Below are positions 1-64,000 of a DNA stretch of 64,000 bases, piece by piece (positions within the stretch are counted from its first letter, which is position 1; each line of letters opens with the position of its first letter). The position numbers and the translations under genes are program-made. The notes beneath the pieces are model-generated. The model was not told the DNA's origin. It made no database searches and worked only from the letters and a program-made list of their open reading frames with translations. Source of the stretch: Brumimicrobium oceani (GTDB lineage Bacteria; Bacteroidota; Bacteroidia; Flavobacteriales_D; Crocinitomicaceae); assembly GCF_003143775.1 (NCBI RefSeq), contig NZ_QFRJ01000004.1:186001-250000 (forward strand), read 5' to 3'.

Positions 1-11
1 CTTCTGCATAA

Positions 12-1280
12 TTATTTCTCTAAATTTTCTGTTCCCACTTTACAGGACAAACATTTTTTAAATTTACAAAATTCATTGTTTAATTCTAATAATCCCTGGC
101 TTTCTAATGCATTTTGGGGTGAAAAACCGATATTCTGCCAATAATTTACCACATTATTTTTCTCCGAAGGCAGTTTCTCCATCAATTCGACAGCTATATC
201 GCTATAGGAAAAATCATTGTACAAATGTTTCAATGAAACAAAGTAAGGCACCACTCCATTTATAATTAAGTTCTGTTTAAACTGTTTTGAAAAGCTTAAG
301 GTTCTTTGTTTTGATTGCTTTCCAAAGACAAAATGATTTTCCCAATACACATCTATATACGACGTAGATAACTTATTTATTTGATCGATGATTTGTTTAG
401 CTGTTAAATCGGTTAAACTCCTCAAATCAAATTGAAGGAGAAATGCATTTATTTGCGCCAAGATAAAACTAGGAAAACTGTAGGGCCTGATTCCGCTAAA
501 CTTCCATGCGCTCTTGTTCATTTCTAACAATGAATGTTTGTGTTTAAGAAAAGTCCAAGTATGCTGAAGACTTTTATAGTATTCGTCTGCAAAATCTTCC
601 TTTAGGAAACCTGCTGACCCAAAAACTAAGGCTTCTAGGCGGGTTTTATCCCATTGCTCTTTAGTAATTAACTGATAGGGCAGAATTTTAGCCAGCTCTT
701 GCATAGGCAGTTTATTTACCCTACCACCAGTGGCTTGCAGAATAGCAGCGAGCAATAAAGAGTACTTATCTCTTTTTTCTAAATTCAGCATCTCTATCAG
801 TTCAATTCCTTTTCTTTCGATTCGGTGAAGAAAAGAAACATCTATCTGTTGAAGCAACGCCAATTTATAATTCTTTACCACATGCGCACAGGGCACTCTT
901 TGTGGATTAGAGAGGATTTTCTGATAATTACTAAAATGAATCATATCAATTTGGCTCTTGAGCTCAATAGTAGGCAACAGGACTCCATTTACAAAAACTT
1001 CTTTATCGTGTTCATACACAACGTGCAGAACGACATTATTATAGGCCTCGTCTAAATGATGATTATGCGCATACCAATCCGAAGATTTTATATGTAGTTC
1101 AATATTTCCTGACCATTTCAAGCCATCGATGGAAACAGTTCCATTAAAAAAATCTGGTCCGGAGTCTAGGTTATACCAACCAATTTCATGAATATTAATG
1201 GGTACTCCATTGGTTAATTTCAAAAGATTAAAGTTTAGGCGCTTCATGCGCCAGAGGTAATGCAAATATTCTTCTTGCAT
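12..1280 (-). CDS. DUF2851 family protein
   Basis: This 422-residue protein resembles the DUF2851 family, which is common in Bacteroidota and has no assigned function. The recognisable part is the N-terminal half, with the stretch around residues 30-75 (GWYNLDSGPDFFNG and SGNIELHIKSSDWYAH) that is the conserved core of the family. No signal peptide or membrane segment is visible, so it is probably cytoplasmic. The C-terminus carries clustered cysteines (C-x4-C-x2-C within CKFKKCLSC), which could bind a metal; this is inference. It lies 75 bp downstream of the SpoIIE-type sensor on the same strand and may be cotranscribed with it. The stop lies 12 bases from the window edge, so the gene is complete. 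Confidence 0.8.
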   Translation of the reverse strand: MQEEYLHYLWRMKRLNFNLLKLTNGVPINIHEIGWYNLDSGPDFFNGTVSIDGLKWSGNIELHIKSSDWYAHNHHLDEAYNNVVLHVVYEHDKEVFVNGVLLPTIELKSQIDMIHFSNYQKILSNPQRVPCAHVVKNYKLALLQQIDVSFLHRIERKGIELIEMLNLEKRDKYSLLLAAILQATGGRVNKLPMQELAKILPYQLITKEQWDKTRLEALVFGSAGFLKEDFADEYYKSLQHTWTFLKHKHSLLEMNKSAWKFSGIRPYSFPSFILAQINAFLLQFDLRSLTDLTAKQIIDQINKLSTSYIDVYWENHFVFGKQSKQRTLSFSKQFKQNLIINGVVPYFVSLKHLYNDFSYSDIAVELMEKLPSEKNNVVNYWQNIGFSPQNALESQGLLELNNEFCKFKKCLSCKVGTENLEK

Positions 1281-1355
1281 GATTTAGTGATTTTAGGTGT
1301 TCTCTATTAAAGATAGTAAATAATAGAAGAACCCACCAAATAAAAAAGAAAAAAA

Positions 1356-4300
1356 TCACTTCTTACCTCGAACTGCAATTACTGTAATATCATCTGTTTG
1401 CTCTGTATTCCCCACCCATTCCCTGTGGTATTCTTGAAGAATTGTATTCTGCTCGCTCATAGGCTGATTAGAAATTGCGTCAACCAAGGCTAGGAATTTT
1501 TTTATTGTAATTTTTTTATTTCTTGATCCACCAAATTGATCTGGATATCCATCAGAGAAAAGATAAACTATTTGATCCCTTGTCACCACTATCTCTTCTG
1601 TTTTGTACCTAAAATCATCAGATACCGCCTCGCCTCCTATATGTTTAATTTGTCCTTTAATCACTTGAACACTCTCGGTTTTGTTATCTTTAATAAGGAA
1701 TCGACCACCTGCCAATGCATATTCCACGCGGTCGGTATTCTTATCAAAGGCACAAACAACGATTTCCATACCATCTTGAATTCTATTTTGCCCATCGCGT
1801 GGCAATAGTTCAGATAACCTTTCATCAAGCTGATTCAGTATTTCACCGGGATCAACAATTCTAGCTTCTTCAATAATTTGGTTCAAGATATTAATCCCTA
1901 GCAGCGTCATAAATGATCCAGGAACGCCATGGCCAGTGCAGTCGGACAAAATCAAAATGGTTTTGTCTTCAACTTCCTTTAACCAGAAGAAATCTCCTGA
2001 AACAATATCTTTAGGCCTATACAGAATGAAGTGATCTTTAAAAGCGTGCTTAAATTCAGCCGAACGCGGCAACATATTAAATTGGATTCTTCTGGCGTAA
2101 TTAATAGAATCAGTAATCGACTTATTCTGTTCTTTTATAATTGCATTTGCTTTTCGAGTGCTGGTAATATCCCTAGCCAATCCTAAAAAACCAGTAATTC
2201 CATCACCTACACCTGTCTTTCGCATGGTTGTGAGATTCTGTGCAAGCCATTTCACTTCTCCCTCATGTGTTCTGATCGGAAATTCTTTATACTTTCCTTT
2301 ACTGCTTTCTCTTAAAGAAGATGCAAGGTATTTTTTTACTTCTTTTCGATATGAGGGCTCTACAAAATCTAAAAGTGAGGCTTCTAGCAACTCCTCCTTT
2401 GGTCGTTCAAAAACATCACAAGATTTCTCATTTACAAAGGTAAAGTTCCCTGTTGTATCCATCTGAAAAATTAGACCGTCGGCATTTTTAACAATGAGTT
2501 CGTAATAGTTTTCTAAGTTTATTTTCTCTGTTACATCTTGCCCTAGAATAACACGTAAATCATCTGAAAACATTTCGCATGACCACTGATAATAAACAAC
2601 ATCTTCGTCTGCTGTATAGAATGGAGCTACAAATATAGCCCCCTCCTTAAAGTTGGTCACCATATCCTGATAGGAGAAATCTGTAGCACTACTGTTTAGC
2701 GGTTGATAATTCTTTAACCCCATGATGCTCTCCCCTTTGAGCGGGTCATCCAGACCTAATAAAATTCCGATATTGGAACTAGCAAATGAAATCGTTCCCT
2801 TTTTATCGAAAGCGACAACTAAAGCATTTCCATTGTTTACTACTCCAGATGTAAAAATTAATTGCTCTAAAGAGCTATTACGAAGGTAAGTTTTAAAAAT
2901 CATTAGGAAGCTTGCAATAGCCGTACCCATGAGGAATAAATATTGATTATAGCCTGAGTTTTCGACCAAATATATGATAGAAATACTCATAAAACCCATA
3001 AAAAAGCTTAGATATATTGCTTCCCTTAGACTTCTCAGAATATAGGGCGCGACAAAAGTCACCAGCAGTATTCCTACAAAATAAAATGGATGTATGTCCG
3101 AAAAGTAAGCGAAGACATAATTATAGATCAACAAAGTGAAATACCCAATAAGCAAATAAATTCTCGGTTGCTTATTTGACCTATCGATGTATTTCATAAT
3201 GAAGTACATCAGTATTAAGATCATACCGGTAACAATCGCAATGAAATCATAATTAGTTAACGTCTCATCTAATCGCGGCCCAAAAAGGTGTCCTGAGGTA
3301 TTGGCAATTGCACCAAAAATTAGAACGCCCTTAGCCATTTTACGATCAGCATTTATATTTTTATCTAAGATTATATTCTTGCGATTAAAGCTACTCACCT
3401 TATTTAAAAACAGCACATTTAGAAGAAGTGCGAGACCTATAATTAGTATAATGAACCATTTACTACTGTAAAAAGGAACTTTAACAGCAAAACTTATGGT
3501 TTCTGGTTTACTCTCTTTTATTCCATCATCAGAGGACTTCACCAAGAATTCATAGCTGCCTGATTGCACATTATTTAAAATAGCTTCTTTACTTGTAGAC
3601 CACTCCGACCAATCTTTCCATTTCTTATCTGGCCCCACTAATTTGTAGCTGTAAGAAACGTGATTCGATTTTGAGTTTATACTCTTAAATTCGATAAGGA
3701 GATTATTGTTTTCAGAGTTAAAAACAATTGGGTTTTTGCTATTAATTAAGTTTTCTGTATTCTTATTTTTAAACGAAAATATGACGGGCTGGTTAAGCAT
3801 AGTTTCTTTCACAAACAACTCTGGCCTCAAAAGAATTAAACCGCCTAAAGTTCCCAATAAAATATTACCATCTTCCGATTTAAATGCAGATCGCATATGC
3901 GTTTCATATCCATAGAAACCGTTTTGCTTATTATAGGTTTTACTATTTAAAACTTCACCATTTTTATTTACCGATATTCTGGTTATTCCTTTATTAGTTC
4001 CTACAATGATATTTCCAAAATTGTCTGTATTTAAAGTATAAAACAATAAGGAAGGAAGTACTTTTTCGGAGCTAATAGCGACTCTTTTGTTGTCTTTTGT
4101 AATACCAATTAAACCTTTATCAATGGTAAACCAAACAGTGCCATAAATGTCTATTGAAGAGTTCCCCACGTAAAACCCCATAGACTCGCCATCTACACTT
4201 TTTATTCTTTTTTCGAACTGATTTTTGAATCGATCATATTTTAGGATCCCTAAATTTGTTCCGAAATAAATAGCAGATGAATCCTTTGCCGCTACTGCAT

Positions 4301-5678
4301 TGTAAATATACGCTGGAACCGAGGGAAAAGACTCCACCTCGTTGGTTTTTAAGTTTTTTCTAAAAAGTCCATTACTTTCTATCGCATACCAAATATAATC
4401 TAAATCGTTAAAAATTAAAGATACACGTTCTCCTTTCAAATGGCGCAACGGTTCATAATCGACTAACTCCTTTCCTTTTACTTGAAAAACTCCAAGATTG
4501 GTTGAAACCAAAAGTTTTTCATCAACATGGGTCATTGATATTACATAAACTTCTTTTCTTTGCACAAAGGAGTCTTTATCCGTTTCCTCACCAATAAAAG
4601 TTCCTTGACCTCCGATGCTCAAAATTAAATGATCTTCATTTGTTTTTCCTACGAAGTAAATGTGAGCATCTCTCAATAAATCGTGATTATTTAACTGCGT
4701 AAAAGGTTCCAATGAAATTCGGAACGCTCCATTCATTTTTGTGGTCACCCAAATGTCATTATTCCGGTCAACCAATATATCCGTTGCGTCATTGATTTGT
4801 ACTTTAGAATTATTCTTTATTATTTTGAATTCCTCCTCATGAATGTCATAAACAATAACCCTCCCTTTATTAGTGAGATAGAAAATAGAGAATGCATTAT
4901 TATCCCATTTGATAACATATTCATCTGGACCAAGTAAATCTCCTTTAATTGCTTTCTTTGCTTTCCTCGAATTTTTCACATCATTTAAAGCGACCGTAAG
5001 CTTACTTTTCAGCCATTTATCTACAAAAATAAGGCTATCCTGCTTTTTAAATGCCGCTACGTAATCTTTAACCTCAACCTCATCAACGCCAAGCCATGCA
5101 TTGAGGCTTGCAATTTTTTTCTTTTGAACATGGTAGTTTCTTTCAGAACTAAAAATGAAAAGCTCATCTTGGGTTTTATATTCCCCATAGAATTCCATTT
5201 TAGTATTAATAGGAAAAATGGTTTCCTCTTGCACTAAGACAGTGTCTTTAAAAAGTCTTAACCCACTATCTTCAAAGACAATGAATGAATTTTCAAGATG
5301 AAAAACGCCATGCGAACGGCCAAGTAGTTTTAAGAATTTAAATCTTTCAATTTGACCTTCACGAATTGTGTAGACCCCTCTGAATAAGGAGGTATAAAAT
5401 AATTGATTATGATGGAAACTAATACTATTGACATGACGATTATTTCGCCCTTGGATCTCAGTTAAGTAATCGAACTCTTCTCCATCGAAGCGTAAAAGAC
5501 CGGCGCCATCTGTGCCAAACCAAATATAACCATCATCAGATTCTTCAACAGAAAGAATAGACACAAGGTTTACCCCTTCTTCATAATTATAATTCTTAAA
5601 CGTATAAACCTGCGCATCAACCGCAAAAGAGCTAGAGAAGGCAAGGAGAAAAAGAAGCAACCACTTTAAAAGTTTCAT
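1356..5678 (-). CDS. Sensor: beta-propeller, Y_Y_Y, multi-TM, two PAS, SpoIIE phosphatase
   Basis: A 1440-residue multidomain signalling protein. Residues 1-22 form a signal peptide, about 30-640 are two-component-regulator propeller repeats (several IWFGTDGAG-like and YIWYAIESNG-like blades), about 656-732 a Y_Y_Y domain, about 739-930 several membrane helices, about 940-1050 and 1056-1175 two PAS domains, and about 1200-1440 a PP2C/SpoIIE serine phosphatase. Metal-binding phosphatase motifs are present: SGDFFW near 1226, SDCTGHGVPG near 1243, SDGYPDQFGG and DDITV at the end. The likely job is to sense a periplasmic signal and dephosphorylate a cytoplasmic partner such as an anti-sigma antagonist. 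No histidine kinase domain and no adjacent anti-sigma or STAS gene is seen. The following gene on the strand is the DUF2851 protein. Domain order is clear; the partner is unknown. Confidence 0.9.
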   Translation of the reverse strand: MKLLKWLLLFLLAFSSSFAVDAQVYTFKNYNYEEGVNLVSILSVEESDDGYIWFGTDGAGLLRFDGEEFDYLTEIQGRNNRHVNSISFHHNQLFYTSLFRGVYTIREGQIERFKFLKLLGRSHGVFHLENSFIVFEDSGLRLFKDTVLVQEETIFPINTKMEFYGEYKTQDELFIFSSERNYHVQKKKIASLNAWLGVDEVEVKDYVAAFKKQDSLIFVDKWLKSKLTVALNDVKNSRKAKKAIKGDLLGPDEYVIKWDNNAFSIFYLTNKGRVIVYDIHEEEFKIIKNNSKVQINDATDILVDRNNDIWVTTKMNGAFRISLEPFTQLNNHDLLRDAHIYFVGKTNEDHLILSIGGQGTFIGEETDKDSFVQRKEVYVISMTHVDEKLLVSTNLGVFQVKGKELVDYEPLRHLKGERVSLIFNDLDYIWYAIESNGLFRKNLKTNEVESFPSVPAYIYNAVAAKDSSAIYFGTNLGILKYDRFKNQFEKRIKSVDGESMGFYVGNSSIDIYGTVWFTIDKGLIGITKDNKRVAISSEKVLPSLLFYTLNTDNFGNIIVGTNKGITRISVNKNGEVLNSKTYNKQNGFYGYETHMRSAFKSEDGNILLGTLGGLILLRPELFVKETMLNQPVIFSFKNKNTENLINSKNPIVFNSENNNLLIEFKSINSKSNHVSYSYKLVGPDKKWKDWSEWSTSKEAILNNVQSGSYEFLVKSSDDGIKESKPETISFAVKVPFYSSKWFIILIIGLALLLNVLFLNKVSSFNRKNIILDKNINADRKMAKGVLIFGAIANTSGHLFGPRLDETLTNYDFIAIVTGMILILMYFIMKYIDRSNKQPRIYLLIGYFTLLIYNYVFAYFSDIHPFYFVGILLVTFVAPYILRSLREAIYLSFFMGFMSISIIYLVENSGYNQYLFLMGTAIASFLMIFKTYLRNSSLEQLIFTSGVVNNGNALVVAFDKKGTISFASSNIGILLGLDDPLKGESIMGLKNYQPLNSSATDFSYQDMVTNFKEGAIFVAPFYTADEDVVYYQWSCEMFSDDLRVILGQDVTEKINLENYYELIVKNADGLIFQMDTTGNFTFVNEKSCDVFERPKEELLEASLLDFVEPSYRKEVKKYLASSLRESSKGKYKEFPIRTHEGEVKWLAQNLTTMRKTGVGDGITGFLGLARDITSTRKANAIIKEQNKSITDSINYARRIQFNMLPRSAEFKHAFKDHFILYRPKDIVSGDFFWLKEVEDKTILILSDCTGHGVPGSFMTLLGINILNQIIEEARIVDPGEILNQLDERLSELLPRDGQNRIQDGMEIVVCAFDKNTDRVEYALAGGRFLIKDNKTESVQVIKGQIKHIGGEAVSDDFRYKTEEIVVTRDQIVYLFSDGYPDQFGGSRNKKITIKKFLALVDAISNQPMSEQNTILQEYHREWVGNTEQTDDITVIAVRGKK

Positions 5679-5738
5679 ACAAATACAGGAACTATCTGAT
5701 AAAACTAATAAAAAAACGTTAATGTAGGTTGTAATTCA

Positions 5739-6887
5739 TCAAAACGTAACAACTTTAATCACTTCTTGAACTTTTCTGGCTTTGATTTTTGCCTGTTCAA
5801 TATCTTGATCCGTTATAGTAATGTGTCCCATTTTTCGGTTTGGTTTCGTGGTTGACTTTCCATATAAATGAACATACACTCCTGACATCTTCATCAACTC
5901 CTCCATCCCTTCATACTTGGCCGGACCTTCAAAATTCTTTTCCCCTATCAAATTCACCATCACACCAGCCGTTTTTATAGCAGTATCTCCCAAAGGAAGC
6001 CCCAAAATAGCGCGTAAATGCTGTTCAAACTGAGAAACATAATTACACTCTATGGTGTGGTGCCCACTATTATGCGTTCTTGGTGCCACCTCGTTAACCA
6101 ATAAATCCTCTTCTTCTGTTAAAAACAATTCTACAGCTAAGAGTCCAACCATATCTAACTTTTCAATAAGCTCTTTTGCTAAATTGCTTGCTTTTTGCTC
6201 AAGAGCTGGAGAAATATCTGCTGGACTAAACAAAAATTCAACTAAGTTCAATTCTTCGCTGAACTCACATTCCACAACAGGAAAGGATTTCACCTCTCCC
6301 TGTTCATTTCTTGCTACGATTACAGAAAGTTCCTTTGTAAAATTAATTTTATCTTCAATTAATGCAGGAACATCAAAAGCACCATCGAAATCCTCGGGTG
6401 TTTTTATTACTGCAACTCCTTTTCCGTCATAGCCCCCTTTTCTCATTTTATGAATGAAAGGTAATTCCGATGTGTATTTTTCTAATCCTGCTTCATTTTC
6501 AATTAGGTGAAAAGGTGCAGTAGGTATATTGTTTTCTTGATAGAACTGTTTTTGCAAACCTTTATCTTGAATTAATTTTAAAACCCTTGGTTGCGGAAAT
6601 ACTTTAACGCCTTGCTTTTCTAATTCTTCTAATGCTTCAACATTAATGTGCTCAATTTCCACCGTTAAAACATCCTTATCCTTTCCGAAATTGATTACAT
6701 CATCGTAAGATTGAATATCTCCTTCTGTGAATTCATATGCTAAAGTACCGCAAGGAGCAGTCTTAGATGCATCCATAACATAAACATGAACATCATAATT
6801 CATCGCAGACTGAATCATCATTCGCCCCAATTGTCCACCACCTAAAACTCCTAATTTAAATGCTTCTCCGTACCACTGTTTTTTCAT
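5739..6887 (-). CDS. purK: N5-carboxyaminoimidazole ribonucleotide synthase
   Basis: PurK carboxylates aminoimidazole ribonucleotide with ATP and bicarbonate in de novo purine synthesis. The protein begins with a nucleotide-binding GVLGGGQLGRMM, has the ATP-grasp core KMRKGGYDGKGV, and ends with the catalytic NEVAPRTHNSGHHTIE signature; about 382 residues is normal for the family. The reading frame stays open upstream to 6971, but the start at 6887 (MKKQWYGEAFKLGV) places the GGGQLGR motif at the usual distance from the N-terminus. A promoter-like TATCTTCG lies at 6913-6920, between the two candidate starts, which supports 6887. It is divergent from hpt, another purine gene, across a roughly 110-135 bp shared control region. 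purE is not in the window. Confidence 0.93.
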   Translation of the reverse strand: MKKQWYGEAFKLGVLGGGQLGRMMIQSAMNYDVHVYVMDASKTAPCGTLAYEFTEGDIQSYDDVINFGKDKDVLTVEIEHINVEALEELEKQGVKVFPQPRVLKLIQDKGLQKQFYQENNIPTAPFHLIENEAGLEKYTSELPFIHKMRKGGYDGKGVAVIKTPEDFDGAFDVPALIEDKINFTKELSVIVARNEQGEVKSFPVVECEFSEELNLVEFLFSPADISPALEQKASNLAKELIEKLDMVGLLAVELFLTEEEDLLVNEVAPRTHNSGHHTIECNYVSQFEQHLRAILGLPLGDTAIKTAGVMVNLIGEKNFEGPAKYEGMEELMKMSGVYVHLYGKSTTKPNRKMGHITITDQDIEQAKIKARKVQEVIKVVTF

Positions 6888-6912
6888 TATTCTCAAGTTT
6901 TCAAAATCAATG

Positions 6913-6920
6913 CGAAGATA
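6913..6920 (-). promoter_or_regulatory. -7 box for purK
   Basis: The minus strand reads TATCTTCG, one base from the Bacteroidota -7 consensus TAnnTTTG, 25 bases before the chosen purK ATG. No clear -33 TTG is seen. Confidence 0.45.
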
Positions 6921-6991
6921 CAGAAGCCTTTTGTAGAATGACAGATGTTTCATAAAAAACTTTAGGAACAATTAAAATGTTTTAAAAATAT

Positions 6992-6999
6992 TATCTTTG
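6992..6999 (+). promoter_or_regulatory. -7 box for hpt-adk-obgE-PAP2
   Basis: TATCTTTG matches TAnnTTTG exactly. Its last base overlaps the first possible GTG start of hpt, so transcription must begin downstream of that codon and the gene must use a later start. Confidence 0.65.
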
Positions 7000-7022
7000 T
7001 GGAAAGTACAAATCAAGAAAAG

Positions 7023-7550
7023 GTGCAAATAAAAGATAAGAAGTTCGAACTATACATTTCTGAAGATGAAATTCAAAAATCTATACAAACGGTAGCAAAA
7101 CGAATAAACACTGATTATAAAGGCGAGGAAATCATCTTTGTTGGAGTACTAAACGGTGCGTTTATGTTTGCTGCTGACCTTATAAAGGATATTGATTTAG
7201 AATGTGAAATATCATTTGTTAAGGTAACTTCATACAAAGGAACATCTAGCACGGGAAAAGTGCATGAGTTAATTGGATTAACCACAGACATCAAAGATAA
7301 ACATGTAGTTATTTTGGAAGACATAGTTGACTCGGGGCTTACCTTGAGTAAATTATACTCTATGATAGACCATAACGCACCAAAATCAGTGCAGGTAGCA
7401 ACACTTTTATATAAGCCTGATGCTTTTAAAGGTAAATATCCGCCAAAGTATGTTGGAATTGAAATACCTAACAAATTTATTGTGGGGTATGGCTTGGACT
7501 ACATGGAGGTAGGTAGAAATACCAGAGAAATTTATAAGATAATTGAATAA
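7023..7550 (+). CDS. hpt: Hypoxanthine phosphoribosyltransferase
   Basis: Purine salvage enzyme that makes IMP/GMP from hypoxanthine/guanine and PRPP. The PRPP loop VVILEDIVDSGLTL is intact near the middle, and the C-terminal KPDAFKGKYPPKYVG with GYGLDYMEVGRN matches the family. The frame is open from a GTG at 6999, but that codon overlaps the -7 box; the GTG at 7023 gives VQIKDKKFELYIS, which lines up with the usual N-terminus of Bacteroidota Hpt and leaves about 20 bases of leader. The product is about 175 residues. It is the first gene of a tight run with adk (7-base gap), obgE and the PAP2 gene. The start is inferred; the identity is not in doubt. Confidence 0.92.
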   Translation: MQIKDKKFELYISEDEIQKSIQTVAKRINTDYKGEEIIFVGVLNGAFMFAADLIKDIDLECEISFVKVTSYKGTSSTGKVHELIGLTTDIKDKHVVILEDIVDSGLTLSKLYSMIDHNAPKSVQVATLLYKPDAFKGKYPPKYVGIEIPNKFIVGYGLDYMEVGRNTREIYKIIE

Positions 7551-7557
7551 AGAAACT

Positions 7558-8136
7558 ATGTTAAATTTAGTATTATTTGGACCTCCAGGCGCTGGAAAAG
7601 GAACGCAATCAGCTAATATCATTCGGAAATATGGACTAATACACCTTTCAACGGGTGATATTTTCAGGTTTAATATTGGAAACAAAACAGAATTAGGACA
7701 ATTGGCTAAATCATATATTGACAAAGGACAATTGGTACCCGATGAAGTAACAATCAACATGTTAAAATCTGAGGTTAACAAGCACGTTAACCCAAAAGGT
7801 TTTATTTTTGATGGTTTTCCAAGAACTAAAGTCCAGGCAGAAGCTCTAGATGAGTTTTTAGCTGAGAAAGATGCCAAAGTTGCAGGAATGATTGCTTTGG
7901 AAGTTCCAGAGGATGAATTGAAAGAAAGATTACGCAAAAGAGCAATCGATTCTGGTCGAACAGATGACGCTAACCCAGAAATTATCGCAAATAGAATTTC
8001 AGTTTATAACAACGAAACTGCTCCTGTAAAAGTTTTCTACAATGCTCAAGATAAACTACACAAAATAAACGGTTTAGGCGGAATAGAAGAAATTACGGAT
8101 GCAATTATCGAAACAATAGAATCCCTTAAAGATTAA
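7558..8136 (+). CDS. adk: Adenylate kinase
   Basis: Interconverts ATP + AMP and two ADP. The P-loop GPPGAGKGTQ is at residues 8-17, the AMP-binding STGDIFR and FDGFPRTKVQAEAL follow, and the short LID RLRKRAIDSGRTDD lacks the zinc cysteines, so it is the short (about 192-residue) form usual in Bacteroidota. The ATG at 7558 is preferred over a TTG at 7543 that lies inside hpt, because it begins right at MLNLVLFGPPG. It lies 7 bases after hpt and 4 before obgE, so translation is probably coupled. Confidence 0.95.
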   Translation: MLNLVLFGPPGAGKGTQSANIIRKYGLIHLSTGDIFRFNIGNKTELGQLAKSYIDKGQLVPDEVTINMLKSEVNKHVNPKGFIFDGFPRTKVQAEALDEFLAEKDAKVAGMIALEVPEDELKERLRKRAIDSGRTDDANPEIIANRISVYNNETAPVKVFYNAQDKLHKINGLGGIEEITDAIIETIESLKD

Positions 8137-8140
8137 TTGA

Positions 8141-9133
8141 ATGGCCTCAGATAACTTTGTAGATTACGTAAAAATATACTGCCGTTCAGGAAAAGGAGGT
8201 GCAGGTTCTCGCCACATGAGAAGAGAACGCCACATTCCCAAAGGAGGTCCTGATGGTGGTGATGGTGGTCGTGGTGGACATGTTATCATTCGAGGAAATA
8301 AGCAAATGTGGACACTTTTGCACCTTAAATTTCAAAAACACACTAAAGCCGACCATGGAAAATCGGGAGGTGCGCAACAAAGAACAGGAGCTGAAGGAAA
8401 CGATGCTTATATCGATGTGCCCGTAGGAACTATCGTTAGAGATTCTGAAACCAACGAAATTCTTTTTGAAATTGATGAAGATGGTCAAGAAGAAATTGTA
8501 AGAAAAGGTGGAAAAGGTGGTCGCGGAAATACGCATTTTAAAAGTTCTACCAATCGTTCTCCAGATTACGCCCAACCAGGGGAAGATGAAGAGGAAGGAT
8601 GGACAATTTTAGAGTTAAAAGTTTTAGCGGATGTTGGATTGGTAGGGTTTCCTAATGCTGGAAAAAGCACCTTACTCTCTGTGCTTTCAGCAGCTAAACC
8701 TGAAATAGCAGATTATGCATTTACCACACTTCGTCCTAATTTAGGGATAGTTAGTTACCGAGGAAATCGATCTTTCGTAATGGCCGATATTCCAGGTATT
8801 ATTGAAGGTGCTCACGAAGGAAAAGGGTTAGGTCTAAGATTCCTGAGACATATCGAACGGAATTCATTATTACTTTTTCTTGTTCCTGCGGACAGTGATG
8901 ACATTGCCAAAGAATATCAAATCTTGATTAACGAATTGAGACAATATAATCCTCAATTATTGGACAAGGAGAGAATTTTAGCGGTTTCCAAATCAGACAT
9001 GTTAGATGATGAATTGAAGGATGAAATCAGAAAACAACTCCCTGATTTAAAAACCATTTTCATCTCTTCTGTTGCCCAGCAAAACTTGGCAGAATTGAAA
9101 GATTTAATTTGGAATACATTAGACCATGATTGA
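8141..9133 (+). CDS. obgE: GTPase Obg/CgtA
   Basis: Essential ribosome-associated GTPase for large-subunit maturation. Residues 1-158 form the glycine-rich Obg domain ([39 protein letters not shown]), and 160-330 the G domain with the P-loop [11 protein letters not shown], the G3 region [16 protein letters not shown] and the G4-like SKSDML. There is no C-terminal OCT extension; 330 residues is the usual length in this phylum. Its stop overlaps the start of the PAP2 gene by 8 bases. Confidence 0.95.
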
Positions 9134-9707
9134 GTGGCTTAAAGAAATAGAACAGACTGTTTTAATCGCCATAAACAGCGCGCACTCTCCTTTCTTGGAC
9201 TGGTTGATGTGGTGGATTAGTAATACCCCAATTTGGTTTCCTTTTTATATTTTCCTCTTTGTTTTGGTTTACTATAAATACTCTCTTAAACATGCAGTTT
9301 GGTTTACTGTTTTTGGCTTCGCAGCAGTTGGTTTTGCAGACTTCACAGCCAATTATGGATTCAAGCATACCTTTATGCGTTACCGTCCATCGCATCACCT
9401 AACATTAGGTGAACAACTGCGATATTACGAATTCAAACCGGGTGAATTATACAAAGGAGGTCAGTATGGTTTTATTTCCGGCCATGCGACAAACTCATTT
9501 GTGATTGCAGTTATGTTTATTCAGCAGTTGAAATCAAAAATTAAATTTATAGTTCCTATACTTTTGTTTTGGGCTTTACTTGTTTCATACAGCCGAATGT
9601 ATCTTGGAGTTCATTATCCATCAGATATTATTGGTGGAGCACTTTGGGGGTCTGGTGTAGCTTTCCTATTCCATTTCATTTACAGGAAGACAGTCTTAAA
9701 AACATAG
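9126..9707 (+). CDS. PAP2-family membrane phosphatase
   Basis: A 193-residue integral membrane phosphatase, with about five or six hydrophobic helices and the three PAP2 active-site motifs: K-x6-RP (KHTFMRYRP), S-GH (ISGHATNS) and SR-x5-H ([12 protein letters not shown]). Such enzymes dephosphorylate lipid phosphates such as undecaprenyl diphosphate or phosphatidic acid; which substrate is used cannot be decided here. It overlaps the end of obgE by 8 bases and is the last gene of the hpt-adk-obgE run. The following 240 bases to 9947 show no gene. Confidence 0.88.
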
Positions 9708-9947
9708 AAGGGCTTGGTTTTGCACTTTATTTGATCAACATTAGTTTTGTTTTATGTAGTGCTTGGTCGAGAATGCAATAAATCCATCCAATTGAGCTTA
9801 TCCCACCTGTTTTTCTTGTCGGCTAAAGGCTAAGTCTTCTGAATGAAATTACTTGATATATGTATTGCTAAACTCACTTTCCAACAAGCATTGCACTATA
9901 TAAAAAAACCTCCTGCATACTTCAGCAATAAACTCTCGAGACTTTAT

Positions 9948-11270
9948 TTATGCAACAGGAATTAATGCCTCTATTTGTTCTTTAATCAGCATTCTTTCAT
10001 AACTAATTTTGGAAACATCTCTTCTTGAGATATCTTTCATCATTTTGTTTATTTTAAACACCTCGAACCATTTATAAGCAAACAAACTAACAATAGGAAT
10101 TACAGTTAAGAAATAAATGACACCAACAAAAGAAGGTAAATCAAATAGTTTTACCATTAGTATCATGAGTGGCACATTGAAAAGAGCAATTGCAACAAAT
10201 CCCAACAACATCTTCACACTTCCCCAAAACACTTTTCGTTTAAAGGACTTCTCTACAAAGGATTTAATGAATTTATAAGGCAAATAGCTGTGTATCATTC
10301 CCAGAATCATAAAAGGAAAGGTGAAAATCAATTGTAAGTAATTCCTAGCTGTTTTTCGATTATTTGTGATCACATTATATAAAGGGGTTTCTTTAACATT
10401 TTCTTTTTCTTGAAGTAAGAAATAATTCTCAAGACGACTTTTCAACGCCATTAAATCATCATTTTTCTCCAATTCTTGTTCATTAAACCACTTCGCTAAG
10501 TTCTTAGAATATTCCCATCTTTTCAGCAAAGGTATTCTAAAGTCTGAATCCTCAGCGTTCATCCCTTTTCTGGTGATGCGCATAATATTTTCATGGAAAG
10601 GAGCCATTTTTTCATTCCTAACATCGGTGATCTGATCACGCATTTCTTGCTCCATTCTCTGCGTAAGCTCAAAAATTATTCTATTGGCATCTTTTTCATA
10701 TTCGTTTTTATAATCATTTAAACAAATAGACTGACCGTTAGAAATGATACAATCACTCCCCAGCTTATTAGGGTCGGAGTAATTAGCACCAATTGCTTGG
10801 ATGTAAATCTTCTTTTTCCAATTGTACTTTTCTAAAGAATTGAAACCTATTCTAATTGCACCCTTTTTTACTGGTTTCAAACGACGTATAAAAACATTGT
10901 CTGTAAAGCCCTCCGCAAAAACAATCAAGCTTCGTCCACCATTCAAAATCTTGGCACATTTATCAAAAACAGCTTCATTTTTCTTCTTCGTATCTACACC
11001 ATCATGCTTTCTATAAATTGGCAGCATGTGAGCAGCCCAAAGAATAGGCTTAAGAAATGGTTTAAAAATATCAGACCTTGTCATGAAGAATACAATAGGA
11101 GCTTGACTTCCTACAACAGTTAAAGGGTCCATGAATGATGAGGCATGATTACTCATATAGATTGTTCTAGTAAAACGTTTTTTTGGTTGATTAACGTTTT
11201 TAAACCGCGGATAATAAACCCACAAGGTTAATTTTAAGATAAATCTCATAAGTATATACAATACCCTCAT
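9948..11270 (-). CDS. 1-acyl-sn-glycerol-3-phosphate acyltransferase-like protein
   Basis: Probable membrane-bound acyltransferase of the PlsC/LPLAT group. The N-terminal half has the acyltransferase block with SNHASSFMDPL (His and Asp five residues apart, a variant common in Bacteroidota members) and FAEGFTDNVFIRRLKPVKKG corresponding to the EGT and lysine motifs. The C-terminal half (about 310-415) contains several hydrophobic helices, then a basic tail. The 440-residue length exceeds simple PlsC (about 250), so it belongs to the longer family. It stands alone; -7 box CAAAAATA (minus TATTTTTG) is at 11299-11306. Substrate unknown. Confidence 0.8.
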   Translation of the reverse strand: MRVLYILMRFILKLTLWVYYPRFKNVNQPKKRFTRTIYMSNHASSFMDPLTVVGSQAPIVFFMTRSDIFKPFLKPILWAAHMLPIYRKHDGVDTKKKNEAVFDKCAKILNGGRSLIVFAEGFTDNVFIRRLKPVKKGAIRIGFNSLEKYNWKKKIYIQAIGANYSDPNKLGSDCIISNGQSICLNDYKNEYEKDANRIIFELTQRMEQEMRDQITDVRNEKMAPFHENIMRITRKGMNAEDSDFRIPLLKRWEYSKNLAKWFNEQELEKNDDLMALKSRLENYFLLQEKENVKETPLYNVITNNRKTARNYLQLIFTFPFMILGMIHSYLPYKFIKSFVEKSFKRKVFWGSVKMLLGFVAIALFNVPLMILMVKLFDLPSFVGVIYFLTVIPIVSLFAYKWFEVFKINKMMKDISRRDVSKISYERMLIKEQIEALIPVA

Positions 11271-11298
11271 AACTCAGAATTTAAAATAAATTGAGCTG

Positions 11299-11306
11299 CA
11301 AAAATA
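11299..11306 (-). promoter_or_regulatory. -7 box for the acyltransferase gene
   Basis: The minus strand reads TATTTTTG, matching TAnnTTTG, 28 bases before the ATG. No clear -33 element. Confidence 0.45.
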
Positions 11307-11398
11307 AACTTTTTAAATCAGGATGATATAAAAAAGAAAAAATGTGACTTCAGATCAATGAGTGACCTGGCTTATTATTGCAAAAAGAATGTATTTGC

Positions 11399-12643
11399 TT
11401 ACGATGTAGGGTTAAAGCTTAACTCTTTAAAGTTACCTTCACGAAATCCTTGCGTTAAGTCCCCGTCTAATTGATCAATTAGCGCTGAAATCAATGTTGA
11501 ACTAACGTCTTCTGCCTCAACCAAATCGATTTCATTGTTGAATGGGTTTTCGTCATCATCCTTAATGATTAATTTATAAGAAAATTTAGCATTATCCTCA
11601 AACAAATGTAAACTGAGATTAACGTCTTGATTGGCAGCCTTCTCACTTAACCAATAGTAATAAATTTCAGTGATGTATAAACCTAAGGGTACCAATACAT
11701 CCACTCCAAAATAATCGAAGTCTACTCTCACATCGATACTCACTTTATGGTCCTCCGCTGTACTTTTTAGATAATTGATTAAATCATATAGGTAAGTATT
11801 AATATTCACCAAACTCACCTCCATCGATTTATAAATATTCTGATGGATAAGTGCCATAGCTTGTACACGATTATGAACCTCCTTTAAAGGTGTATTTAAT
11901 TTATTTTCATCCTGATGAATATAAAGGCGCAAAATACTTGATATAACCTGCAAGTTGTTGGTTACCCTATGATGAACTTCTTGAATTAATGATTCTTGTT
12001 TAGCATGTTGGTGTTTAAGTGCAGAGAATTGGCTAGACAAGGTTTCTACCGCCATATCTAAATCTGCACTTTTCCGTTCTAAGACCAGCTCTAATTTTTC
12101 TTTAATCTTACCCAATTCTAAAGCTTCATGTATTTTAACCAAAGCACCCACGGCTATTGAAGTAATAACCTCTAGAAGCTTTTGATGACCCTCATTATAA
12201 AAATGTTTATCAGGGTGTTCACTAGTAATTACCGCGTAAACAACATTGTCAATTTTTACTGGAACAATCAACTCTGAGCCTGCTTGAACTATATCAAAAA
12301 TATAATCTTCACTTTTAGAAACGTCGTCAACCAAAAGTGTCTTTCCTGTTTCAGCCACCTTTCCCGCATGTCCTTCTCCAAACTTCAATTGGAGGGGATT
12401 TCTAATTTCATCATTAGCAATTTTTGCGGGTCCAAAAGCAGCCACCTGGATAAGAGATTTTGAATTGTTGTCGACCTTATAAATGACACAATCTAAAAAC
12501 TTCATTTGCTTTGATACCTCGTTGGTAAGAATTCTAAAGATTTCCTTTTCTGTATTTGCAGAAATAATTTCTTGACTAAACTTATGAATCACATCAATAA
12601 GTAAAGAAAATTTTATATCATCTATTAAGTTGTCATTTTTCAT
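11399..12643 (-). CDS. GAF / HisKA_2 sensor kinase with degenerate ATPase domain
   Basis: Soluble 414-residue signalling protein. Residues about 10-170 form a GAF domain, 175-215 a coiled coil, 216-290 a HisKA_2 dimerisation domain with the phospho-acceptor HHRVTNNLQVISSILRLY (histidine about residue 222), and 290-414 the position of the HATPase. In the ATPase, the usual NELxxNA box reads ITEIYYYWLSEKAA and the DNGVG box reads DDDENPFN, so the ATP-binding asparagine and glycines are missing. It may therefore be phosphorylated by another kinase, or act as a phosphotransfer or scaffold protein. No response regulator is next to it. The 75-185 bp flanks have no clear promoter box. Confidence 0.82.
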   Translation of the reverse strand: MKNDNLIDDIKFSLLIDVIHKFSQEIISANTEKEIFRILTNEVSKQMKFLDCVIYKVDNNSKSLIQVAAFGPAKIANDEIRNPLQLKFGEGHAGKVAETGKTLLVDDVSKSEDYIFDIVQAGSELIVPVKIDNVVYAVITSEHPDKHFYNEGHQKLLEVITSIAVGALVKIHEALELGKIKEKLELVLERKSADLDMAVETLSSQFSALKHQHAKQESLIQEVHHRVTNNLQVISSILRLYIHQDENKLNTPLKEVHNRVQAMALIHQNIYKSMEVSLVNINTYLYDLINYLKSTAEDHKVSIDVRVDFDYFGVDVLVPLGLYITEIYYYWLSEKAANQDVNLSLHLFEDNAKFSYKLIIKDDDENPFNNEIDLVEAEDVSSTLISALIDQLDGDLTQGFREGNFKELSFNPTS

Positions 12644-12852
12644 AATTCAACAGTTCAGTTGCTTCGGTGGTAAATGATTAGCATCACAATATAGCAAACC
12701 GTTAACAATAATTCATATTACAAGTTGTAAAAATCTTAAAATTCGACAAAAAGCTCTTTCCTACCGTCCAATAAAATCAATTATTTTAATTGAAAATGTT
12801 CTGTGGTTTCTTTAAAGCATACTGAATTGGTTATTACAAAGGTTTTAATAAT

Positions 12853-13227
12853 TCATTGATTCTTTACGGGCTTTGATTTTATCAAAATCAAAAACTCAAT
12901 TAATGGTGGAATAAGTAAGAACAAAGACCCCCATCTTGTGAGAGAAAAGACCCAACTTCCTTGTACTGAAAAAAGTGGTAATGGAATTACAACAGCCAAA
13001 AGGCCCAAATAATACAACCAGTTGTACCAAGGCATTTTCTTTTGTAAATATCTTTTAATTATCTGTGCAAATATATAGACCACCACAGCGATTAAGAAGT
13101 TGGTTGGTAAAGTACGTAGTTCTAGAATTTCACTAGCGAGCATATAGTAAACAAAAACATATAATGCGGAGGCCATCAAAACCACCAATAATAAGTAATG
13201 CACCCCTTTATTCAATGAGTTCTTCAT
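12853..13227 (-). CDS. Small integral membrane protein
   Basis: A 124-residue protein of unknown family with four hydrophobic helices (about 10-30, 40-60, 66-86 and 92-115) and a short basic C-terminus ending KSKPVKNQ. It starts MKNSLNKGVHYLLLVV, without a cleavable signal. Monocistronic between the kinase and the M28 peptidase. Composition and codon use look like the neighbours, so it is probably a real gene, but its function is unknown. Confidence 0.7.
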   Translation of the reverse strand: MKNSLNKGVHYLLLVVLMASALYVFVYYMLASEILELRTLPTNFLIAVVVYIFAQIIKRYLQKKMPWYNWLYYLGLLAVVIPLPLFSVQGSWVFSLTRWGSLFLLIPPLIEFLILIKSKPVKNQ

Positions 13228-13398
13228 TTTATTTAGTTTATTTCAACACAAAGTTAAATGAATCCTTCAATAAACAAGGAAATTACAATCAATGTCGTTA
13301 AGGCATTCGTATTTTATAATCTTCAATGAATGTTCTCTTTACAGTCTAACGCAATCCAGTTTTTTGGAAGAATAACGCCAGATTATTTTGTTTTTTAC

Positions 13399-13406
13399 TA
13401 CTTTCG
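13399..13406 (+). promoter_or_regulatory. -7 box for the M28 peptidase
   Basis: TACTTTCG matches TAnnTTTG except for one T-to-C change; 22 bases before the ATG at 13429. Confidence 0.35.
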
Positions 13407-13428
13407 ACCATTATAGAAATACTTATAT

Positions 13429-14823
13429 ATGCATTATTCTAAAATTACGTGTTTTGTTGCTGTTCTTCTTTTATTCTTTCCTGGAAATGCGCAAGAAATA
13501 AAAACCAAGGAAGACAGTATGATGCTGAGAAATATTTATACTGAAGCCCTTGAAAATGGAAAAGCTTACGAAGATTTACGTAGTTTATGCAAAGATATTG
13601 GTGCAAGACTTTCAGGTTCTGTGAGTGCAGAAATGGCCGTTCAGTGGGGATATCACCGCCTCAAAAAGTATGATTTTGATAGCGTTTATTTACAAGAAGT
13701 AATGGTCCCACACTGGGAGAGAGGAACTAAAGAAAACGGCTATTATCAATCGGAAAATGGTAAGATTACAAAGGTAAATCTACTTGCGTTAGGAGGTTCT
13801 GTGCCTACTAATGGCATAATGTCTGGTGAAATAATTATGTTCGAAAACAGAGACGCTCTTCTGAAAGCTGAGAAAAAAGCAATTGAAGGAAAGATCGTTT
13901 TTATTGCCCAGCCCATGGATCAGAAAATGATTACAACTTTCAACGCTTATGGGGCCTGCTATCCAATCAGAGGATTTGGCGCCATTGATGCAGCTAGGCT
14001 GGGAGCAAAAGCCGTAATTATTCGCTCTTTGAGTTTGAGTGAACACGAACACCCTCACACGGGGACCATGCGTTACGAAGAGGGCTTAAAGAAAATTCCC
14101 GCAGCGGCTTTATCTACAAATGATGCTACAGCATTAGAAAACTTGATAAAAGAAAGTCAGGGTAAACTAACTTTTCACTTTGGAATGGATTGTAAAGTTT
14201 TACCTGATAAATTGTCGCATAACGTAATTGCTGAAATAAAAGGAAGCGAAAATCCAAACAACATTATTACAATTGGTGGGCATTTGGATTCTTGGGATAT
14301 TGGTGAAGGCGCTCATGATGATGGTGCCGGAATTGTGCACTCTATGGAAGCACTTCGAATTTTAAAAGAGTTGAATTATCAACCTAAAAATACTTTACGT
14401 GTCGTTTTCTTTATGAATGAGGAAAACGGAAATATGGGTGGGAAAACTTATGCAAAGAAAGTAAAAGCAAGCGGTGAGAACCATATTTTAGCCATTGAAA
14501 GTGATAGAGGTGGATTTTCTCCAAGGGGCTTTTCCGTGGATGGCAAACAAGAACATTTAGATTTAATTCGTTCGTTTCAAAGGCTATTTAAACCTTATTT
14601 AATTCACCATTTTGAATTTGGATACGGGGGTGTTGATATTGGACCTTTGAAAGACCAATTTGAAGACATTGGCTTGTTTGGCTTTGTTCCAGATAGCCAG
14701 CGTTATTTTGACTTTCACCACAATGCCAACGATGTTTTCGAAAATGTGAATAAGAGAGAATTGGAGTTAGGCGCTGGGAGTTTAAGTGCGCTGTTGTATT
14801 TGTTGGATAGGTATTGGATGTAG
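13429..14823 (+). CDS. Secreted M28-family zinc metallopeptidase
   Basis: A 464-residue exported aminopeptidase/carboxypeptidase-like enzyme. Residues 1-21 are a signal peptide ending in NAQ, 110-230 hold a PA-like insertion (EIIMFENRDAL, GKIVFIAQ), and the M28 catalytic part includes GGHLDSWDIGEGAHDDGAG at about 283-301 (first His and Asp zinc ligands), NEENGNMGGKTYA (catalytic Glu pair), ESDRGGF (Asp ligand) and a final FHHNANDVF (His ligand). All expected ligands are present, so it should be active in the periplasm or outside the cell. No type IX C-terminal tail is visible. It ends immediately before a long palindrome at 14823, which may terminate both it and menC. Confidence 0.9.
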   Translation: MHYSKITCFVAVLLLFFPGNAQEIKTKEDSMMLRNIYTEALENGKAYEDLRSLCKDIGARLSGSVSAEMAVQWGYHRLKKYDFDSVYLQEVMVPHWERGTKENGYYQSENGKITKVNLLALGGSVPTNGIMSGEIIMFENRDALLKAEKKAIEGKIVFIAQPMDQKMITTFNAYGACYPIRGFGAIDAARLGAKAVIIRSLSLSEHEHPHTGTMRYEEGLKKIPAAALSTNDATALENLIKESQGKLTFHFGMDCKVLPDKLSHNVIAEIKGSENPNNIITIGGHLDSWDIGEGAHDDGAGIVHSMEALRILKELNYQPKNTLRVVFFMNEENGNMGGKTYAKKVKASGENHILAIESDRGGFSPRGFSVDGKQEHLDLIRSFQRLFKPYLIHHFEFGYGGVDIGPLKDQFEDIGLFGFVPDSQRYFDFHHNANDVFENVNKRELELGAGSLSALLYLLDRYWM

Positions 14824-14874
14824 GGATGATTTGTGTAAGGGCGATTTGCAAATCGCCCCTACACAAATCATCCC
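14823..14874. repeat. 52-bp palindrome, GTAGGGGCG family
   Basis: A near-perfect inverted repeat (one mismatch in 26 pairs) centred at GATTTGCAAATC, with arms GGGATGATTTGTGTA and the complement. It begins at the stop codon of the M28 gene and ends 9 bases from the menC stop. It could act as a bidirectional terminator. It shares the outer arm and centre with palindromes at 23.7 and 53.6 kb. Confidence 0.85.
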
Positions 14875-14882
14875 TGCGCATA

Positions 14883-15908
14883 TCATCCCCTGCGCAATTC
14901 ACCACTCTCTACCTTCAACAAGCTTGCTGTATTATTCGTGTACAAGGCTCCGGTTCCCAACCCCTGTGGAAGGGTAATTTCATAAGTGCTTGTAAATTGT
15001 GCAATGGCATCCAGTCCCACATTTGATTCCAAAGCGCTGGTGATCCACCACGGAATATTTCTTTTTTCAGCAAGTTCAATCCATTCTTTCGTTCCTTTGA
15101 ATCCGCCAATTAGACTTGGTTTCAGAATGATGTATTGAGGTTGAATTTTATCCAACAATTGCTTTTTGTCTTCCAAGTCATGAACTCCAATTAATTCTTC
15201 GTCTAAGGCTATCGGAAGAATATTTTTCGAGCAGAGTTCATGCATTTCTGTAATTTGACCTTGTTTTATAGGTTGCTCTATTGAATGCAATTCAAATTCT
15301 GATAATCTTTTTAATTTCTCTGGTGCATCTTCGGGTGTGAAAGCTCCGTTAGCATCTACTCTTAAAGTAATTTCTTTGGCCGATACTTGTTTTCTTATTC
15401 CCGCTAAAATTTCTAATTCTTTTTCGAAATCAATGGCTCCAATTTTCATTTTAATACAGGAAAACCCTTCTTTGATTTTTTGAGAAATTTGAGACTGCAT
15501 GAAATCTTCATCACCCATCCAAATCAATCCATTAATAGGAATAACTTGTTTTCCTTTGGTAAAATCAGTTTCATAAAAAACTCCTTTTCCTCCATTTTTA
15601 AGATCTAAAAGTGCCATTTCTAACCCGAAATAAATTGAAGGATAATCCTTTAACTCTTCAATATTTACAGAAAAGCTATCTACATCTACAACCACCGAGT
15701 TGAGCACATTTTCATAGGAAGCATCATCCAAATAATCTGGCGAAAGTCCGGGAATAACACTACACTCGCCTACTCCTTTAATTTCTGGGTTCTCTTGATT
15801 CCAAACCGTAATGAACCAAGCTTTTTTCTCAGTTAAAACACCCCGACTGGTCCCGCTTGGGCGTTTAAATTCAAATACTTTTTTTTCAAAACTGGCTTTT
15901 AAACTCAT
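14883..15908 (-). CDS. menC: o-Succinylbenzoate synthase
   Basis: Enolase-superfamily enzyme that dehydrates SHCHC to o-succinylbenzoate in menaquinone synthesis. Catalytic motifs are in order: KMKIG (lysine pair), LRVDANGAF (Asp ligand), SIEQPI (Glu ligand), ALDEEL (Asp ligand) and ILKPSLIGG (lysine). The frame is open upstream to 16007, but the ATG at 15908 (MSLKASFEKKVFEF) overlaps the menA stop as ATGA and gives about 341 residues, the usual length. The extreme C-terminus, GELRRG, lies next to the palindrome at 14823-14874. It forms an operon with menA, which supports the menaquinone assignment over other enolase-family roles. Confidence 0.9.
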   Translation of the reverse strand: MSLKASFEKKVFEFKRPSGTSRGVLTEKKAWFITVWNQENPEIKGVGECSVIPGLSPDYLDDASYENVLNSVVVDVDSFSVNIEELKDYPSIYFGLEMALLDLKNGGKGVFYETDFTKGKQVIPINGLIWMGDEDFMQSQISQKIKEGFSCIKMKIGAIDFEKELEILAGIRKQVSAKEITLRVDANGAFTPEDAPEKLKRLSEFELHSIEQPIKQGQITEMHELCSKNILPIALDEELIGVHDLEDKKQLLDKIQPQYIILKPSLIGGFKGTKEWIELAEKRNIPWWITSALESNVGLDAIAQFTSTYEITLPQGLGTGALYTNNTASLLKVESGELRRG

Positions 15909-16801
15909 AATACTGTAGAAATTAAAAAGAGAATAGAAATTGCGAATGTTGAAAGTGCGACTTTCTTTAATTCTGGGTCTAGGGTTTGAGGAATTTTCGT
16001 TTTCCAAACTTTAGAAAGGTGTTTTGTAAGAATAATATAGGGGAATAAAGCGATTAAACTCAACCACCACTCATTTAACAAGATGAAAGTTAGAATTCCA
16101 ATAAATGAACCTACAATCAAAAAAGTATGGTAGATTTTTGCTTTTTCGAATCCCATGGAGACCACAATTGTTCTTTTATTCACTAATTTATCGTTTTCAT
16201 GATCACGCATATTATTGAGATTAAGAACTGCGATACTCAACATTCCAATTCCGATAGCCATACCCAACAAACCCCAATCGAATTGTTTTGAGTACAAACT
16301 ATAAACTCCTAAAACACTAACCAATCCAAAAAATATAAACACCATAACGTCTCCCATCCCATTATATCCGTAGGCTTTTTTTCCAACGGTATAGGTTATT
16401 GCTGCCAAAACACTCAATAAAGCCAAAACGACGTAAGCCCAAAGTACGGAAGAAGGCATTCCAGTTGTTCCGATAATGATCAATGGAATTGCAGTCACTA
16501 AAGAAAGCACCGACATCACAACAGAACCGAAAATCATTCCTTTTTGAGTAATTTTCCCAGATTGAATAGCACGCATTGGGCCTACCCGACCTTCATTATC
16601 TGCACCTTTATAGCTATCGCCTAAATCGTTAGCAAAATTGGATAGAATTTGAAGAAATAAAGTGGTGAGGATAGCAAGCGCAAAAATTCTATTATCCCAA
16701 AAACCTTGCTTGTAAGCCACGAAGCTTCCTACTATAATCCCCGAAAGAGAGAGCGGTAAAGTTCTTAATCGCGCTGCATGAATCCAACTTTTAATTTCCA
16801 T
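15905..16801 (-). CDS. menA: 1,4-dihydroxy-2-naphthoate polyprenyltransferase
   Basis: UbiA-family membrane prenyltransferase that attaches the isoprenoid side chain to DHNA. The first Asp-rich motif is NDLGDSYKGAD with GPMRAIQSG after it, and the second is NNMRDHENDKLVNKRT; about eight hydrophobic helices are visible. Its 298 residues are typical. Its stop overlaps the menC start (ATGA), so the two are cotranscribed. Upstream, between 16802 and 17308, lies the left repeat array; I see no clear -7 box for menA there. Confidence 0.93.
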   Translation of the reverse strand: MEIKSWIHAARLRTLPLSLSGIIVGSFVAYKQGFWDNRIFALAILTTLFLQILSNFANDLGDSYKGADNEGRVGPMRAIQSGKITQKGMIFGSVVMSVLSLVTAIPLIIIGTTGMPSSVLWAYVVLALLSVLAAITYTVGKKAYGYNGMGDVMVFIFFGLVSVLGVYSLYSKQFDWGLLGMAIGIGMLSIAVLNLNNMRDHENDKLVNKRTIVVSMGFEKAKIYHTFLIVGSFIGILTFILLNEWWLSLIALFPYIILTKHLSKVWKTKIPQTLDPELKKVALSTFAISILFLISTVL

Positions 16802-16847
16802 GGTACAAAAATCATAATTTAAATTAAAGAAAGAGGAATTAAGGGAG

Positions 16848-17214
16848 AGAAAGTTTTAGAAGGTGCCAGTGGTGTTGAATTTTTTACTTCAAAGTTACGA
16901 AAAGAACACCTGTGGTGCTTGGTTTTTACATAGAGGAAAAGTGGAGAAGTCACAGAGTTACACAGAGCGAAAAAGAAGTAGAAAAGGAAGAAAATGAGGT
17001 AAAGTTTAGGTAAGAGCACCTGCGGTGCTTGGGTTTTACACAGAGGGGAAAAGGAGGGGTTTCACAGAGGTACACAGAGGAAAAAGAAGTAGAAAAGGAA
17101 GAAAAGGAGGTGAAGTTTTGGTAAAAGCACCTGTGGGGCTTGGATTTTACGCAGAGGAAAAGTGGAGGAGTCACGGAGTTACACAGAGCGAAAAGAAGTA
17201 GAAAAGGAAGAAAC
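16848..17214. repeat. Left tandem array, about 110-bp period, CACAGAG family
   Basis: Three recognisable copies of a 110-111 bp unit plus a degenerate partial copy upstream. Each copy has GAGCACCTGTGGTGCTTGG-like, then TTTTACACAGAGG, then GGAGNAGTCACAGAGTTACA, then a purine-only tract GAAGTAGAAAAGGAAG. The plus strand is strongly purine-rich. Copy ends (the GGTGCTT element) fall at 16920, 17030 and 17141. Its core is the reverse complement of the core in the right array at 17716-18240, so the two arrays flank the GxxExxY gene in opposite orientation. Confidence 0.85.
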
Positions 17215-17308
17215 GTCTTAGGTCTTAAGAGGGAAAAGAGAAATAAAATGTAATCAATTGATTTTCAGGAATAATTAAAAAATAATATATTTATATAAAA
17301 ACTAAAAG

Positions 17309-17680
17309 ATGATAGGTAAAAATATAACAGCAGAGATAATTGGAGGTGCAATAGAGGTACATAAAGCGCTTGGTCCGGGACTTCTTGAATCCGCATATAA
17401 TGAGTGTTTAGCTTACGAATTGGAATTAAGAGGTTTACATATACAACGAGAAATCGCTTTGCCCATAATTTACAAAGAAGTTATAATCGATCACGGTTAT
17501 AGAATTGATTTGTTAGTTGAAGAAAGGAATGTTGTCGAATTAAAAGCTGTTGAAAAATTTACAGATGTACATACCGCTCAAATCTTAACATATATGAAAT
17601 TAGGCAAATATGATTTAGGATTATTGATCAATTTTCATGAAAAACTATTGAAAAACGGAATTAAGAGATTTGTGTTTTAG
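17309..17680 (+). CDS. GxxExxY protein, PD-(D/E)XK nuclease-like
   Basis: A 123-residue protein of the GxxExxY family (PDDEXK_3-type fold). The naming motif is GLLESAY (Gly24, Glu27, Tyr30). The likely nuclease core is intact: Asp67 in YRIDLLV, Glu77-x-Lys79 in VELKAV and Gln91 in QILTYMKL, all as in PD-(D/E)XK enzymes. The family's biological role is not established; many members are orphan genes. It is the only gene between menA and the DUF2480 gene and is bracketed by tandem arrays with shared, inverted cores. No promoter box is certain. A nuclease-fold protein bounded by inverted repeats suggests a mobile or selfish unit, but this is inference; see findings. Confidence 0.9.
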   Translation: MIGKNITAEIIGGAIEVHKALGPGLLESAYNECLAYELELRGLHIQREIALPIIYKEVIIDHGYRIDLLVEERNVVELKAVEKFTDVHTAQILTYMKLGKYDLGLLINFHEKLLKNGIKRFVF

Positions 17681-17715
17681 TGCTTAGAGAGAAACTCCCC
17701 TCCCCTTCTAAATTA

Positions 17716-18240
17716 CCTCCGTGCAACTCCGTGACTCCTCCATTAAACCTCCGTGTAAAAATAACCCCAATTACAACGCAGTTGAAATTCTTAAAAAACA
17801 CCTCCATCCCAAAACCATCAATAAAAACCTCCGCGCAACTCCGTGACTCCTCAAATAAACCTCCGTGTAAAAACAACCCAAATTACAACGCGGTTGAAAT
17901 TCTTAAAAAACACCTCCATCCCAAAACCATCAATAAAAACCTCCGTGCAACTCCGTGACTCCTCCATTAAACCTCCGTGTAAAAATAACCCCAATTACAA
18001 CGAAGTTGGAATTCTCCAAAAACACATCCATCCCAAAACCATCAATAAAAACCTCCGCGCAACTCCGTGACTCCTCCATTAAACCTCCGTGTAAAAACAA
18101 CCCAAATTACAACGCAGTTGGAATTCTCCAAAAACACATCCATTCAAAAACCATCAATAAAAACCTCCGTGCAACTCCATGACTCCTCAAATAAACCTCC
18201 GTGTAAAAACAACCCAAATTACAACGCTGTTGGAATTCTC
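17716..18240. repeat. Right tandem array, 112-bp period, five copies
   Basis: Units start at 17716, 17828, 17940, 18052 and 18164, each exactly 112 bp, the last truncated. Each unit reads CCTCCGTGCAACTCCGTGAC..., CCTCCATTAAACCTCCGTGT..., an AATTACAACGCAGTTG element, and CATCCCAAAACCATCAATAA. Copies are 90% or more identical by eye, so expansion is recent. Two alternating variants occur (CTCCATTAAACC versus CTCAAATAAACC; CCGTGCAA versus CCGCGCAA). The plus strand is C-rich and G-poor, the mirror of the left array. ORFs of 75-92 codons through it shift frame each unit (112 is not a multiple of 3) and are not genes. Confidence 0.92.
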
Positions 18241-18276
18241 TAGGTGATTCGTAATTAAATATCAACAAACTTCTTC

Positions 18277-18284
18277 TACATTTG
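18277..18284 (+). promoter_or_regulatory. -7 box for the DUF2480 gene
   Basis: TACATTTG matches TAnnTTTG, 26 bases before the ATG at 18311 and 36 bases after the end of the right array. Confidence 0.6.
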
Positions 18285-18310
18285 TCTATTCAATAGAAAA
18301 ACAGGGTATA

Positions 18311-18829
18311 ATGGCAGAAATTGTAAATAAAATTCAGCAAAGCGGATTAATTCAGCTTGACTTAGCGAGTTTCAAACCAAAAGAAACGATAGTAACCATC
18401 GACTTGAAAGAGAACCTATGGCAAGAATTGGCCTTAAAAGAAAAAGACTTTCGTGCATTTGTGAAAGAAAACGATTGGTCAAAATACAAAGGCCAAATTG
18501 TTGGTGTTTTTTGCTCTGCAGATGCAATTATTCCAACCTGGGCTTTCATGTTGGTAATCTCAAAGCTTCAAGAACACGGAGCAAAAGGCTTTGTTGGGGA
18601 TGAAATGGAAGCTGAAAAACAAATGATTTTATCCAACATTCAAGCCTTGGATTTAGAAGAATATAGCGATGGAAGAATAATCATCAAAGGATGTTCTGAT
18701 GTTGCACATCCAGCTTTTGCCATGACAGAATTGGTAAAGCATTTACAGCCTGTGGCAAAAAGTATAATGTATGGAGAGCCTTGTTCTACAGTGCCAGTAT
18801 TTAAAAAGAAAAAAAATAACACATTGTAG
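18311..18829 (+). CDS. DUF2480 family protein
   Basis: A 172-residue cytoplasmic protein of the DUF2480 family, found across Bacteroidota with no assigned function. The N-terminus MAEIVNKIQQSGLIQLDL and the middle block CSADAIIPTWAFMLV, together with IIIKGCSDVAHPAFAMTEL and a C-terminal SIMYGEPCSTVPVFKKKK, are the conserved parts; three cysteines (in CSADAI, CSDV and CSTVP) are conserved-looking and could be redox or metal sites, which I infer. It has its own promoter box. Its last four codons and stop lie inside a perfect 46-bp palindrome, which also separates it from uvrC. Confidence 0.85.
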   Translation: MAEIVNKIQQSGLIQLDLASFKPKETIVTIDLKENLWQELALKEKDFRAFVKENDWSKYKGQIVGVFCSADAIIPTWAFMLVISKLQEHGAKGFVGDEMEAEKQMILSNIQALDLEEYSDGRIIIKGCSDVAHPAFAMTELVKHLQPVAKSIMYGEPCSTVPVFKKKKNNTL

Positions 18830-18862
18830 AGGCGCACTGCAGTGCGCCTCTACAATGTGTTA
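18817..18862. repeat. Perfect 46-bp palindrome supplying the DUF2480 stop codon
   Basis: Perfect dyad centred on CTGCAG, arms TAACACATTGTAGAGGCGCA. The outer arm TTGTAGAGGCGC resembles the TGTAGGGGCGA arm of the palindromes at 14.8, 23.7 and 53.6 kb, but the centre differs. The TAG stop of the DUF2480 gene is inside the left arm. No following T tract, so a terminator role is possible but not evident. Confidence 0.9.
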
Positions 18863-18895
18863 ACCAATCCCCCACCCCATTCTCTTAATAATCCA

Positions 18896-18903
18896 TATCT
18901 TTG
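18896..18903 (+). promoter_or_regulatory. -7 box for uvrC
   Basis: TATCTTTG, exact consensus, with only TCAA between it and the GTG start at 18908. Transcription would start at or next to the start codon, which suggests a leaderless message. Confidence 0.65.
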
Positions 18904-18907
18904 TCAA

Positions 18908-20719
18908 GTGTCAGAAAGGTTAAACAAACTCAACGAGAAAATCAAAACATTGCCGGAGAAACCTGGCATATATCAGTATTTTGATGAAGCAGGAACCATC
19001 ATTTATGTGGGAAAAGCCAAAAATCTTAAAAAAAGGGTGAATTCCTATTTCACTAAGAATCATGACACTGCGAAAACAAGAATTTTAGTTCGAAAGATAC
19101 ACGACATGCATTACATGGTTGTGGATACAGAACAAGATGCTTTATTGTTGGAGAATAACCTTATCAAAAAATATCGTCCAAAGTATAATATTGCACTAAA
19201 AGATGACAAAACCTACCCTTGGATTTGCATTAAAAATGAACGTTTTCCAAGAATCTTTTCTACACGTAGGGTAATCAAAGATGGCTCTAAATACTTTGGG
19301 CCCTACCCCTCTGTTTATGTCGTTAATACTTTACTCGACTTAATGCGAGAATTATATCCGCTGCGCAATTGCAATTACGATTTAAGTCAAGATAAAATTG
19401 ATGCAGGAAAATATAAAGTTTGTTTAGAGTATCATATTGGAAATTGCAAAGCGCCCTGTGTTGGAAAGGAAAAGGAGGCAACTTACAATGAATATATCGA
19501 GCAAATTGAACATATAGTTAAAGGAAATATCGCCTCTGTAATTCGCATGTTGAAAGACAAAATGCAAGAAGCCGCAGAACGTTTTGCTTTTGAGGAAGCG
19601 GAAGAAATGAAACAGAAAATTCAAGCCTTAGAAAAATATAGGGCCAAATCTACAGTTGTTTCTCCAACCATTCACCAGGTGGATGTCATTACTCTAGAAA
19701 AAGCAGACAAGAAAGCATTTGTAAATTATCTGGTCATCAATAATGGAACAATAATTCATGGTTTCACAGTGGAAGTAAAAATGAAACTGGATGAATCTGA
19801 TGAAGAGATTTTGAGTTTTGCTTTATTGGAAATGCGTGAAAAATTCAACAGTCAATCAAAGGAAATATTGATTGAAAATGCCGAAAATTTTGAAATGGAA
19901 GGATTGACTTTTTTCACTCCTCAGCGCGGCGATAAGAAACATTTATTAGACCTTTCACAACGAAACGCTAAATATTTTAAGCTTCAACAACAGAAACAAG
20001 AATCACTAAAAAATCCAGAAATAAAGGTAGAACGCATTCTGAAAACCATTCAAAAAGATTTCCGATTGAAAGAACTTCCATATCACATGGAATGTTTTGA
20101 CAATTCTAATATTCAAGGAACGAATCCAGTTTCGGCATGTGTAGTTTTTAGAAATGGTAAACCAAGCAAGAAGGATTATCGTCATTTCAACATCAAAACA
20201 GTCGAAGGACCAGATGATTTTGAATCGATGCGCGAAGCACTTTACCGCCGTTACAAAAGAATGGTCGAAGAAGGTCAGGATTTACCACAATTGGTAATTG
20301 TCGATGGTGGAAAGGGACAGTTAAGTGCAGGACTAGATGCACTAGAAAAACTGGGGCTTCGCGGGAAAGTCCCCATCGTAGGTATCGCAAAGCGACTAGA
20401 GGAAATCTTTTTTCCTGGCGACAGTATTCCTTTGTATATCGACAAGAAAAGTGAAAGTTTAAAAGTCATTCAACACATGCGAAACGAGGCACACAGATTT
20501 GGAATTGAACACCACCGCAATCGCCGAAGTAAAGGTGCTTTGGTCTCAGAATTAATTCAAATCAAAGGAATCGGAGACAAAACACAAGAAGATTTAATGA
20601 AGCACTTTAAAACTGTTTCGAAGATTAAGGCAGCCAGTGAGGAAGAGTTGGTTGAGGTAGTTGGATTGGCGAAAGCGAAGGTTTTGAGAAAGAGTTTTGA
20701 AGGGAATGAGGAGAATTAG
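18908..20719 (+). CDS. uvrC: Excinuclease ABC subunit C
   Basis: Nucleotide-excision-repair endonuclease that makes both cuts around UvrB-bound lesions. The GIY-YIG domain is at residues 15-95 (KPGIYQYF, IIYVGKAKNLKKR), a UVR helix pair near 205-240 (FAFEEAEEMKQKIQALEKY), the RNase-H-like nuclease near 370-530 (MECFDNSNIQG, LVIVDGGKGQL), and tandem HhH at the end (IQIKGIGDKTQEDL, VVGLAKAKVL). The frame is open from 18842, but that part lies in and after a palindrome and upstream of the promoter box; the GTG at 18908 gives MSERLNKLNEKIKTLPEKPG, the normal N-terminus (603 residues). Monocistronic. Confidence 0.94.
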   Translation: MSERLNKLNEKIKTLPEKPGIYQYFDEAGTIIYVGKAKNLKKRVNSYFTKNHDTAKTRILVRKIHDMHYMVVDTEQDALLLENNLIKKYRPKYNIALKDDKTYPWICIKNERFPRIFSTRRVIKDGSKYFGPYPSVYVVNTLLDLMRELYPLRNCNYDLSQDKIDAGKYKVCLEYHIGNCKAPCVGKEKEATYNEYIEQIEHIVKGNIASVIRMLKDKMQEAAERFAFEEAEEMKQKIQALEKYRAKSTVVSPTIHQVDVITLEKADKKAFVNYLVINNGTIIHGFTVEVKMKLDESDEEILSFALLEMREKFNSQSKEILIENAENFEMEGLTFFTPQRGDKKHLLDLSQRNAKYFKLQQQKQESLKNPEIKVERILKTIQKDFRLKELPYHMECFDNSNIQGTNPVSACVVFRNGKPSKKDYRHFNIKTVEGPDDFESMREALYRRYKRMVEEGQDLPQLVIVDGGKGQLSAGLDALEKLGLRGKVPIVGIAKRLEEIFFPGDSIPLYIDKKSESLKVIQHMRNEAHRFGIEHHRNRRSKGALVSELIQIKGIGDKTQEDLMKHFKTVSKIKAASEEELVEVVGLAKAKVLRKSFEGNEEN

Positions 20720-20738
20720 TCCTCCCCCTTTAGCCCCC

Positions 20739-20758
20739 TTCCCGATAAAAATCGGGAG
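20739..20758 (+). terminator. Hairpin after uvrC
   Basis: Short hairpin TTCCCGAT-aaaa-ATCGGGAG, 20 bases after the uvrC stop. There is no following T run, so its strength as a terminator is doubtful. The C-rich text around it (CCTCCCCCTTTAGCCCCCTT) is a dispersed motif type common in this phylum's intergenic DNA. Confidence 0.35.
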
Positions 20759-20930
20759 GAAACTCTCCGAAATCGGCTTTAAAAATTTAATAAACAGCTA
20801 TTTAATTCAATAATTAAAGGATTGACTTGATTTATAAATGTAGCGTTTTTTCATCCTCCGTCAGCTGAAGGAAGAGACCGAGGGAGAGGGTTACATCAAT
20901 GAAGAAAATAAAATTAAAAAAACAAAAACA

Positions 20931-21869
20931 ATGCAAGTACTATTCATAGACACAGTTCACCCAATTTTAGAAGAACGTTTAACAGAAAAAGGATTCACCT
21001 GTATTGATGGAACATATTGGTCGCGTGAAAAATGTATCGCAGAAATCCCAAAAATGGAAGGTCTTGTCATTCGTTCTCGTTTTCCTATGAATGAAGATTT
21101 TTTAAAACACGGAACGCAATTAAAATTCATTGCAAGAAGTGGAGCGGGAATGGAAAATATCGATTTAGAATACACCGAAAAACACAATATCCAATGTTTT
21201 AATGCGCCCGAAGGAAACAGAAATGCTGTGGGCGAACATGCATTAGGAATGTTACTTTCTTTATTCAACAAGCTAAAAAAAGGCGACACTGAAGTACGTC
21301 AGGGAATATGGGATAGAAAAGGAAACCGTGGAATTGAATTGGACGGAAAAACTGTTGGAATTATCGGTTACGGAAACAACGGTGGAGCATTCGCCAAGAA
21401 ACTAGCTGGTTTTGATGTGAAAGTTTTGGCTTACGATAAATACAAGGGGAATTACGGAAATCAATATGCGCAAGCTGCAACGATGGAGGAAATCTATAAA
21501 GAAGCAGATATAATTTCATTTCATATTCCTCAAAATGAAGAAACAATGTTTTTAGCCGATAAAGAGTTTTTTGACGCATTTGAAAAGCCGATTTTTGTCA
21601 TCAATCTGGCAAGAGGAAAAATCGTTCGCACTTCTGCCCTACTCAAAGGATTAAATTCTGGAAAAATATTAGGAGCTTGTTTAGATGTGCTAGAATACGA
21701 AAGTGCATCGTTTGAAAAAACCTTGTCGGGTGATGAGAACCCTGAGTTCAATGCGCTTTTGGAATCTGACAAAGTTTTATTTTCACCTCATGTTGGTGGT
21801 TGGACGATTGAAAGTTATTTTAAGTTGAGTGATGTGTTGGCTGATAAGGTTATAGAATATTTCAAATAG
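20931..21869 (+). CDS. D-3-phosphoglycerate dehydrogenase-like 2-hydroxyacid dehydrogenase
   Basis: NAD-dependent D-2-hydroxyacid dehydrogenase, 312 residues. The Rossmann motif GIIGYGNNGGAF is near residue 142, the catalytic Arg is in NLARGKIV, the Glu probably in the DVLEYE region, and the His in SPHVGGWTIES near the end. The length and the absence of an ACT domain match the short Bacteroidota SerA-type enzymes, which would oxidise 3-phosphoglycerate in serine synthesis; other 2-hydroxyacids cannot be excluded. No serine pathway gene (serB, serC) is adjacent. A 210-bp gap separates it from uvrC. Confidence 0.85.
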   Translation: MQVLFIDTVHPILEERLTEKGFTCIDGTYWSREKCIAEIPKMEGLVIRSRFPMNEDFLKHGTQLKFIARSGAGMENIDLEYTEKHNIQCFNAPEGNRNAVGEHALGMLLSLFNKLKKGDTEVRQGIWDRKGNRGIELDGKTVGIIGYGNNGGAFAKKLAGFDVKVLAYDKYKGNYGNQYAQAATMEEIYKEADIISFHIPQNEETMFLADKEFFDAFEKPIFVINLARGKIVRTSALLKGLNSGKILGACLDVLEYESASFEKTLSGDENPEFNALLESDKVLFSPHVGGWTIESYFKLSDVLADKVIEYFK

Positions 21870-22136
21870 CACTAAATTGTCAGCACTGTGATTTATTTGA
21901 TTTTGGGATTTATGGGATAGTAAAAGATTTTGTTGGTTGGGTATTAAACCTAGTTCGCATTAAATTGTCTCTCAATATTCAATACACTTATACTTTTGTC
22001 GAAATATTACGGACGATTACTCCCTTTGGTCATGAGATCGCTTCGCTAAGTTTACAAATCACCCCTACATTTCTCTTCGTAAAATTGATTATCCAAATCC
22101 TATTGCATTCATCGTTCAACATTCATCGTTTTTCTT

Positions 22137-22180
22137 TCTCTGCGAAACTTTGCGAAAGCTCAGCGTATCTCTGCGTCAAC
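22137..22180 (-). repeat. CGCAGAG-type repeat overlapping the end of lysC
   Basis: On the minus strand it reads GTTGACGCAGAGATACGCTG, then AGCTTTCGCAAAGTTTCGCA. It is a single degenerate copy of the same kind of motif as the CACAGAG arrays at 17 kb. It encodes the last six residues (VDAEIR) and the TGA stop of the aspartate kinase. Confidence 0.6.
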
Positions 22181-23452
22181 TTCCAATTCCAAATTCCGCA
22201 TCACAATCCTAACCGTCTGCCTCGTCTTCTGCTCCATTAAAATCTCTCGCCCTTTCGTAACTCTATCAATCGTTTTTTGGTCATAATGGCGAATCGTTAC
22301 CAATTCCAAATTATCATTATAGCGCACTTCGTATTCATCGCTCAGCATTTCAACTAGATTTTTCAATTCATCTTTGTTGATGTCTAAACACACAGAAAAA
22401 CTTACGGCAGAATTTTGCATTACGTTAATGTGTCCGCCTGATAAGGCTAGTTTCTTAAAAATATCACTTAAATTTTCTTCTACAACGAATGAAAAATCTT
22501 TGGGGGTTATGGAAAGTAAAACTTGGTCTACTTTAAAAATAAACGAGGGCACCAAATCATCGTTTTCTGTTGAAGCTTGAATAATTGTTCCAGGCGCTTC
22601 GGGATCTAAGAATGACTTTATATATAAAGGAATGCTCTTATTTTGAAGTGGTTTAATTGTTTTCGGGTGAATTACCGATGCTCCATAATAAGCCAATTCA
22701 ATTGCTTCTCTGAATGAAATTTTATCCAATTTCACCGTGTTTTCAAACCATTTTGGGTCGGCATTCAACATTCCAGGAACGTCTTTCCAGATGGTTACAC
22801 TTTCTGCATTGGTACAATAAGCGATAATTCCAGCGGTAAAATCTGACCCTTCTCTACCTAAAGTTGTGCTGAATCCTTCTTTGGTGTGTCCAATAAATCC
22901 CTGAGTAACAGAAATCCTACATTTTTTCGATTTTAATTCGGAACTTATCAGTTTTTGGGTTCTTTCCCAATCCACTTCAGCTTTTCTGTAGGCATTGTTT
23001 GTTCTGATGAAAGTTCTGGCATCTTTCCAACATACATCATTTTCATAAAGCGAAAGATAAGCTGCGATAATTTTAGTTGAAAGCACTTCTCCTAAGGAAA
23101 CAATTTGATCGTATTGGTAATTGTAATTTTCAACCAATCGCTCGTCTTTTTGAGCAATTAAATCCATAAATATTTCATTGACTTCATCGAAAATCGGGTG
23201 AGAATTATCATCAAAAAGTCCATTCATAATTTCTAAATGAAATTCCTTTCTATCTTCTCCGAGAGCACAAAATGCATCATAATCTTTAGCATAGAGCGCA
23301 TTCACAATTCCTTCCATTGCATTTGTGGTTTTCCCCATTGCGGATACCACAACAAATAATTCGTCGTTTTTATATTGATCTAAAATCGATTTTACATTCT
23401 TCACTGCGCTTGCTGTTTTTACTGAAGCACCACCAAATTTAAACACTTTCAT
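22160..23452 (-). CDS. lysC: Aspartate kinase, monofunctional
   Basis: Phosphorylates L-aspartate for lysine, methionine and threonine synthesis. The nucleotide-binding KFGGASV is at residues 5-11, the substrate motif TTLGREGSDFTA near 197-208, and two C-terminal ACT regions follow (about 300-425). The 430 residues lack a homoserine dehydrogenase domain. Residue 9, usually Thr in KFGGTS, is Ala here, a variant seen in some Bacteroidota proteins. The ATG is at 23452 with CGAATTTA (minus TAAATTCG, near-consensus -7 box) 18 bases upstream. Its last codons are encoded within a repeat (see the 22137-22180 entry). Confidence 0.9.
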   Translation of the reverse strand: MKVFKFGGASVKTASAVKNVKSILDQYKNDELFVVVSAMGKTTNAMEGIVNALYAKDYDAFCALGEDRKEFHLEIMNGLFDDNSHPIFDEVNEIFMDLIAQKDERLVENYNYQYDQIVSLGEVLSTKIIAAYLSLYENDVCWKDARTFIRTNNAYRKAEVDWERTQKLISSELKSKKCRISVTQGFIGHTKEGFSTTLGREGSDFTAGIIAYCTNAESVTIWKDVPGMLNADPKWFENTVKLDKISFREAIELAYYGASVIHPKTIKPLQNKSIPLYIKSFLDPEAPGTIIQASTENDDLVPSFIFKVDQVLLSITPKDFSFVVEENLSDIFKKLALSGGHINVMQNSAVSFSVCLDINKDELKNLVEMLSDEYEVRYNDNLELVTIRHYDQKTIDRVTKGREILMEQKTRQTVRIVMRNLELEVDAEIR

Positions 23453-23470
23453 TCTTACAGATTTTCATTG

Positions 23471-23478
23471 CGAATTTA
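23471..23478 (-). promoter_or_regulatory. -7 box for lysC
   Basis: The minus strand reads TAAATTCG, one base from TAnnTTTG, 18 bases before the ATG. Confidence 0.35.
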
Positions 23479-23518
23479 ATGTTTTTAAATTAAGGATTAT
23501 GCAATTAGAGAGAGATTT

Positions 23519-23580
23519 GGTTTGCGCTGTAATGGAACGCGGATGACGCGGATGCAAGCAGCGCGGATAATCACGGATTT
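23519..23580 (+). repeat. GCGGATGACGCGG dispersed repeat, short copy
   Basis: GGTTTGCGCTGTAATGGAAC, then GCGGATGACGCGGATGCA and GCGCGGATAATCACGGATTT. Almost identical to 29766-29850 apart from a 23-24 bp insertion present in that copy. It lies in the 476-bp lysC upstream gap (23453-23928), in which I otherwise see only the palindrome at 23727. Confidence 0.75.
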
Positions 23581-23726
23581 TTTGTTGGGTTTGGTTGGAT
23601 AATTGCGGATTTTGAAATGCACTGTGCCTACCATTCAATTATTAAATATCGAAGGTAAAATCTCCTTGTTATCATCAAAGAAACAAATGATTTAAAAGAT
23701 AAACATTATACGAAGGAATAATGTAG

Positions 23727-23746
23727 GGACGATTTGTAAATCGTCC
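23727..23746. repeat. 20-bp palindrome, GTAGGGACG family
   Basis: GGACGATTTGTAAATCGTCC, preceded by GTAG. One arm continues differently from the copies at 14.8 and 53.6 kb, so only the core is symmetric (one central mismatch). Confidence 0.75.
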
Positions 23747-23928
23747 ACGCCCATTATCAAAGCAAAATCCTCATTGAAAATCCAAATCGTCCCTTCTAGA
23801 TTATTAAAACATAATCCAAAATCACCAAATACATTTCCTACATATACTTTCCAATAAGCATTTCTTATTATTATATTAGACAACTCAAGCAAAGAGACAA
23901 ATTTAAACGGAAGAGTAACGAAATAAAG

Positions 23929-24300
23929 ATGAAAGACTTAAAGAAAGGAGAGAATTCAGATTTAACAAAAGCCTTCATCGAAAACGATTTTGCAGCGGAG
24001 GTTTTTTCCCAACTCAGCAAAGAATTCGCTAAAGTTGGAATCCTAATCGAATTTTCAGATGAAGAACTATCTTCCTTTGAATCATTTCAAAAGAGATTAT
24101 CAGATGAAATTGAACTCATTATGAGGACATCTGCTAGCCGAATCGACCAACTTTTATACGTTGCCGACCTGCCAGAAGACAAAGTGAAAGCGGCTTTCAG
24201 AGATAATGAAAACCCCGTAACAGAATTAGCAAAAATGCTTTTGATGAGAATAGCGCAAAAAGTGAATTTTCGAAGGCGTCATAAATTGGGTTTACTTTAA
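23929..24300 (+). CDS. Conserved hypothetical protein upstream of sucA
   Basis: A 123-residue acidic, helix-rich protein with no signal peptide or membrane helix; I do not recognise the family. Notable stretches are FSDEELSSFESFQKRLSDEI and a basic end QKVNFRRRHKLGLL. It is on the same strand as sucA with 68 bp between, but sucA has its own -7 box, so coupling is not certain. Codon use is like the neighbours. Confidence 0.7.
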   Translation: MKDLKKGENSDLTKAFIENDFAAEVFSQLSKEFAKVGILIEFSDEELSSFESFQKRLSDEIELIMRTSASRIDQLLYVADLPEDKVKAAFRDNENPVTELAKMLLMRIAQKVNFRRRHKLGLL

Positions 24301-24363
24301 TTTCTGAGGAGCGTTTAATTGAACAATTTCGAGGATTTTAACGTTTAAAGTGTAATAAAATTG

Positions 24364-24371
24364 TAAATTTG
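24364..24371 (+). promoter_or_regulatory. -7 box for sucA-sucB
   Basis: TAAATTTG, exact consensus. The upstream TTG-start reading of sucA overlaps its last three bases, so the true start lies downstream. Confidence 0.6.
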
Positions 24372-24398
24372 CCCTTCCGGATAATGTTAAAAAATGAC

Positions 24399-27122
24399 AT
24401 GGACAAAGTATCATATATAGGTAACGCCGACGTTAATGCAATTGACGACTTGTACAACACGTACAAAAATGACCCAAGTAGTGTAGACGAAGGGTGGAGA
24501 AAATTTTTCGAAGGATTCGAATTTGGACAAACTAACTATGAAGATGGTGGTGAAGTTCCAGAAAATTTCCAAAAAGAATTTAAAGTAATCAATCTAATAG
24601 AAGGGTATCGCAAGCGCGGACATCTTTTTACTCACACAAATCCTGTGCGTGAAAGAAGACAATATGCGCCAGATCTTTCAATTGAAAATTTTGATTTATC
24701 AGAAAGTGATTTAAATACTGTTTTCCAAGCAGGAACGCGCATTGGACTAGGTCCAGCAACGTTGAAAGACATTGTTGCACACATGAAAAGCGCCTACTGC
24801 GAAAGCATAGGTTTAGAGTTTCACTATATCAGAAATCCAAAGCGCAGGCAATGGTTTCTTGATGAATTAGAACTAGATAAACGACCAAAATTTACAGGAG
24901 ATGACAAAAAAGCCATCTTTAGAAAATTAAGCGAAGCAACACTTTTCGAACAGTTTTTACAGAAAAAATACGTTGGACAAAAACGTTTCTCTGTAGAAGG
25001 TGGTGAAGCTTTAATTTCTGGTTTAGATCAAATGGTTCGCAGAGGAGCAGATCTAAACGTAAAAGAATTTGTTGTAGGAATGGCACACAGAGGTCGTTTA
25101 AACACGCTAGTAAATATTTTCGATAAAGATTTAACCGAGCTTTTCGGTGAAATCGAAGGGAAAGAATTTGATGATGACGATACCTTCGATGGTGATGTTA
25201 AATACCACCTCGGTTTAACACGAAACATTGAAGTAGGTGACAAAAAACTACAACTCACACTAGCTCCAAACCCTTCTCACCTAGAAGCGGTTGGACCAGT
25301 CGTAGAGGGAATTACCAGAGCAAAAATAGACGATTATTTAAAATCTGAAAACGAAATAGTCCCAATTATCATTCATGGAGATGCTGCAATTTCTGCTCAA
25401 GGAGTAGTGTATGAAGTTATCCAAATGTCTGAATTAGAAGGTTACGACACTGGAGGGACAATTCATATAGTGGTCAATAACCAAGTTGGATTTACAACGA
25501 ATTACAAAGATGGTCGTTCAAGTACATACTGTACAGATATTGCCAAAACAACTTTAAGTCCAGTATTCCATGTGAATGGAGACGATGTTGAAGCAGTAGC
25601 ACAGACTTTCTTGATTGCACTAGAATACAGACAGAAATTTAATAAGGATATATTTATCGACTTACTTTCGTACAGAAAATATGGTCATAACGAGGGTGAT
25701 GAGCCTAAGTTTACGCAACCACAATTGTATGAGAAGATTTCAAAACATCCTAATCCAAGAGAAATCTACAAATCTCAATTATTGGAAGAAGGTGTAATTG
25801 ATGAAGATTTTGACAAAGCCATGAAAGTGGAGCTTGAGGAAAAATTAGATTCAAAATTTGAGGCTGCTAAAAAAGAAGACAAGGTAATTGTAACTAATTT
25901 CTTAGATGAAATTTGGAAAGACTTCGACTATGCAACAGAAGAAGATTTTGACAAAGTCATCGACACAAAATTCCCAAAAGATAAATTAATCGAACTCGGA
26001 AAGAAAATTGCGACATTACCCGATGGAAAGAAAATTTTCAGAAAGGTTTTAAAGCTATTTAAAGACCGTTTAAAAATGATTGAAAACGATAAGTTGGATT
26101 GGGGAATGGCAGAAATGCTTGCCTATGCTACTTTATTGGTTGAAGGTCATCCAGTTCGTGTTTCAGGTCAGGATGTTGAACGTGGAACTTTCTCTCACCG
26201 TCATGCAGTGGTAAAAACTGAGGACGAAGAAGAAGAAATAATCACTTTAAACTTACTTGAAAAAGACCAAGCTGAAATGTCGATCTACAACTCACTACTT
26301 TCAGAGTATGGAGTTTTAGGATATGAGTATGGTTATTCTTTGGCACAGCCTAACGGATTAACAATTTGGGAAGCACAATTTGGTGACTTCATGAATGGAG
26401 CTCAAATTATTATTGACCAATTTATTACAGCTGGAGAAGACAAGTGGAATGTACAGTCTGGATTGGTAATGTTATTGCCTCACGGATACGAAGGTCAAGG
26501 AGCGGAACACTCTTCAGCAAGAATGGAGCGCTACTTACAAAGCTGTGGAGACTTGAACATGCAATTGATCAATCCTACAACACCTGCAAACAATTTCCAT
26601 GCTTTACGTAGACAATTAAAGCGTAATTTTAGAAAACCATTAGTTGTGTTTTCTCCAAAAATGCTACTGCGTTATCCTAAAGCAGTTTCCACAATGGAAG
26701 ATTTGGCAACGGGAAGTTTCCAAGAAGTGATAGATGATCCAAGAAACATTCATGAAACAGCAACAAATGTAGTTTTATGTTCTGGGAAAGCTTATTACGA
26801 CTTTATTGCCGAGGCAGAAGAACGCGGAGTTACAGACATGGCATTCGTTCGTGTTGAGCAACTCTATCCTTTACCTCAAAAACAAATTGATGCTATTTTG
26901 GCGAAATACAAAAACGCTGAAAACATCATTTGGGGACAGGAAGAACCAGAAAACATGGGTGCTTGGACATTTATGGCAATGAACATGAGACACATTGACT
27001 TGAAGTGCGTTTCACGAAAAGCTTCTGCAGCACCAGCAGCTGGAGCAAAAGAGATTCACTTGAGAAGGTTAAAAGAATTATACAACAAGTTATTTGAATA
27101 CGCAGCAGTAGCTGCTAAATAA
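24399..27122 (+). CDS. sucA: 2-oxoglutarate dehydrogenase E1 component
   Basis: Thiamine-diphosphate decarboxylase of the TCA-cycle 2-oxoglutarate dehydrogenase complex. The N-terminal docking segment is IDDLYNTYKNDPSSVDEGW; the catalytic part has GMAHRGRLN near residue 225, the ThDP-binding HGDAAISAQG ... NNQVGFTT region near 330-370, RKYGHNEGDEP near 425, and the transketolase-like C-terminal half with PHGYEGQGAEHSSARMERYL. About 907 residues is normal. The frame is open from a TTG at 24369; ATG 24384 and 24399 are both possible, and MDKVSYIGNAD at 24399 best matches relatives and leaves about 27 bases after the promoter box. It is followed by sucB after 15 bases. Confidence 0.95.
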   Translation: MDKVSYIGNADVNAIDDLYNTYKNDPSSVDEGWRKFFEGFEFGQTNYEDGGEVPENFQKEFKVINLIEGYRKRGHLFTHTNPVRERRQYAPDLSIENFDLSESDLNTVFQAGTRIGLGPATLKDIVAHMKSAYCESIGLEFHYIRNPKRRQWFLDELELDKRPKFTGDDKKAIFRKLSEATLFEQFLQKKYVGQKRFSVEGGEALISGLDQMVRRGADLNVKEFVVGMAHRGRLNTLVNIFDKDLTELFGEIEGKEFDDDDTFDGDVKYHLGLTRNIEVGDKKLQLTLAPNPSHLEAVGPVVEGITRAKIDDYLKSENEIVPIIIHGDAAISAQGVVYEVIQMSELEGYDTGGTIHIVVNNQVGFTTNYKDGRSSTYCTDIAKTTLSPVFHVNGDDVEAVAQTFLIALEYRQKFNKDIFIDLLSYRKYGHNEGDEPKFTQPQLYEKISKHPNPREIYKSQLLEEGVIDEDFDKAMKVELEEKLDSKFEAAKKEDKVIVTNFLDEIWKDFDYATEEDFDKVIDTKFPKDKLIELGKKIATLPDGKKIFRKVLKLFKDRLKMIENDKLDWGMAEMLAYATLLVEGHPVRVSGQDVERGTFSHRHAVVKTEDEEEEIITLNLLEKDQAEMSIYNSLLSEYGVLGYEYGYSLAQPNGLTIWEAQFGDFMNGAQIIIDQFITAGEDKWNVQSGLVMLLPHGYEGQGAEHSSARMERYLQSCGDLNMQLINPTTPANNFHALRRQLKRNFRKPLVVFSPKMLLRYPKAVSTMEDLATGSFQEVIDDPRNIHETATNVVLCSGKAYYDFIAEAEERGVTDMAFVRVEQLYPLPQKQIDAILAKYKNAENIIWGQEEPENMGAWTFMAMNMRHIDLKCVSRKASAAPAAGAKEIHLRRLKELYNKLFEYAAVAAK

Positions 27123-27137
27123 AATTATAGAGAACAG

Positions 27138-28400
27138 ATGGCAATGCTAGAAATGAAAGTACCAAGCCCAGGAGAATCGATTTCAGAAGTTGAGATCGCT
27201 GAATGGCTTGTTGCAGACGGAGATTACGTTGAAAAAGATCAAACAATTGCAGAAGTAGATTCTGACAAAGCAACTTTAGAATTGCCTGCTGAAGCTGCGG
27301 GAATAATTACTCTAAAAGCTGAAGAAGGAGACACAGTTGCTGTTGGTCAAGTAGTTTGCTTAATTGACACTTCTGCTGAAGCACCAGAGAAATCTGAAGC
27401 ACCAAAAGAAGAGAAAAAGGAAGCACCTGCAAAGGAAGTAAAAGAAGAAAAGAAAGAAACGAAGAAGGAAGAAGCTCCTGCTGCAGAGTCGAAAGATTCT
27501 TATGCTAAAGGAACTGCTTCGCCTGCTGCATCTAAAATAATGAAGGAGAACAATGTTTCTTCTAAGCAAGTTTCTGGAACTGGAAAAGATGGCCGCATTA
27601 CAAAACAAGATGTTGTTGATGCAATGGCTGCTGGTTTTGATACTGAATCTACATCAGGTTGGGGTGGAACACGCGACAAGACACCAAAGAAAATGTCTAT
27701 GTTGCGTCGTAAAGTAGCAGAGCGTTTAGTAGCGGTAAAAAGCGAAACAGCGATGCTAACTACTTTCAATGAAGTAGACATGAAGCCAATCATGGACTTG
27801 AGAACGAAGTACAAAAAAGCGTTTGCTGATCACCACGAAGTGAATTTAGGATTTATGTCTTTCTTCACCAAAGCGGTTACTGAAGCGTTGAATTTATTCC
27901 CTTCTGTGAATGCGCAAATCGATGGTAAAGAAATGATCATGCACGATTATGCTGACATCGGAATTGCGGTTTCTTCTCCAAAAGGTTTAATGGTTCCTGT
28001 TGTGCGCAACGCAGAGCAAATGACTTTAGCTGAAATTGAAGCAGAAATCAAAAGATTAGCGATTAAAGCACGTGATGGTAAAATTACTCCAGACGAAATG
28101 ACGGGTGGAACATTTACAATCACAAACGGAGGTGTTTTTGGTTCTATGATGTCAACACCAATTATCAACCCACCACAATCCGCTATTCTTGGAATGCACA
28201 ACATCGTTGAGCGTCCAGTAGCTATTGATGGAAAAGTTGAAATTCGTCCGATGATGTATTTAGCACTTTCTTACGACCACAGAATTATCGATGGTAAAGA
28301 ATCTGTAAGTTTCTTGGTGAAAGTTAAAGAAATGTTGGAGAATCCGGAGAGAATGATATTTGGAGGGAAAGATCCAATCCAAGTTTTATTAGGCCTATAA
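27138..28400 (+). CDS. sucB: Dihydrolipoyllysine-residue succinyltransferase (E2)
   Basis: E2 core of the 2-oxoglutarate dehydrogenase complex. Residues 1-75 are the lipoyl domain with the modified lysine in [12 protein letters not shown], 80-120 a charged Ala/Pro/Lys/Glu linker, 125-165 the E1/E3-binding domain ([24 protein letters not shown]), and 185-420 the acyltransferase with the catalytic DHRIIDGKE near 385 and the [14 protein letters not shown] block. It is 420 residues with a single lipoyl domain, the usual SucB layout, and sits 15 bases after sucA. A terminator follows at 28463. Confidence 0.94.
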
Positions 28401-28414
28401 TTTTGGATTTGTTC

Positions 28415-28434
28415 GGGCGAATTGTAAAATGCCC
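28415..28434. repeat. Degenerate GGGCG palindrome
   Basis: GGGCGAATTGTAAAATGCCC followed by TTACAA; matches the GTAGGGGCG palindrome family only in the outer bases. Probably a decayed copy. Confidence 0.4.
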
Positions 28435-28462
28435 TTACAAATCTACAATATCAAACAATATT

Positions 28463-28491
28463 AAGGAATGTCGAAAGGCGTTCCTTTTTTT
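28463..28491 (+). terminator. Intrinsic terminator after sucB
   Basis: AAGGAATG-tcgaaagg-CGTTCCTT stem (one G-T pair) followed by seven Ts, 63 bases after the sucB stop. Confidence 0.7.
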
Positions 28492-28586
28492 GTGGGCTTT
28501 GATTTTTCAAACCGTTCAAACCTTGATAATATTTCGGTGGAATGGTTGTTTTTACTATAGAAAAAAAATCATAAATCGACCTTACT

Positions 28587-29192
28587 TTAATTTACCCTCT
28601 TCCCAGCGGTACCACCAAGTACCAATCCAAAATAATGTCCGCCTTTAGGAAAGCTAAATTTATCTTTATAATCATTTTTAAAAGTATACTCAAAACCAAT
28701 ACTGAAGTGATTGATGTTTAGTTTTATTTGTGGATAAACGGCATAATCAAATTCAAACTCAGGATATAGTGCGTCATCTGTTGCTGTAAAAACTCCAGCA
28801 TTTAGTACTCCATCCAAGGATAACTTCGGGTTGAAATCAACATGAAATCCTAAACCAACTTGAGCTGGAGCCAAAAGTAATCCATAGTTATGAATTCCTA
28901 CTCTAGCCCATGTCAACCGAAAAAGAATTGTTGTTTTCTTCTTTTGATCCAAGACCCAATAATTTCCCATTTCGCACTGAACGCCCACCACTGCAATTCC
29001 AGCTCCACCAGTTGAATGAGTATATCCATCACCAAGGTCTGTTACCACTTTCTTTTTGTAATATTCCATTCCCACAGCAGGAATGACATTGCAAAAAAGA
29101 CGTTTTAATCCCAAAGTATCTTGATTTTGTCCATAATTAACAAGAGGCTGACTGAAGAAAATTAAAAGCAGACTGAGTTTTAAGTATTTCAT
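28587..29192 (-). CDS. Outer-membrane/periplasmic protein, paralogue A
   Basis: A 201-residue exported protein with a signal peptide ending near residue 21 (NYGQ). I do not recognise a named family, but alternating hydrophobic beta strands and an aromatic C-terminal half (FDYAVYPQIKLNINHFSIGFEYTF, read across residues) suggest a small outer-membrane beta-barrel. It is a paralogue of the gene at 34036-34632: both contain RLTWARVGIHNYG-like text followed by LLLAPAQVGLG and end with GKR(V/I)N. A 62-bp stretch of DNA (28849-28910 versus 34298-34359) differs by a single base, which points to recent duplication or gene conversion. Confidence 0.7.
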   Translation of the reverse strand: MKYLKLSLLLIFFSQPLVNYGQNQDTLGLKRLFCNVIPAVGMEYYKKKVVTDLGDGYTHSTGGAGIAVVGVQCEMGNYWVLDQKKKTTILFRLTWARVGIHNYGLLLAPAQVGLGFHVDFNPKLSLDGVLNAGVFTATDDALYPEFEFDYAVYPQIKLNINHFSIGFEYTFKNDYKDKFSFPKGGHYFGLVLGGTAGKRVN

Positions 29193-29505
29193 AATAAACT
29201 AGAAAAGTAGTTAGACTAAGTTAAGAAAATGATTTGAAACAAATGTTACCATTCAAAGACTTTTGAATTATGAGGATGAATCGAAATGATTTGTTGTCCT
29301 AGACGAATTTGAACTTTACCATTCAATTCTTGACACTTTTTTCAAATCCGAATTTGATTCCACTTAAAGTTACCAATAATTTCAATTTAAAACCTTTGAG
29401 ATTAGTTTAATATGACTTAATGACTTATTGAAGATTTTCTAATCAACAAAAGAGATTCCTCAATACTGGGTATTTTCGAAATGATAATCGATAGGTTGGT
29501 TAGGT

Positions 29506-29544
29506 GGGGAAAGTTGCCGAAGCGAAGCTTCAGCAACTTTCCCC
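29506..29544. repeat. 39-bp palindrome
   Basis: Arms GGGGAAAGTTGC and GCAACTTTCCCC with inner GAAG/CTTC pairs and a short CGAAG loop region. It belongs to no gene and is not close in sequence to the GTAGGG family. Confidence 0.75.
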
Positions 29545-29670
29545 AATCAATAATATATAACACCTGTCATCCAAAGGAGTTAAACGACTGAGGAGTCTCT
29601 TTTTGATTATCGTTAAATATTAATTTGGCTTGAAAGTCATAATTTATAGCTAGTTATTTCAATTATATAA

Positions 29671-29695
29671 AACTGGTATGATAGCGGTTAACCAC
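29671..29695 (+). repeat. 25-bp direct repeat, copy 1
   Basis: AACTGGTATGATAGCGGTTA then ACCAC. 24 of 25 bases match 34866-34890 in the same orientation. Confidence 0.8.
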
Positions 29696-29765
29696 TTTGG
29701 AATTTTAATGCCTATCGGGATCTTTGCCAGTAATAAAACCACCTAAGCTCTATTCCTTGGCAAAT

Positions 29766-29850
29766 GGTTTGCGCTGTATTGGAACGCAGATGACACGGAT
29801 GCATCGGCAAGTTCAGCAGAACTGCAAGCAACGTGGATAATCACGGATTT
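29766..29850 (+). repeat. GCGGATGACGCGG dispersed repeat, long copy
   Basis: Same ends as 23519-23580 (GGTTTGCGCTGTATTGGAAC ... GGATAATCACGGATTT), but with an extra segment of about 23 bases containing the hairpin AGTTC-agca-GAACT. Confidence 0.75.
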
Positions 29851-30062
29851 CTTGCGACATGAATCCTAAATATTGTCATACCTTGAAATTAATAATATAT
29901 CATATTTCATAAAACTCTGTTTTAATGGAGGATTGAAGTTTAACTCTAAATTTACTGGTAAAGTATCGGATACGCATTAAAATTATAGAAGTTTTAATTT
30001 TTCAGAGAATGGTAACAATTTAGATTTATAATGTTGAACATAATTTACAACAACTTATACAT

Positions 30063-31022
30063 ATGAGAAACCCCATACTATTTTTAAGTCTATTTATAAT
30101 TTATTAAAGCTCTTTGGCCCAAGACGATACGTGTTACTACAAATTAATCGACTCCGCCCAACACTTCATCGCTAATGAAGATTTCGCAAAGGGTGATTCT
30201 TTTTATCACAAAGGACTTAATTCATACAGGGTGGTTCCAAATGATTATGATAAAGCAATTTTAAACAATTACATCGTCCATAATAAGCTAGATTTCGATT
30301 TGATAAAAACAGGATTCTACAACGGATTAAAATATTCATTAGATAACTACAATCCTCCTTATTCTAAAAGGAAAATAAAGAAAATCTACCGTAAAAATAA
30401 GCTAAAGAAGAAAAAAGGTTCACTTCCTGTATATTATACATTGATTAGAGATCAAAGATCACGATCTAAAAAAAATGGAGATATCGTAAAAGCGGATAGT
30501 ATCACAGGTGTAAAACTTAAAAAATGGATAGTAGAGAAACCTCATCTCTTTGATCGATTTCAAACAAGTTTTCTAGGCTCTGAAATGATTGGTACTTTAG
30601 TGATTCATTCTGGCTGGAACAACTTAGAATCAGTTCAAGATTCAATTTACAGCTTAACAAAAAAAGGTTTAATTCACAGAGATGTTTTTGGAAGTATAAT
30701 AGAAAGAAGTGCACTTTACAATGGATGCGTTTTCACTATTGATTCTGAAAATCAAAAAATAGAAGAACGACGAGATTTAGAAACAATGCTTTGCAATTAT
30801 ATTTATTATTCCAATATTTTCGTTGGCTATGGTGGAATGCGAGATGTAGAAAGACAAGCGTTAATTTTGCCACCGATTCATCCTTCTTTCACAGAAGAAA
30901 GTATTAATAAGCTCAGAAATCACCTTTTTTATAGTGATGTGAGTATGTTGTATGGAAGCCCTCGATATTTGAAAGTTTCAGCTGAGGAGTATTGTGATTT
31001 TAGGAAGAAGCTTAGGAGATAG
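30063..31022 (+). pseudogene. Secreted hypothetical protein with stop codon in its signal peptide
   Basis: The ATG at 30063 begins a good signal peptide, MRNPILFLSLFIIY, then an in-frame TAA at 30105, then SSLAQDD and an uninterrupted 302-codon frame to 31022. The two parts are in the same frame and together make a normal exported protein with cleavage after LAQ, so one nonsense change (or a sequencing error) has disrupted it. Translation could restart at a TTG at 30114, but the product would stay in the cytoplasm. The mature part is rich in Lys, Tyr and Asn. Its IHSGWNNLESVQDSIYSL and FVGYGG segments faintly recall the DUF6624 type, which I cannot confirm. The open 900 bases argue that the lesion is recent. 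Confidence 0.6.
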
Positions 31023-31188
31023 ATTCTTTTATTGGAGGTGAAAATTATACTTTTTGTAAATTTTAAAATTCACTTCTCAAACGTCCGGTATTTTCGGACA
31101 GTTCGCGTGCACGACAAAATAGTAAAAACTTATTCAGAAAAAAAATCCCAACAACAATTAGTAAAAGGGTATTCTGATTATTTTTTTG

Positions 31189-31196
31189 TAAATTTG
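31189..31196 (+). promoter_or_regulatory. -7 box for the toxin-antitoxin pair
   Basis: TAAATTTG, exact consensus, 16 bases before the antitoxin ATG. Confidence 0.6.
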
Positions 31197-31212
31197 AGTA
31201 AACAGTAAAAAA

Positions 31213-31422
31213 ATGACTGACATTCAATTATATACAAAACTATCTGAACTACCTTCCAGCCTGCATGCGGAGGTAGAAAAGTTTATTGATTATCTTCAGT
31301 ACAAATCAAAAAAACAAAATCAAAAAAACAACAAAAGAGTTTCTGGTAAGGCTAAAGGTCTTATTAAAATGAAAAGTAATTTTGATGAGCCAATAGATGG
31401 ATTTAAAGAATATATGAAATGA
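31213..31422 (+). CDS. DUF2281-type antitoxin
   Basis: A 69-residue protein with the VapB-like DUF2281 pattern: the helical MTDIQLYTKLSELPSSLHAEVEKF start, FIDYLQYKSKK, a basic linker, and a C-terminal GFKEYMK that would bind the toxin (read as separate motifs). It would neutralise the PIN toxin encoded next to it, whose start codon overlaps its stop (ATGA at 31419-31422). Such pairs usually repress their own promoter; no operator was identified. Confidence 0.82.
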   Translation: MTDIQLYTKLSELPSSLHAEVEKFIDYLQYKSKKQNQKNNKRVSGKAKGLIKMKSNFDEPIDGFKEYMK

Positions 31423-31808
31423 ATCTACTCCTAGATACCCATGCAGTTATCTGGTTTATTACAGACAGTAGCAAGCTACCTAATAAAACCAAAACCATCA
31501 TTGAAAATGGCAATAACAACTGTTTTGTGAGTATAGCTAGTTATTGGGAAATCGGTATTAAATACTCAATTGGTAGACTTGAATTGGGTACAGATTTAAA
31601 AACAATTTTTAAAATTATCGCAGATTCAGGTTTTAACACACTTCCCATATCACCAAATCATATACTTGCGAATGCTGAACTAAAATTTTATCATCAAGAC
31701 CCCTTCGATAGAATTATAATTGCTCAATCCATTATAGAAAATATGACAGTAGTTTCAAAGGATGGGCAATTCAAGCATTATGAGGTTCCTATATTATGGG
31801 AAATATAA
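31419..31808 (+). CDS. PIN-domain ribonuclease toxin, VapC-like
   Basis: A 129-residue type II toxin. The PIN acidic residues are in place: Asp6 in LLLDTHAVIW, Glu44 in SYWEIGIKY, Asp about 95 and 98 in HQDPFDRIII, and Asp about 116 in VVSKDGQF. VapC toxins cleave tRNA or rRNA; the target here is unknown. It overlaps the antitoxin by four bases. It lies in the accessory 28.5-34.9 kb segment. Confidence 0.88.
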   Translation: MNLLLDTHAVIWFITDSSKLPNKTKTIIENGNNNCFVSIASYWEIGIKYSIGRLELGTDLKTIFKIIADSGFNTLPISPNHILANAELKFYHQDPFDRIIIAQSIIENMTVVSKDGQFKHYEVPILWEI

Positions 31809-31929
31809 AATTTGGATAGCATTTGAGTCTGGTTTTTACGAAAAAGCATTACGCATTCAAAAGTGGAGTTCAAATAGAATTTGATTTGGTTGAGGTAATA
31901 ATTAATGACTAAACATATTATCTTGTTTT

Positions 31930-32052
31930 AGATTAAAACATTTACTTACAAGGTTCTTGCTTGCCATCCTCCTCGTTTTTTGTCCTATTGGTTTTAGTCA
32001 AGATGATTTTAGCTGCACTAAAAGGGAAGTCATTGATAAAATTAAGAATTAG
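31930..32052 (+). pseudogene. Remnant of a secreted-protein gene
   Basis: A short frame without an ATG encodes a signal-peptide-like run (RFLLAILLVFCPIGFSQ) followed by DDFSCTKREVIDKIKN and a TAG stop. It looks like the first 35 codons of an exported protein whose remainder is lost. The lack of a start codon and its shortness keep confidence low. Confidence 0.3.
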
Positions 32053-32103
32053 TCGTAGAAAATAATTACTGCATCCATTTAACTATTATATTGCTACTTT
32101 AAA

Positions 32104-33927
32104 ATGAAACAATCATTACTCATGAAGCCAATTACTGGACTTTTTATCGTCTTTTTATTCCAAATAATTCTTGCTAGTTCAATCTTTGGTCAAGCTACAA
32201 ACAATGTTGTTATTGATTTATCAAAAGAAATTACTAACGATAAAATTCAAGTGGAAATTCATGATTTGAACTTTAAAAAAAACAGAGACACCCTTTTTTT
32301 CCCCGCCGTTGTTTTAGGGATGTATGAAGAAAATAATTTTGGTCAATACATTGATGAAATAAAAGTTAGTTACGTCAACGGAGACATCAAGACAATAAAA
32401 AGTACTAAGCAAAATCTCTTTATACTAAAGGATGCGGCCGAGGTAACTAAAGTTAGTTATTGGGCAAAAAGCACAATAAACAACAAAAGTTTGTTCCTTC
32501 CCGCAGGTTCATTCTTTGAACAACATGGTGCATTTTTATTAAACTTCCATTCGCTTGTCCCCTACTCCAAAAGCACCATGAACAACTCCTACAAAATAAC
32601 AATTAAAAGAAATAATGAAATAACGGCTGTAGGTGCGCTTCCAATAAAAAGCATTGAAGAGGAAGATAAAGATATTATTACTGCCGCGGATTATCACGAA
32701 TTAATAGACTCTCCATTCCTGTATTCAAAATTCAAGGCAAAAGACACTACCTCCATTCGTTTGAAACATGGAATAATACAAATTGCTATTGCACCCAATA
32801 TTTACAATTTAGATGCTGAATACATTAAAAAAACAATAGCTCCAGTTCTAAATGTATTAGAAAAGGATTCGCTTTTTAGCACATTATTCGAAGATAAATA
32901 CTGTTTACTCTTTGGTTTTACGGATGAATATTCTCACAACACAGGGGCGCTTGAACACAACAAGTCATCTGTATACATCTTCAACGATACCAATGATTTC
33001 GACAATAAGCTCAAGGAGTTTGTTGCCCATGAAATTCTGCACATTTTAACTCCTTTAAATCTAAGGAGCGAAAGAATTGATGCTTTCGATTTTAATTCGC
33101 CCTTGTTTTCTAAGCATTTATGGTTATACGAGGGAGTGACAGAATACCTTGCTATGAAAGCCAATATGAATGCCAAGCTCATAGACACGCTTCAGTTTTT
33201 CAAACAACTTAGAATGAATTATAACTATGGCAAAGAATCAAATATTAAATCATTAACTCAATTTAGTGAAAACATTTTGGACAAAAGGCACCAAGAAAAC
33301 TATGGAGCTATTTACACACAAGGGGCCATCACAGCCTTCTATTTAGACTATCTCTTTGCAAAAGAATCAGGAGGGGAATTGGGAATATCTGACCTATTGG
33401 CTTATGCTATGAAAAGCGCAAGTACAGATGGCGTTTTTAACGAAGAAACCTTCTTTCAAGACTTAGAAGATGAATTCCCAATAGTAAAAGATTTCTTTGA
33501 AAACATGATTATTTCCTCAAACAAAAGTCCTTTCCATGACTATCTAAATCAATTAGGAGTGTCTTTTAAGAAAGACACCATTCAGCGAAGCAAGACCTAT
33601 TTTACTTATGGCTTACGACGAATTGACTATCGTTTGCCTAAGTACATCGTCATTAAAAATCAAGAATTAAATGACTCCTTGGGAATCAAAAAGTTGAAAA
33701 TTCATAAAATAAATGGCAAAACGGTTAAATACGCTGATTCTTGGAAGCTTTTCTCCCCAAAATCTAACGAGGTTCTTAAAATCAAAATTAAGAAAGGATT
33801 CAAATTTAAAACGATTGAAATAAGTCCTTTCAAGAGAAGCTACCACTATTACCCAGAGCATTTAAAAATAGATGATTTAGAAAATAACATATTGAACCGC
33901 ATTTTAAAATTTGGAATTGAGCAGTAG
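32104..33927 (+). CDS. M61-like secreted metallopeptidase
   Basis: A 607-residue exported protein. A signal peptide occupies residues 1-30 (SSIFGQ). The zinc motif HEILH is near 310, within VAHEILHILTPLNLR, and the third ligand near 343 in WLYEGVTEYLA, the pattern of M61 glycyl aminopeptidases (HExxH ... PLN ... GxTEY). The N-terminal 200 residues are beta-rich as in the family. A C-terminal PDZ-like region is possible (about 500-600), but I could not verify it. It is a lone gene in the accessory segment between a remnant and outer-membrane paralogue B. Likely periplasmic or cell-surface peptidase. Confidence 0.83.
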   Translation: MKQSLLMKPITGLFIVFLFQIILASSIFGQATNNVVIDLSKEITNDKIQVEIHDLNFKKNRDTLFFPAVVLGMYEENNFGQYIDEIKVSYVNGDIKTIKSTKQNLFILKDAAEVTKVSYWAKSTINNKSLFLPAGSFFEQHGAFLLNFHSLVPYSKSTMNNSYKITIKRNNEITAVGALPIKSIEEEDKDIITAADYHELIDSPFLYSKFKAKDTTSIRLKHGIIQIAIAPNIYNLDAEYIKKTIAPVLNVLEKDSLFSTLFEDKYCLLFGFTDEYSHNTGALEHNKSSVYIFNDTNDFDNKLKEFVAHEILHILTPLNLRSERIDAFDFNSPLFSKHLWLYEGVTEYLAMKANMNAKLIDTLQFFKQLRMNYNYGKESNIKSLTQFSENILDKRHQENYGAIYTQGAITAFYLDYLFAKESGGELGISDLLAYAMKSASTDGVFNEETFFQDLEDEFPIVKDFFENMIISSNKSPFHDYLNQLGVSFKKDTIQRSKTYFTYGLRRIDYRLPKYIVIKNQELNDSLGIKKLKIHKINGKTVKYADSWKLFSPKSNEVLKIKIKKGFKFKTIEISPFKRSYHYYPEHLKIDDLENNILNRILKFGIEQ

Positions 33928-34035
33928 ATGAAGTACCATCAGGTCATAAGGTAGAAATCACCTCATCATGGAGACTAAAAAGGCCAAATCCTGAATTGGT
34001 AGGATAATGGCCATAATGCAGAAGCCCAACCCCCA

Positions 34036-34632
34036 TCAATTGATCCTTTTACCATGGGCGCTCCCAATCACTATACCAACATAATGGTAGCCATTCAATA
34101 AATTAAAGCCTTCTTTAAATTCTCTTTTGAACGTATACTCGATTCCCAAACTAAAATTTTCAAAATTAAATCTTAATTGTGGATATACAGCGTAGTCGAA
34201 TTCAATCTCAGGATAAAGCACGTCATCTGTGGTTATAATCAAACCCGCATTCAATGAAAGTTCAAGAGACTTCTTGGAACTATAAATCACATGAGACCCT
34301 AAACCAACTTGAGCTGGAGCCAAAAGTAATCCATAGTTATGAATTCCTACTCTCGCCCAAGTAAATCTAAAAAAACCAGTTCTGCGTTGATTCTTTGAAA
34401 ATGCCCGATGACTTCCCATTTCCAATTGGATACCTACAACCTCAACACCTGACATTCCATTATTATGGGAACCTCCCTTAGAAAAAAGTTTACTCCCATT
34501 GGATTCATAGATAACCGCTGGAATTACATTAAAAAACAAGCTTTGCAAGCCTAAAGTATCACTCATTTGTCCATAACCTAGGAAAGATAGATTTGATATA
34601 AAAAAGAGTAAAAGTAATCTTCGGATTATCAT
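34036..34632 (-). CDS. Outer-membrane/periplasmic protein, paralogue B
   Basis: A 198-residue exported protein, signal peptide ending near residue 21 (GYGQ), homologous along its length to paralogue A at 28587-29192. Shared text includes SDTLGLQSLFFNVIPAV (A: QDTLGLKRLFCNVIPAV), TWARVGIHNYGLLLAPAQVG, TTDDVLYPE and EFDYAVYPQ. Probably a small beta-barrel; no named family recognised. Same orientation as A, with about 4.8 kb between. Confidence 0.7.
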   Translation of the reverse strand: MIIRRLLLLFFISNLSFLGYGQMSDTLGLQSLFFNVIPAVIYESNGSKLFSKGGSHNNGMSGVEVVGIQLEMGSHRAFSKNQRRTGFFRFTWARVGIHNYGLLLAPAQVGLGSHVIYSSKKSLELSLNAGLIITTDDVLYPEIEFDYAVYPQLRFNFENFSLGIEYTFKREFKEGFNLLNGYHYVGIVIGSAHGKRIN

Positions 34633-34932
34633 AAGTTTCTAAATGGTGCTTCACTAAATTAGGTAAATTTGATCAATTTATTATTAAAACTTTGTAAGAA
34701 ACTTTAGCAGCAGCTTAATAAATTACCATGGAACAGGGTTCTCTCATTAACATGCAAAGGATCTTGAGCGTTCACCGCGAAATTAATTATTTGATAATTG
34801 GGCTTCCTTAAACATCAATCTGACTACAAAGACATGATTTTCAACTACTTACTCTCATCATAAAGAACTGGTATGATAGCGGATAACCACATTCTTTTAT
34901 AAGGTAATTGCGAACGACGGGTAAACCAAGCT
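34633..34932. other. 300-bp gap with one repeat copy, no gene
   Basis: No coding signal. Holds the second copy of the 25-bp direct repeat at 34866-34890. Confidence 0.6.
34866..34890 (+). repeat. 25-bp direct repeat, copy 2
   Basis: AACTGGTATGATAGCGGATA then ACCAC; matches 29671-29695 except one base. Together they bracket 5.2 kb of accessory genes. Confidence 0.8.
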
Positions 34933-37434
34933 CTAAAAATTAAACTTCATACTTCTTTCATCGAGAATAGCGAAACTGACTTTAAAGGTGCTCCGGGGTT
35001 TAATTTGATTTCCATCAGAGAAGGCTACATAAGCTCCAATTCTCAATCTTCTTCGGGCAAATTTGAACACACGTTCTAATCCTGCAAACATTTCGTAATG
35101 CGTCCATTTGTGCTCTGGAACCCAAAGGTAACCACCTCCAGCCACTGTAGAAATACGGGTTCTCTTCATAAATGGAATTTTGTTGATTAGCGCTCCATTG
35201 AAATGATGAATATAATGCGATTCAAAATACCAATCCATCGTAGGTAATGTTGAGTCTAAATCTTGATAGGAATACATCGGGTTAGAAAACCAAATAGGAT
35301 CTGCTCTTCGGTGATATTTCATGTCCTCTGCTCTTAAAATTTTCTGATTTAAGAATTTCCCTGTAGTTATGTGATACTTTGATGTTCCTAAGGTTGATAT
35401 TTTAAACGTTTGCAGCATTCCAAAACGTATATAATCATGGTTTACCTCACTCCCTATAAAATCAGGTACTCCTTTCTCGTAAAAAACATATAAGGTTGGC
35501 CATTTAGACCCAAGAATCACCTTTCTATTGGGCTCTCTCATATATTTCTGAAAAGGAGTGTACCGAAGAGTAAAATCTGCTATTAATGCATTGTAAGACG
35601 TAAACTTTGGCGGTTCGGTATTTTCCAAAGCATTATCGAACCAACGAATAAATTTAGTGTCTTCCGGTAAAGGACGGCGATTTATATAAGTAAAGTTCGA
35701 CTCTAAATACAATCCATTCACAATTTCAAAGTCATGATATAGACTGCCTGAGGTGCGTTCAATAAAATTATCCCTAAGAAAAACTTGAGTGATTGCATCG
35801 TAGGAGCGAATCAAGTCGTAATTGTGAGTGAAATTGACCCCAATTCTTGACTGCCGAAATGGATTGTAAAGATAGCGTGCGTTGGCGGAACCTTTTATAT
35901 CGGAGTTGAGTAAGCCCATATCTGCACGCACGTAACCATCAAAAGTTTTTTCGTTTTTCCATTTCTTGAAATAATCGAAATCTGGACCTATTCTTGGCCC
36001 TGCAATGTAAATGGGACGAATCATAGCAGCAATAGAACTGATAGTCCATTGTGTTTTTTTCGCTCTATTTCTATGGTCAATTCCAAACCAAGCTACTTTC
36101 CAAAAGGTCACTTTATTAAAAACTGAATCTACAGAATCTAAATAGGAGGACTTGGAGAATAAATTTTCGATACTGTCCCGTTGACGAATAAATTTTTGCT
36201 CGTCTGGCGTTAAAGGCGTTAACCGAGTACTTGACCAATAGCTAGAGTCTCTCTCGTAAGCTTCTTGAGAAGTTACGGCCAATTCATTTCCAAAATACTT
36301 TTTATCGAATTGTGGATTAAAATCGTAATTTTTATAATTGACAACTGTACTTCCTTCAAACTTCTCCTTCCGGTATTCTACATCGTAGTTCATGTATTGA
36401 TTTTTCAAAACACACATGCTGTCCCCGTAAATATCAAAGTCTTGAACTACCGAGAAATTATCGTAGATGTAAAGGTTCCCTTTCACAATTTTAAAGTCAA
36501 TTTTTTCAACCAACCAAGTACTGTCCTGAATATAAATATAACCCTCAAGTGTTGATGAAGAAATACTTCGAGAAGAGATTTTTATCTTGTTTAATGTGGG
36601 AAGTGTATCCCTCTCAATTTTCTCTACCAATTGGTATTTGTACGATAATATTCCGGCAGTAGAAATCGGAGATTGAATCGGCGATTTACTTAAGTCATCG
36701 AGATACAAAGTATTCTGAAAAAAATTGAAATTGGACTTGGCTGTGGTCGTAAAATAGAGGTTTCTATCATCACCTCGCTTATCATACCCTGTTCTAATTT
36801 CCTTTATCTTGTTGGGCGGTGCATAACTTCTCTCCATCTCTACCTCTACCATATTGAGATTATTGAGCTGTTGCAGCTTTTTTCTTTTCAAGGCTTCAAC
36901 ATCATCGAATCGGGCATCGTCTTCTTGGTCTTCTAAATCCTTCTCAATATTTTCTTCTCCTTTAGAAGTAAGTGATCTTTCGTCTTTAGCGCGAATATAT
37001 ACATCACTTTTATAGGGATATTGATTGTAGTCGAATTGATTTTTCCGTTCAACAGTTCTCATTACGATGTCTCGGCCAACATTCCTCCTTTTTACAGCGA
37101 AGTCGTATCCTTCAAGGTCTTTAATTTTCACTGGAAAAAGCTGAATATCTTGAACGTTTTCTGTTTCTCGAACAATCATATAGTGCTCTCGGGTTTCGTA
37201 GCCCAAAGCTGAAAATACCATATAGTATTCTCCCACTTCCAATCGCATCAAATAGTTTCCTTCGAGATCTGCTCTAGTTCGCAAATCAGCATTGTTCTTT
37301 ACGTAAACATCTGCATAAGGAATCCCCAGATTACTCTCATCTAAAACTTTCCCCTTCAACACATACTGCCCTAAAGCCGAATTCCCCAGCAGAAAACAAC
37401 TTATCATCAGAAAGATATTTAGAAATTTAGACAT
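34933..37434 (-). CDS. CarboxypepD_reg-like / DUF5686 outer-membrane protein
   Basis: An 833-residue exported protein. Signal peptide to about residue 22, then a carboxypeptidase-regulatory beta domain (YVLKGKVLDESNLGIPYADV, LRTRADLEGNYLMRL; about 23-110), then the long DUF5686 region, which is predicted to form an outer-membrane barrel and ends in the typical aromatic strand LDERSMKFNF. A charged segment (EENIEKDLEDQEDDARFDD) lies near 160-180. The family is widespread in Bacteroidota with no established function; surface or envelope roles are assumed. Monocistronic. Confidence 0.88.
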   Translation of the reverse strand: MSKFLNIFLMISCFLLGNSALGQYVLKGKVLDESNLGIPYADVYVKNNADLRTRADLEGNYLMRLEVGEYYMVFSALGYETREHYMIVRETENVQDIQLFPVKIKDLEGYDFAVKRRNVGRDIVMRTVERKNQFDYNQYPYKSDVYIRAKDERSLTSKGEENIEKDLEDQEDDARFDDVEALKRKKLQQLNNLNMVEVEMERSYAPPNKIKEIRTGYDKRGDDRNLYFTTTAKSNFNFFQNTLYLDDLSKSPIQSPISTAGILSYKYQLVEKIERDTLPTLNKIKISSRSISSSTLEGYIYIQDSTWLVEKIDFKIVKGNLYIYDNFSVVQDFDIYGDSMCVLKNQYMNYDVEYRKEKFEGSTVVNYKNYDFNPQFDKKYFGNELAVTSQEAYERDSSYWSSTRLTPLTPDEQKFIRQRDSIENLFSKSSYLDSVDSVFNKVTFWKVAWFGIDHRNRAKKTQWTISSIAAMIRPIYIAGPRIGPDFDYFKKWKNEKTFDGYVRADMGLLNSDIKGSANARYLYNPFRQSRIGVNFTHNYDLIRSYDAITQVFLRDNFIERTSGSLYHDFEIVNGLYLESNFTYINRRPLPEDTKFIRWFDNALENTEPPKFTSYNALIADFTLRYTPFQKYMREPNRKVILGSKWPTLYVFYEKGVPDFIGSEVNHDYIRFGMLQTFKISTLGTSKYHITTGKFLNQKILRAEDMKYHRRADPIWFSNPMYSYQDLDSTLPTMDWYFESHYIHHFNGALINKIPFMKRTRISTVAGGGYLWVPEHKWTHYEMFAGLERVFKFARRRLRIGAYVAFSDGNQIKPRSTFKVSFAILDERSMKFNF

Positions 37435-37749
37435 GGAATTCTTTACTGGTAATTTATGACTTTCGAATTAGAGTTCATACTGAATTTTAAAGCTGGTCAA
37501 ATATAAGTGGAAATGAACAATTCAACAAAATAATAAGTAAAGCAGAATTACTATTTGTCTAATTTTAAACGAAGCTTTTCAGCCATAACTTTCTCTTTAT
37601 ATCTTCTTTTCAGAAAAGCCTAAAGTTTACTGTTTAGAAAACTGATTTTTAGTTCTTGATCAGAGTAAAGATAATCAACAATAAGCCTTCAAGGAAGTTA
37701 ACCATCAACTGTTTTGTACAGCTAATTTCTGAGAGTGATTATAAAACCA
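37435..37749. other. 315-bp gap, nothing recognised
   Basis: AT-rich; no ORF, promoter box or hairpin that I can support. Confidence 0.5.
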
Positions 37750-37971
37750 CTATTTCTTTTTAATCTGTTCATTTAGAAACTGTTGGTGTTTCTCCATTCT
37801 TTTCATCATATAACGACGAACGAAGTACAACAGAATAGCAAAAAAACCAAACACATAGTAAGATGACCATCTTTCGAATCCATCTTTAAACCCCAATACA
37901 GTTACGGCGATAATGGTAATTACACCCACAACCAACCAAAACAATTGCATTATCTTATTGTACGTTTCCAT
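37750..37971 (-). CDS. Small two-helix membrane protein downstream of lptC
   Basis: A 73-residue protein with two hydrophobic helices (about 8-26 and 34-52) and a basic C-terminal tail RRYMMKRMEKHQQF. Family not recognised. It starts 3 bases after the lptC stop, so it is the last gene of the coaX-lptC operon. Confidence 0.7.
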   Translation of the reverse strand: METYNKIMQLFWLVVGVITIIAVTVLGFKDGFERWSSYYVFGFFAILLYFVRRYMMKRMEKHQQFLNEQIKKK

Positions 37972-37974
37972 ATT

Positions 37975-38532
37975 TTAATCTTTTATAAATATTTTAGCAG
38001 TAGGTTTATAAAACTGAGCAGTATCAAAAGCAGGAGTTGTCCACGCCCCGATTCCTGTAAGAATGAGGTCAGGAGAGGTGATGACCACTGCTTTGTTTGT
38101 GTAAATTGAATCCCCTGTTTTGTTGTAATACAGCACTTCTGATTCTAGTGTTTTCTCTTGAACTACATTCAGTAACTTCACACTATCTCTTACCGTAATT
38201 AGCCCAGTTTCATCGTTTATTTCTCCAAATAAAGAAGTAAGCACGGAACCAATTGAACCATCATCGTTGTAAAAATTCACTCTTAGTCCGTCTTTGAACT
38301 TTCTCACATTTTGAGGCGGACCGTAAGTCTCGGCAATATTGGCAAAGATTTCAAACTGAGCATATCCTGAATCAGTATAAATAATATGAAGCTCTTCGCT
38401 TGTGTCATCTGGATTTTCGGGGTGAGTTGTAATTTTCTTTACCTTATCCAAATCGTTTACACATGAAAAAAAGATTCCCGTCATGAGCATCATGACAGGA
38501 ATCAATAAAATATTGTGCGTTATGTTGCTCAA
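37975..38532 (-). CDS. lptC: LPS export protein LptC
   Basis: A 185-residue lipoprotein of the LptC family; the lipobox is FFSC near residue 24 (MTGIFFSCVNDLD). LptC passes lipopolysaccharide from the LptBFG transporter to LptA. The beta-jellyroll pattern is visible in YAQFEIFANIAETYGPP, GLRVNFYNDDG, LITVRDSVKLLN and DSIYTNKAVVITSPD. Bacteroidota LptC proteins are often annotated as lipoproteins, and its place after the TPR gene (4 bases) in the coaX cluster matches the common gene order in Flavobacteriia. lptA and the transporter are not in the window. Confidence 0.82.
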   Translation of the reverse strand: MSNITHNILLIPVMMLMTGIFFSCVNDLDKVKKITTHPENPDDTSEELHIIYTDSGYAQFEIFANIAETYGPPQNVRKFKDGLRVNFYNDDGSIGSVLTSLFGEINDETGLITVRDSVKLLNVVQEKTLESEVLYYNKTGDSIYTNKAVVITSPDLILTGIGAWTTPAFDTAQFYKPTAKIFIKD

Positions 38533-38536
38533 TGGT

Positions 38537-39814
38537 TTAGTATGTTTTTATTGTGAAAGTTCTATTTCCCCAACAGCTCAACTCTACGGTCTCACCTACA
38601 GCTTTATCTTCATTAAAGATATCGCTTGAAGTTGGACACTGACTTTTCATTGAGCTAACTAATCCTGCGTTACCAGATTTCTCGGCCAATTCCACTGCGT
38701 AATAGTAGTTTGCTTTACGATCGAAAGTAGAAACCCCACAATCGTTAGAAGTTGCGCTTACACTTTTGGCAGCAATTTCGTAACCTTTTCCAGCGTTTTT
38801 ACCTGTGATTGCTAGACCAGCAGAGTGTGCTGCTTTGTAACTTCCGATACGGAAATAAGTATTGGCAATCTCAAATTCGATATCACTTTTTTGGTCAGCA
38901 CTTTCTGCCATTCCTAAAGCTTCTTTAAAAGTCGAAATTGCTGCTGAAGTACTACCTCTGCTAATTTGTAATTTCGCTTTAGCCAAAACTGCATCCACTG
39001 AAGGGTCAATTGCAATAATTGTGTCTACTAAGTGGGCATAAACTTCATTTTTTGTACACTCTTGCTTTTCGAGTAAGGCCATGAAATTTTTCACAGTAGA
39101 TTTTTTTGCTTCAAGTTCTTGTGGCAATTCCGTCATAAAACTTTCGATCTCAGGAACAATTGACTCACAATCTGTCACGGCTCTATTCATATAAACAGAA
39201 ACAAAATCGATAATCTCTGCCCCCATATCCCCTTTACTTGCGTAATCTGATAATTTGAAATATTCAGTGATAATTCTCTTCTTGTATTTCTCCTTCGCTT
39301 TTTCGTCTTGTTCTTGAACCCAAAGATTATAAAGGTTTACATAATATTGTTGCAGAAACCCTTTATTTACTTTTTCAGCTTCATGGTGAATTCCGATTCT
39401 ATATGCTTCGTCAGCTTTCTTCATATTTCCAGCTGCACCTTGCATTAAATAAGAATACCCCAAGTATGCTTGCCATTCCTTTTGAACTCCATGAGTTTCT
39501 TGTGCTGCTTCATAAACCATAATCAGCGTATCTAAGTATGCAGCCTTAGTAGAATCATCGGTTGCATTACTCATAGATCTTTGAACAGAATAAATAAAAG
39601 GGTTGTAGAAAACCATTTCTAAAGTACCACATTCTTTCTGTGCTTTTATATATGATCTTGTAACTTTCTCATATTCCTTTGCTTTGTAGGCATTACCAGC
39701 AATAGCCTTATATCTTGTACATTCATCGGCTTCATTAGTACCTTCTTGTGCATAGCTTGCAAGTCCAAAACTCAAAGTAAACAGAGCTCCTAATATTAAT
39801 TTTCCTATTTTCAT
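38537..39814 (-). CDS. Exported TPR-repeat protein
   Basis: A 425-residue protein with a signal peptide (cleavage near SYAQ, residue 22) and helical repeats resembling tetratricopeptides, e.g. CTRYKAIAGNAYKAKEYEKV and FEIANTYFRIGSYKAAHSAG. Periplasmic scaffold is the likely role. It sits between the outer-membrane protein gene (12 bases away) and lptC (4 bases), the order found in many Flavobacteriia. Specific function unknown. Confidence 0.8.
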   Translation of the reverse strand: MKIGKLILGALFTLSFGLASYAQEGTNEADECTRYKAIAGNAYKAKEYEKVTRSYIKAQKECGTLEMVFYNPFIYSVQRSMSNATDDSTKAAYLDTLIMVYEAAQETHGVQKEWQAYLGYSYLMQGAAGNMKKADEAYRIGIHHEAEKVNKGFLQQYYVNLYNLWVQEQDEKAKEKYKKRIITEYFKLSDYASKGDMGAEIIDFVSVYMNRAVTDCESIVPEIESFMTELPQELEAKKSTVKNFMALLEKQECTKNEVYAHLVDTIIAIDPSVDAVLAKAKLQISRGSTSAAISTFKEALGMAESADQKSDIEFEIANTYFRIGSYKAAHSAGLAITGKNAGKGYEIAAKSVSATSNDCGVSTFDRKANYYYAVELAEKSGNAGLVSSMKSQCPTSSDIFNEDKAVGETVELSCWGNRTFTIKTY

Positions 39815-39826
39815 TTTTATCTATTA

Positions 39827-41179
39827 TTAATCAAGTTTATATTTTCTAAACCACCTGTCATACCCAGGAGCAATATTTATGCCGAAGTTAAATCCAAAAT
39901 AACTTTCCTTTAGCACTGCTGGCCCGCTATTTCGCCCCATCTCACCATAAGTCCCTGATATATTCACAGTTGAAACAGCTCTATTCATAACGATTGGAAA
40001 TCCAATACCCGCTGTAAATCCTTGATCCATTAATTGCTCTCCGTTTACTTCATAAGGCGTGTTCACACTATAGGCACCAATTCGATATTTTAACCTATCG
40101 AATATGCTGATATATGCGGAACGATCGAAAGCTTGACGGTGGCGCATAAACTCTACTCCTACGCGGAAAGAATTTGAATTTACGTATTGTCCTGATTGAA
40201 CACTATTATTAAAATCCTCGTTATATGATGACCACTCCTCCATTGAATACTCCATGGTAACCATTAAAGATGGAAGTTTGGAGCTTTTTGAAGTCGAGTC
40301 ATTTTGTGGTGTAAAAGTATAAGTTAAACCTAGGCTGGTTTTAGTTGGAAGAAAAACATTACCACTGATATCTCCTGTTTTTATTATTGTATCGTAAAGA
40401 CCTTGCTCAAAGAAATTCGAGTAATGAATGCGTGTTTGAGATTTTTCAAAGCTTAACTCCTTGCCTGGACGAAAAACTCCCGCCACCCTAAAGCTATGGG
40501 TTAGGTTTGGGCGAAAATCATAATTCAAACCAAACTCTACACCAAAGTCTTTAGCGCGAATGGATTGAATATCCATACCGCCCGATTCCACGGAATTACT
40601 AACGGTATAAGTTCTTCTTTGATTATTCAGTTTCCCAAAATAATACTTACCATTTACCCCTACAGAAAGACTTTGTTTCTTACGGTCTAAAATATTTCCT
40701 GAAAATCCAATCATAACTTCTTGTAAATCGCCGTCCCCAGTGTAATCATAGAAAATACTGTCTCCCGCAATAACTTCATGATCATTTATTTCGTATCCTC
40801 TTCTACTCAAAGGCTTTAAACCTGCTGCTACACCAAATCGATTTCCAAAAGGAATAACCAAAGCCATGTGCGTAATTCCTGAAAACCTACCTTCAGACTC
40901 CATTCCATTATTAGAAAATCGTTTTTCGAAATGTGTTAGCCCCATTGAAAATAAAGGCAACTGTTTTGCTGTTAGTGAATACGTAGATGGATTAAACAAA
41001 TTCGTTTGACTAGAATCTGTCAATGCAGTTGCTGCACCTCCTAACGCTGAAATATAGGCATTACCGTAAAAACCAACATCTCCAAGTCCTCGTGCTGAAT
41101 AAGGACTGTTTGTGTTAATCTGTACTAGTGCATTTCCACTTATAACGATAAATAGTGCAACTAATAAACTTCTAAACAT
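39827..41179 (-). CDS. Outer-membrane beta-barrel protein (FadL/OmpP1-like)
   Basis: A 450-residue exported barrel: signal peptide to about residue 19, then NTNSPYSARGLGDVGFYGNAY, the start typical of the Bacteroidota FadL/PorV-related family, with SALGGAATALTDSS and FNPSTYS following, and a C-terminal strand ending FNFGINIAPGYDRWFRKYKLD (quoted in parts). Its start overlaps the coaX stop by 8 bases. It probably transports hydrophobic substrates, but that is family inference. Confidence 0.8.
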   Translation of the reverse strand: MFRSLLVALFIVISGNALVQINTNSPYSARGLGDVGFYGNAYISALGGAATALTDSSQTNLFNPSTYSLTAKQLPLFSMGLTHFEKRFSNNGMESEGRFSGITHMALVIPFGNRFGVAAGLKPLSRRGYEINDHEVIAGDSIFYDYTGDGDLQEVMIGFSGNILDRKKQSLSVGVNGKYYFGKLNNQRRTYTVSNSVESGGMDIQSIRAKDFGVEFGLNYDFRPNLTHSFRVAGVFRPGKELSFEKSQTRIHYSNFFEQGLYDTIIKTGDISGNVFLPTKTSLGLTYTFTPQNDSTSKSSKLPSLMVTMEYSMEEWSSYNEDFNNSVQSGQYVNSNSFRVGVEFMRHRQAFDRSAYISIFDRLKYRIGAYSVNTPYEVNGEQLMDQGFTAGIGFPIVMNRAVSTVNISGTYGEMGRNSGPAVLKESYFGFNFGINIAPGYDRWFRKYKLD

Positions 41180-41906
41180 TGTGTTTTAGTATTAAATACA
41201 AACCTTTAACGGTCAAATAATCATCCGCAAAGATGCTATTTTTTAATTCTTTATCAAATCTTTTAAGGTCTCCACCAGTCAAAAAAATTGTTAACGGCTG
41301 ATATTGTTGATTATATTGATTGATAAAACCTTCTATCTCTGCCTGTATTCCATTTAAAACACCAGACATCATCGCATTTTTCGTGGAATCACCAATTAAT
41401 TGCGACTGTTCTTCCAACTCCAACAATGGCAGACCTCCTGTAAATTCGTGCATGGCTTTTAAGCGCATTCCATACCCTGGTGAAATTGAACCGCCAATAA
41501 ATTTTCCTTCTTGAACAAAATCAAACTTTATACAAGTCCCAATATCTATGACTAAACTATTAGTAGTTTTAGAATAATGATTAGCGGCAACTGCATTAGC
41601 GATTCTATCAGCACCCAAGGTTTGAGGAGTTCGATAAGTATCGATTCTAATAGGTAAAGGTGTTTGATTACTTAAAACAACATTTGGCTGCAGCAAATCT
41701 GCTATCCAATTACGCATTTCCTCATTCAAAACGGATGACAAAATACTTGTCACCTCTTTTTTGGAAGAAATAATTGATTTTATCTTTTCTTTTTCCTCTA
41801 TTGATATGAACACCTGGCTAAGCACTTCACCATTCTCAAAATCAATAACTTTGACACGGGTATTCCCAGCATCCACTACACAAAACTTGGTCTTTTCCTG
41901 CTTCAC
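41172..41906 (-). CDS. coaX: Type III pantothenate kinase
   Basis: First enzyme of coenzyme A synthesis, 244 residues, of the ASKHA fold. Motifs are VVDAGNTRVK (phosphate 1), GADRIANAVAA, VIDIGTCIKFD (phosphate 2) and GGSISPGYGMRL. The start is a GTG at 41906; a TAACTTTG box ends only four bases upstream, so the message is probably leaderless. It is the first gene of coaX-OMP-TPR-lptC-membrane protein. Confidence 0.93.
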   Translation of the reverse strand: MKQEKTKFCVVDAGNTRVKVIDFENGEVLSQVFISIEEKEKIKSIISSKKEVTSILSSVLNEEMRNWIADLLQPNVVLSNQTPLPIRIDTYRTPQTLGADRIANAVAANHYSKTTNSLVIDIGTCIKFDFVQEGKFIGGSISPGYGMRLKAMHEFTGGLPLLELEEQSQLIGDSTKNAMMSGVLNGIQAEIEGFINQYNQQYQPLTIFLTGGDLKRFDKELKNSIFADDYLTVKGLYLILKHNV

Positions 41907-41910
41907 ATTG

Positions 41911-41918
41911 CAAAGTTA
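41911..41918 (-). promoter_or_regulatory. -7 box for coaX operon
   Basis: The minus strand reads TAACTTTG (TAnnTTTG), then CAAT, then the GTG start. Same spacing and start codon as uvrC. Confidence 0.6.
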
Positions 41919-41974
41919 ATAGAAGATTTTTAAAAAATAATTCAAAATGATGCTTCCAGAATAGAATTAGTTTA

Positions 41975-41982
41975 TATCTTTG
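41975..41982 (+). promoter_or_regulatory. -7 box for tRNA-Phe
   Basis: TATCTTTG, exact consensus, 35 bases before the tRNA 5' end. Confidence 0.65.
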
Positions 41983-42017
41983 CACCCACCTAATCAAATA
42001 AGCAGTTTAAAAACAAC

Positions 42018-42090
42018 GGTGATGTAGCTCAGTTGGTAGAGCAAAGGACTGAAAATCCTTGTGTCGGCGGTTCGATTCCGTCCATCACCA
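42018..42090 (+). tRNA. tRNA-Phe (GAA)
   Basis: Complete cloverleaf of 73 bases: acceptor GGTGATG/CATCACC, D-stem GCTC/GAGC, anticodon stem AAGGA/TCCTT with loop CTGAAAA (anticodon GAA at 42051-42053), T-arm GGCGG-TTCGATT-CCGTC, discriminator A. The CCA end is not encoded. Confidence 0.97.
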
Positions 42091-42096
42091 CAGATT

Positions 42097-42133
42097 AAAC
42101 CCAAAATATTGAATTCAATATTTTGGGTTTTTT
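42097..42133 (+). terminator. Terminator of tRNA-Phe
   Basis: A perfect 34-bp palindrome centred on GAATTC (arm AAACCCAAAATATTGAA) ending in a T run, 6 bases after the tRNA. Confidence 0.85.
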
Positions 42134-42229
42134 GTTTTAAAACGCTTTCAAAAAGCCTAAACAACTCACTTGAACTTAAACAACGAGCTTGTCTCTAAAG
42201 TAAAAACACATCTAAATATACAGAAATCA

Positions 42230-42261
42230 AAAAAGGGCTCCTCAGTTGAAGAACCCTTTTT
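42230..42261 (-). terminator. Terminator of the T9SS cargo gene
   Basis: Stem AAAAAGGG/CCCTTTTT with partly paired interior; functional on the minus strand after the gene ending at 42305. Confidence 0.7.
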
Positions 42262-42304
42262 GTGATAAATAGGAAGTTTAAAACTTCAATAATTTACAAT
42301 CAAA

Positions 42305-43681
42305 CTATTTTACAATTTTCTTTGTAATAGCTCCATTTTCAGTATTCACCATCAACATGTAAACTCCTGAATTGATTTTTTGAGTATCTATTTTTGCTTG
42401 ATTTCCGCTTAAAGAACCTTCTTGGATAACTTTTCCAGAAATTTCGTAAATCACGTAGCTATTCAAATTAACATCTGAAGAAATGTTTAATTCAGCATTA
42501 AACATGTTTGGATAAACATTCATTTCAACCTTTACATTGTCAAAAGCCTCTACTGAAGCTGTTCCGCCAACAAAGCCTGGATAACCATCATTTTCAAAAG
42601 AATTCAATTTCCATGGGCCATTAGCATCACCTGCATTTAATAAATCAACCATTGCAGTTGTTTTCATTTCAGCAGTAGTTTTTGCTGTGATATCTGGAGT
42701 GCCAGGAGCACCTTGCCATCCTCCAACTGCATCAACATGTTGAGAAGTCTCCGTATCCCAAAAGTTATTCAAGGTTCCAACACTTCCTCCAGCACCAATA
42801 AATCCACCATCAAATTCAGGCCCAACTGCTGTTCCAGTTGAATAAGAATTAGAAATTGAAATTAAAGCTGTCGCGTGACCAACCAATCCACCTGCATGAC
42901 CATTTACCACAACAACGTTTGAGCGCGAGTAACAGTTATCAACTGTATTTTCCAAAGTTCCTGGAAAACCAATCACAGATGCTCCGATCAACCCACCAGC
43001 TAGATGATTCGCACTAACAGTTCCTCTAGAATATGATTCAGAAATTGAAACTCCGTTGTGTGGGGAACCTAAAAGTCCTCCTACTTGCGCATCTCCATTC
43101 ACAGCACCCTCAGCAGAACACGCTGAAATAGATCCGTTTTCAACCATATCCCCAATTAATCCACCAACATTAACACCCGTAGATTCAATCGTAACTCCTG
43201 ATGCATGACAGTTAGTAATTACAACATTCTGCCAAGCATTTCCAACTAGAGACCCTGCACTGTCTATACCTTTCACTGTAGGGTTTTCTAACTTAACGTT
43301 AACTATTGTTGCATTAATAACGCGACCAAAAAGTCCAACCATGTGATCATTTGGCATATCAACATTTAAATTACTTATCACGTGGCTATTTCCATCAAAA
43401 GTTCCAGAAAATGTGTTTACATCATCTACTCCAATTGGTGACCACAAGTGAGCACCCAAATCTAAATCTCCATCAATATTAATTGTAGATCCAGCAAAAT
43501 CATTTCCTCCTGCTACTAAAACAGACAATCCGGCTAACTCAGCAGAAGTAGTTAAGGTGAAGTTTGTACTTTGAGCGTTATACCATTGCGTATCGGCATT
43601 ATCGCTCCAAAGTGTTGTTTGAGCGAACATGGCGCTTGTCATTCCTAATAAAATGCTTAAAAAAAGTAAAGTTTTCTTCAT
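42305..43681 (-). CDS. Type IX-secreted protein with GLUG repeats
   Basis: A 458-residue surface or secreted protein. Signal peptide to about residue 20 (MFAQ). The middle carries GLUG motifs, e.g. GGLIGDM, GGLLGSP, GGLIGAS, GGLVGHA and GGFIGAG with NCYSRS and ESYSRG lines, as in right-handed beta-helix adhesins. The last about 75 residues are a Por/type A sorting tail: VYPNMFNAELNISS, ISGKVIQEGSL and GVYMLMVNTENG ending KKIVK. Export to the surface by the type IX system is therefore expected; none of its components is in the window. Ligand unknown. Confidence 0.92.
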   Translation of the reverse strand: MKKTLLFLSILLGMTSAMFAQTTLWSDNADTQWYNAQSTNFTLTTSAELAGLSVLVAGGNDFAGSTINIDGDLDLGAHLWSPIGVDDVNTFSGTFDGNSHVISNLNVDMPNDHMVGLFGRVINATIVNVKLENPTVKGIDSAGSLVGNAWQNVVITNCHASGVTIESTGVNVGGLIGDMVENGSISACSAEGAVNGDAQVGGLLGSPHNGVSISESYSRGTVSANHLAGGLIGASVIGFPGTLENTVDNCYSRSNVVVVNGHAGGLVGHATALISISNSYSTGTAVGPEFDGGFIGAGGSVGTLNNFWDTETSQHVDAVGGWQGAPGTPDITAKTTAEMKTTAMVDLLNAGDANGPWKLNSFENDGYPGFVGGTASVEAFDNVKVEMNVYPNMFNAELNISSDVNLNSYVIYEISGKVIQEGSLSGNQAKIDTQKINSGVYMLMVNTENGAITKKIVK

Positions 43682-43718
43682 AAGAATTTCGTTAAAGATT
43701 ATAATATTTCTATTTCGA

Positions 43719-43726
43719 CAAAATTA
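43719..43726 (-). promoter_or_regulatory. -7 box for the T9SS cargo gene
   Basis: The minus strand reads TAATTTTG, matching TAnnTTTG, 37 bases before the ATG. Confidence 0.5.
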
Positions 43727-43838
43727 CCTTAAAGTTGTATTAAAGAATAATCGCAATAGGATTTAACATGCATTTCTAATAATCATTCTTGTATTCCTAA
43801 CCATAAGATTCGAAGTATATTGCTACATTTTATCCCAC

Positions 43839-43868
43839 AAAAAAAAGGTGAACATAATGCTCACCTTT
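43839..43868 (-). terminator. Terminator of the CsbD gene
   Basis: On the minus strand AAAGGTGA-(gcattatgt)-TCACCTTT is followed by eight Ts, 28 bases after the csbD stop. Confidence 0.75.
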
Positions 43869-43895
43869 CATGTATTCAATTATTTAAACCACTGA

Positions 43896-44087
43896 CTATA
43901 GTTCGTCAATGTATTTTTTAATTGTTTCTTTCGCTTCTCCTGTTTTCTTTTGAAGTCTTCCAAGAAGTTCATCCTCTTTTCCTTCTTCATATTTCAAATC
44001 GTCATCTGTAAGGTCGCCATATTTCTGCTTTACCTTACCTTTTAATTCATTCCAATTTCCTTTAATCTTGTCTTCTGTTGATCCCAT
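43896..44087 (-). CDS. CsbD-family stress protein
   Basis: A 63-residue hydrophilic, helix-rich protein of the CsbD family: [20 protein letters not shown], then [19 protein letters not shown] and [18 protein letters not shown]. Members are general-stress-induced in several phyla; molecular function is not known. Monocistronic with its own terminator. Confidence 0.92.
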
Positions 44088-44413
44088 GTTTGTTTATTTT
44101 AAATTAATAATTGTTTGTTGATTGCAAGGTACGAAATATGTAGGCTTTTTGAAAATATACGCTGTTAAAGAAATTTAAATCCTATGCTCTTAACACCTGT
44201 TAACATTGACGTATTCGAGAAAACTAATGCATTCAACTTTACTCAATTCAAGGCAACAGATTACAAAGAAAACCCAATAAAGTGCCTTTTAAATAGTGCC
44301 TTTTAATATTGTAAATTTTACTTTAAAAGCTTAACTTAGGAAAATGGTCAGCAATGAATTATTTCGAATAATTATACTGACTTTAATTTAACGTTCAAAT
44401 AAAAATACAAACA
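44088..44413. other. 326-bp gap, nothing recognised
   Basis: Divergent control region between csbD and cbpA; no exact TAnnTTTG box or hairpin seen. Confidence 0.5.
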
Positions 44414-45307
44414 ATGGACTTTGTAGATTACTATAAAATTTTAGGGGTAAGCAAGGGAGCGAGTGACAAAGAAATCAAGAAAGCTTACAGAAAGTTGGCC
44501 CGAAAATATCATCCTGACTTAAACCCTGATAACAAGGAGGCAGAGAAGAAATTCAAAGAGATCAATGAAGCGCATGAAGTACTGAGCAATCCAGAAAACA
44601 GGGAAAAATACGATAAATACGGTAAGGATTGGATGCACGGTGAAGAATTTGAGAAAGCTAGGCAGCAGCAATCTTATCAAAGACAACAATATTCTGGAGG
44701 AGCTGGAGGACAAGGCTTTTCGGGCAGTGATTTCTCTGACTTTTTTGAATCTATGTTTGGCGGTGCAGGTGGCTCTTCGGGTCGTGGTGCAGCCCAGTTC
44801 AAGGGTCAAGATCTTAGTGCAAGTTTAGAACTCAACTTAACGGAGATTTATGAAACACATAAGAAGGTACTCACATTAAATGGCCAAAAAATCAGATTGA
44901 CAATTCCTGCAGGTATAGAAAACGGTCAAATCATTAGAATCAAAGGAAAAGGTGACGAGGGAATGAACGGTGGTCCGAATGGGGATTTACTCATTAAATT
45001 CAGTATTATAAACAACACCAAATTCAAAAGAGATAAAGAAAACCTATATTCTACAGTTCACCTAGATTTATACACAGCACTTTTGGGTGGCGAGATTACG
45101 GTTGATACATTTGACGGCAAAGTAAAGCTTAAAATTGCAGCAGAAACCGCGAACGACACAAAAGTAAAACTGAAAGGAAAAGGCTTTCCTGTTTACAAGA
45201 AAGAAAGGGATTTTGGTGATTTAATCATTACTTACCAAATTGATATTCCTACAAATCTATCTGCCAAGGAAAAAGAGCTATTCAAAGAACTTCAAAAATT
45301 AAGATAA
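44414..45307 (+). CDS. cbpA: CbpA-type DnaJ co-chaperone
   Basis: A 297-residue type II J-protein. J domain at 1-70 with HPD at 33-35; Gly/Ser/Gln-rich linker about 85-130; C-terminal substrate-binding domain from 135 with no zinc cysteines. It would stimulate DnaK ATPase and deliver unfolded proteins. The next gene, one base downstream, encodes a CbpM-like modulator, the usual partner. Confidence 0.92.
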
Positions 45308-45308
45308 G

Positions 45309-45608
45309 ATGGAAAAGCAAGAATATATATTGATAAAAACACTTTGTGTTCATTATAAAATTGAGATCTCTTTCATTAAAGAATTGAATAATGTTGGACT
45401 TATTGAAATTAAACGGTTTGAAAATGAAGAAGTAATTCATGAAGAAAAGATTGGTGATTTAGAAAAAATGATTCGCCTTTATCATGAGTTAGACTTAAAT
45501 ATTGAAGGAATTGATGTTGTATTCAATCTGCTTCAAAAAGAAGTTCAACTCAAAGAACAAGTAAAAGAATTGCAAAACAGACTGCGATTTTATGAGGATG
45601 AACTCTAA
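45309..45608 (+). CDS. cbpM: CbpM-like chaperone modulator
   Basis: A 99-residue MerR-like protein, helical, with a C-terminal coiled coil (LLQKEVQLKEQVKELQNRL). Its position directly after the cbpA gene and the size match CbpM, which binds the CbpA J domain and inhibits it. The N-terminal MEKQEYILIKTLCVHYKIEI fits the short DUF/CbpM pattern. The gene is probably translated in the same operon. Confidence 0.82.
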   Translation: MEKQEYILIKTLCVHYKIEISFIKELNNVGLIEIKRFENEEVIHEEKIGDLEKMIRLYHELDLNIEGIDVVFNLLQKEVQLKEQVKELQNRLRFYEDEL

Positions 45609-45683
45609 TAGGATTAACCTTAGAATAAACTCTTTAAACAAGCCAAAAGAAACATTAATTACACCGATTGAATTAATAAGTAA

Positions 45684-45691
45684 TAGTTTTG
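45684..45691 (+). promoter_or_regulatory. -7 box for the DUF2490 gene
   Basis: TAGTTTTG matches TAnnTTTG, 15 bases before the ATG at 45706. Supports the downstream start. Confidence 0.4.
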
Positions 45692-45705
45692 CAAAAAAAA
45701 TTGAA

Positions 45706-46362
45706 ATGAGAAACATATTTATTCTTCTCCTGGTTTTATTACCCTTACATGGATTGACACAAAAAAGTGACTTTGGAAATTGGCTTAATTATTTTGGTAG
45801 CAAAACAATAAAAGACAACTTTAATTGGCACCATGAAGCACAATATAGAAATTACAATGAGATTGGTGATTTGGAGCAATTATTATTGCGAACTGGATTG
45901 GGTTATAATTTAACTGAAAACAACAATAATATTTTGCTTGGTTACGGGTTTATAAGAAGCGAAAACTACATTGGAACCACAGATGAAAAAGCGATAATTA
46001 ATGAACACAGAATTTACCAACAATTCATTACAAAGCAATCTTTCGGCAGGGTTTCATTTCAACACAGGTATAGATTTGAACAGCGTTTCGTTGAAGACAA
46101 ATTCAGAATGAGATTTCGCTACTTTCTCTCTACAAACATAGCTTTAACAAATCCTACAATTGTTGACAATACCTTTTATCTATCGGCATACAACGAAATA
46201 TTCCTTAACACTACAAAGACCATTTTTGATAGAAATAGACTTTATGGAGGGCTTGGTTATAAATTAAATAATAATCTGCGTTTTGAAGTCGCCTATATGA
46301 ATCAATTCTTAGACAAAAGACAAAGAGATCAGCTGAATATCAATATATTTTTAAATCTATAA
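45706..46362 (+). CDS. DUF2490 outer-membrane-type protein
   Basis: A 218-residue exported protein of the DUF2490 family, predicted small beta-barrel of unknown role. The frame is open from 45592, but a start at 45706 gives a clean signal peptide MRNIFILLLVLLPLHGLTQ, while the upstream part overlaps the cbpM gene. Family stretches are KSDFGNWLNYFGSKTIKDNF, HHEAQYRNYNEIGDLEQ and FQHRYRFEQRF. It ends 17 bases before the carbonic anhydrase gene. Confidence 0.83.
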   Translation: MRNIFILLLVLLPLHGLTQKSDFGNWLNYFGSKTIKDNFNWHHEAQYRNYNEIGDLEQLLLRTGLGYNLTENNNNILLGYGFIRSENYIGTTDEKAIINEHRIYQQFITKQSFGRVSFQHRYRFEQRFVEDKFRMRFRYFLSTNIALTNPTIVDNTFYLSAYNEIFLNTTKTIFDRNRLYGGLGYKLNNNLRFEVAYMNQFLDKRQRDQLNINIFLNL

Positions 46363-46379
46363 ATTAAACTATTCTCAAA

Positions 46380-47147
46380 ATGAAAAAAGTATTCAAATTA
46401 ACTATGCTCACATTAATTGTGGCAGGATTTACGGCTTGCAATCAGGGTGAACCAGCAAAGGCCGAAACTAAATCTGATGAGCAATCGACAGAACTAGAAC
46501 AACCACAAGTACAAGAAGCCTTGGTGGAAGAAATTTTAACACAAGAACAACAAGCCGCACTTTCGCCTGATGACGTAATTCAGAGCTTCAAAGAAGGAAA
46601 CGAAAGATTTATGAACAATGACCTTACAAAGAGAAACACATCTCAGCAAGTAAGAAATAGTACTTTGGCACAATTCCCAAAAGCGATTGTATTGTCTTGT
46701 GTAGATAGTCGAGTACCGGTAGAAGATGTTTTAGACAGAGGAATTGGGGATATTTTCGTTGCTAGAGTTGCAGGAAACTTCGTGAATGTAGACATGCTTG
46801 GGAGTATGGAATACGCATGTGAAGTGGCGGGTTCAAAATTAGTACTCGTTATGGGGCATGAGCACTGTGGCGCAGTAAAAGCAGCTGTTGACGATGTTCA
46901 ATTGGGCAACATCACCCCAATGTTAGAAAAAATTAGACCAGCGGTTGACATGGTTGAATACAAAGGAGACCGCACATCTAAAAATCCAGAATTTGTTGAA
47001 ATGGCTTGCGCCAGTAATGTTAGACACACAATTAAAGAAATAAGAGAAAAAAGTCCAATTTTGAAGGAAATGGAAGACAACGGAGAAATCAAAATAGTGG
47101 GTGCTATTTATGACTTAGACACCGGGAAAGTTGATTTCATGGATTAA
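46380..47147 (+). CDS. Exported lipoprotein beta-carbonic anhydrase
   Basis: A 255-residue beta-type carbonic anhydrase. Zinc ligands are present: Cys about 106 with Asp and Arg in LSCVDSR, and His and Cys about 160 in GHEHCG. The first 22 residues form a lipoprotein signal with lipobox AGFTAC, then a long acidic linker (EPAKAETKSDEQSTELEQPQ), so the enzyme should be periplasmic or membrane-tethered rather than cytoplasmic. It hydrates CO2 to bicarbonate. It follows the DUF2490 gene on the same strand; a terminator follows at 47175. Confidence 0.9.
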   Translation: MKKVFKLTMLTLIVAGFTACNQGEPAKAETKSDEQSTELEQPQVQEALVEEILTQEQQAALSPDDVIQSFKEGNERFMNNDLTKRNTSQQVRNSTLAQFPKAIVLSCVDSRVPVEDVLDRGIGDIFVARVAGNFVNVDMLGSMEYACEVAGSKLVLVMGHEHCGAVKAAVDDVQLGNITPMLEKIRPAVDMVEYKGDRTSKNPEFVEMACASNVRHTIKEIREKSPILKEMEDNGEIKIVGAIYDLDTGKVDFMD

Positions 47148-47174
47148 TACCAGAAAATATCAATTCACTTTAAA

Positions 47175-47207
47175 TATCCCCTTGGCTTTTGCTGAAGGGA
47201 TTTTTTT
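47175..47207 (+). terminator. Terminator of the carbonic anhydrase gene
   Basis: AATATCCCCTT-(ggcttttgctg)-AAGGGAT stem (one bulge) followed by seven Ts. Confidence 0.65.
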
Positions 47208-47364
47208 GCTTTTATATTTAAAGTGAGAATTCCAAAAGAAATTGAATGACTTAAAAAAACACCCAAAACACCACTTACATCAACACTGATCTAGGCTAGA
47301 GAAAATAGCTGTTTTTTTATTTCATAATTAAATACAATTCCTATTGTATGACATAAAAAGCCAT

Positions 47365-47372
47365 TATCTTTG
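47365..47372 (+). promoter_or_regulatory. Canonical promoter of marC
   Basis: TTG at 47344-47346, 18-base spacer, TATCTTTG at 47365-47372. A textbook Bacteroidota promoter. Confidence 0.7.
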
Positions 47373-47411
47373 CACACTTTTTAAGAAAACAAACAACAAA
47401 AACAGTTGATT

Positions 47412-48008
47412 ATGAATGAGTTTTTTGCTTCTTTCAGTTTGAATGAGATCTTCAAAGCTACAATGGTTTTATTTGCTGTTATTGATATTATCGGATCAAT
47501 TCCTATCATTATAAAAATTAAAGAAACCTCTGGTGACATCCATGCCAATCGCATCACTTTGGTTTCTTTGGTAATCATGATTGCGTTTTTGATTACTGGT
47601 GAGAGTATATTGATGCTTTTTGGCGTTAACGTTGAATCTTTTGCCGTTGCCGGGGCATTTGTTCTTTTCGCCATGGCTTTAGAAATGATTATGGGCATTG
47701 AATTATTTAAAGAAACACCTATAAAAGGAAAGAGCGTTGGTATTGTGCCATTGGCGTTTCCTATTATTGCCGGTGCTGGATCTATGACTACATTAATATC
47801 TCTTCGTGCAGAATATGAAATGGTAAACATTTTAATTGCGATACTTATTAATATGATTATCGTTTACGCAACGTTGAAATTAACCAGAAGAATTGAACGT
47901 TTACTAGGTCCTGGAGGGGTGGCTATTTTGAAGAAAGTATTTGGTATTATATTATTGGCAATTGCAGTGAAGCTTTTCGCTTCGAACGTGACGCAGTTGT
48001 TTCAGTAG
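47412..48008 (+). CDS. MarC-family integral membrane protein
   Basis: A 198-residue protein with six hydrophobic helices and the UPF0056/MarC pattern AVIDIIGSIPIIIKIKE, GVNVESFAVAGAFVLFAMAL and VPLAFPIIAGAGSMTTLISL, read along residues 15-125. Function is not established; despite the name it is not proven to affect antibiotic resistance. The start at ATG 47412 is preferred over TTG 47406. Confidence 0.9.
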   Translation: MNEFFASFSLNEIFKATMVLFAVIDIIGSIPIIIKIKETSGDIHANRITLVSLVIMIAFLITGESILMLFGVNVESFAVAGAFVLFAMALEMIMGIELFKETPIKGKSVGIVPLAFPIIAGAGSMTTLISLRAEYEMVNILIAILINMIIVYATLKLTRRIERLLGPGGVAILKKVFGIILLAIAVKLFASNVTQLFQ

Positions 48009-48066
48009 AATTGGTTGAATTGACTTTAAATATATAAACGCTTTTTAGGTTGAAAGTTATACAAAC

Positions 48067-48100
48067 AAAAAACCCAGCAGATAAATCTGCTGGGTTTTTT
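48067..48100. terminator. Bidirectional terminator between marC and sodA
   Basis: A perfect 16-bp stem, AAAAAACCCAGCAGAT / ATCTGCTGGGTTTTTT, loop AA, T run on both strands. Confidence 0.85.
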
Positions 48101-48118
48101 AATTTTTTTTGGTTTGGT

Positions 48119-48153
48119 TTTGTAGGCTTGCCCTATTAGGGCATGCCTACAAA
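48119..48153. repeat. GTAGGC palindrome
   Basis: Arms TTTGTAGGC-TTGCCCTA and TAGGGCA-TGCCTACAAA with one mismatch; sits just after the terminator and before the sodA stop. The outer arm TGTAGG resembles the GTAGGG family, though the centre differs. Confidence 0.6.
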
Positions 48154-48183
48154 TTCAAAAACCAAAAATCCAAAAAATCAAAA

Positions 48184-48783
48184 TTATTTTGCTGCTGCAA
48201 ACCTCTTATTTACTTCGTCCCAGTTAATAACATTGAAGAATGCATTAATATAGTCTGGTCTTCTGTTTTGGTAATTCAGGTAGTATGCATGCTCCCAAAC
48301 ATCAAGTCCTAAAACAGGAGTTCCTTCACAACCTAATCCCATTAAAGGATTATCTTGGTTTGGAGTAGAACACACTTCTAACTTTCCGTCTTTTACACAA
48401 AGCCATGCCCAACCAGAACCAAATCTTGTTGCTGCAGCTTTAGCAAACTCATCTTTAAATGAATCAAATGAACCAAATGCCGATTCAATTGCTCCTTTGA
48501 TATCACCTGTTGGCTCACCACCTCCGTTTGGAGACATTACCTTCCAGAATAAATCGTGGTTATAGAATCCACCACCGTTATTTCTAACCGCTGGTTTATC
48601 TGTGCAATTTGCTAAAATCTCTTCGATTGACTTTCCTTCAAGATCAGTTCCTTCAATCGCCGCGTTTAAATTATTTGTATATCCTTGATGGTGCTTACCA
48701 TGGTGGATTTCCATTGTTTTCTTGTCAATATGTGGTTCTAATGCATCGTGTGCATACGGTAAATTTGGTAATTCAAATGCCAT
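48184..48783 (-). CDS. sodA: Superoxide dismutase (Fe/Mn family)
   Basis: Dismutates superoxide. Its 199 residues hold the metal ligands in [15 protein letters not shown] (His), [11 protein letters not shown] (His) and [19 protein letters not shown] (Asp, His). The GGG-NH and NQDNPLM pattern resembles Mn-type enzymes, but Fe or cambialistic use cannot be excluded from sequence. No signal peptide, so cytoplasmic. It lies downstream of sufD on the same strand; an own promoter box is at 48819-48826. Confidence 0.94.
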
Positions 48784-48818
48784 TTTGTATGTTTTTTAAG
48801 TTAATAAATCTGTTTATC

Positions 48819-48826
48819 CAAATATA
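48819..48826 (-). promoter_or_regulatory. -7 box for sodA
   Basis: The minus strand reads TATATTTG, matching TAnnTTTG, 36 bases before the ATG; a TTG on that strand lies about 21 bases further upstream. Confidence 0.55.
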
Positions 48827-48912
48827 AAGAATTAAAGGTGATATGACCAATCTTTACATCCAAAAAAGCTTAAAATTCTAACAAAACCAGTAGTTACTAG
48901 TGATGCGTGAAA

Positions 48913-50169
48913 TTAAAACTTCCAACCAAAATCATTTAAGAAAAGTTCGTCAATATCTGCTCTTAAAGCTTCATTTTCAACCTTATCTAATATATCCCCA
49001 ATAAAACCAGCTACCAGCAATTGTTTCGCACTTGCTGCCGAAATTCCTCGAGATCTTAAATAGTAAATGGCTTCTTGATCTAACTCTCCAATTGTTGAAC
49101 CATGCGAACAACGAACATCATCTGCATATATTTCTAATTCTGGTTTAGAATTTACACTTGCTGTTTTAGAAAGCAAAATGTTTTTATTCGATTGGTAAGC
49201 TGCGATTTTCTGAGCATCTTGTCGAACAATAACTTTTCCGTTGAATACACCAACAGATTTACCATCCATAACACCTTTATATGATTCACTTGATGTACAG
49301 TTCGAATACAACTGATCAATAAGCGTATGGTTATCCATATGTTGGTTTTCTGTACCCAGATAAGCACCATTCATTTCAGTATGACAATTCTCACCTTCCA
49401 CAATTACATCCAGTCCATTTCTCGTTAATTGTGCACCTGTTGTAATCGTATTGATTAAGAAATTACTGGATTCATCCTGAACAAACAGCTCATTTGAAAT
49501 ATGAAGAACATCTTTTGCTTCAGTTTGCAATTTATTAATTGTTAGACTTGCATTTGATTCAACGTGACCTTCCAACACAACATTTGTAAAACTATTTGCT
49601 GAGTTTTTTGAATGAAAAGTCGCTATAACTTCAGACTTCGACCCGTTTTCTGCAAGGACAAAGTGGCGCGCATTTGCAATTACTTCTTCTCCTTCCAAAA
49701 CATGTATCATGTGAATCGGGTGATTTGCCTTTTTATTCTTTTTAATCTGAATAAAAACACCACCTGTTTGGTAGGCTTTGTTGATTAAAGAAAAAACATT
49801 TTCTTCAGTTCCATCCACTAAATCAGAATAATACTCTTCATCTAATTCATCAATCTTTTGAACTGAAACAGCGTCATCATCCAAAATAGTTGATAAGGAT
49901 TCGTCATAATATCCATTAACAAAAACCAATTGGTGTGCATTCAAATCTGCAATCGCGTACTCCTCTATATTGGTTGAAGCTTGTGTTTGTTTATATTTTC
50001 TTTTCACGTACTTAGCCACACGTGTATATTTCCACTCTTCTACCCTTGTCGTTGGGAAATCCATCCCAGTTAAAGCGTCCAAAGCCTGCTTTCTGACTTT
50101 AGAAATCGTTTCCGGTTTCTTAAAATCCGAGACAAACTCGAGTACTTTATTATCCAAAACTAATTCCAT
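48913..50169 (-). CDS. sufD: Fe-S cluster assembly protein SufD
   Basis: Part of the SufBC2D scaffold. The 418 residues have the SufBD beta-helix signature: HLVFVNGYYDESLS-like N-terminal strands, GAYLGTENQHMDNHTL, and the C-terminal DVRCSHGSTIGELDQEAIYYLRSRG. It starts 2 bases after sufC. It is followed by sodA, not by sufS, which usually comes next in Bacteroidota. Confidence 0.94.
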   Translation of the reverse strand: MELVLDNKVLEFVSDFKKPETISKVRKQALDALTGMDFPTTRVEEWKYTRVAKYVKRKYKQTQASTNIEEYAIADLNAHQLVFVNGYYDESLSTILDDDAVSVQKIDELDEEYYSDLVDGTEENVFSLINKAYQTGGVFIQIKKNKKANHPIHMIHVLEGEEVIANARHFVLAENGSKSEVIATFHSKNSANSFTNVVLEGHVESNASLTINKLQTEAKDVLHISNELFVQDESSNFLINTITTGAQLTRNGLDVIVEGENCHTEMNGAYLGTENQHMDNHTLIDQLYSNCTSSESYKGVMDGKSVGVFNGKVIVRQDAQKIAAYQSNKNILLSKTASVNSKPELEIYADDVRCSHGSTIGELDQEAIYYLRSRGISAASAKQLLVAGFIGDILDKVENEALRADIDELFLNDFGWKF

Positions 50170-50171
50170 AT

Positions 50172-50927
50172 TTATTGCGCAATTTCTTCATTAATCCAAT
50201 CATAACCTTTTTCTTCCAATTCTAAGGCTAACTCTTTAGTTCCTGTTTTGATGATTTTTCCATCATTTAAAACATGAACAAAGTCTGGTTGGATATATTC
50301 TAGTAAACGTTGGTAGTGTGTAATCAAGATGATAGAGCGCCCTTCTGAACGCAATTTATTAACACCTTCCGAAACAATACGTAAAGCATCGATATCTAAA
50401 CCAGAATCTGTTTCATCTAGAATTGCCAATTTCGGTTCTAACATTGCCATTTGGAAAATTTCATTTCTCTTTTTTTCCCCACCAGAGAAACCAACATTCA
50501 CTGCTCTACTTGCTAATTTGCTATCCAACTCCACGAGATTCGAAGCTGTTTTTACTTTCGCTAAGAAATCTTTAGCAGACATTTTATCTTCTTTTCGGTA
50601 TTCGCGAATTTCATTAATCGCAGTACGCAAGAAGTTAATATTCGAAACACCTGGAATTTCTACAGGATATTGAAATGCCAAAAACAATCCTTCTTTTGCT
50701 CTGTCTTCCGCCTCAAGATCTAGTAGATCCACTCCGTCAAAGTCTACAGAACCACCCGTTACTTCATAACCATCTTTCCCTGCCAAAACAGAAGCCAAAG
50801 TTGATTTCCCAGAACCGTTAGGTCCCATAATTGCGTGAACTTCACCCGCTTTAACCCCCAAGTTTAGCCCTTTAAGTATTTCATGTCCTTCTTCAACTGA
50901 AGCGTGAAGATTTTTTATTGTTAACAT
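50172..50927 (-). CDS. sufC: SufC, ABC-type ATPase
   Basis: Soluble ATPase of the SufBCD scaffold, 251 residues. Walker A GPNGSGKSTL near residue 36, signature FSGGEKKRNEI, Walker B LAILDETDSGLD, then the H-loop ILITHYQRLL. The ATG is 40 bases after sufB. Confidence 0.96.
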   Translation of the reverse strand: MLTIKNLHASVEEGHEILKGLNLGVKAGEVHAIMGPNGSGKSTLASVLAGKDGYEVTGGSVDFDGVDLLDLEAEDRAKEGLFLAFQYPVEIPGVSNINFLRTAINEIREYRKEDKMSAKDFLAKVKTASNLVELDSKLASRAVNVGFSGGEKKRNEIFQMAMLEPKLAILDETDSGLDIDALRIVSEGVNKLRSEGRSIILITHYQRLLEYIQPDFVHVLNDGKIIKTGTKELALELEEKGYDWINEEIAQ

Positions 50928-50967
50928 ATGCTGTAATTTTCTTTATTAAACGTTTTTATGAATTGAA

Positions 50968-52419
50968 TTATCCTACGGAATTTTCTAGTGAAATTTCCAA
51001 TAGTTTTTGTGCTTCCACTGCAAATTCCATTGGCATGTGATTCAATACCTCTTTACAGTATCCGTTCACAATAAGTCCAATGGCTTTTTCAGAATCGATA
51101 CCCCTTTGTTGACAATAGAAAATTTGATCTTCGCCAATTTTTGAAGTTGTTGCTTCATGCTCTACCCTTGCTGAACTGTTTTTGCATTCGATATAAGGGA
51201 AGGTATGCGCTCCTGAACGGTCAGACAGCAACAAGGAATCACACTCTGATCTGTTTCTTGCATTTTCTGCACCTGCATGTATTTGCACTAAACCTCTGTA
51301 GGTGTTTTGAGACTCACCCGCAGAAATTCCTTTTGAAATAATGGTACTGCTTGTATTTTTCCCAAGGTGAACCATCTTAGATCCTGTATCTGCTTGCTGG
51401 AAATTATTGGTAACTGCAACAGAATAAAATTCACCAATAGAATTATCTCCTTTTAAAACACATGATGGATATTTCCAAGTAACTGCCGAACCTGTCTCTA
51501 CTTGTGTCCATGAAATTTTAGCATTTCTTTCACAAAGTCCTCGTTTTGTTACGAAATTAAAAACTCCTCCTACCCCGTCTTTATTTCCTGGGTACCAGTT
51601 TTGCACTGTTGAATATTTAATTTCAGCATCATCTAAAGCAATTAACTCAACCACTGCGGCATGCAACTGGTTTTCATCACGCATAGGAGCAGTACAACCT
51701 TCTAAGTAAGAAACATAAGAACCTTCATCTGCAACAACTAATGTTCTTTCAAACTGACCTGTTCCTCCTTCATTAATTCTAAAATAGGTCGAAAGCTCCA
51801 TAGGGCAACGAACTCCTTTCGGAATGTAGCAGAATGAACCGTCGGTAAACACCGCACTATTCAAGGCTGCATAAAAATTATCTGTATGTGGAACAACAGT
51901 TCCCATATATTTCTTTACTAATTCTGGATGATTTTCTACTGCTTCGGAGAATGAACAGAAAATGATTCCTAATTCCCCCAACTTCTTCTTGAATGAAGTA
52001 GCTACAGATACAGAGTCTACAACAAAATCAACTGCAGTTCCAGTTAAACGTTGTTGTTCCTCCATTGAAATCCCCAATTTTTTCATGGTTTCTTTCATTT
52101 CTGGATCTACATCATCCCAGCTTTCATATTTTTTAGTTTGACCAGGAGCTGAATAATAAGAAATCGCCTGAAAATCTGGCTTCTCGTAATTTACATGTGC
52201 CCAATCTGGCTCCTTCATAGTTGTCCATGCACGATATGCCTGCAACCTTTTTTCAAGTAACCACTCTGGTTCTTCTTTTTTAGATGATATTAAACGAATA
52301 ACATCTTCATCTAATCCCACAGGAATTGTATCTGACTTAAAATCAGATGTAAATCCATACTTATATTCTTGAACTTCTAAATTCCTTGCTAAATCTTCTT
52401 CTGTGTAAGTATTACTCAT
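50968..52419 (-). CDS. sufB: Fe-S cluster assembly protein SufB
   Basis: Scaffold subunit on which clusters form; 483 residues, the normal length. Conserved blocks are YKYGFTSD near the N-terminus, [42 protein letters not shown] with cysteine, [29 protein letters not shown] (quoted in part), and the C-terminal [18 protein letters not shown]. It lies 79 bases after the A-type carrier gene. Confidence 0.96.
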
Positions 52420-52498
52420 CTTTGAATTATTTTATTTTTAAATAGTGTCTAGACGGAAACATCTCAAAATTAATCGTTTTTCTGTTTCCAGCCAGCCT

Positions 52499-52822
52499 CT
52501 AAATAGAGAAACTCTCTCCACAACCACAGGTCCTATCTGCGTTTGGATTAACGAATACAAAACCCTTCCCGTTTAATCCTCCGGAAAAATCTAATGTTGT
52601 ACCTACGAGGTATAAAAAGCTCTTCTTATTAACGACTATCTTCACACCATTGTCCTCAAATGATTTATCATCCTCATGTTCAACGGTATCAAAATTAAGC
52701 TCATACATTAATCCAGAGCAACCACCACCTTGCACTCCAACACGGATGAAGCTATTCGGTTCTCCCGAATCCTCCATCAATCGAATGGCCTGTTTTCTAG
52801 CAGATTCTGTTACTTTTATCAT
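52499..52822 (-). CDS. sufA: A-type Fe-S carrier (SufA/IscA-like)
   Basis: A 107-residue HesB/IscA-type carrier with the three cluster-binding cysteines: GGGCSGLMY (about residue 35) and TCGCGESFSI (about 102 and 104). Starts the sufA-sufB-sufC-sufD operon. A canonical promoter lies at 52881-52910. The SufA versus IscA/ErpA name is by operon context. Confidence 0.92.
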   Translation of the reverse strand: MIKVTESARKQAIRLMEDSGEPNSFIRVGVQGGGCSGLMYELNFDTVEHEDDKSFEDNGVKIVVNKKSFLYLVGTTLDFSGGLNGKGFVFVNPNADRTCGCGESFSI

Positions 52823-52880
52823 AGTTAAAACTTCGTTTACATGTTATTTATATTAAATCTAAATAACCCTCTTTAATGTG

Positions 52881-52910
52881 CAAAAATACCTAATTAATGG
52901 TATTTGCCAA
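52881..52910 (-). promoter_or_regulatory. Promoter of the suf operon
   Basis: On the minus strand TTG (52910-52908), 19-base spacer, TATTTTTG (52888-52881). The spacing is good. No clear IscR- or RpoE-type operator was identified. Confidence 0.65.
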
Positions 52911-52980
52911 ATTAAAAACTAGATTATTTTAATGGATTTTGGAAATGCGACAGAAGTGAGGGAAAAAGAGAAAAGAAAGA

Positions 52981-53110
52981 TTTTAACCACAAAGAGAACG
53001 GAGGCTTCACAAAGTACACCGAGAAAAGGAGAAAAAAAGGGGTTTAACTGCAAATGAAAAGAAGGTTTCGCTAAGCACCCCGTAAAGAGGAAAATGAGAA
53101 GGAGAGGGTG
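52981..53110 (+). repeat. CACAAAG-type repeat, two degenerate copies
   Basis: Copy 1 (52981) TTTTAACCACAAAGAGAACG then GGAGGCTTCACAAAGTACAC; copy 2 (53041) GGTTTAACTGCAAATGAAAA then GAAGGTTTCGCTAAGCACCC, about 60-62 bp apart. Same general motif type (purine-rich with CACA-AAG-ACAC) as the arrays at 17 kb. Confidence 0.6.
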
Positions 53111-53252
53111 AAGTTGAACTAGTAGGGTTAGAAGAAACAAGACCACTCCAAAACACATTAACCATCAATAATCAATAAATAACAATTATCTCCTTATTTA
53201 TAATCTTTCTAAAAAAGAAGACTGTTTTGACTTTTATCTGTAAAACAAACAA

Positions 53253-53260
53253 TATCTTTG
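53253..53260 (+). promoter_or_regulatory. -7 box for the SufT-like gene
   Basis: TATCTTTG, exact consensus, 15 bases before the ATG at 53276. The nearest upstream TTG is 23 bases away. Confidence 0.6.
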
Positions 53261-53275
53261 TAAAAAAATAAAGAA

Positions 53276-53587
53276 ATGAGCAACGTTGCATTAGAAAACT
53301 CGATTATTGATGTAATCAAGACGATTTACGACCCAGAAATCCCTGTAGACGTTTATGAATTAGGACTAATTTATGAAGTAAAAATCAATGGAGACCAGTC
53401 CGTGGATGTTGAAATGACTTTAACTTCACCCAACTGCCCTGTGGCAGAATCTCTTCCGAAAGAAGTAGAAGACAAAATTGCCGCTGTAGACGGAGTAAAA
53501 TCTGCAAAGGTGAATATCGTTTTTGATCCTGCTTGGGACCAAACCATGATGAGCGAAGAAGCGAAATTGGAATTGGGGTTTTTATAA
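53276..53587 (+). CDS. SufT-like Fe-S assembly protein (DUF59/MIP18)
   Basis: A 103-residue protein of the DUF59/MIP18 family: YDPEIPVDVYELGLIYEV, then MTLTSPNCPVAESLP with the conserved cysteine, and VNIVFDPAWDQTMMSEEAK. SufT-type proteins help Fe-S cluster maturation. It lies divergently from the suf operon (454 bases apart), rather than inside it, which is a modest departure from the common order. Convergent with ddl, with a palindrome between. Confidence 0.87.
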   Translation: MSNVALENSIIDVIKTIYDPEIPVDVYELGLIYEVKINGDQSVDVEMTLTSPNCPVAESLPKEVEDKIAAVDGVKSAKVNIVFDPAWDQTMMSEEAKLELGFL

Positions 53588-53606
53588 TGGAAACTTTTAA
53601 TTGGGT

Positions 53607-53634
53607 GTATGGACGATTTGCAAATCGTCCCTAC
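53607..53634. repeat. Palindrome between sufT-like gene and ddl, GTAGGG(A)CG family
   Basis: GGACGATTTGCAAATCGTCC is perfect; outer bases GTAT/CTAC extend it with one mismatch. It lies 20 bases after one stop and 21 before the ddl stop, on two convergent genes. Confidence 0.85.
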
Positions 53635-53654
53635 CATTGCAATTAAAAAACCCA

Positions 53655-54638
53655 TTACACCCCAAACTGTTTTCTTTCGAAAGCATAAATCTCTTTCCAA
53701 AAATCGCCAATTGAAATTTCGGCACATTTAAGCATTTTTGGAACAAGAGATTCCGACGAAAAGCCTGGTGTTGTGTTCACTTCAATAACATAAGGTTTGT
53801 CCTCTACAATCATAAAATCTACCCTAGCTAACGAGCGCATTTGCAGCAATTGATAAATCTCTACTGTGAGGTCTTGAATTTCTTTTGTTAGTTTGTCGCT
53901 AATTCTCGCGGGCGTAATTTCTTGAGACTTGCCAAGATATTTTGCATCATAATCAAAGAAATCAGACTCTGAAACAATTTCTGTACAAGGCAAAGGAACA
54001 ACTCCAGAATCATTACGATAAACACCACATGTAACTTCTGTTCCTTTCAAAAAGGCTTCGCAAACAACGGTATTTCCCTCTGCGAACGCGTCATCTATTG
54101 CTTTTTGTAAATCTTCGTGAGCATACACTTTCGATATTCCATAACTCGATCCTGAATCTGCTGGTTTCACGAATAAGGGATAGCCCAATCGTTCACCAAT
54201 CTCCTGGGTTGAATAACTTGAGTTTTTCAATAACAATTGAGATTCTGCTACTTTGATATCAAAGCCTCTTAAAAACTGATTACAAAACCATTTATCGAAG
54301 GAAAGTTCGGAGGAAAGCGCGCTACTGTTTAAAAATGGCAGTTTTTTCATCTCAAAATAAGCTTGAAGCTTACCATTTTCTCCAGGATCTCCATGGATAT
54401 AAACATGCGCTAAATCAATTTTAAGTTGCTCTCCATTTTTTAAAGTAAAAGTAAAATCAATAGGTGAAACTTCTGCTGATTCACCTTGATAATCTGCAAA
54501 CCACCCCTCCTCGTTTACACGCACTAAAAATGCGTTGTATTCATCTTTGGGAAGATTCTCCAAAATCATACTTGCACTTTTTATAGATATTTCAAACTCA
54601 GATGAATATCCACCACAAAAGATTCCTACGTTTATCAT
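53655..54638 (-). CDS. ddl: D-alanine--D-alanine ligase
   Basis: Makes the D-Ala-D-Ala dipeptide for peptidoglycan. The 327-residue ATP-grasp enzyme has GIFCGGYSSEFEISIKSA at the N-terminus (His/Glu region of the first domain), KPADSGSSYGISKV near 160 and the Mg-binding EVNTTPGFSSESLVPKM near the end. It stands alone. Confidence 0.9.
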   Translation of the reverse strand: MINVGIFCGGYSSEFEISIKSASMILENLPKDEYNAFLVRVNEEGWFADYQGESAEVSPIDFTFTLKNGEQLKIDLAHVYIHGDPGENGKLQAYFEMKKLPFLNSSALSSELSFDKWFCNQFLRGFDIKVAESQLLLKNSSYSTQEIGERLGYPLFVKPADSGSSYGISKVYAHEDLQKAIDDAFAEGNTVVCEAFLKGTEVTCGVYRNDSGVVPLPCTEIVSESDFFDYDAKYLGKSQEITPARISDKLTKEIQDLTVEIYQLLQMRSLARVDFMIVEDKPYVIEVNTTPGFSSESLVPKMLKCAEISIGDFWKEIYAFERKQFGV

Positions 54639-54863
54639 GCTTTAGTTTTTACGAAGTACGGGAAAATTTTAGCTTGATATAAAAAGAATTCATGGAAGTT
54701 ATCAGCAAAGGGTTTTTGATAATTGTCTTGGTAGAATATTTTGCCGCACATCACGAGTTGCAAACTCGCGACAGCGTCAAAATATTAACTAGCGTTAACG
54801 CTCTCTAAACTGCGCTTTTAGAATTACTATAAATATGTTTTTTTAAAAAAAATAGTGATCGTA

Positions 54864-54884
54864 GATCCACGTCATCCGTGTGCC
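54864..54884 (-). repeat. GCGGATGACG-type fragment
   Basis: On the minus strand GGCACACGGATGACGTGGAT, a fragment of the GCGGATGACGCGG repeat at 23.5 and 29.8 kb. It is within the 283-bp gap 54639-54921, which also has short dyads (CGAGTTGCAAACTCG, TAGCGTTAACGCT) and no gene. Confidence 0.5.
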
Positions 54885-54921
54885 AATACTGCGCACACCA
54901 AGTCAAACAAATTATCAATTA

Positions 54922-55974
54922 CTAATTCCCCTTCTGTCCATGAAAGTGATTCCACCCCTGAGCTTTCAGCTGAATTGCCGCACCTTGCTTATCCACCAAA
55001 TACAATCCTGAATCTTTAGCAGCGTAATGGCCAATTACTGTCATGTGCGGATTTCCTTTGATTTTATCAAAATCTTCTTGTTTGATTGAGAATAGCAATT
55101 CATAATCTTCTCCTCCGTTTAAAACGCAAGTTGTTGGAGAAATATCAAAATCTATGGCCGTTGTAGAAACTGAAGTGTCTATGGGTAATTTTTCGTCATA
55201 TATAACTGCTCCCAAATCAGATTGAGTACATAAATGGAATAATTCAGAGGCTAAACCATCCGAAACATCAATCATTGAAGTAGGTTTAACACCTAATTCA
55301 GCCAAGAATTTAACAATGTCTTTTCTTGCTTCGGGTTTCAATTGTCTTTCTAAAATATAGTCGAAACCATCTAAATCTGGTTGAATATCAGGATTTGCTT
55401 TGTAAACTGATTTTTCGCGTTCTAAAATTTGAAGTCCCATGTACGCAGCGCCTAAATCTCCAGTTACAACGATCAATTCATTTTCTTTCCCACCATTTCT
55501 GTACACAACATCTTCTTTTTTGGCAGTTCCAATAGCGGTAATTGAAATCATTAAACCGGAGACAGAGGAAGTGGTGTCACCGCCTACCAAATCAACTTCG
55601 TATATGTCACAGGCTTTTTTTATTCCTTTATATAATTCTTCTAGCGCCTCTTTTGGAAAACGGCTAGAGGCAGCAATTGTAACAGTGATTTGCTCAGCTG
55701 TTCCGTTCATTGCATAAATATCTGATAGATTGACAACAACGGCTTTATAGCCTAAATGCATCAATGGTGTATACATTAAATTGAAGTGAATACCTTCAAC
55801 CAATGCATCCGTAGAAACGAGCATTACGTTTTCGCCATCTTTTTCGATAACTGCTGCGTCGTCACCTACACCATAAATTGTAGACCCTCTTTTATTTTTA
55901 AAGTCCTTTGTTAACTCTTCAATTAAGCCAAATTCTCCAATGGATTCTAATGATGTTTTTTTCTCTTCGCTCAT
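54922..55974 (-). CDS. thiL: Thiamine-monophosphate kinase
   Basis: Phosphorylates thiamine monophosphate to the diphosphate cofactor. The 350 residues have GDDAAVIEKDG, STDALVEGIHF, VGGDTTSS, IDVSDGLASELFHL and LNGGEDYELLF, all characteristic of the AIR-synthase-like fold. The gene is 4 bases after the polysaccharide deacetylase gene on the strand. sucA in this window needs the cofactor it makes. Confidence 0.94.
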   Translation of the reverse strand: MSEEKKTSLESIGEFGLIEELTKDFKNKRGSTIYGVGDDAAVIEKDGENVMLVSTDALVEGIHFNLMYTPLMHLGYKAVVVNLSDIYAMNGTAEQITVTIAASSRFPKEALEELYKGIKKACDIYEVDLVGGDTTSSVSGLMISITAIGTAKKEDVVYRNGGKENELIVVTGDLGAAYMGLQILEREKSVYKANPDIQPDLDGFDYILERQLKPEARKDIVKFLAELGVKPTSMIDVSDGLASELFHLCTQSDLGAVIYDEKLPIDTSVSTTAIDFDISPTTCVLNGGEDYELLFSIKQEDFDKIKGNPHMTVIGHYAAKDSGLYLVDKQGAAIQLKAQGWNHFHGQKGN

Positions 55975-55978
55975 AATA

Positions 55979-56614
55979 CTATCGTTTCTTTTCTACCAGC
56001 GCAAAATTAAGTCCTTTATCGCGAATTTCTTGAATAATTGCGGGGATAATTTCTTTTATTTTGTGAATTGTTTTCTCGTTTTCGTGAAATACTAAAATAT
56101 CTCTATCTCCCACTTGATTTTTAAGCTTTTGAATAAGTTCATTAGCTGAAATTGAAGAGTCAAAATCATAACTCATCCAACTCCACATCACAAGCTCTCC
56201 TTTTTTCAAGATATATTTCGCCTGTTTTTGAGTTAGATCGCCATAAGGAGGCCGAAACAGATCGGAGTCTACCAAAGCGTTTGACTTTTCGAAATTACGC
56301 TTAAATTCTTGCCAATTGATTTTCTTTCCTGAAACATGATTGTAGCCATGGTGTCCAATTAAATGCCCTTCTTCCAATGCTCTTTTCAATAACTCAGGAT
56401 GCTTTTCGATTTGCCTTCCTTGCCAAAAGAATGTGGCTTTAATGTGATTTGATTTTAAGACGTCTAACAACCAAGGCGTAATTTCGGGATGTGGCCCGTC
56501 GTCGAATGTTAGACACACACTACCCTTCGTCCCAAACCAAATGCGGCGCGGAAAAATCCACGCCACAATTTTTGGTATTTTATATATGTTTTTACTGATT
56601 TCCAGAATCGTCAC
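55979..56614 (-). CDS. Polysaccharide deacetylase (CE4)
   Basis: A carbohydrate esterase 4 domain: LTFDDGPHPEITPWLL (catalytic Asp and first metal ligand), HHGYNHVSG (His-x3-His ligands) and FRPPYGDL; the later motif MSWMSYDFDSS and LVFHENEK also fit. The substrate could be peptidoglycan or a surface glycan. The frame is open from 56659, deep in the upstream gene; the GTG at 56614 gives VTILEISKNIYKIP and overlaps the DUF2723 stop by 23 bases. It is followed by thiL after 4 bases. The start is uncertain. Confidence 0.88.
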   Translation of the reverse strand: MTILEISKNIYKIPKIVAWIFPRRIWFGTKGSVCLTFDDGPHPEITPWLLDVLKSNHIKATFFWQGRQIEKHPELLKRALEEGHLIGHHGYNHVSGKKINWQEFKRNFEKSNALVDSDLFRPPYGDLTQKQAKYILKKGELVMWSWMSYDFDSSISANELIQKLKNQVGDRDILVFHENEKTIHKIKEIIPAIIQEIRDKGLNFALVEKKR

Positions 56615-59600
56615 TTTGGAATCCGTTTTCAGTAAGCAAGGCGTTATAAAGTTTAGCAAACTCTAAAGCCTCTTTTTCCATCGTCCTTACGCGGGTTCTA
56701 CCTCCTCGAATAGCTTCCTTCACTTCTTTATTGCTAAGGTCTTCAACAATTTTACCTACAACATCTCTCGTCAATTTCTGGTCAAGTTCATTTCCGAAAT
56801 TAGCTGCTTCACTATCTGGTGAATTAACCACTACTTGAGCATAAACTTGCAGGAAGTTCATTGCAAAAGAAATGAAATCTTGTTTGCTTTGGTAAGCTAT
56901 TAAAGCATCACTGTGTTGGAAATAATTCATCATTGTTTCCAATTGAGCCATGTATTCAATTGCTAATTTTTCAGCAGATTCGTTCTTTCCAACTTGGAAT
57001 AAAGCTTTAACATAATCTGGAACCGCACCATCAGAGTACACTTGTTCTCCATTAGGCAATCTACGTCCAGTTGCTCGCGGCTCTCCGAAGTCAAACACCT
57101 TGTCAATTGGCAACTTCTCTAGAGAATGATTAATTATGCTTTCAATTCTATCCGCATAGAACTCTGTGTCTTTAAGATTAGAAGAGCTCGAAGCACCAGC
57201 ATTTTTAGACAATTCATAGTCACTAATGTACTTAGAAACCAAATCAATGAAACTATTTCTATACTGACTTGTGTGACGCCTTGTATAGTAATCTACCAGT
57301 ACACCGTCCTCAGCGAGATTAGCGTAATCGTACTTATTAATAATGTTTTCATACATTAGGTCACGCACATAATCATTTGCTGCTTCTCTCTTAATAGGCG
57401 TCAAACCATGTACTTGTCCATAATTATGAACAATTCCTTGTCCGTATAGCGCTTTCGCCACATCGGAACCTCCTGGACTAGAGAAATAAATTCCTCGTTT
57501 CCAATCGAAGTTAGCCAAAATATCCATCATCATCACTTCTTCACGGCTTAATCCTCGCACATCAGAATTGAACATTCCTCCTTTTCTAAAGTTGAAACGC
57601 AATTCGCTCTCTGCTTGATCAACGTACTCCTCTGAAATAATTCCTGCCTCAACTGCATTTTCAACATTAACTGGAAGAACAAAACCTGATGCAGGGAAAT
57701 ATCTAAATGTTCTGCCTCCTGGTTGAGACATCATGTTTGCGTCATCTCTCACAAACTCCATTGCATAATCGAGAGGCAAGAAATCCCAAGATTGCGTCCA
57801 TGTAATTGCAGCGTTTTCCAATTGCTTCAATAAATTTTCATCAGCAGAAATCAAATTATTCCCTACGTCACTAAAAATTTTACGAATAATCAAATCAATT
57901 CTTACATAGTCCTCATAACCCGGATTAGCGATTGGCGCTTCTAATTCTGCCTTTACCTTTTGAAGAATATCAGCTGCCTTTTCATTATTTGGAGTCATGG
58001 CCTGCGTAGACGCCGCCAATCCTCTTCTAATTTGAGAAAGTGCACTTTTAAACAACTGCGGATTTCCTTCAATTTTCTTTTTAATCACCTCATTCGCCTT
58101 TTCTGTAGACAGGTTTCTTTTATAAATTTCGTAATCTAAGAATAGCACATAATCTGTATTTCCTGCACCCATCAAAATTTGATCTTCTCTGAACTTAATA
58201 GGTAAAGGGTCAGATTCATAAGCGCGCATCTTCATTTGGTTAGAGTACCAATCTGTTTGCATTAAAGAGAGGTTAGCCACACGCACATCGGTACGGAGCC
58301 CTTCAACCTCTTGTAAATACCATAATGGGAAAGTATCGTTATCCCCATTCGTATAAACAATAGAATTTGGCGACAACCCAATTAAATAATTATAGGCTAA
58401 AGAACGCGCTGGAGAGCGATTACTCCTATCGTGGCCTTCCCAACCTTGCACACCAAGGAGCATAGGTGCCGAAATTCCTAATAAAATAGCAAATCCTGCT
58501 GCACCTACTTTTGGCGCATTAATTTTTCGGAGCATAGTCATGGCGAGCATTGCTCCACCTCCAATTCCACCAATAATTAATATTGAAGCAGTCGCAGGCA
58601 TTCCTCTGTTCGCACTCATGTCCACGATAAGACATAAGAAAACTAACCCGGCATAACTGATTCCTAACTTTTTGTAATCGGATTTACCAAAAGACCTAAA
58701 TGCTTCATACAGCCCGTACACACCAAGTCCTATCCAAATGGCAAAGGTGTAAAACGAAGCAGCGTAAGCATAATCTCGTTCACGCGGTTCAAATGTTTTT
58801 TGATTCAGATAGATTACAATTGCTAAACCTGTTAACAAGAATAAAATTCCAACTACGATACCATCTTTTGGTGCTTTTAGGAAGTGGAAGAACATTCCAA
58901 TCAAACCTAAAATAAGCGGGATGTAATAAAATTTGGCATTACTTGGATTGTGTTGTGTGTAATAAGGTGCGTTTTCACCTTGCGCTCCCAGCCGGGCTTC
59001 ATCCACTACATTAAATCCGGAGAGCCAGTTTCCTCTAAATTCATCTCCATGTCCTTGAATATCGTTTTGACGTCCAGAGAAATTCCACATAAAATACCTC
59101 CAATACATCCAATCTACTTGGTAATTTACAAAATAGGTAATGTTATTTCCAAAGGTTGGCAATGGTCTTCCGTCTTCCCCTAGTTGACTCGGTGGCACCT
59201 TTCGACTAGGATCGTAACCCGACCAATTTTTATACCCTCGAATTTTCTGTTCACTCATGCGATCAAACATCCTAGGGAACAAGGTATTCTGAGTGTAGAC
59301 AGGGACTTGGTTTTCAATTGCGCCCGCGTTAATCATGAAATACTTTTCATCCATAGTGTAGTTCTGTCCACTATTTTTGATGTAGTTTTCCGCCAGCTCT
59401 TTGTCTTTAAATGAAATAATATCTGTTCCAGAACTAGTTGAAACAACCCATCTTCTGTCATAGTTTGGTGATCTATCCTTAAACTCGCTTTGTTTGGCTG
59501 GTTTAGAATTAAAATACTCACCATAAAGAATAGGCCAAGAACCGTATTGCTCACGCTTTAGGAATGCATGAAGAGTTACTAAATTTTCTGGATTGTTTTC

Positions 59601-60584
59601 ATCCAAGGGTGGGTTTGCATTGGATCGAATGACAATCGTTGCAAAAGATCCATATCCAATAAAGAGCATAATTAAACCAAGGATGACTGTATTCCCTAAC
59701 TTGTATCCTTTGTTTCTGGTGAAATACAATCCACCCACTAAGATTCCGACTAAAAGAATAAAAAAGAATGCCGCGCCCACTCCAAAAGGAAGTCCGAGAG
59801 AATTCACAAAGAAAATCTCCATTTTAGACGCCAATGCAATAGTTCCTGGAATTACACCATTTTGTATAAAACCAAGGGCTAAAACTCCTGCTATACCCGT
59901 AATTAAGAAAGTCTTAAGGTTACTTTTAGGGTACAACTGATGCGATATAACGTAGGCAATGGCAGGTAAAACAAGTAAACCTAACAAGTGAACTCCGATT
60001 GCTAATCCGAATAGGAACATGATTAATACCATCCACCTTAAAGGACGAATTTCAGGACTTAACTGCCCACGTTTAATCATTGTCATTTCCTCATCCCACT
60101 TCAACACTGCCCAAAAAATAACCGCAGTAAACAAAGATGACATTGCATACACTTCACCTTCAACCGCTGAAAACCAAAATGATTCGGTAAAAGTGTAAGC
60201 CATTGCTCCAACAAAACCAGAACCTAAAATTGCGATTTTTTGTCCGTTAGACATTTCATCACCATCCTTTTCAGCGATTTTTTTACCCAACTTAGTAATT
60301 GACCAAAACAAGAAAAGAATAGTTAAAGAACTACTCAGCGCTGACATTCGGTTGATCCATAAAGCTACATCAGCTTCAGATCCTGCAAAAAGAGAAAATA
60401 CTCTCCCGATAAGCATAAAGAAGGGCGCACCCGGTGGGTGACCAACTTCCAACTTATAGGCTGCGGTGATATATTCCCCACAATCCCACAAAGAGGCAGT
60501 ATCTTCAACGGTAATAAAGTAAACGATTGTCGCAATTAAGAATGACAACCATCCAATAGAAATGTCTAACTTTTTATAGTTCAT
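56592..60584 (-). CDS. DUF2723/GT117-like multi-membrane protein
   Basis: A 1330-residue protein whose first roughly 400 residues and then about 540-760 contain many membrane helices. The N-terminal VEDTASLWDCGEYITAAYKL (Asp and Glu in the first loop) and EVGHPPGAPFFMLIGR are typical of the DUF2723 family (GT-C-like, glycosyltransferase family 117), and the C-terminal half is a large soluble region with YVRDLMYENIINKYDY. Members are thought to attach sugars to lipids or proteins at the membrane, but no substrate has been shown here. The polysaccharide deacetylase gene overlaps its end. It is the first gene of the run GT117-deacetylase-thiL. Confidence 0.87.
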   Translation of the reverse strand: MNYKKLDISIGWLSFLIATIVYFITVEDTASLWDCGEYITAAYKLEVGHPPGAPFFMLIGRVFSLFAGSEADVALWINRMSALSSSLTILFLFWSITKLGKKIAEKDGDEMSNGQKIAILGSGFVGAMAYTFTESFWFSAVEGEVYAMSSLFTAVIFWAVLKWDEEMTMIKRGQLSPEIRPLRWMVLIMFLFGLAIGVHLLGLLVLPAIAYVISHQLYPKSNLKTFLITGIAGVLALGFIQNGVIPGTIALASKMEIFFVNSLGLPFGVGAAFFFILLVGILVGGLYFTRNKGYKLGNTVILGLIMLFIGYGSFATIVIRSNANPPLDENNPENLVTLHAFLKREQYGSWPILYGEYFNSKPAKQSEFKDRSPNYDRRWVVSTSSGTDIISFKDKELAENYIKNSGQNYTMDEKYFMINAGAIENQVPVYTQNTLFPRMFDRMSEQKIRGYKNWSGYDPSRKVPPSQLGEDGRPLPTFGNNITYFVNYQVDWMYWRYFMWNFSGRQNDIQGHGDEFRGNWLSGFNVVDEARLGAQGENAPYYTQHNPSNAKFYYIPLILGLIGMFFHFLKAPKDGIVVGILFLLTGLAIVIYLNQKTFEPRERDYAYAASFYTFAIWIGLGVYGLYEAFRSFGKSDYKKLGISYAGLVFLCLIVDMSANRGMPATASILIIGGIGGGAMLAMTMLRKINAPKVGAAGFAILLGISAPMLLGVQGWEGHDRSNRSPARSLAYNYLIGLSPNSIVYTNGDNDTFPLWYLQEVEGLRTDVRVANLSLMQTDWYSNQMKMRAYESDPLPIKFREDQILMGAGNTDYVLFLDYEIYKRNLSTEKANEVIKKKIEGNPQLFKSALSQIRRGLAASTQAMTPNNEKAADILQKVKAELEAPIANPGYEDYVRIDLIIRKIFSDVGNNLISADENLLKQLENAAITWTQSWDFLPLDYAMEFVRDDANMMSQPGGRTFRYFPASGFVLPVNVENAVEAGIISEEYVDQAESELRFNFRKGGMFNSDVRGLSREEVMMMDILANFDWKRGIYFSSPGGSDVAKALYGQGIVHNYGQVHGLTPIKREAANDYVRDLMYENIINKYDYANLAEDGVLVDYYTRRHTSQYRNSFIDLVSKYISDYELSKNAGASSSSNLKDTEFYADRIESIINHSLEKLPIDKVFDFGEPRATGRRLPNGEQVYSDGAVPDYVKALFQVGKNESAEKLAIEYMAQLETMMNYFQHSDALIAYQSKQDFISFAMNFLQVYAQVVVNSPDSEAANFGNELDQKLTRDVVGKIVEDLSNKEVKEAIRGGRTRVRTMEKEALEFAKLYNALLTENGFQSDDSGNQ

Positions 60585-60828
60585 AGTGTAAATTTGAATC
60601 GCACGAAGTTAATAATATTCAGTTTGCGAACGAAAATATGCATCTTAAAATTATAAATAGGCAACATTATTTCATTTTAACACAAATAAAACCCGTTAAA
60701 AGTATCTCAATAGGCTATCTCCTCTAAAATCAGTAAAAAAATAGAGCATCTATACTATTGAAAATCAATTCTGAAAAAAATATCAAAAAATTTATCTCAA
60801 AAGTCCTTGTCATTACATAAAAAGTTTA

Positions 60829-60836
60829 TAAATTTG
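60829..60836 (+). promoter_or_regulatory. Promoter of tRNA-Gln
   Basis: TAAATTTG at 60829-60836, with TTG at 60807-60809 (19-base spacer). Confidence 0.65.
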
Positions 60837-60878
60837 CACTCGCAGAAAGCCAAACGGGTTTTCAAATTGTTTAAAAAT

Positions 60879-60951
60879 TGTCCCATGGTGTAATTGGCAA
60901 CACGTCTGTTTTTGGTACAGAAGAGTCTAGGTTCGAGACCTAGTGGGACAA
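60879..60951 (+). tRNA. tRNA-Gln (UUG)
   Basis: Acceptor TGTCCCA/TGGGACA, anticodon stem TCTGT/ACAGA with loop TTTTGGT (anticodon TTG at 60912-60914), T-arm CTAGG-TTCGAGA-CCTAG, discriminator A. No encoded CCA. It is followed by a tyrosine recombinase, the usual arrangement when a tRNA serves as an attachment site. Confidence 0.95.
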
Positions 60952-60953
60952 CT

Positions 60954-60981
60954 AAAAGCCTCTCATTCGAGAGGCTTTTTT
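60954..60981 (+). terminator. Terminator of tRNA-Gln
   Basis: AAAAGCCTCTC-attc-GAGAGGCTTTT with T run; perfect 11-bp stem. Confidence 0.85.
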
Positions 60982-61063
60982 CATTAAATACCATCAAATA
61001 TAATGGTTTGCGTGATTTAACCATTTCTTAGAACAACATCAAATAACAAAGAAAATTACAACA

Positions 61064-61104
61064 ATTCGGTTAACAAGAGTTTGTTGTAGTTTTGTTAACC
61101 GAAT
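61064..61104. repeat. 13-bp inverted repeat upstream of the recombinase
   Basis: ATTCGGTTAACAA (61064-61076) and TTGTTAACCGAAT (61092-61104) are perfect complements with a 15-base spacer; CGGTTAACAA occurs again at 61181-61190, next to the recombinase ATG. Suitable as a recombinase core site or operator. Confidence 0.8.
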
Positions 61105-61198
61105 GACATCTAGATGCCCATTGTTATTATCTGTATAGACATTTATGTTTTTGAGATTCACTAAAGAAACAAATGTATAACGGTTAACAATTTCTAAG

Positions 61199-62494
61199 AT
61201 GAAAAACTCAAAGGTTAATTCATTCTCTACTTTATTGTGGGGAAACAAAAATCGAATTAATAAATCAGGAGAAATCCCGATTTATTTAAGAATCACTGTA
61301 AACGGCAAAAGAGCCGAAATCTCAACAAATCGTTTTGTTGACAAAAACGCCTGGTTACCTAGTGCTCAAAGAGTAAAAGATAAAGCCAAAGGCGCTATTC
61401 AAATAAATGGTTATCTCGACATGTTGAGAGGAAAGGTTCTTGAAGCTTACAACAAGCTTTTAGCAGCAAATGATGAAATTACTGCTAAAAAAATCAAGTC
61501 TATAGTAGCAGGCAAACCAATACAATCAAAAACAACCCAAAAAACCATCCTGGATGCCTTAGACTACCACAACAAAAAAATGGAAGAAAAGGTCACGATA
61601 GGTCAAACGGCAAAAAAAACATACACGCGCTACGTAATTACTAAGAAGAAAGTCGTAGCCTTTATGAAGCATCAGTATAAAATAAAAGACAAGCCATTGT
61701 CAGAGCTTCGCTTGCGCTTCGTCACCGAGTTTGAGCATTATCTGCTTACGCAAGATAATCTGCATACAAACACAGCACACAAGTACATTAAAAACCTAAA
61801 AACGGTAATGAATATGTCAGTTGGCTTAGACTGGATTTCTTCAAACCCATTTAACAACTTTCGTTGTAGCTACATCGCTCCTAAAAGAGAAGTGCTTACT
61901 CAAGAAGAAGTAGACAGAATTAGATTTAAGAATATTTCTATAAAACGATTAGCTGAGGTTCGTGATGTTTTCAAATTCTGTTGTTACACTGGTTTCGCGT
62001 ATGCAGACATATACGAATTTGAATATGATGCAATCATTAAAGGAATAGATGGTGGATCCTGGCTTAAAACAAATCGTAAAAAAACAGGCGTAAAAGAAAG
62101 TGTTCCTTTACTTCCAGTGGCTCTTGAAATTATACAGAAATATAGAGAACATCCATACTGCTTGAACAAAAATAGATTGCTTCCAGTAAACAGTAATCAA
62201 CGATACAACGGCTATTTGAAAGAAATTGCGGATATATGCAGTATCAATAAAAAAATCACTTCGCATATTGCTCGTCATACCTTTGCCACTAAAATCACAT
62301 TATCCAATGGCGTACCCATTGAAACAGTAAGTTCAATGCTTGGCCATAGTTCTATTCGCACTACTCAAATTTATGCTAAAGTCATTGAGAGCGAAACGAA
62401 AGCAACTAACAATTTTAAATATTCTTGTGTCATTGGAATAATAATAAATAAAGGGAAACAAACTTACGCTTATTGCTCTCTTATTGAAAGATAA
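61199..62494 (+). CDS. Tyrosine recombinase / phage-type integrase
   Basis: A 431-residue site-specific recombinase of the Bacteroidota integrase type. The N-terminal arm domain is NSFSTLLWGNKNRINKSGEIP, the SAM-like core-binding domain about 110-200, and the catalytic part begins near 215. Catalytic residues: TGFAYADIYEF (position of the first Arg, here Ala as in many Bacteroidota members), KKTGVKESVPLL (Lys), HIARHTFATK (His-x-x-Arg), and LGHSSIRTTQIYAKV (His and the nucleophilic Tyr). The 38 residues after that are not the usual family C-terminus and read like low-homology tail. It follows tRNA-Gln and probably acts on an integrated element extending beyond the window. Confidence 0.9.
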   Translation: MKNSKVNSFSTLLWGNKNRINKSGEIPIYLRITVNGKRAEISTNRFVDKNAWLPSAQRVKDKAKGAIQINGYLDMLRGKVLEAYNKLLAANDEITAKKIKSIVAGKPIQSKTTQKTILDALDYHNKKMEEKVTIGQTAKKTYTRYVITKKKVVAFMKHQYKIKDKPLSELRLRFVTEFEHYLLTQDNLHTNTAHKYIKNLKTVMNMSVGLDWISSNPFNNFRCSYIAPKREVLTQEEVDRIRFKNISIKRLAEVRDVFKFCCYTGFAYADIYEFEYDAIIKGIDGGSWLKTNRKKTGVKESVPLLPVALEIIQKYREHPYCLNKNRLLPVNSNQRYNGYLKEIADICSINKKITSHIARHTFATKITLSNGVPIETVSSMLGHSSIRTTQIYAKVIESETKATNNFKYSCVIGIIINKGKQTYAYCSLIER

Positions 62495-62506
62495 AACATC
62501 TTTCAA
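62484..62506 (+). terminator. Hairpin at the recombinase stop codon
   Basis: TTGAAAGAT-aaaac-ATCTTTCAA, a perfect 9-bp stem that contains the TAA stop; AT-rich text follows with a short T run. Confidence 0.45.
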
Positions 62507-62523
62507 TTAAACTTTTCAAATTT

Positions 62524-63252
62524 CTAGTGGGCAAAATAAATAGTAGCACCTATTCTAAATTGAGGAATCAAATAATCTCTAGGCATCTCAAAATGAACAA
62601 CATTTTCATTAGGCTCTGGGACAGGTTCGGCTTCTTTAGGGTACTTTTGAATGTCTGTAAGTTCAATAATATAATCCATCCCTATTTCACCAAAAAGCTT
62701 TATTCCAAGCCTTTCTGTTGCCATAGCTTTTAGAGATATTCTACCTTGAACTCCTGTGACCAAATATTCTCTTTTATTATCAATTGTTATCTCACTTTTA
62801 ACCGGAGGATGAAGATACGACATATTATGTGGAGAGGCATTATTATAGAAGGCCTCATATGTGTTTCCTCTAACCTTCTCGCTTTGTGCTAGGTAGCCCA
62901 GTATTCCTTCAACAGCCCAACTGAAATTTGACGCTCCAATTTGGAACTCTGGTCCAATGGTTAGTCTAGTTTGCAAATCTCGTTGAGTTAAGTTAGATTC
63001 CTCAAAGTAAATCTCTGAGGTTGAGGTTGATTGGTAAAACCTACGGTCCCAAAGACTTTCTCTAATATCCCAACCTTGGGAAAGTCTAAAATTTATCGAG
63101 CGCTTTTCCTTTAGGGCTAATTTATAATTCAAAAACAATCGATGATCTGAATCGGTTGTTAAACCAATTCCTATTTCATTCAAATTTTGAGCCTCACCAC
63201 CCAACGAAATAAACATTCCGATAACTAGAGTAAACAAGCTTAATTTATTCAT
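62524..63252 (-). CDS. Exported protein, outer-membrane barrel-like
   Basis: A 242-residue protein. The frame opens at 63309, but the ATG at 63252 gives a clear signal peptide, MNKLSLFTLVIGMFISLG with cleavage near EAQ. Alternating strands (NFRLSQGWDIRESLWDRRF, YIIELTDIQKYPKEAEPVPE) and the C-terminal RDYLIPQFRIGATIYFAH, with terminal aromatic residue, suggest a beta-barrel. Family not recognised. Convergent with the recombinase. Confidence 0.6.
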   Translation of the reverse strand: MNKLSLFTLVIGMFISLGGEAQNLNEIGIGLTTDSDHRLFLNYKLALKEKRSINFRLSQGWDIRESLWDRRFYQSTSTSEIYFEESNLTQRDLQTRLTIGPEFQIGASNFSWAVEGILGYLAQSEKVRGNTYEAFYNNASPHNMSYLHPPVKSEITIDNKREYLVTGVQGRISLKAMATERLGIKLFGEIGMDYIIELTDIQKYPKEAEPVPEPNENVVHFEMPRDYLIPQFRIGATIYFAH

Positions 63253-63701
63253 GCCTTTTCTTGATTTTTTGATTCTTACCAAGACTTCAACGTTCCAGTC
63301 ACTAAACATATTACATGAGTGCTTACCCTATTTATCTGAAAAACAGATTCTATAACATTCCACTCTGGTAACAAAAGAATACCTCAGAGCTTATATAGAT
63401 TCAACCAATTCTGTTATTCATACGGATATAGGCAATGCATCAATAGAAGTGCTTGATATAATTTATGGTGACACTACATACTAAGAAAAGTAAAAACTGA
63501 TTAAAAACAAAAAAGGGAACAAACGAGCGTTCATTCCCTTTTTAACCTAACCTAAACACCTAAATCGAGACCAATATATAAGTTTTAAATTAAGTGGCAA
63601 AGGAATAATGATATTTGTGTCATGTTAGTCTAAATTGCCTTATTAAAACAGATATATCTGCTAAAACAATTAAATTTCAAGAATCAATCTTTCTATGTTA
63701 G
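63253..63701. other. Gap with a gene remnant and terminator
   Basis: Between the exported protein and the small gene at 63702. It holds an ATG-less frame (63356-63484; VTKEYLRAYIDSTN ... IIYGDTTY) that looks like a gene end, and a terminator at 63510-63543. Nothing else is recognised. Confidence 0.45.
63510..63543. terminator. Bidirectional terminator
   Basis: AAAAAGGGAA ... TTCCCTTTTT, with inner GAAC/GTTC pairing; T/A runs on both sides. Confidence 0.75.
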
Positions 63702-63890
63702 TTAACCATTGGAAACTGAATCGAAAAAACTAAATCCCTCAGAAATCACTCTACTTTTATCTTTGAGCATTAACTCCTTAACTCTCTCAGGTGTTTTTCT
63801 CCATAATTCAGGAGAGATATAAACATTCGTTCCCTGAGAAAGAATGACTTCAGTAATTATTCTAACTTTATCATTAAGGTTGACAAACAT
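63702..63890 (-). CDS. Small hypothetical protein
   Basis: A 62-residue protein, MFVNLNDKVRIITEVILSQG start, basic and helical end, no membrane segment. Family not recognised. It is divergent from the partial gene at 63897, with only 6 bases between the two starts, which is very tight; one of the two may be misassigned. Confidence 0.35.
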   Translation of the reverse strand: MFVNLNDKVRIITEVILSQGTNVYISPELWRKTPERVKELMLKDKSRVISEGFSFFDSVSNG

Positions 63891-63896
63891 TAATTG

Positions 63897-64000
63897 ATGA
63901 GTAATAAGTTTAAAATAGGATACATTATTTTCATATTTACTTTATCAGCTCTTGTTGGCAGTCAGTTTTTTGTGAAAGATAAAATATTGAATGGACTCGA
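63897..64000 (+). CDS. Partial membrane/exported protein, cut by the window edge
   Basis: ATG at 63897 opens a frame to the window end: MSNKFKIGYIIFIFTLSALV, then GSQFFVKDKILNGL. It begins with a basic start and a hydrophobic helix, so it is a membrane anchor or signal peptide. Product unknown because only 34 codons are visible. Confidence 0.45.
   Translation, partial: MSNKFKIGYIIFIFTLSALVGSQFFVKDKILNGL

Follow-up and report, generated by a model that had tools for sequence, protein, structure and literature searches.

A tRNA-Gln island end in Brumimicrobium oceani with putative arm sites that go with the arm-binding domain of its integrase

The stretch of DNA analysed here—64,000 nucleotides of the Brumimicrobium oceani genome, C30:186001-250000 of 35 contigs, hereafter the window—very probably carries the left (attL) end of an island at a tRNA-Gln gene, in which the dyads ahead of the integrase are putative arm sites and the arm-binding domain together with its site array forms an exchangeable cassette. 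The layout, the correlations, the breakpoints, the att repeats, and a pair of empty and occupied sites were observed; binding, repression, the route of exchange, and the loss of mobility are what we infer within this explanation. The element itself is of an ordinary kind. Less ordinary is what it leads to: an arm specificity that would be exchanged as a cassette and would follow a code open to testing.

The left island end

The integration target is a tRNA-Gln gene (ttg; 60879..60952, forward strand), called by ARAGORN and by Rfam (RF00005, 61.9 bits) and present in all 12 syntenic loci that were read. Its 3' end is the attL core CCTAGTGGGACAAC (60939..60952, forward), which is repeated at the far island ends of an uncultured Brumimicrobium (G001), B. 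glaciale (G004), and B. salinarum (G005). Directly 3' of the tRNA lies a terminator-like hairpin (60954..60979, forward), whose arms, AAAAGCCTCTC / GAGAGGCTTTT, are identical after the tRNA on contig C1 of the same genome and in G001. The tyrosine integrase of 431 aa follows (61199..62494, forward); the predicted order of tRNA-Gln and tyrosine recombinase hence stands, with both tRNA calls and an integrase frame that bears Arm-DNA-bind_5, Phage_int_SAM_5, and Phage_integrase—arm-binding, core-binding, and catalytic domains all being present. The arm-binding domain comprises aa 1-109 (61199..61525, forward), with the Pfam Arm-DNA-bind_5 match at aa 17-100, and holds residues 14, 19, and 38. In a five-integrase alignment judged by eye, the K, H-x-x-R, H, and Y that we take to be catalytic are present, e.g., in HIARHTF and GHSSIRTTQIY, and the sequence is TGFAYAD where the first catalytic Arg would normally stand. 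The last ~32 residues are non-native: the tail after ~aa 399 (62396..62494, forward) is unlike those of the four relatives in this alignment, which keep theirs, and similarity to the relatives compared ends at ~62395.

These features suggest an IntCTnDOT-like integrase. The occurrence in Bacteroidota and the three domains (Arm-DNA-bind_5, SAM_5, and Phage_integrase) are shared with the IntCTnDOT subgroup, i.e., the integrases of CTnDOT, NBU1, and SGI1, and the sequence TGFAYAD at the place of the first Arg is a further likeness to the CTnDOT integrase, for which this residue is reported as absent (PMC8138268). Unlike that subgroup, the integrases described here target tRNA 3' ends, occur mostly in one Flavobacteriales family, and go with a very diverse arm motif.

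To the right of the integrase, the window holds a 261-aa frame on the reverse strand (62524..63309)—a probable cargo gene with no Pfam match at 0.001 and no PADLOC match at 0.0001—followed by a piece 89% identical to island DNA of G004 (63500..63856) and by a piece 98.7% identical to island DNA of G001 (63849..64000, forward), which runs beyond the window.

Between the tRNA and the integrase, the 13-bp inverted repeat with a spacer of 15 that had been noticed earlier is exact, with ATTCGGTTAACAA at 61064-61076 and TTGTTAACCGAAT at 61092-61104. None of 500 dinucleotide-preserving shuffles of 61006-61198 reached 13 bp, their longest inverted repeat being 11 bp. A second, weaker inverted pair, TACAACAA / TTGTTGTA, is interleaved with this dyad. 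The left dyad arm contains the putative arm site CGGTTAACAA (61067..61076, forward), which recurs inverted at 61092..61101 (reverse) and a third time at 61181..61190 (forward), 8 bases before the ATG, just where the original prediction had put it; there are only these three exact copies in the whole window. A degenerate direct copy, ATTACAACAA (61055..61064, forward), lies 12 bp upstream of the next copy and is proposed from its sequence, the weaker inverted pair, and the layout of the family. The dyads are best read as putative arm-type sites for the N-terminal arm-binding domain of the integrase.

The third site, just 5' of the start codon, is a candidate for self-regulation. A copy of the own motif (at least 8/9) within 80 bp of the ATG is found in 33 of 61 family loci, compared with a mean of 7.0 and a maximum of 14 for permuted motifs (300 runs). 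The prophage KplE1 has an int promoter that overlaps attL and the arm sites beside a tRNA gene, and repression of its own gene by the integrase IntS was measured (PMC2951348). The layout of promoter, attL, and arm sites at a tRNA is shared, whereas repression is here only inferred; by this analogy, the placement of the third site fits self-repression by the integrase.

Bounds of the island and sites in relatives

The gene left of tRNA-Gln has a match in 57 of the 59 genomes searched, the window genome included, and integrase relatives above 60% identity come from G001, G004, G005, and B. mesophilum (G003). Three of nine same-genus relatives—G001, G004, and G005—carry an integrase and an att-bounded island at tRNA-Gln, the islands being 29.7 kb, 45.6 kb, and 28.7 kb long and each bounded by the exact 14-mer CCTAGTGGGACAAC. 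These are the three of the 12 syntenic loci with an adjoining integrase; none adjoins the tRNA in 8 others (5.7-15 kb read), and the sequence of G011 ends 0.2 kb past the tRNA and cannot be judged in this respect. The relatives do hence not share one identical gene order free of an element, the outcome that was to speak against the original prediction. In G002, one island-type gene lies ~7 kb from tRNA-Gln.

The comparison of relatives also yields the empty site: G003 is empty where G004 is occupied. In G003, a 377-aa gene comes after tRNA-Gln, and its ortholog in G004 stands directly after attR; by reading, a leftover arm array without an integrase is seen at the G003 site. In the window genome, the ortholog of this gene is found on another contig (C34:154556-155677), near a copy of attR with one mismatch, CCTAGTAGGACAAC (C34:156172-156191), which indicates that the island is split between C30 and C34. 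Joined by synteny and not by continuous sequence, the window island is thus read as a C30 and a C34 part, ~33 kb together plus a gap. With the att-bounded islands of the relatives and this ortholog and attR on C34, the predicted element at tRNA-Gln—extending right—is supported. Its C34 part carries a type I restriction system, the candidate defence protein PDC-M49A, and, by reading, metal-efflux genes. The match to PDC-M49A (L079 3575-5599, C34), beside the type I restriction system, has a PADLOC E of 9e-297.

One island sequence, consisting of a 160-aa gene and its neighbours, recurs at the ends of C21, C30, C33, and C34 (L063-L069). Since it is repeated at several contig ends, it is probably present in multiple copies in the genome and breaks the assembly. 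The genome also holds another island with an integrase of this family, which is integrated at a tRNA-Lys (L008-L010, C1:58450-102684) and measures 44 kb by its own att repeat. In G008 and G011 (L056, L061), a nearly identical 47-bp copy of the 3' end of tRNA-Gln plus the following 30 bp lies no more than ~180 bp from the tRNA with no island in between, and is perhaps the remnant of a former element.

The search further right that had been proposed does find an exact copy of tRNA-Gln 26 kb away; this copy, though, is part of a duplication, which takes in both the tRNA and the integrase, and is not an attR. The window contains the first copy of a perfect tandem duplication of 26,329 bp (37809..64000, ending at 64140 outside the window), whose second copy, with a period of 26,329 bp and a 3-bp junction overlap, lies at C30:250138-276469, 21 bp before the contig ends. 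By reading, it contains core genes—suf genes, sodA, coaX, and others—and its borders lie within reading frames. With frames cut at its borders, it represents either a tandem duplication of the chromosome or an error of assembly, and not a mobile unit; which of these two it is, real or an artefact of assembly, may go either way, and the second tRNA-Gln copy was rejected as attR. The exact 14-mer CCTAGTGGGACAAC occurs in the window genome in these two tRNA copies only.

Proposed exchange of the arm domain with its sites

Searched with the five-integrase alignment, 74 of 240 genomes of the window's family match at 1e-60, as do 0 of 8 and 4 of 39 genomes of two other families of the order; over the whole order, 74 of 399 genomes match at 1e-80, 67 of which belong to the window's own family. 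Seventy loci were read, 30 as returned by the search and 40 taken by place. A tRNA gene lies within 700 bp upstream in 50 of the 70, and the one closest to the integrase is a tRNA for Lys, Gln, Asp, Arg, Phe, Met, or Leu. Two direct copies spaced by 12 bp with an inverted copy behind them recur in 56 of 69 loci, equalled by 1/40 shuffles or fewer (0/40 for 49 loci), G119 with its 27 bp of upstream DNA being excluded from this count and C1 not being among the 56 (4/40 shuffles). For the window, the array score chose the neighbouring weaker set (0/40 shuffles), the direct copy beside CGGTTAACAA being degenerate. The spacing of 12 bp is kept across the family while the letters of the motif vary widely: the 61 motifs assigned amount to 32 distinct 9-mers. 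G3 and C8 are constant save for one row, a constancy that is partly due to construction, as the 61 motifs were brought into register by eye. An automatic extraction that masked position 7, and that was built on the same 61 motifs, recovered 61 of 61. No motif was assigned for 9 of the 70 loci (G079, G107, G137a, G248, G260a, G235, G014, G120c, and G119), of which G137a has a full-score array outside the G3/C8 register.

Across these loci, the sites go with the arm-binding domain, which supports the first proposal that the recombinase has its own dyad sites. Motif distance correlates with arm-domain distance (Mantel 0.45; partial, given the catalytic domain, 0.42; 0/2000 permutations each), and no correlation with catalytic distance is left given the arm domain (-0.04, 1529/2000 permutations). 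This outcome holds after thinning to 51 loci (0.398 and -0.045). Single pairs make the same point: G102a/G097 share 0.97 in the catalytic domain and 0.30 in the arm domain and differ in 7/10 motif letters, and G000/G004—the integrases of the window and of B. glaciale—share 0.95 and 0.24 and differ in 4 motif letters. Three further pairs, G027c/G021, G021/G105, and G007/G021, lie like G102a/G097 at 0.95-0.97 in the catalytic and 0.25-0.37 in the arm domain. The reverse, a like arm domain and the same motif on a more distant catalytic domain, is seen for G007/G027a (0.90 vs 0.81) and G017b/G059 (0.94 vs 0.76). In the swap pairs that were aligned, homology breaks at two recurrent positions: it stops upstream at ~-180 to -290 and resumes at ~+280 to +340. 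Judged from these alignments, arm domain and adjoining sites are exchanged as one block between islands.

The window integrase is itself such a chimera. It is 72% identical to that of G004 overall, with 95% in the core and catalytic part and 24% in the arm domain, and homology to G004 in the DNA is missing between -195 and +334 relative to the ATG. The exchanged module (61005..61532, forward) comprises the array of arm sites, the leader of int, and the arm-binding domain, and has its homologue in the tRNA-Lys island on C1 and not in the tRNA-Gln islands: C1:102257-102636 matches the exchanged stretch, and C1 can be aligned from -272 to +1189 at 72%. The arm arrays differ in type, with CGGTTAACAA for the window integrase and GGTGACCTA for that of B. 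glaciale.

The far island ends were read in the downstream DNA of 26 elements, 18 of which have a usable attR (for G034, the first of three candidate repeats was taken). In 13 of these 18, the 160 bp ahead of attR hold a site that agrees with the left motif of the same element in at least 8/9 letters, and in 10 of 18 no other motif scores as well as the own one, some motifs being alike. These sites usually come as two copies spaced by 12 bp, which begin 74-104 bp ahead of the core. Summed over the elements, the match is 143, compared with a mean of 115 and a maximum of 131 for permuted motifs (0/10000). Five far ends stay below 8/9 (G102c, G034, G146, C1, and G000); that of G003 scored 8/9, though its pair reads GTGGTCTATGTGGTGGTCAT, another type. 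The far ends of G001 and G005 are 95% identical until ~-107 and show no homology from there to the core, and between those of G000 and G004, homology extends across the arm pair. From these comparisons it follows that complete swaps alter both ends, and that the window shows a left-only swap.

Read from its sequence, the window island has a left cassette of TTAACAA type and a far end still of GGTGACC type. Its far end reads GTGCCCTATGTGGTGACCTG, the type of G004, and matches the own motif at 6/9. The C1 island has the TTAACAA arm module as in the window and its far end is mismatched, too, with GTGGTCTATGTGGTGGTCAT, the type of G002, and 7/9. With a left-only swap and the integrase tail lost, the window element would probably be immobile or poorly mobile, i.e., stranded. 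As an alternative, the CGGTTAACAA arm domain may have two specificities: the window and C1 islands are the only CGGTTAACAA elements with a far end read, and both are mismatched. In B. mesophilum, a same-family integrase whose frame diverges before the catalytic Tyr (L101 4983-6242) is probably another stranded copy.

At the level of single positions, residue 19 and base 7 form the top residue–base pair of those tested, with a normalised mutual information of 0.50 and the next pair at 0.34. K goes with C in 30 of 30 loci and R with A (21) or G (7) in 28 of 30, making 58 of 61 in agreement with three exceptions (R-C 1, R-T 1, and Q-G 1). Base 2 goes with residues 14 and 38. Among the top 100 pairs, 49 are arm-domain pairs, compared with 26% among the pairs tested; 18 of the top 30, however, involve columns of the core domain, in 17 cases paired with base 10, so that shared ancestry adds noise. 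In a validation sample of 25 loci—2 without upstream DNA, 7 below the shuffled maximum, and 16 counted—13 of the 16 new loci agree with base 7 masked (R-A 6/6, K-C 7/10); the three misses form one subgroup, and among the six R loci are four whose arm domains are almost the same. Of 11 independent pairs on the catalytic tree, 10 agree, none contradicts, and one is a tie (p 0.002); the arm-domain tree gives 4 supported independent pairs, of which 3 agree, none contradicts, and 1 is a tie, which is not significant. The 9-mers change 36 times on the arm-domain tree versus 42 times on the catalytic tree, a modest gap. The predicted structure (pTM 0.37, mean pLDDT 69.5) is good in parts only, the arm domain included, and displays strands at 9-15, 25-34, and 37-48 and a helix at 66-89. 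This puts residue 19 into the loop connecting the first two strands, residue 14 into the first strand, and residue 38 into the third. The 50 matches listed from a structure search are tyrosine recombinases with TM-scores up to 0.44, uninformative on the arm domain, and all 8 matches from a sequence search of solved structures cover the C-terminal part. From this covariation, one amino acid (residue 19) appears to set one letter of the site (base 7).

Competing explanations and known systems

Might the dyads instead be operators of a separate regulator or excision factor—such as the HTH_17 protein of the islands—and go unread by the integrase? Dyads commonly go with dimeric regulators, these are located in the int leader, and an HTH_17/MerR-like protein is encoded in the G001 island and, judging by the frames, in those of G004 and G005. 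We regard this as rather improbable, as the motif tracks the arm domain of the integrase and not the catalytic one, a single base tracks residue 19 of the arm domain, and the motif stands at the far end in 13 of 18 elements. The covariation could also reflect nothing but shared ancestry: arm domain and leader are neighbours exchanged as one stretch, so that any leader would track the domain, and the low power of the tests on the arm-domain tree and the many core-domain columns that score high with base 10 point the same way. However, the match reaches a site ~10 to 50 kb off at the other island end, the 12-bp spacing is constant where the letters are variable, and a single residue predicts a single base, exceptions being few, which leaves this account quite unlikely.

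An ordinary prophage end with a lambda-type attP, and nothing more, would likewise bring arm sites, a tRNA target, and self-regulation, all of which are known from phages (PMC2951348), and an amidase gene is present in the G001 island. It is nevertheless a very slim prospect: 93 pattern matches in IMG/VR gave 0 confirmed, 125 of 126 matches in phage records lie below 60% identity with the best-ranked at 39%, and no virion gene is found among about eleven island proteins scanned, which include an AAA ATPase, the amidase, and a type I restriction system. In plasmid records, all 118 matches lie below 60% identity.

Arm sites help decide the direction and fidelity of integration (cf. PMC8138268). 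In the preferred reading of an island with an exchangeable arm cassette, a tyrosine integrase with an N-terminal arm-binding domain would insert the island at the tRNA-Gln 3' end, and its arm domain would bind the dyad, the weaker partners, and the third copy while the recombination complex assembles; the copy at the start codon probably also allows the integrase to repress its own gene. The cassette of arm domain and array would move between islands, the catalytic part, which has to fit the tRNA core, staying behind, and a complete swap would also change the far-end arm pair. In the excised circle, both arms and the start of int would be contiguous within a few hundred bases, which might offer an easy, one-step route of exchange. 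In the window island, the swap would have reached only the left cassette, which is now a TTAACAA-type module as in the tRNA-Lys island of the same genome. Tentatively, and with some doubt on our side, this can be taken further: arm domain, near array, and far pair might be swapped together in the circle, giving a readable code with many mutually blind types per chassis and tRNA, and half-swaps might strand islands as fixed parts of the genome.

The nearest precedent we found is the prophage pair IntF and IntB-F of Oenococcus oeni, which share a tRNA core and have 21 of their 46 changes in the N-terminal 66 aa; its authors tie these changes to the arm repeats and suggest coevolution (PMC8074189). 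That case concerns a single pair with 92% overall identity, in which one repeat has been lost and the spacing differs (PMC8074189). Here, on the contrary, 32 9-mers are found in 61 loci, both island ends are involved, a residue is linked to a base, and arm domains only 21-37% identical sit on catalytic domains 93-97% identical. The movement of domains also changes specificity in restriction-modification (cf. PMC3983042). In type I S subunits, too, the domain that reads the DNA is replaced while the catalytic partner is conserved; unlike there, the DNA sites have to change with the domain in the present islands. Among the papers searched, mostly from outside subscription journals and judged by titles and abstract openings, none describes such an exchange or a residue–base rule for arm domains, and we found no account of integrases changing arm specificity on such a scale. 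The family offers tens of natural domain–site pairs on near-constant catalytic domains, together with a candidate residue–base rule. If true, this would provide a set of orthogonal integrases that share one tRNA target, and would show in simple terms how islands get stuck.

An avoidance of like arm types within one genome is not supported, with 2 of 19 pairs at no more than one mismatch versus 2.2 expected (permutation P 0.63). In G102 (C1:3411001-3511000, L183-L187), a single tRNA-Lys is followed by three successive islands, which have an integrase and an att core each and three different arm motifs.
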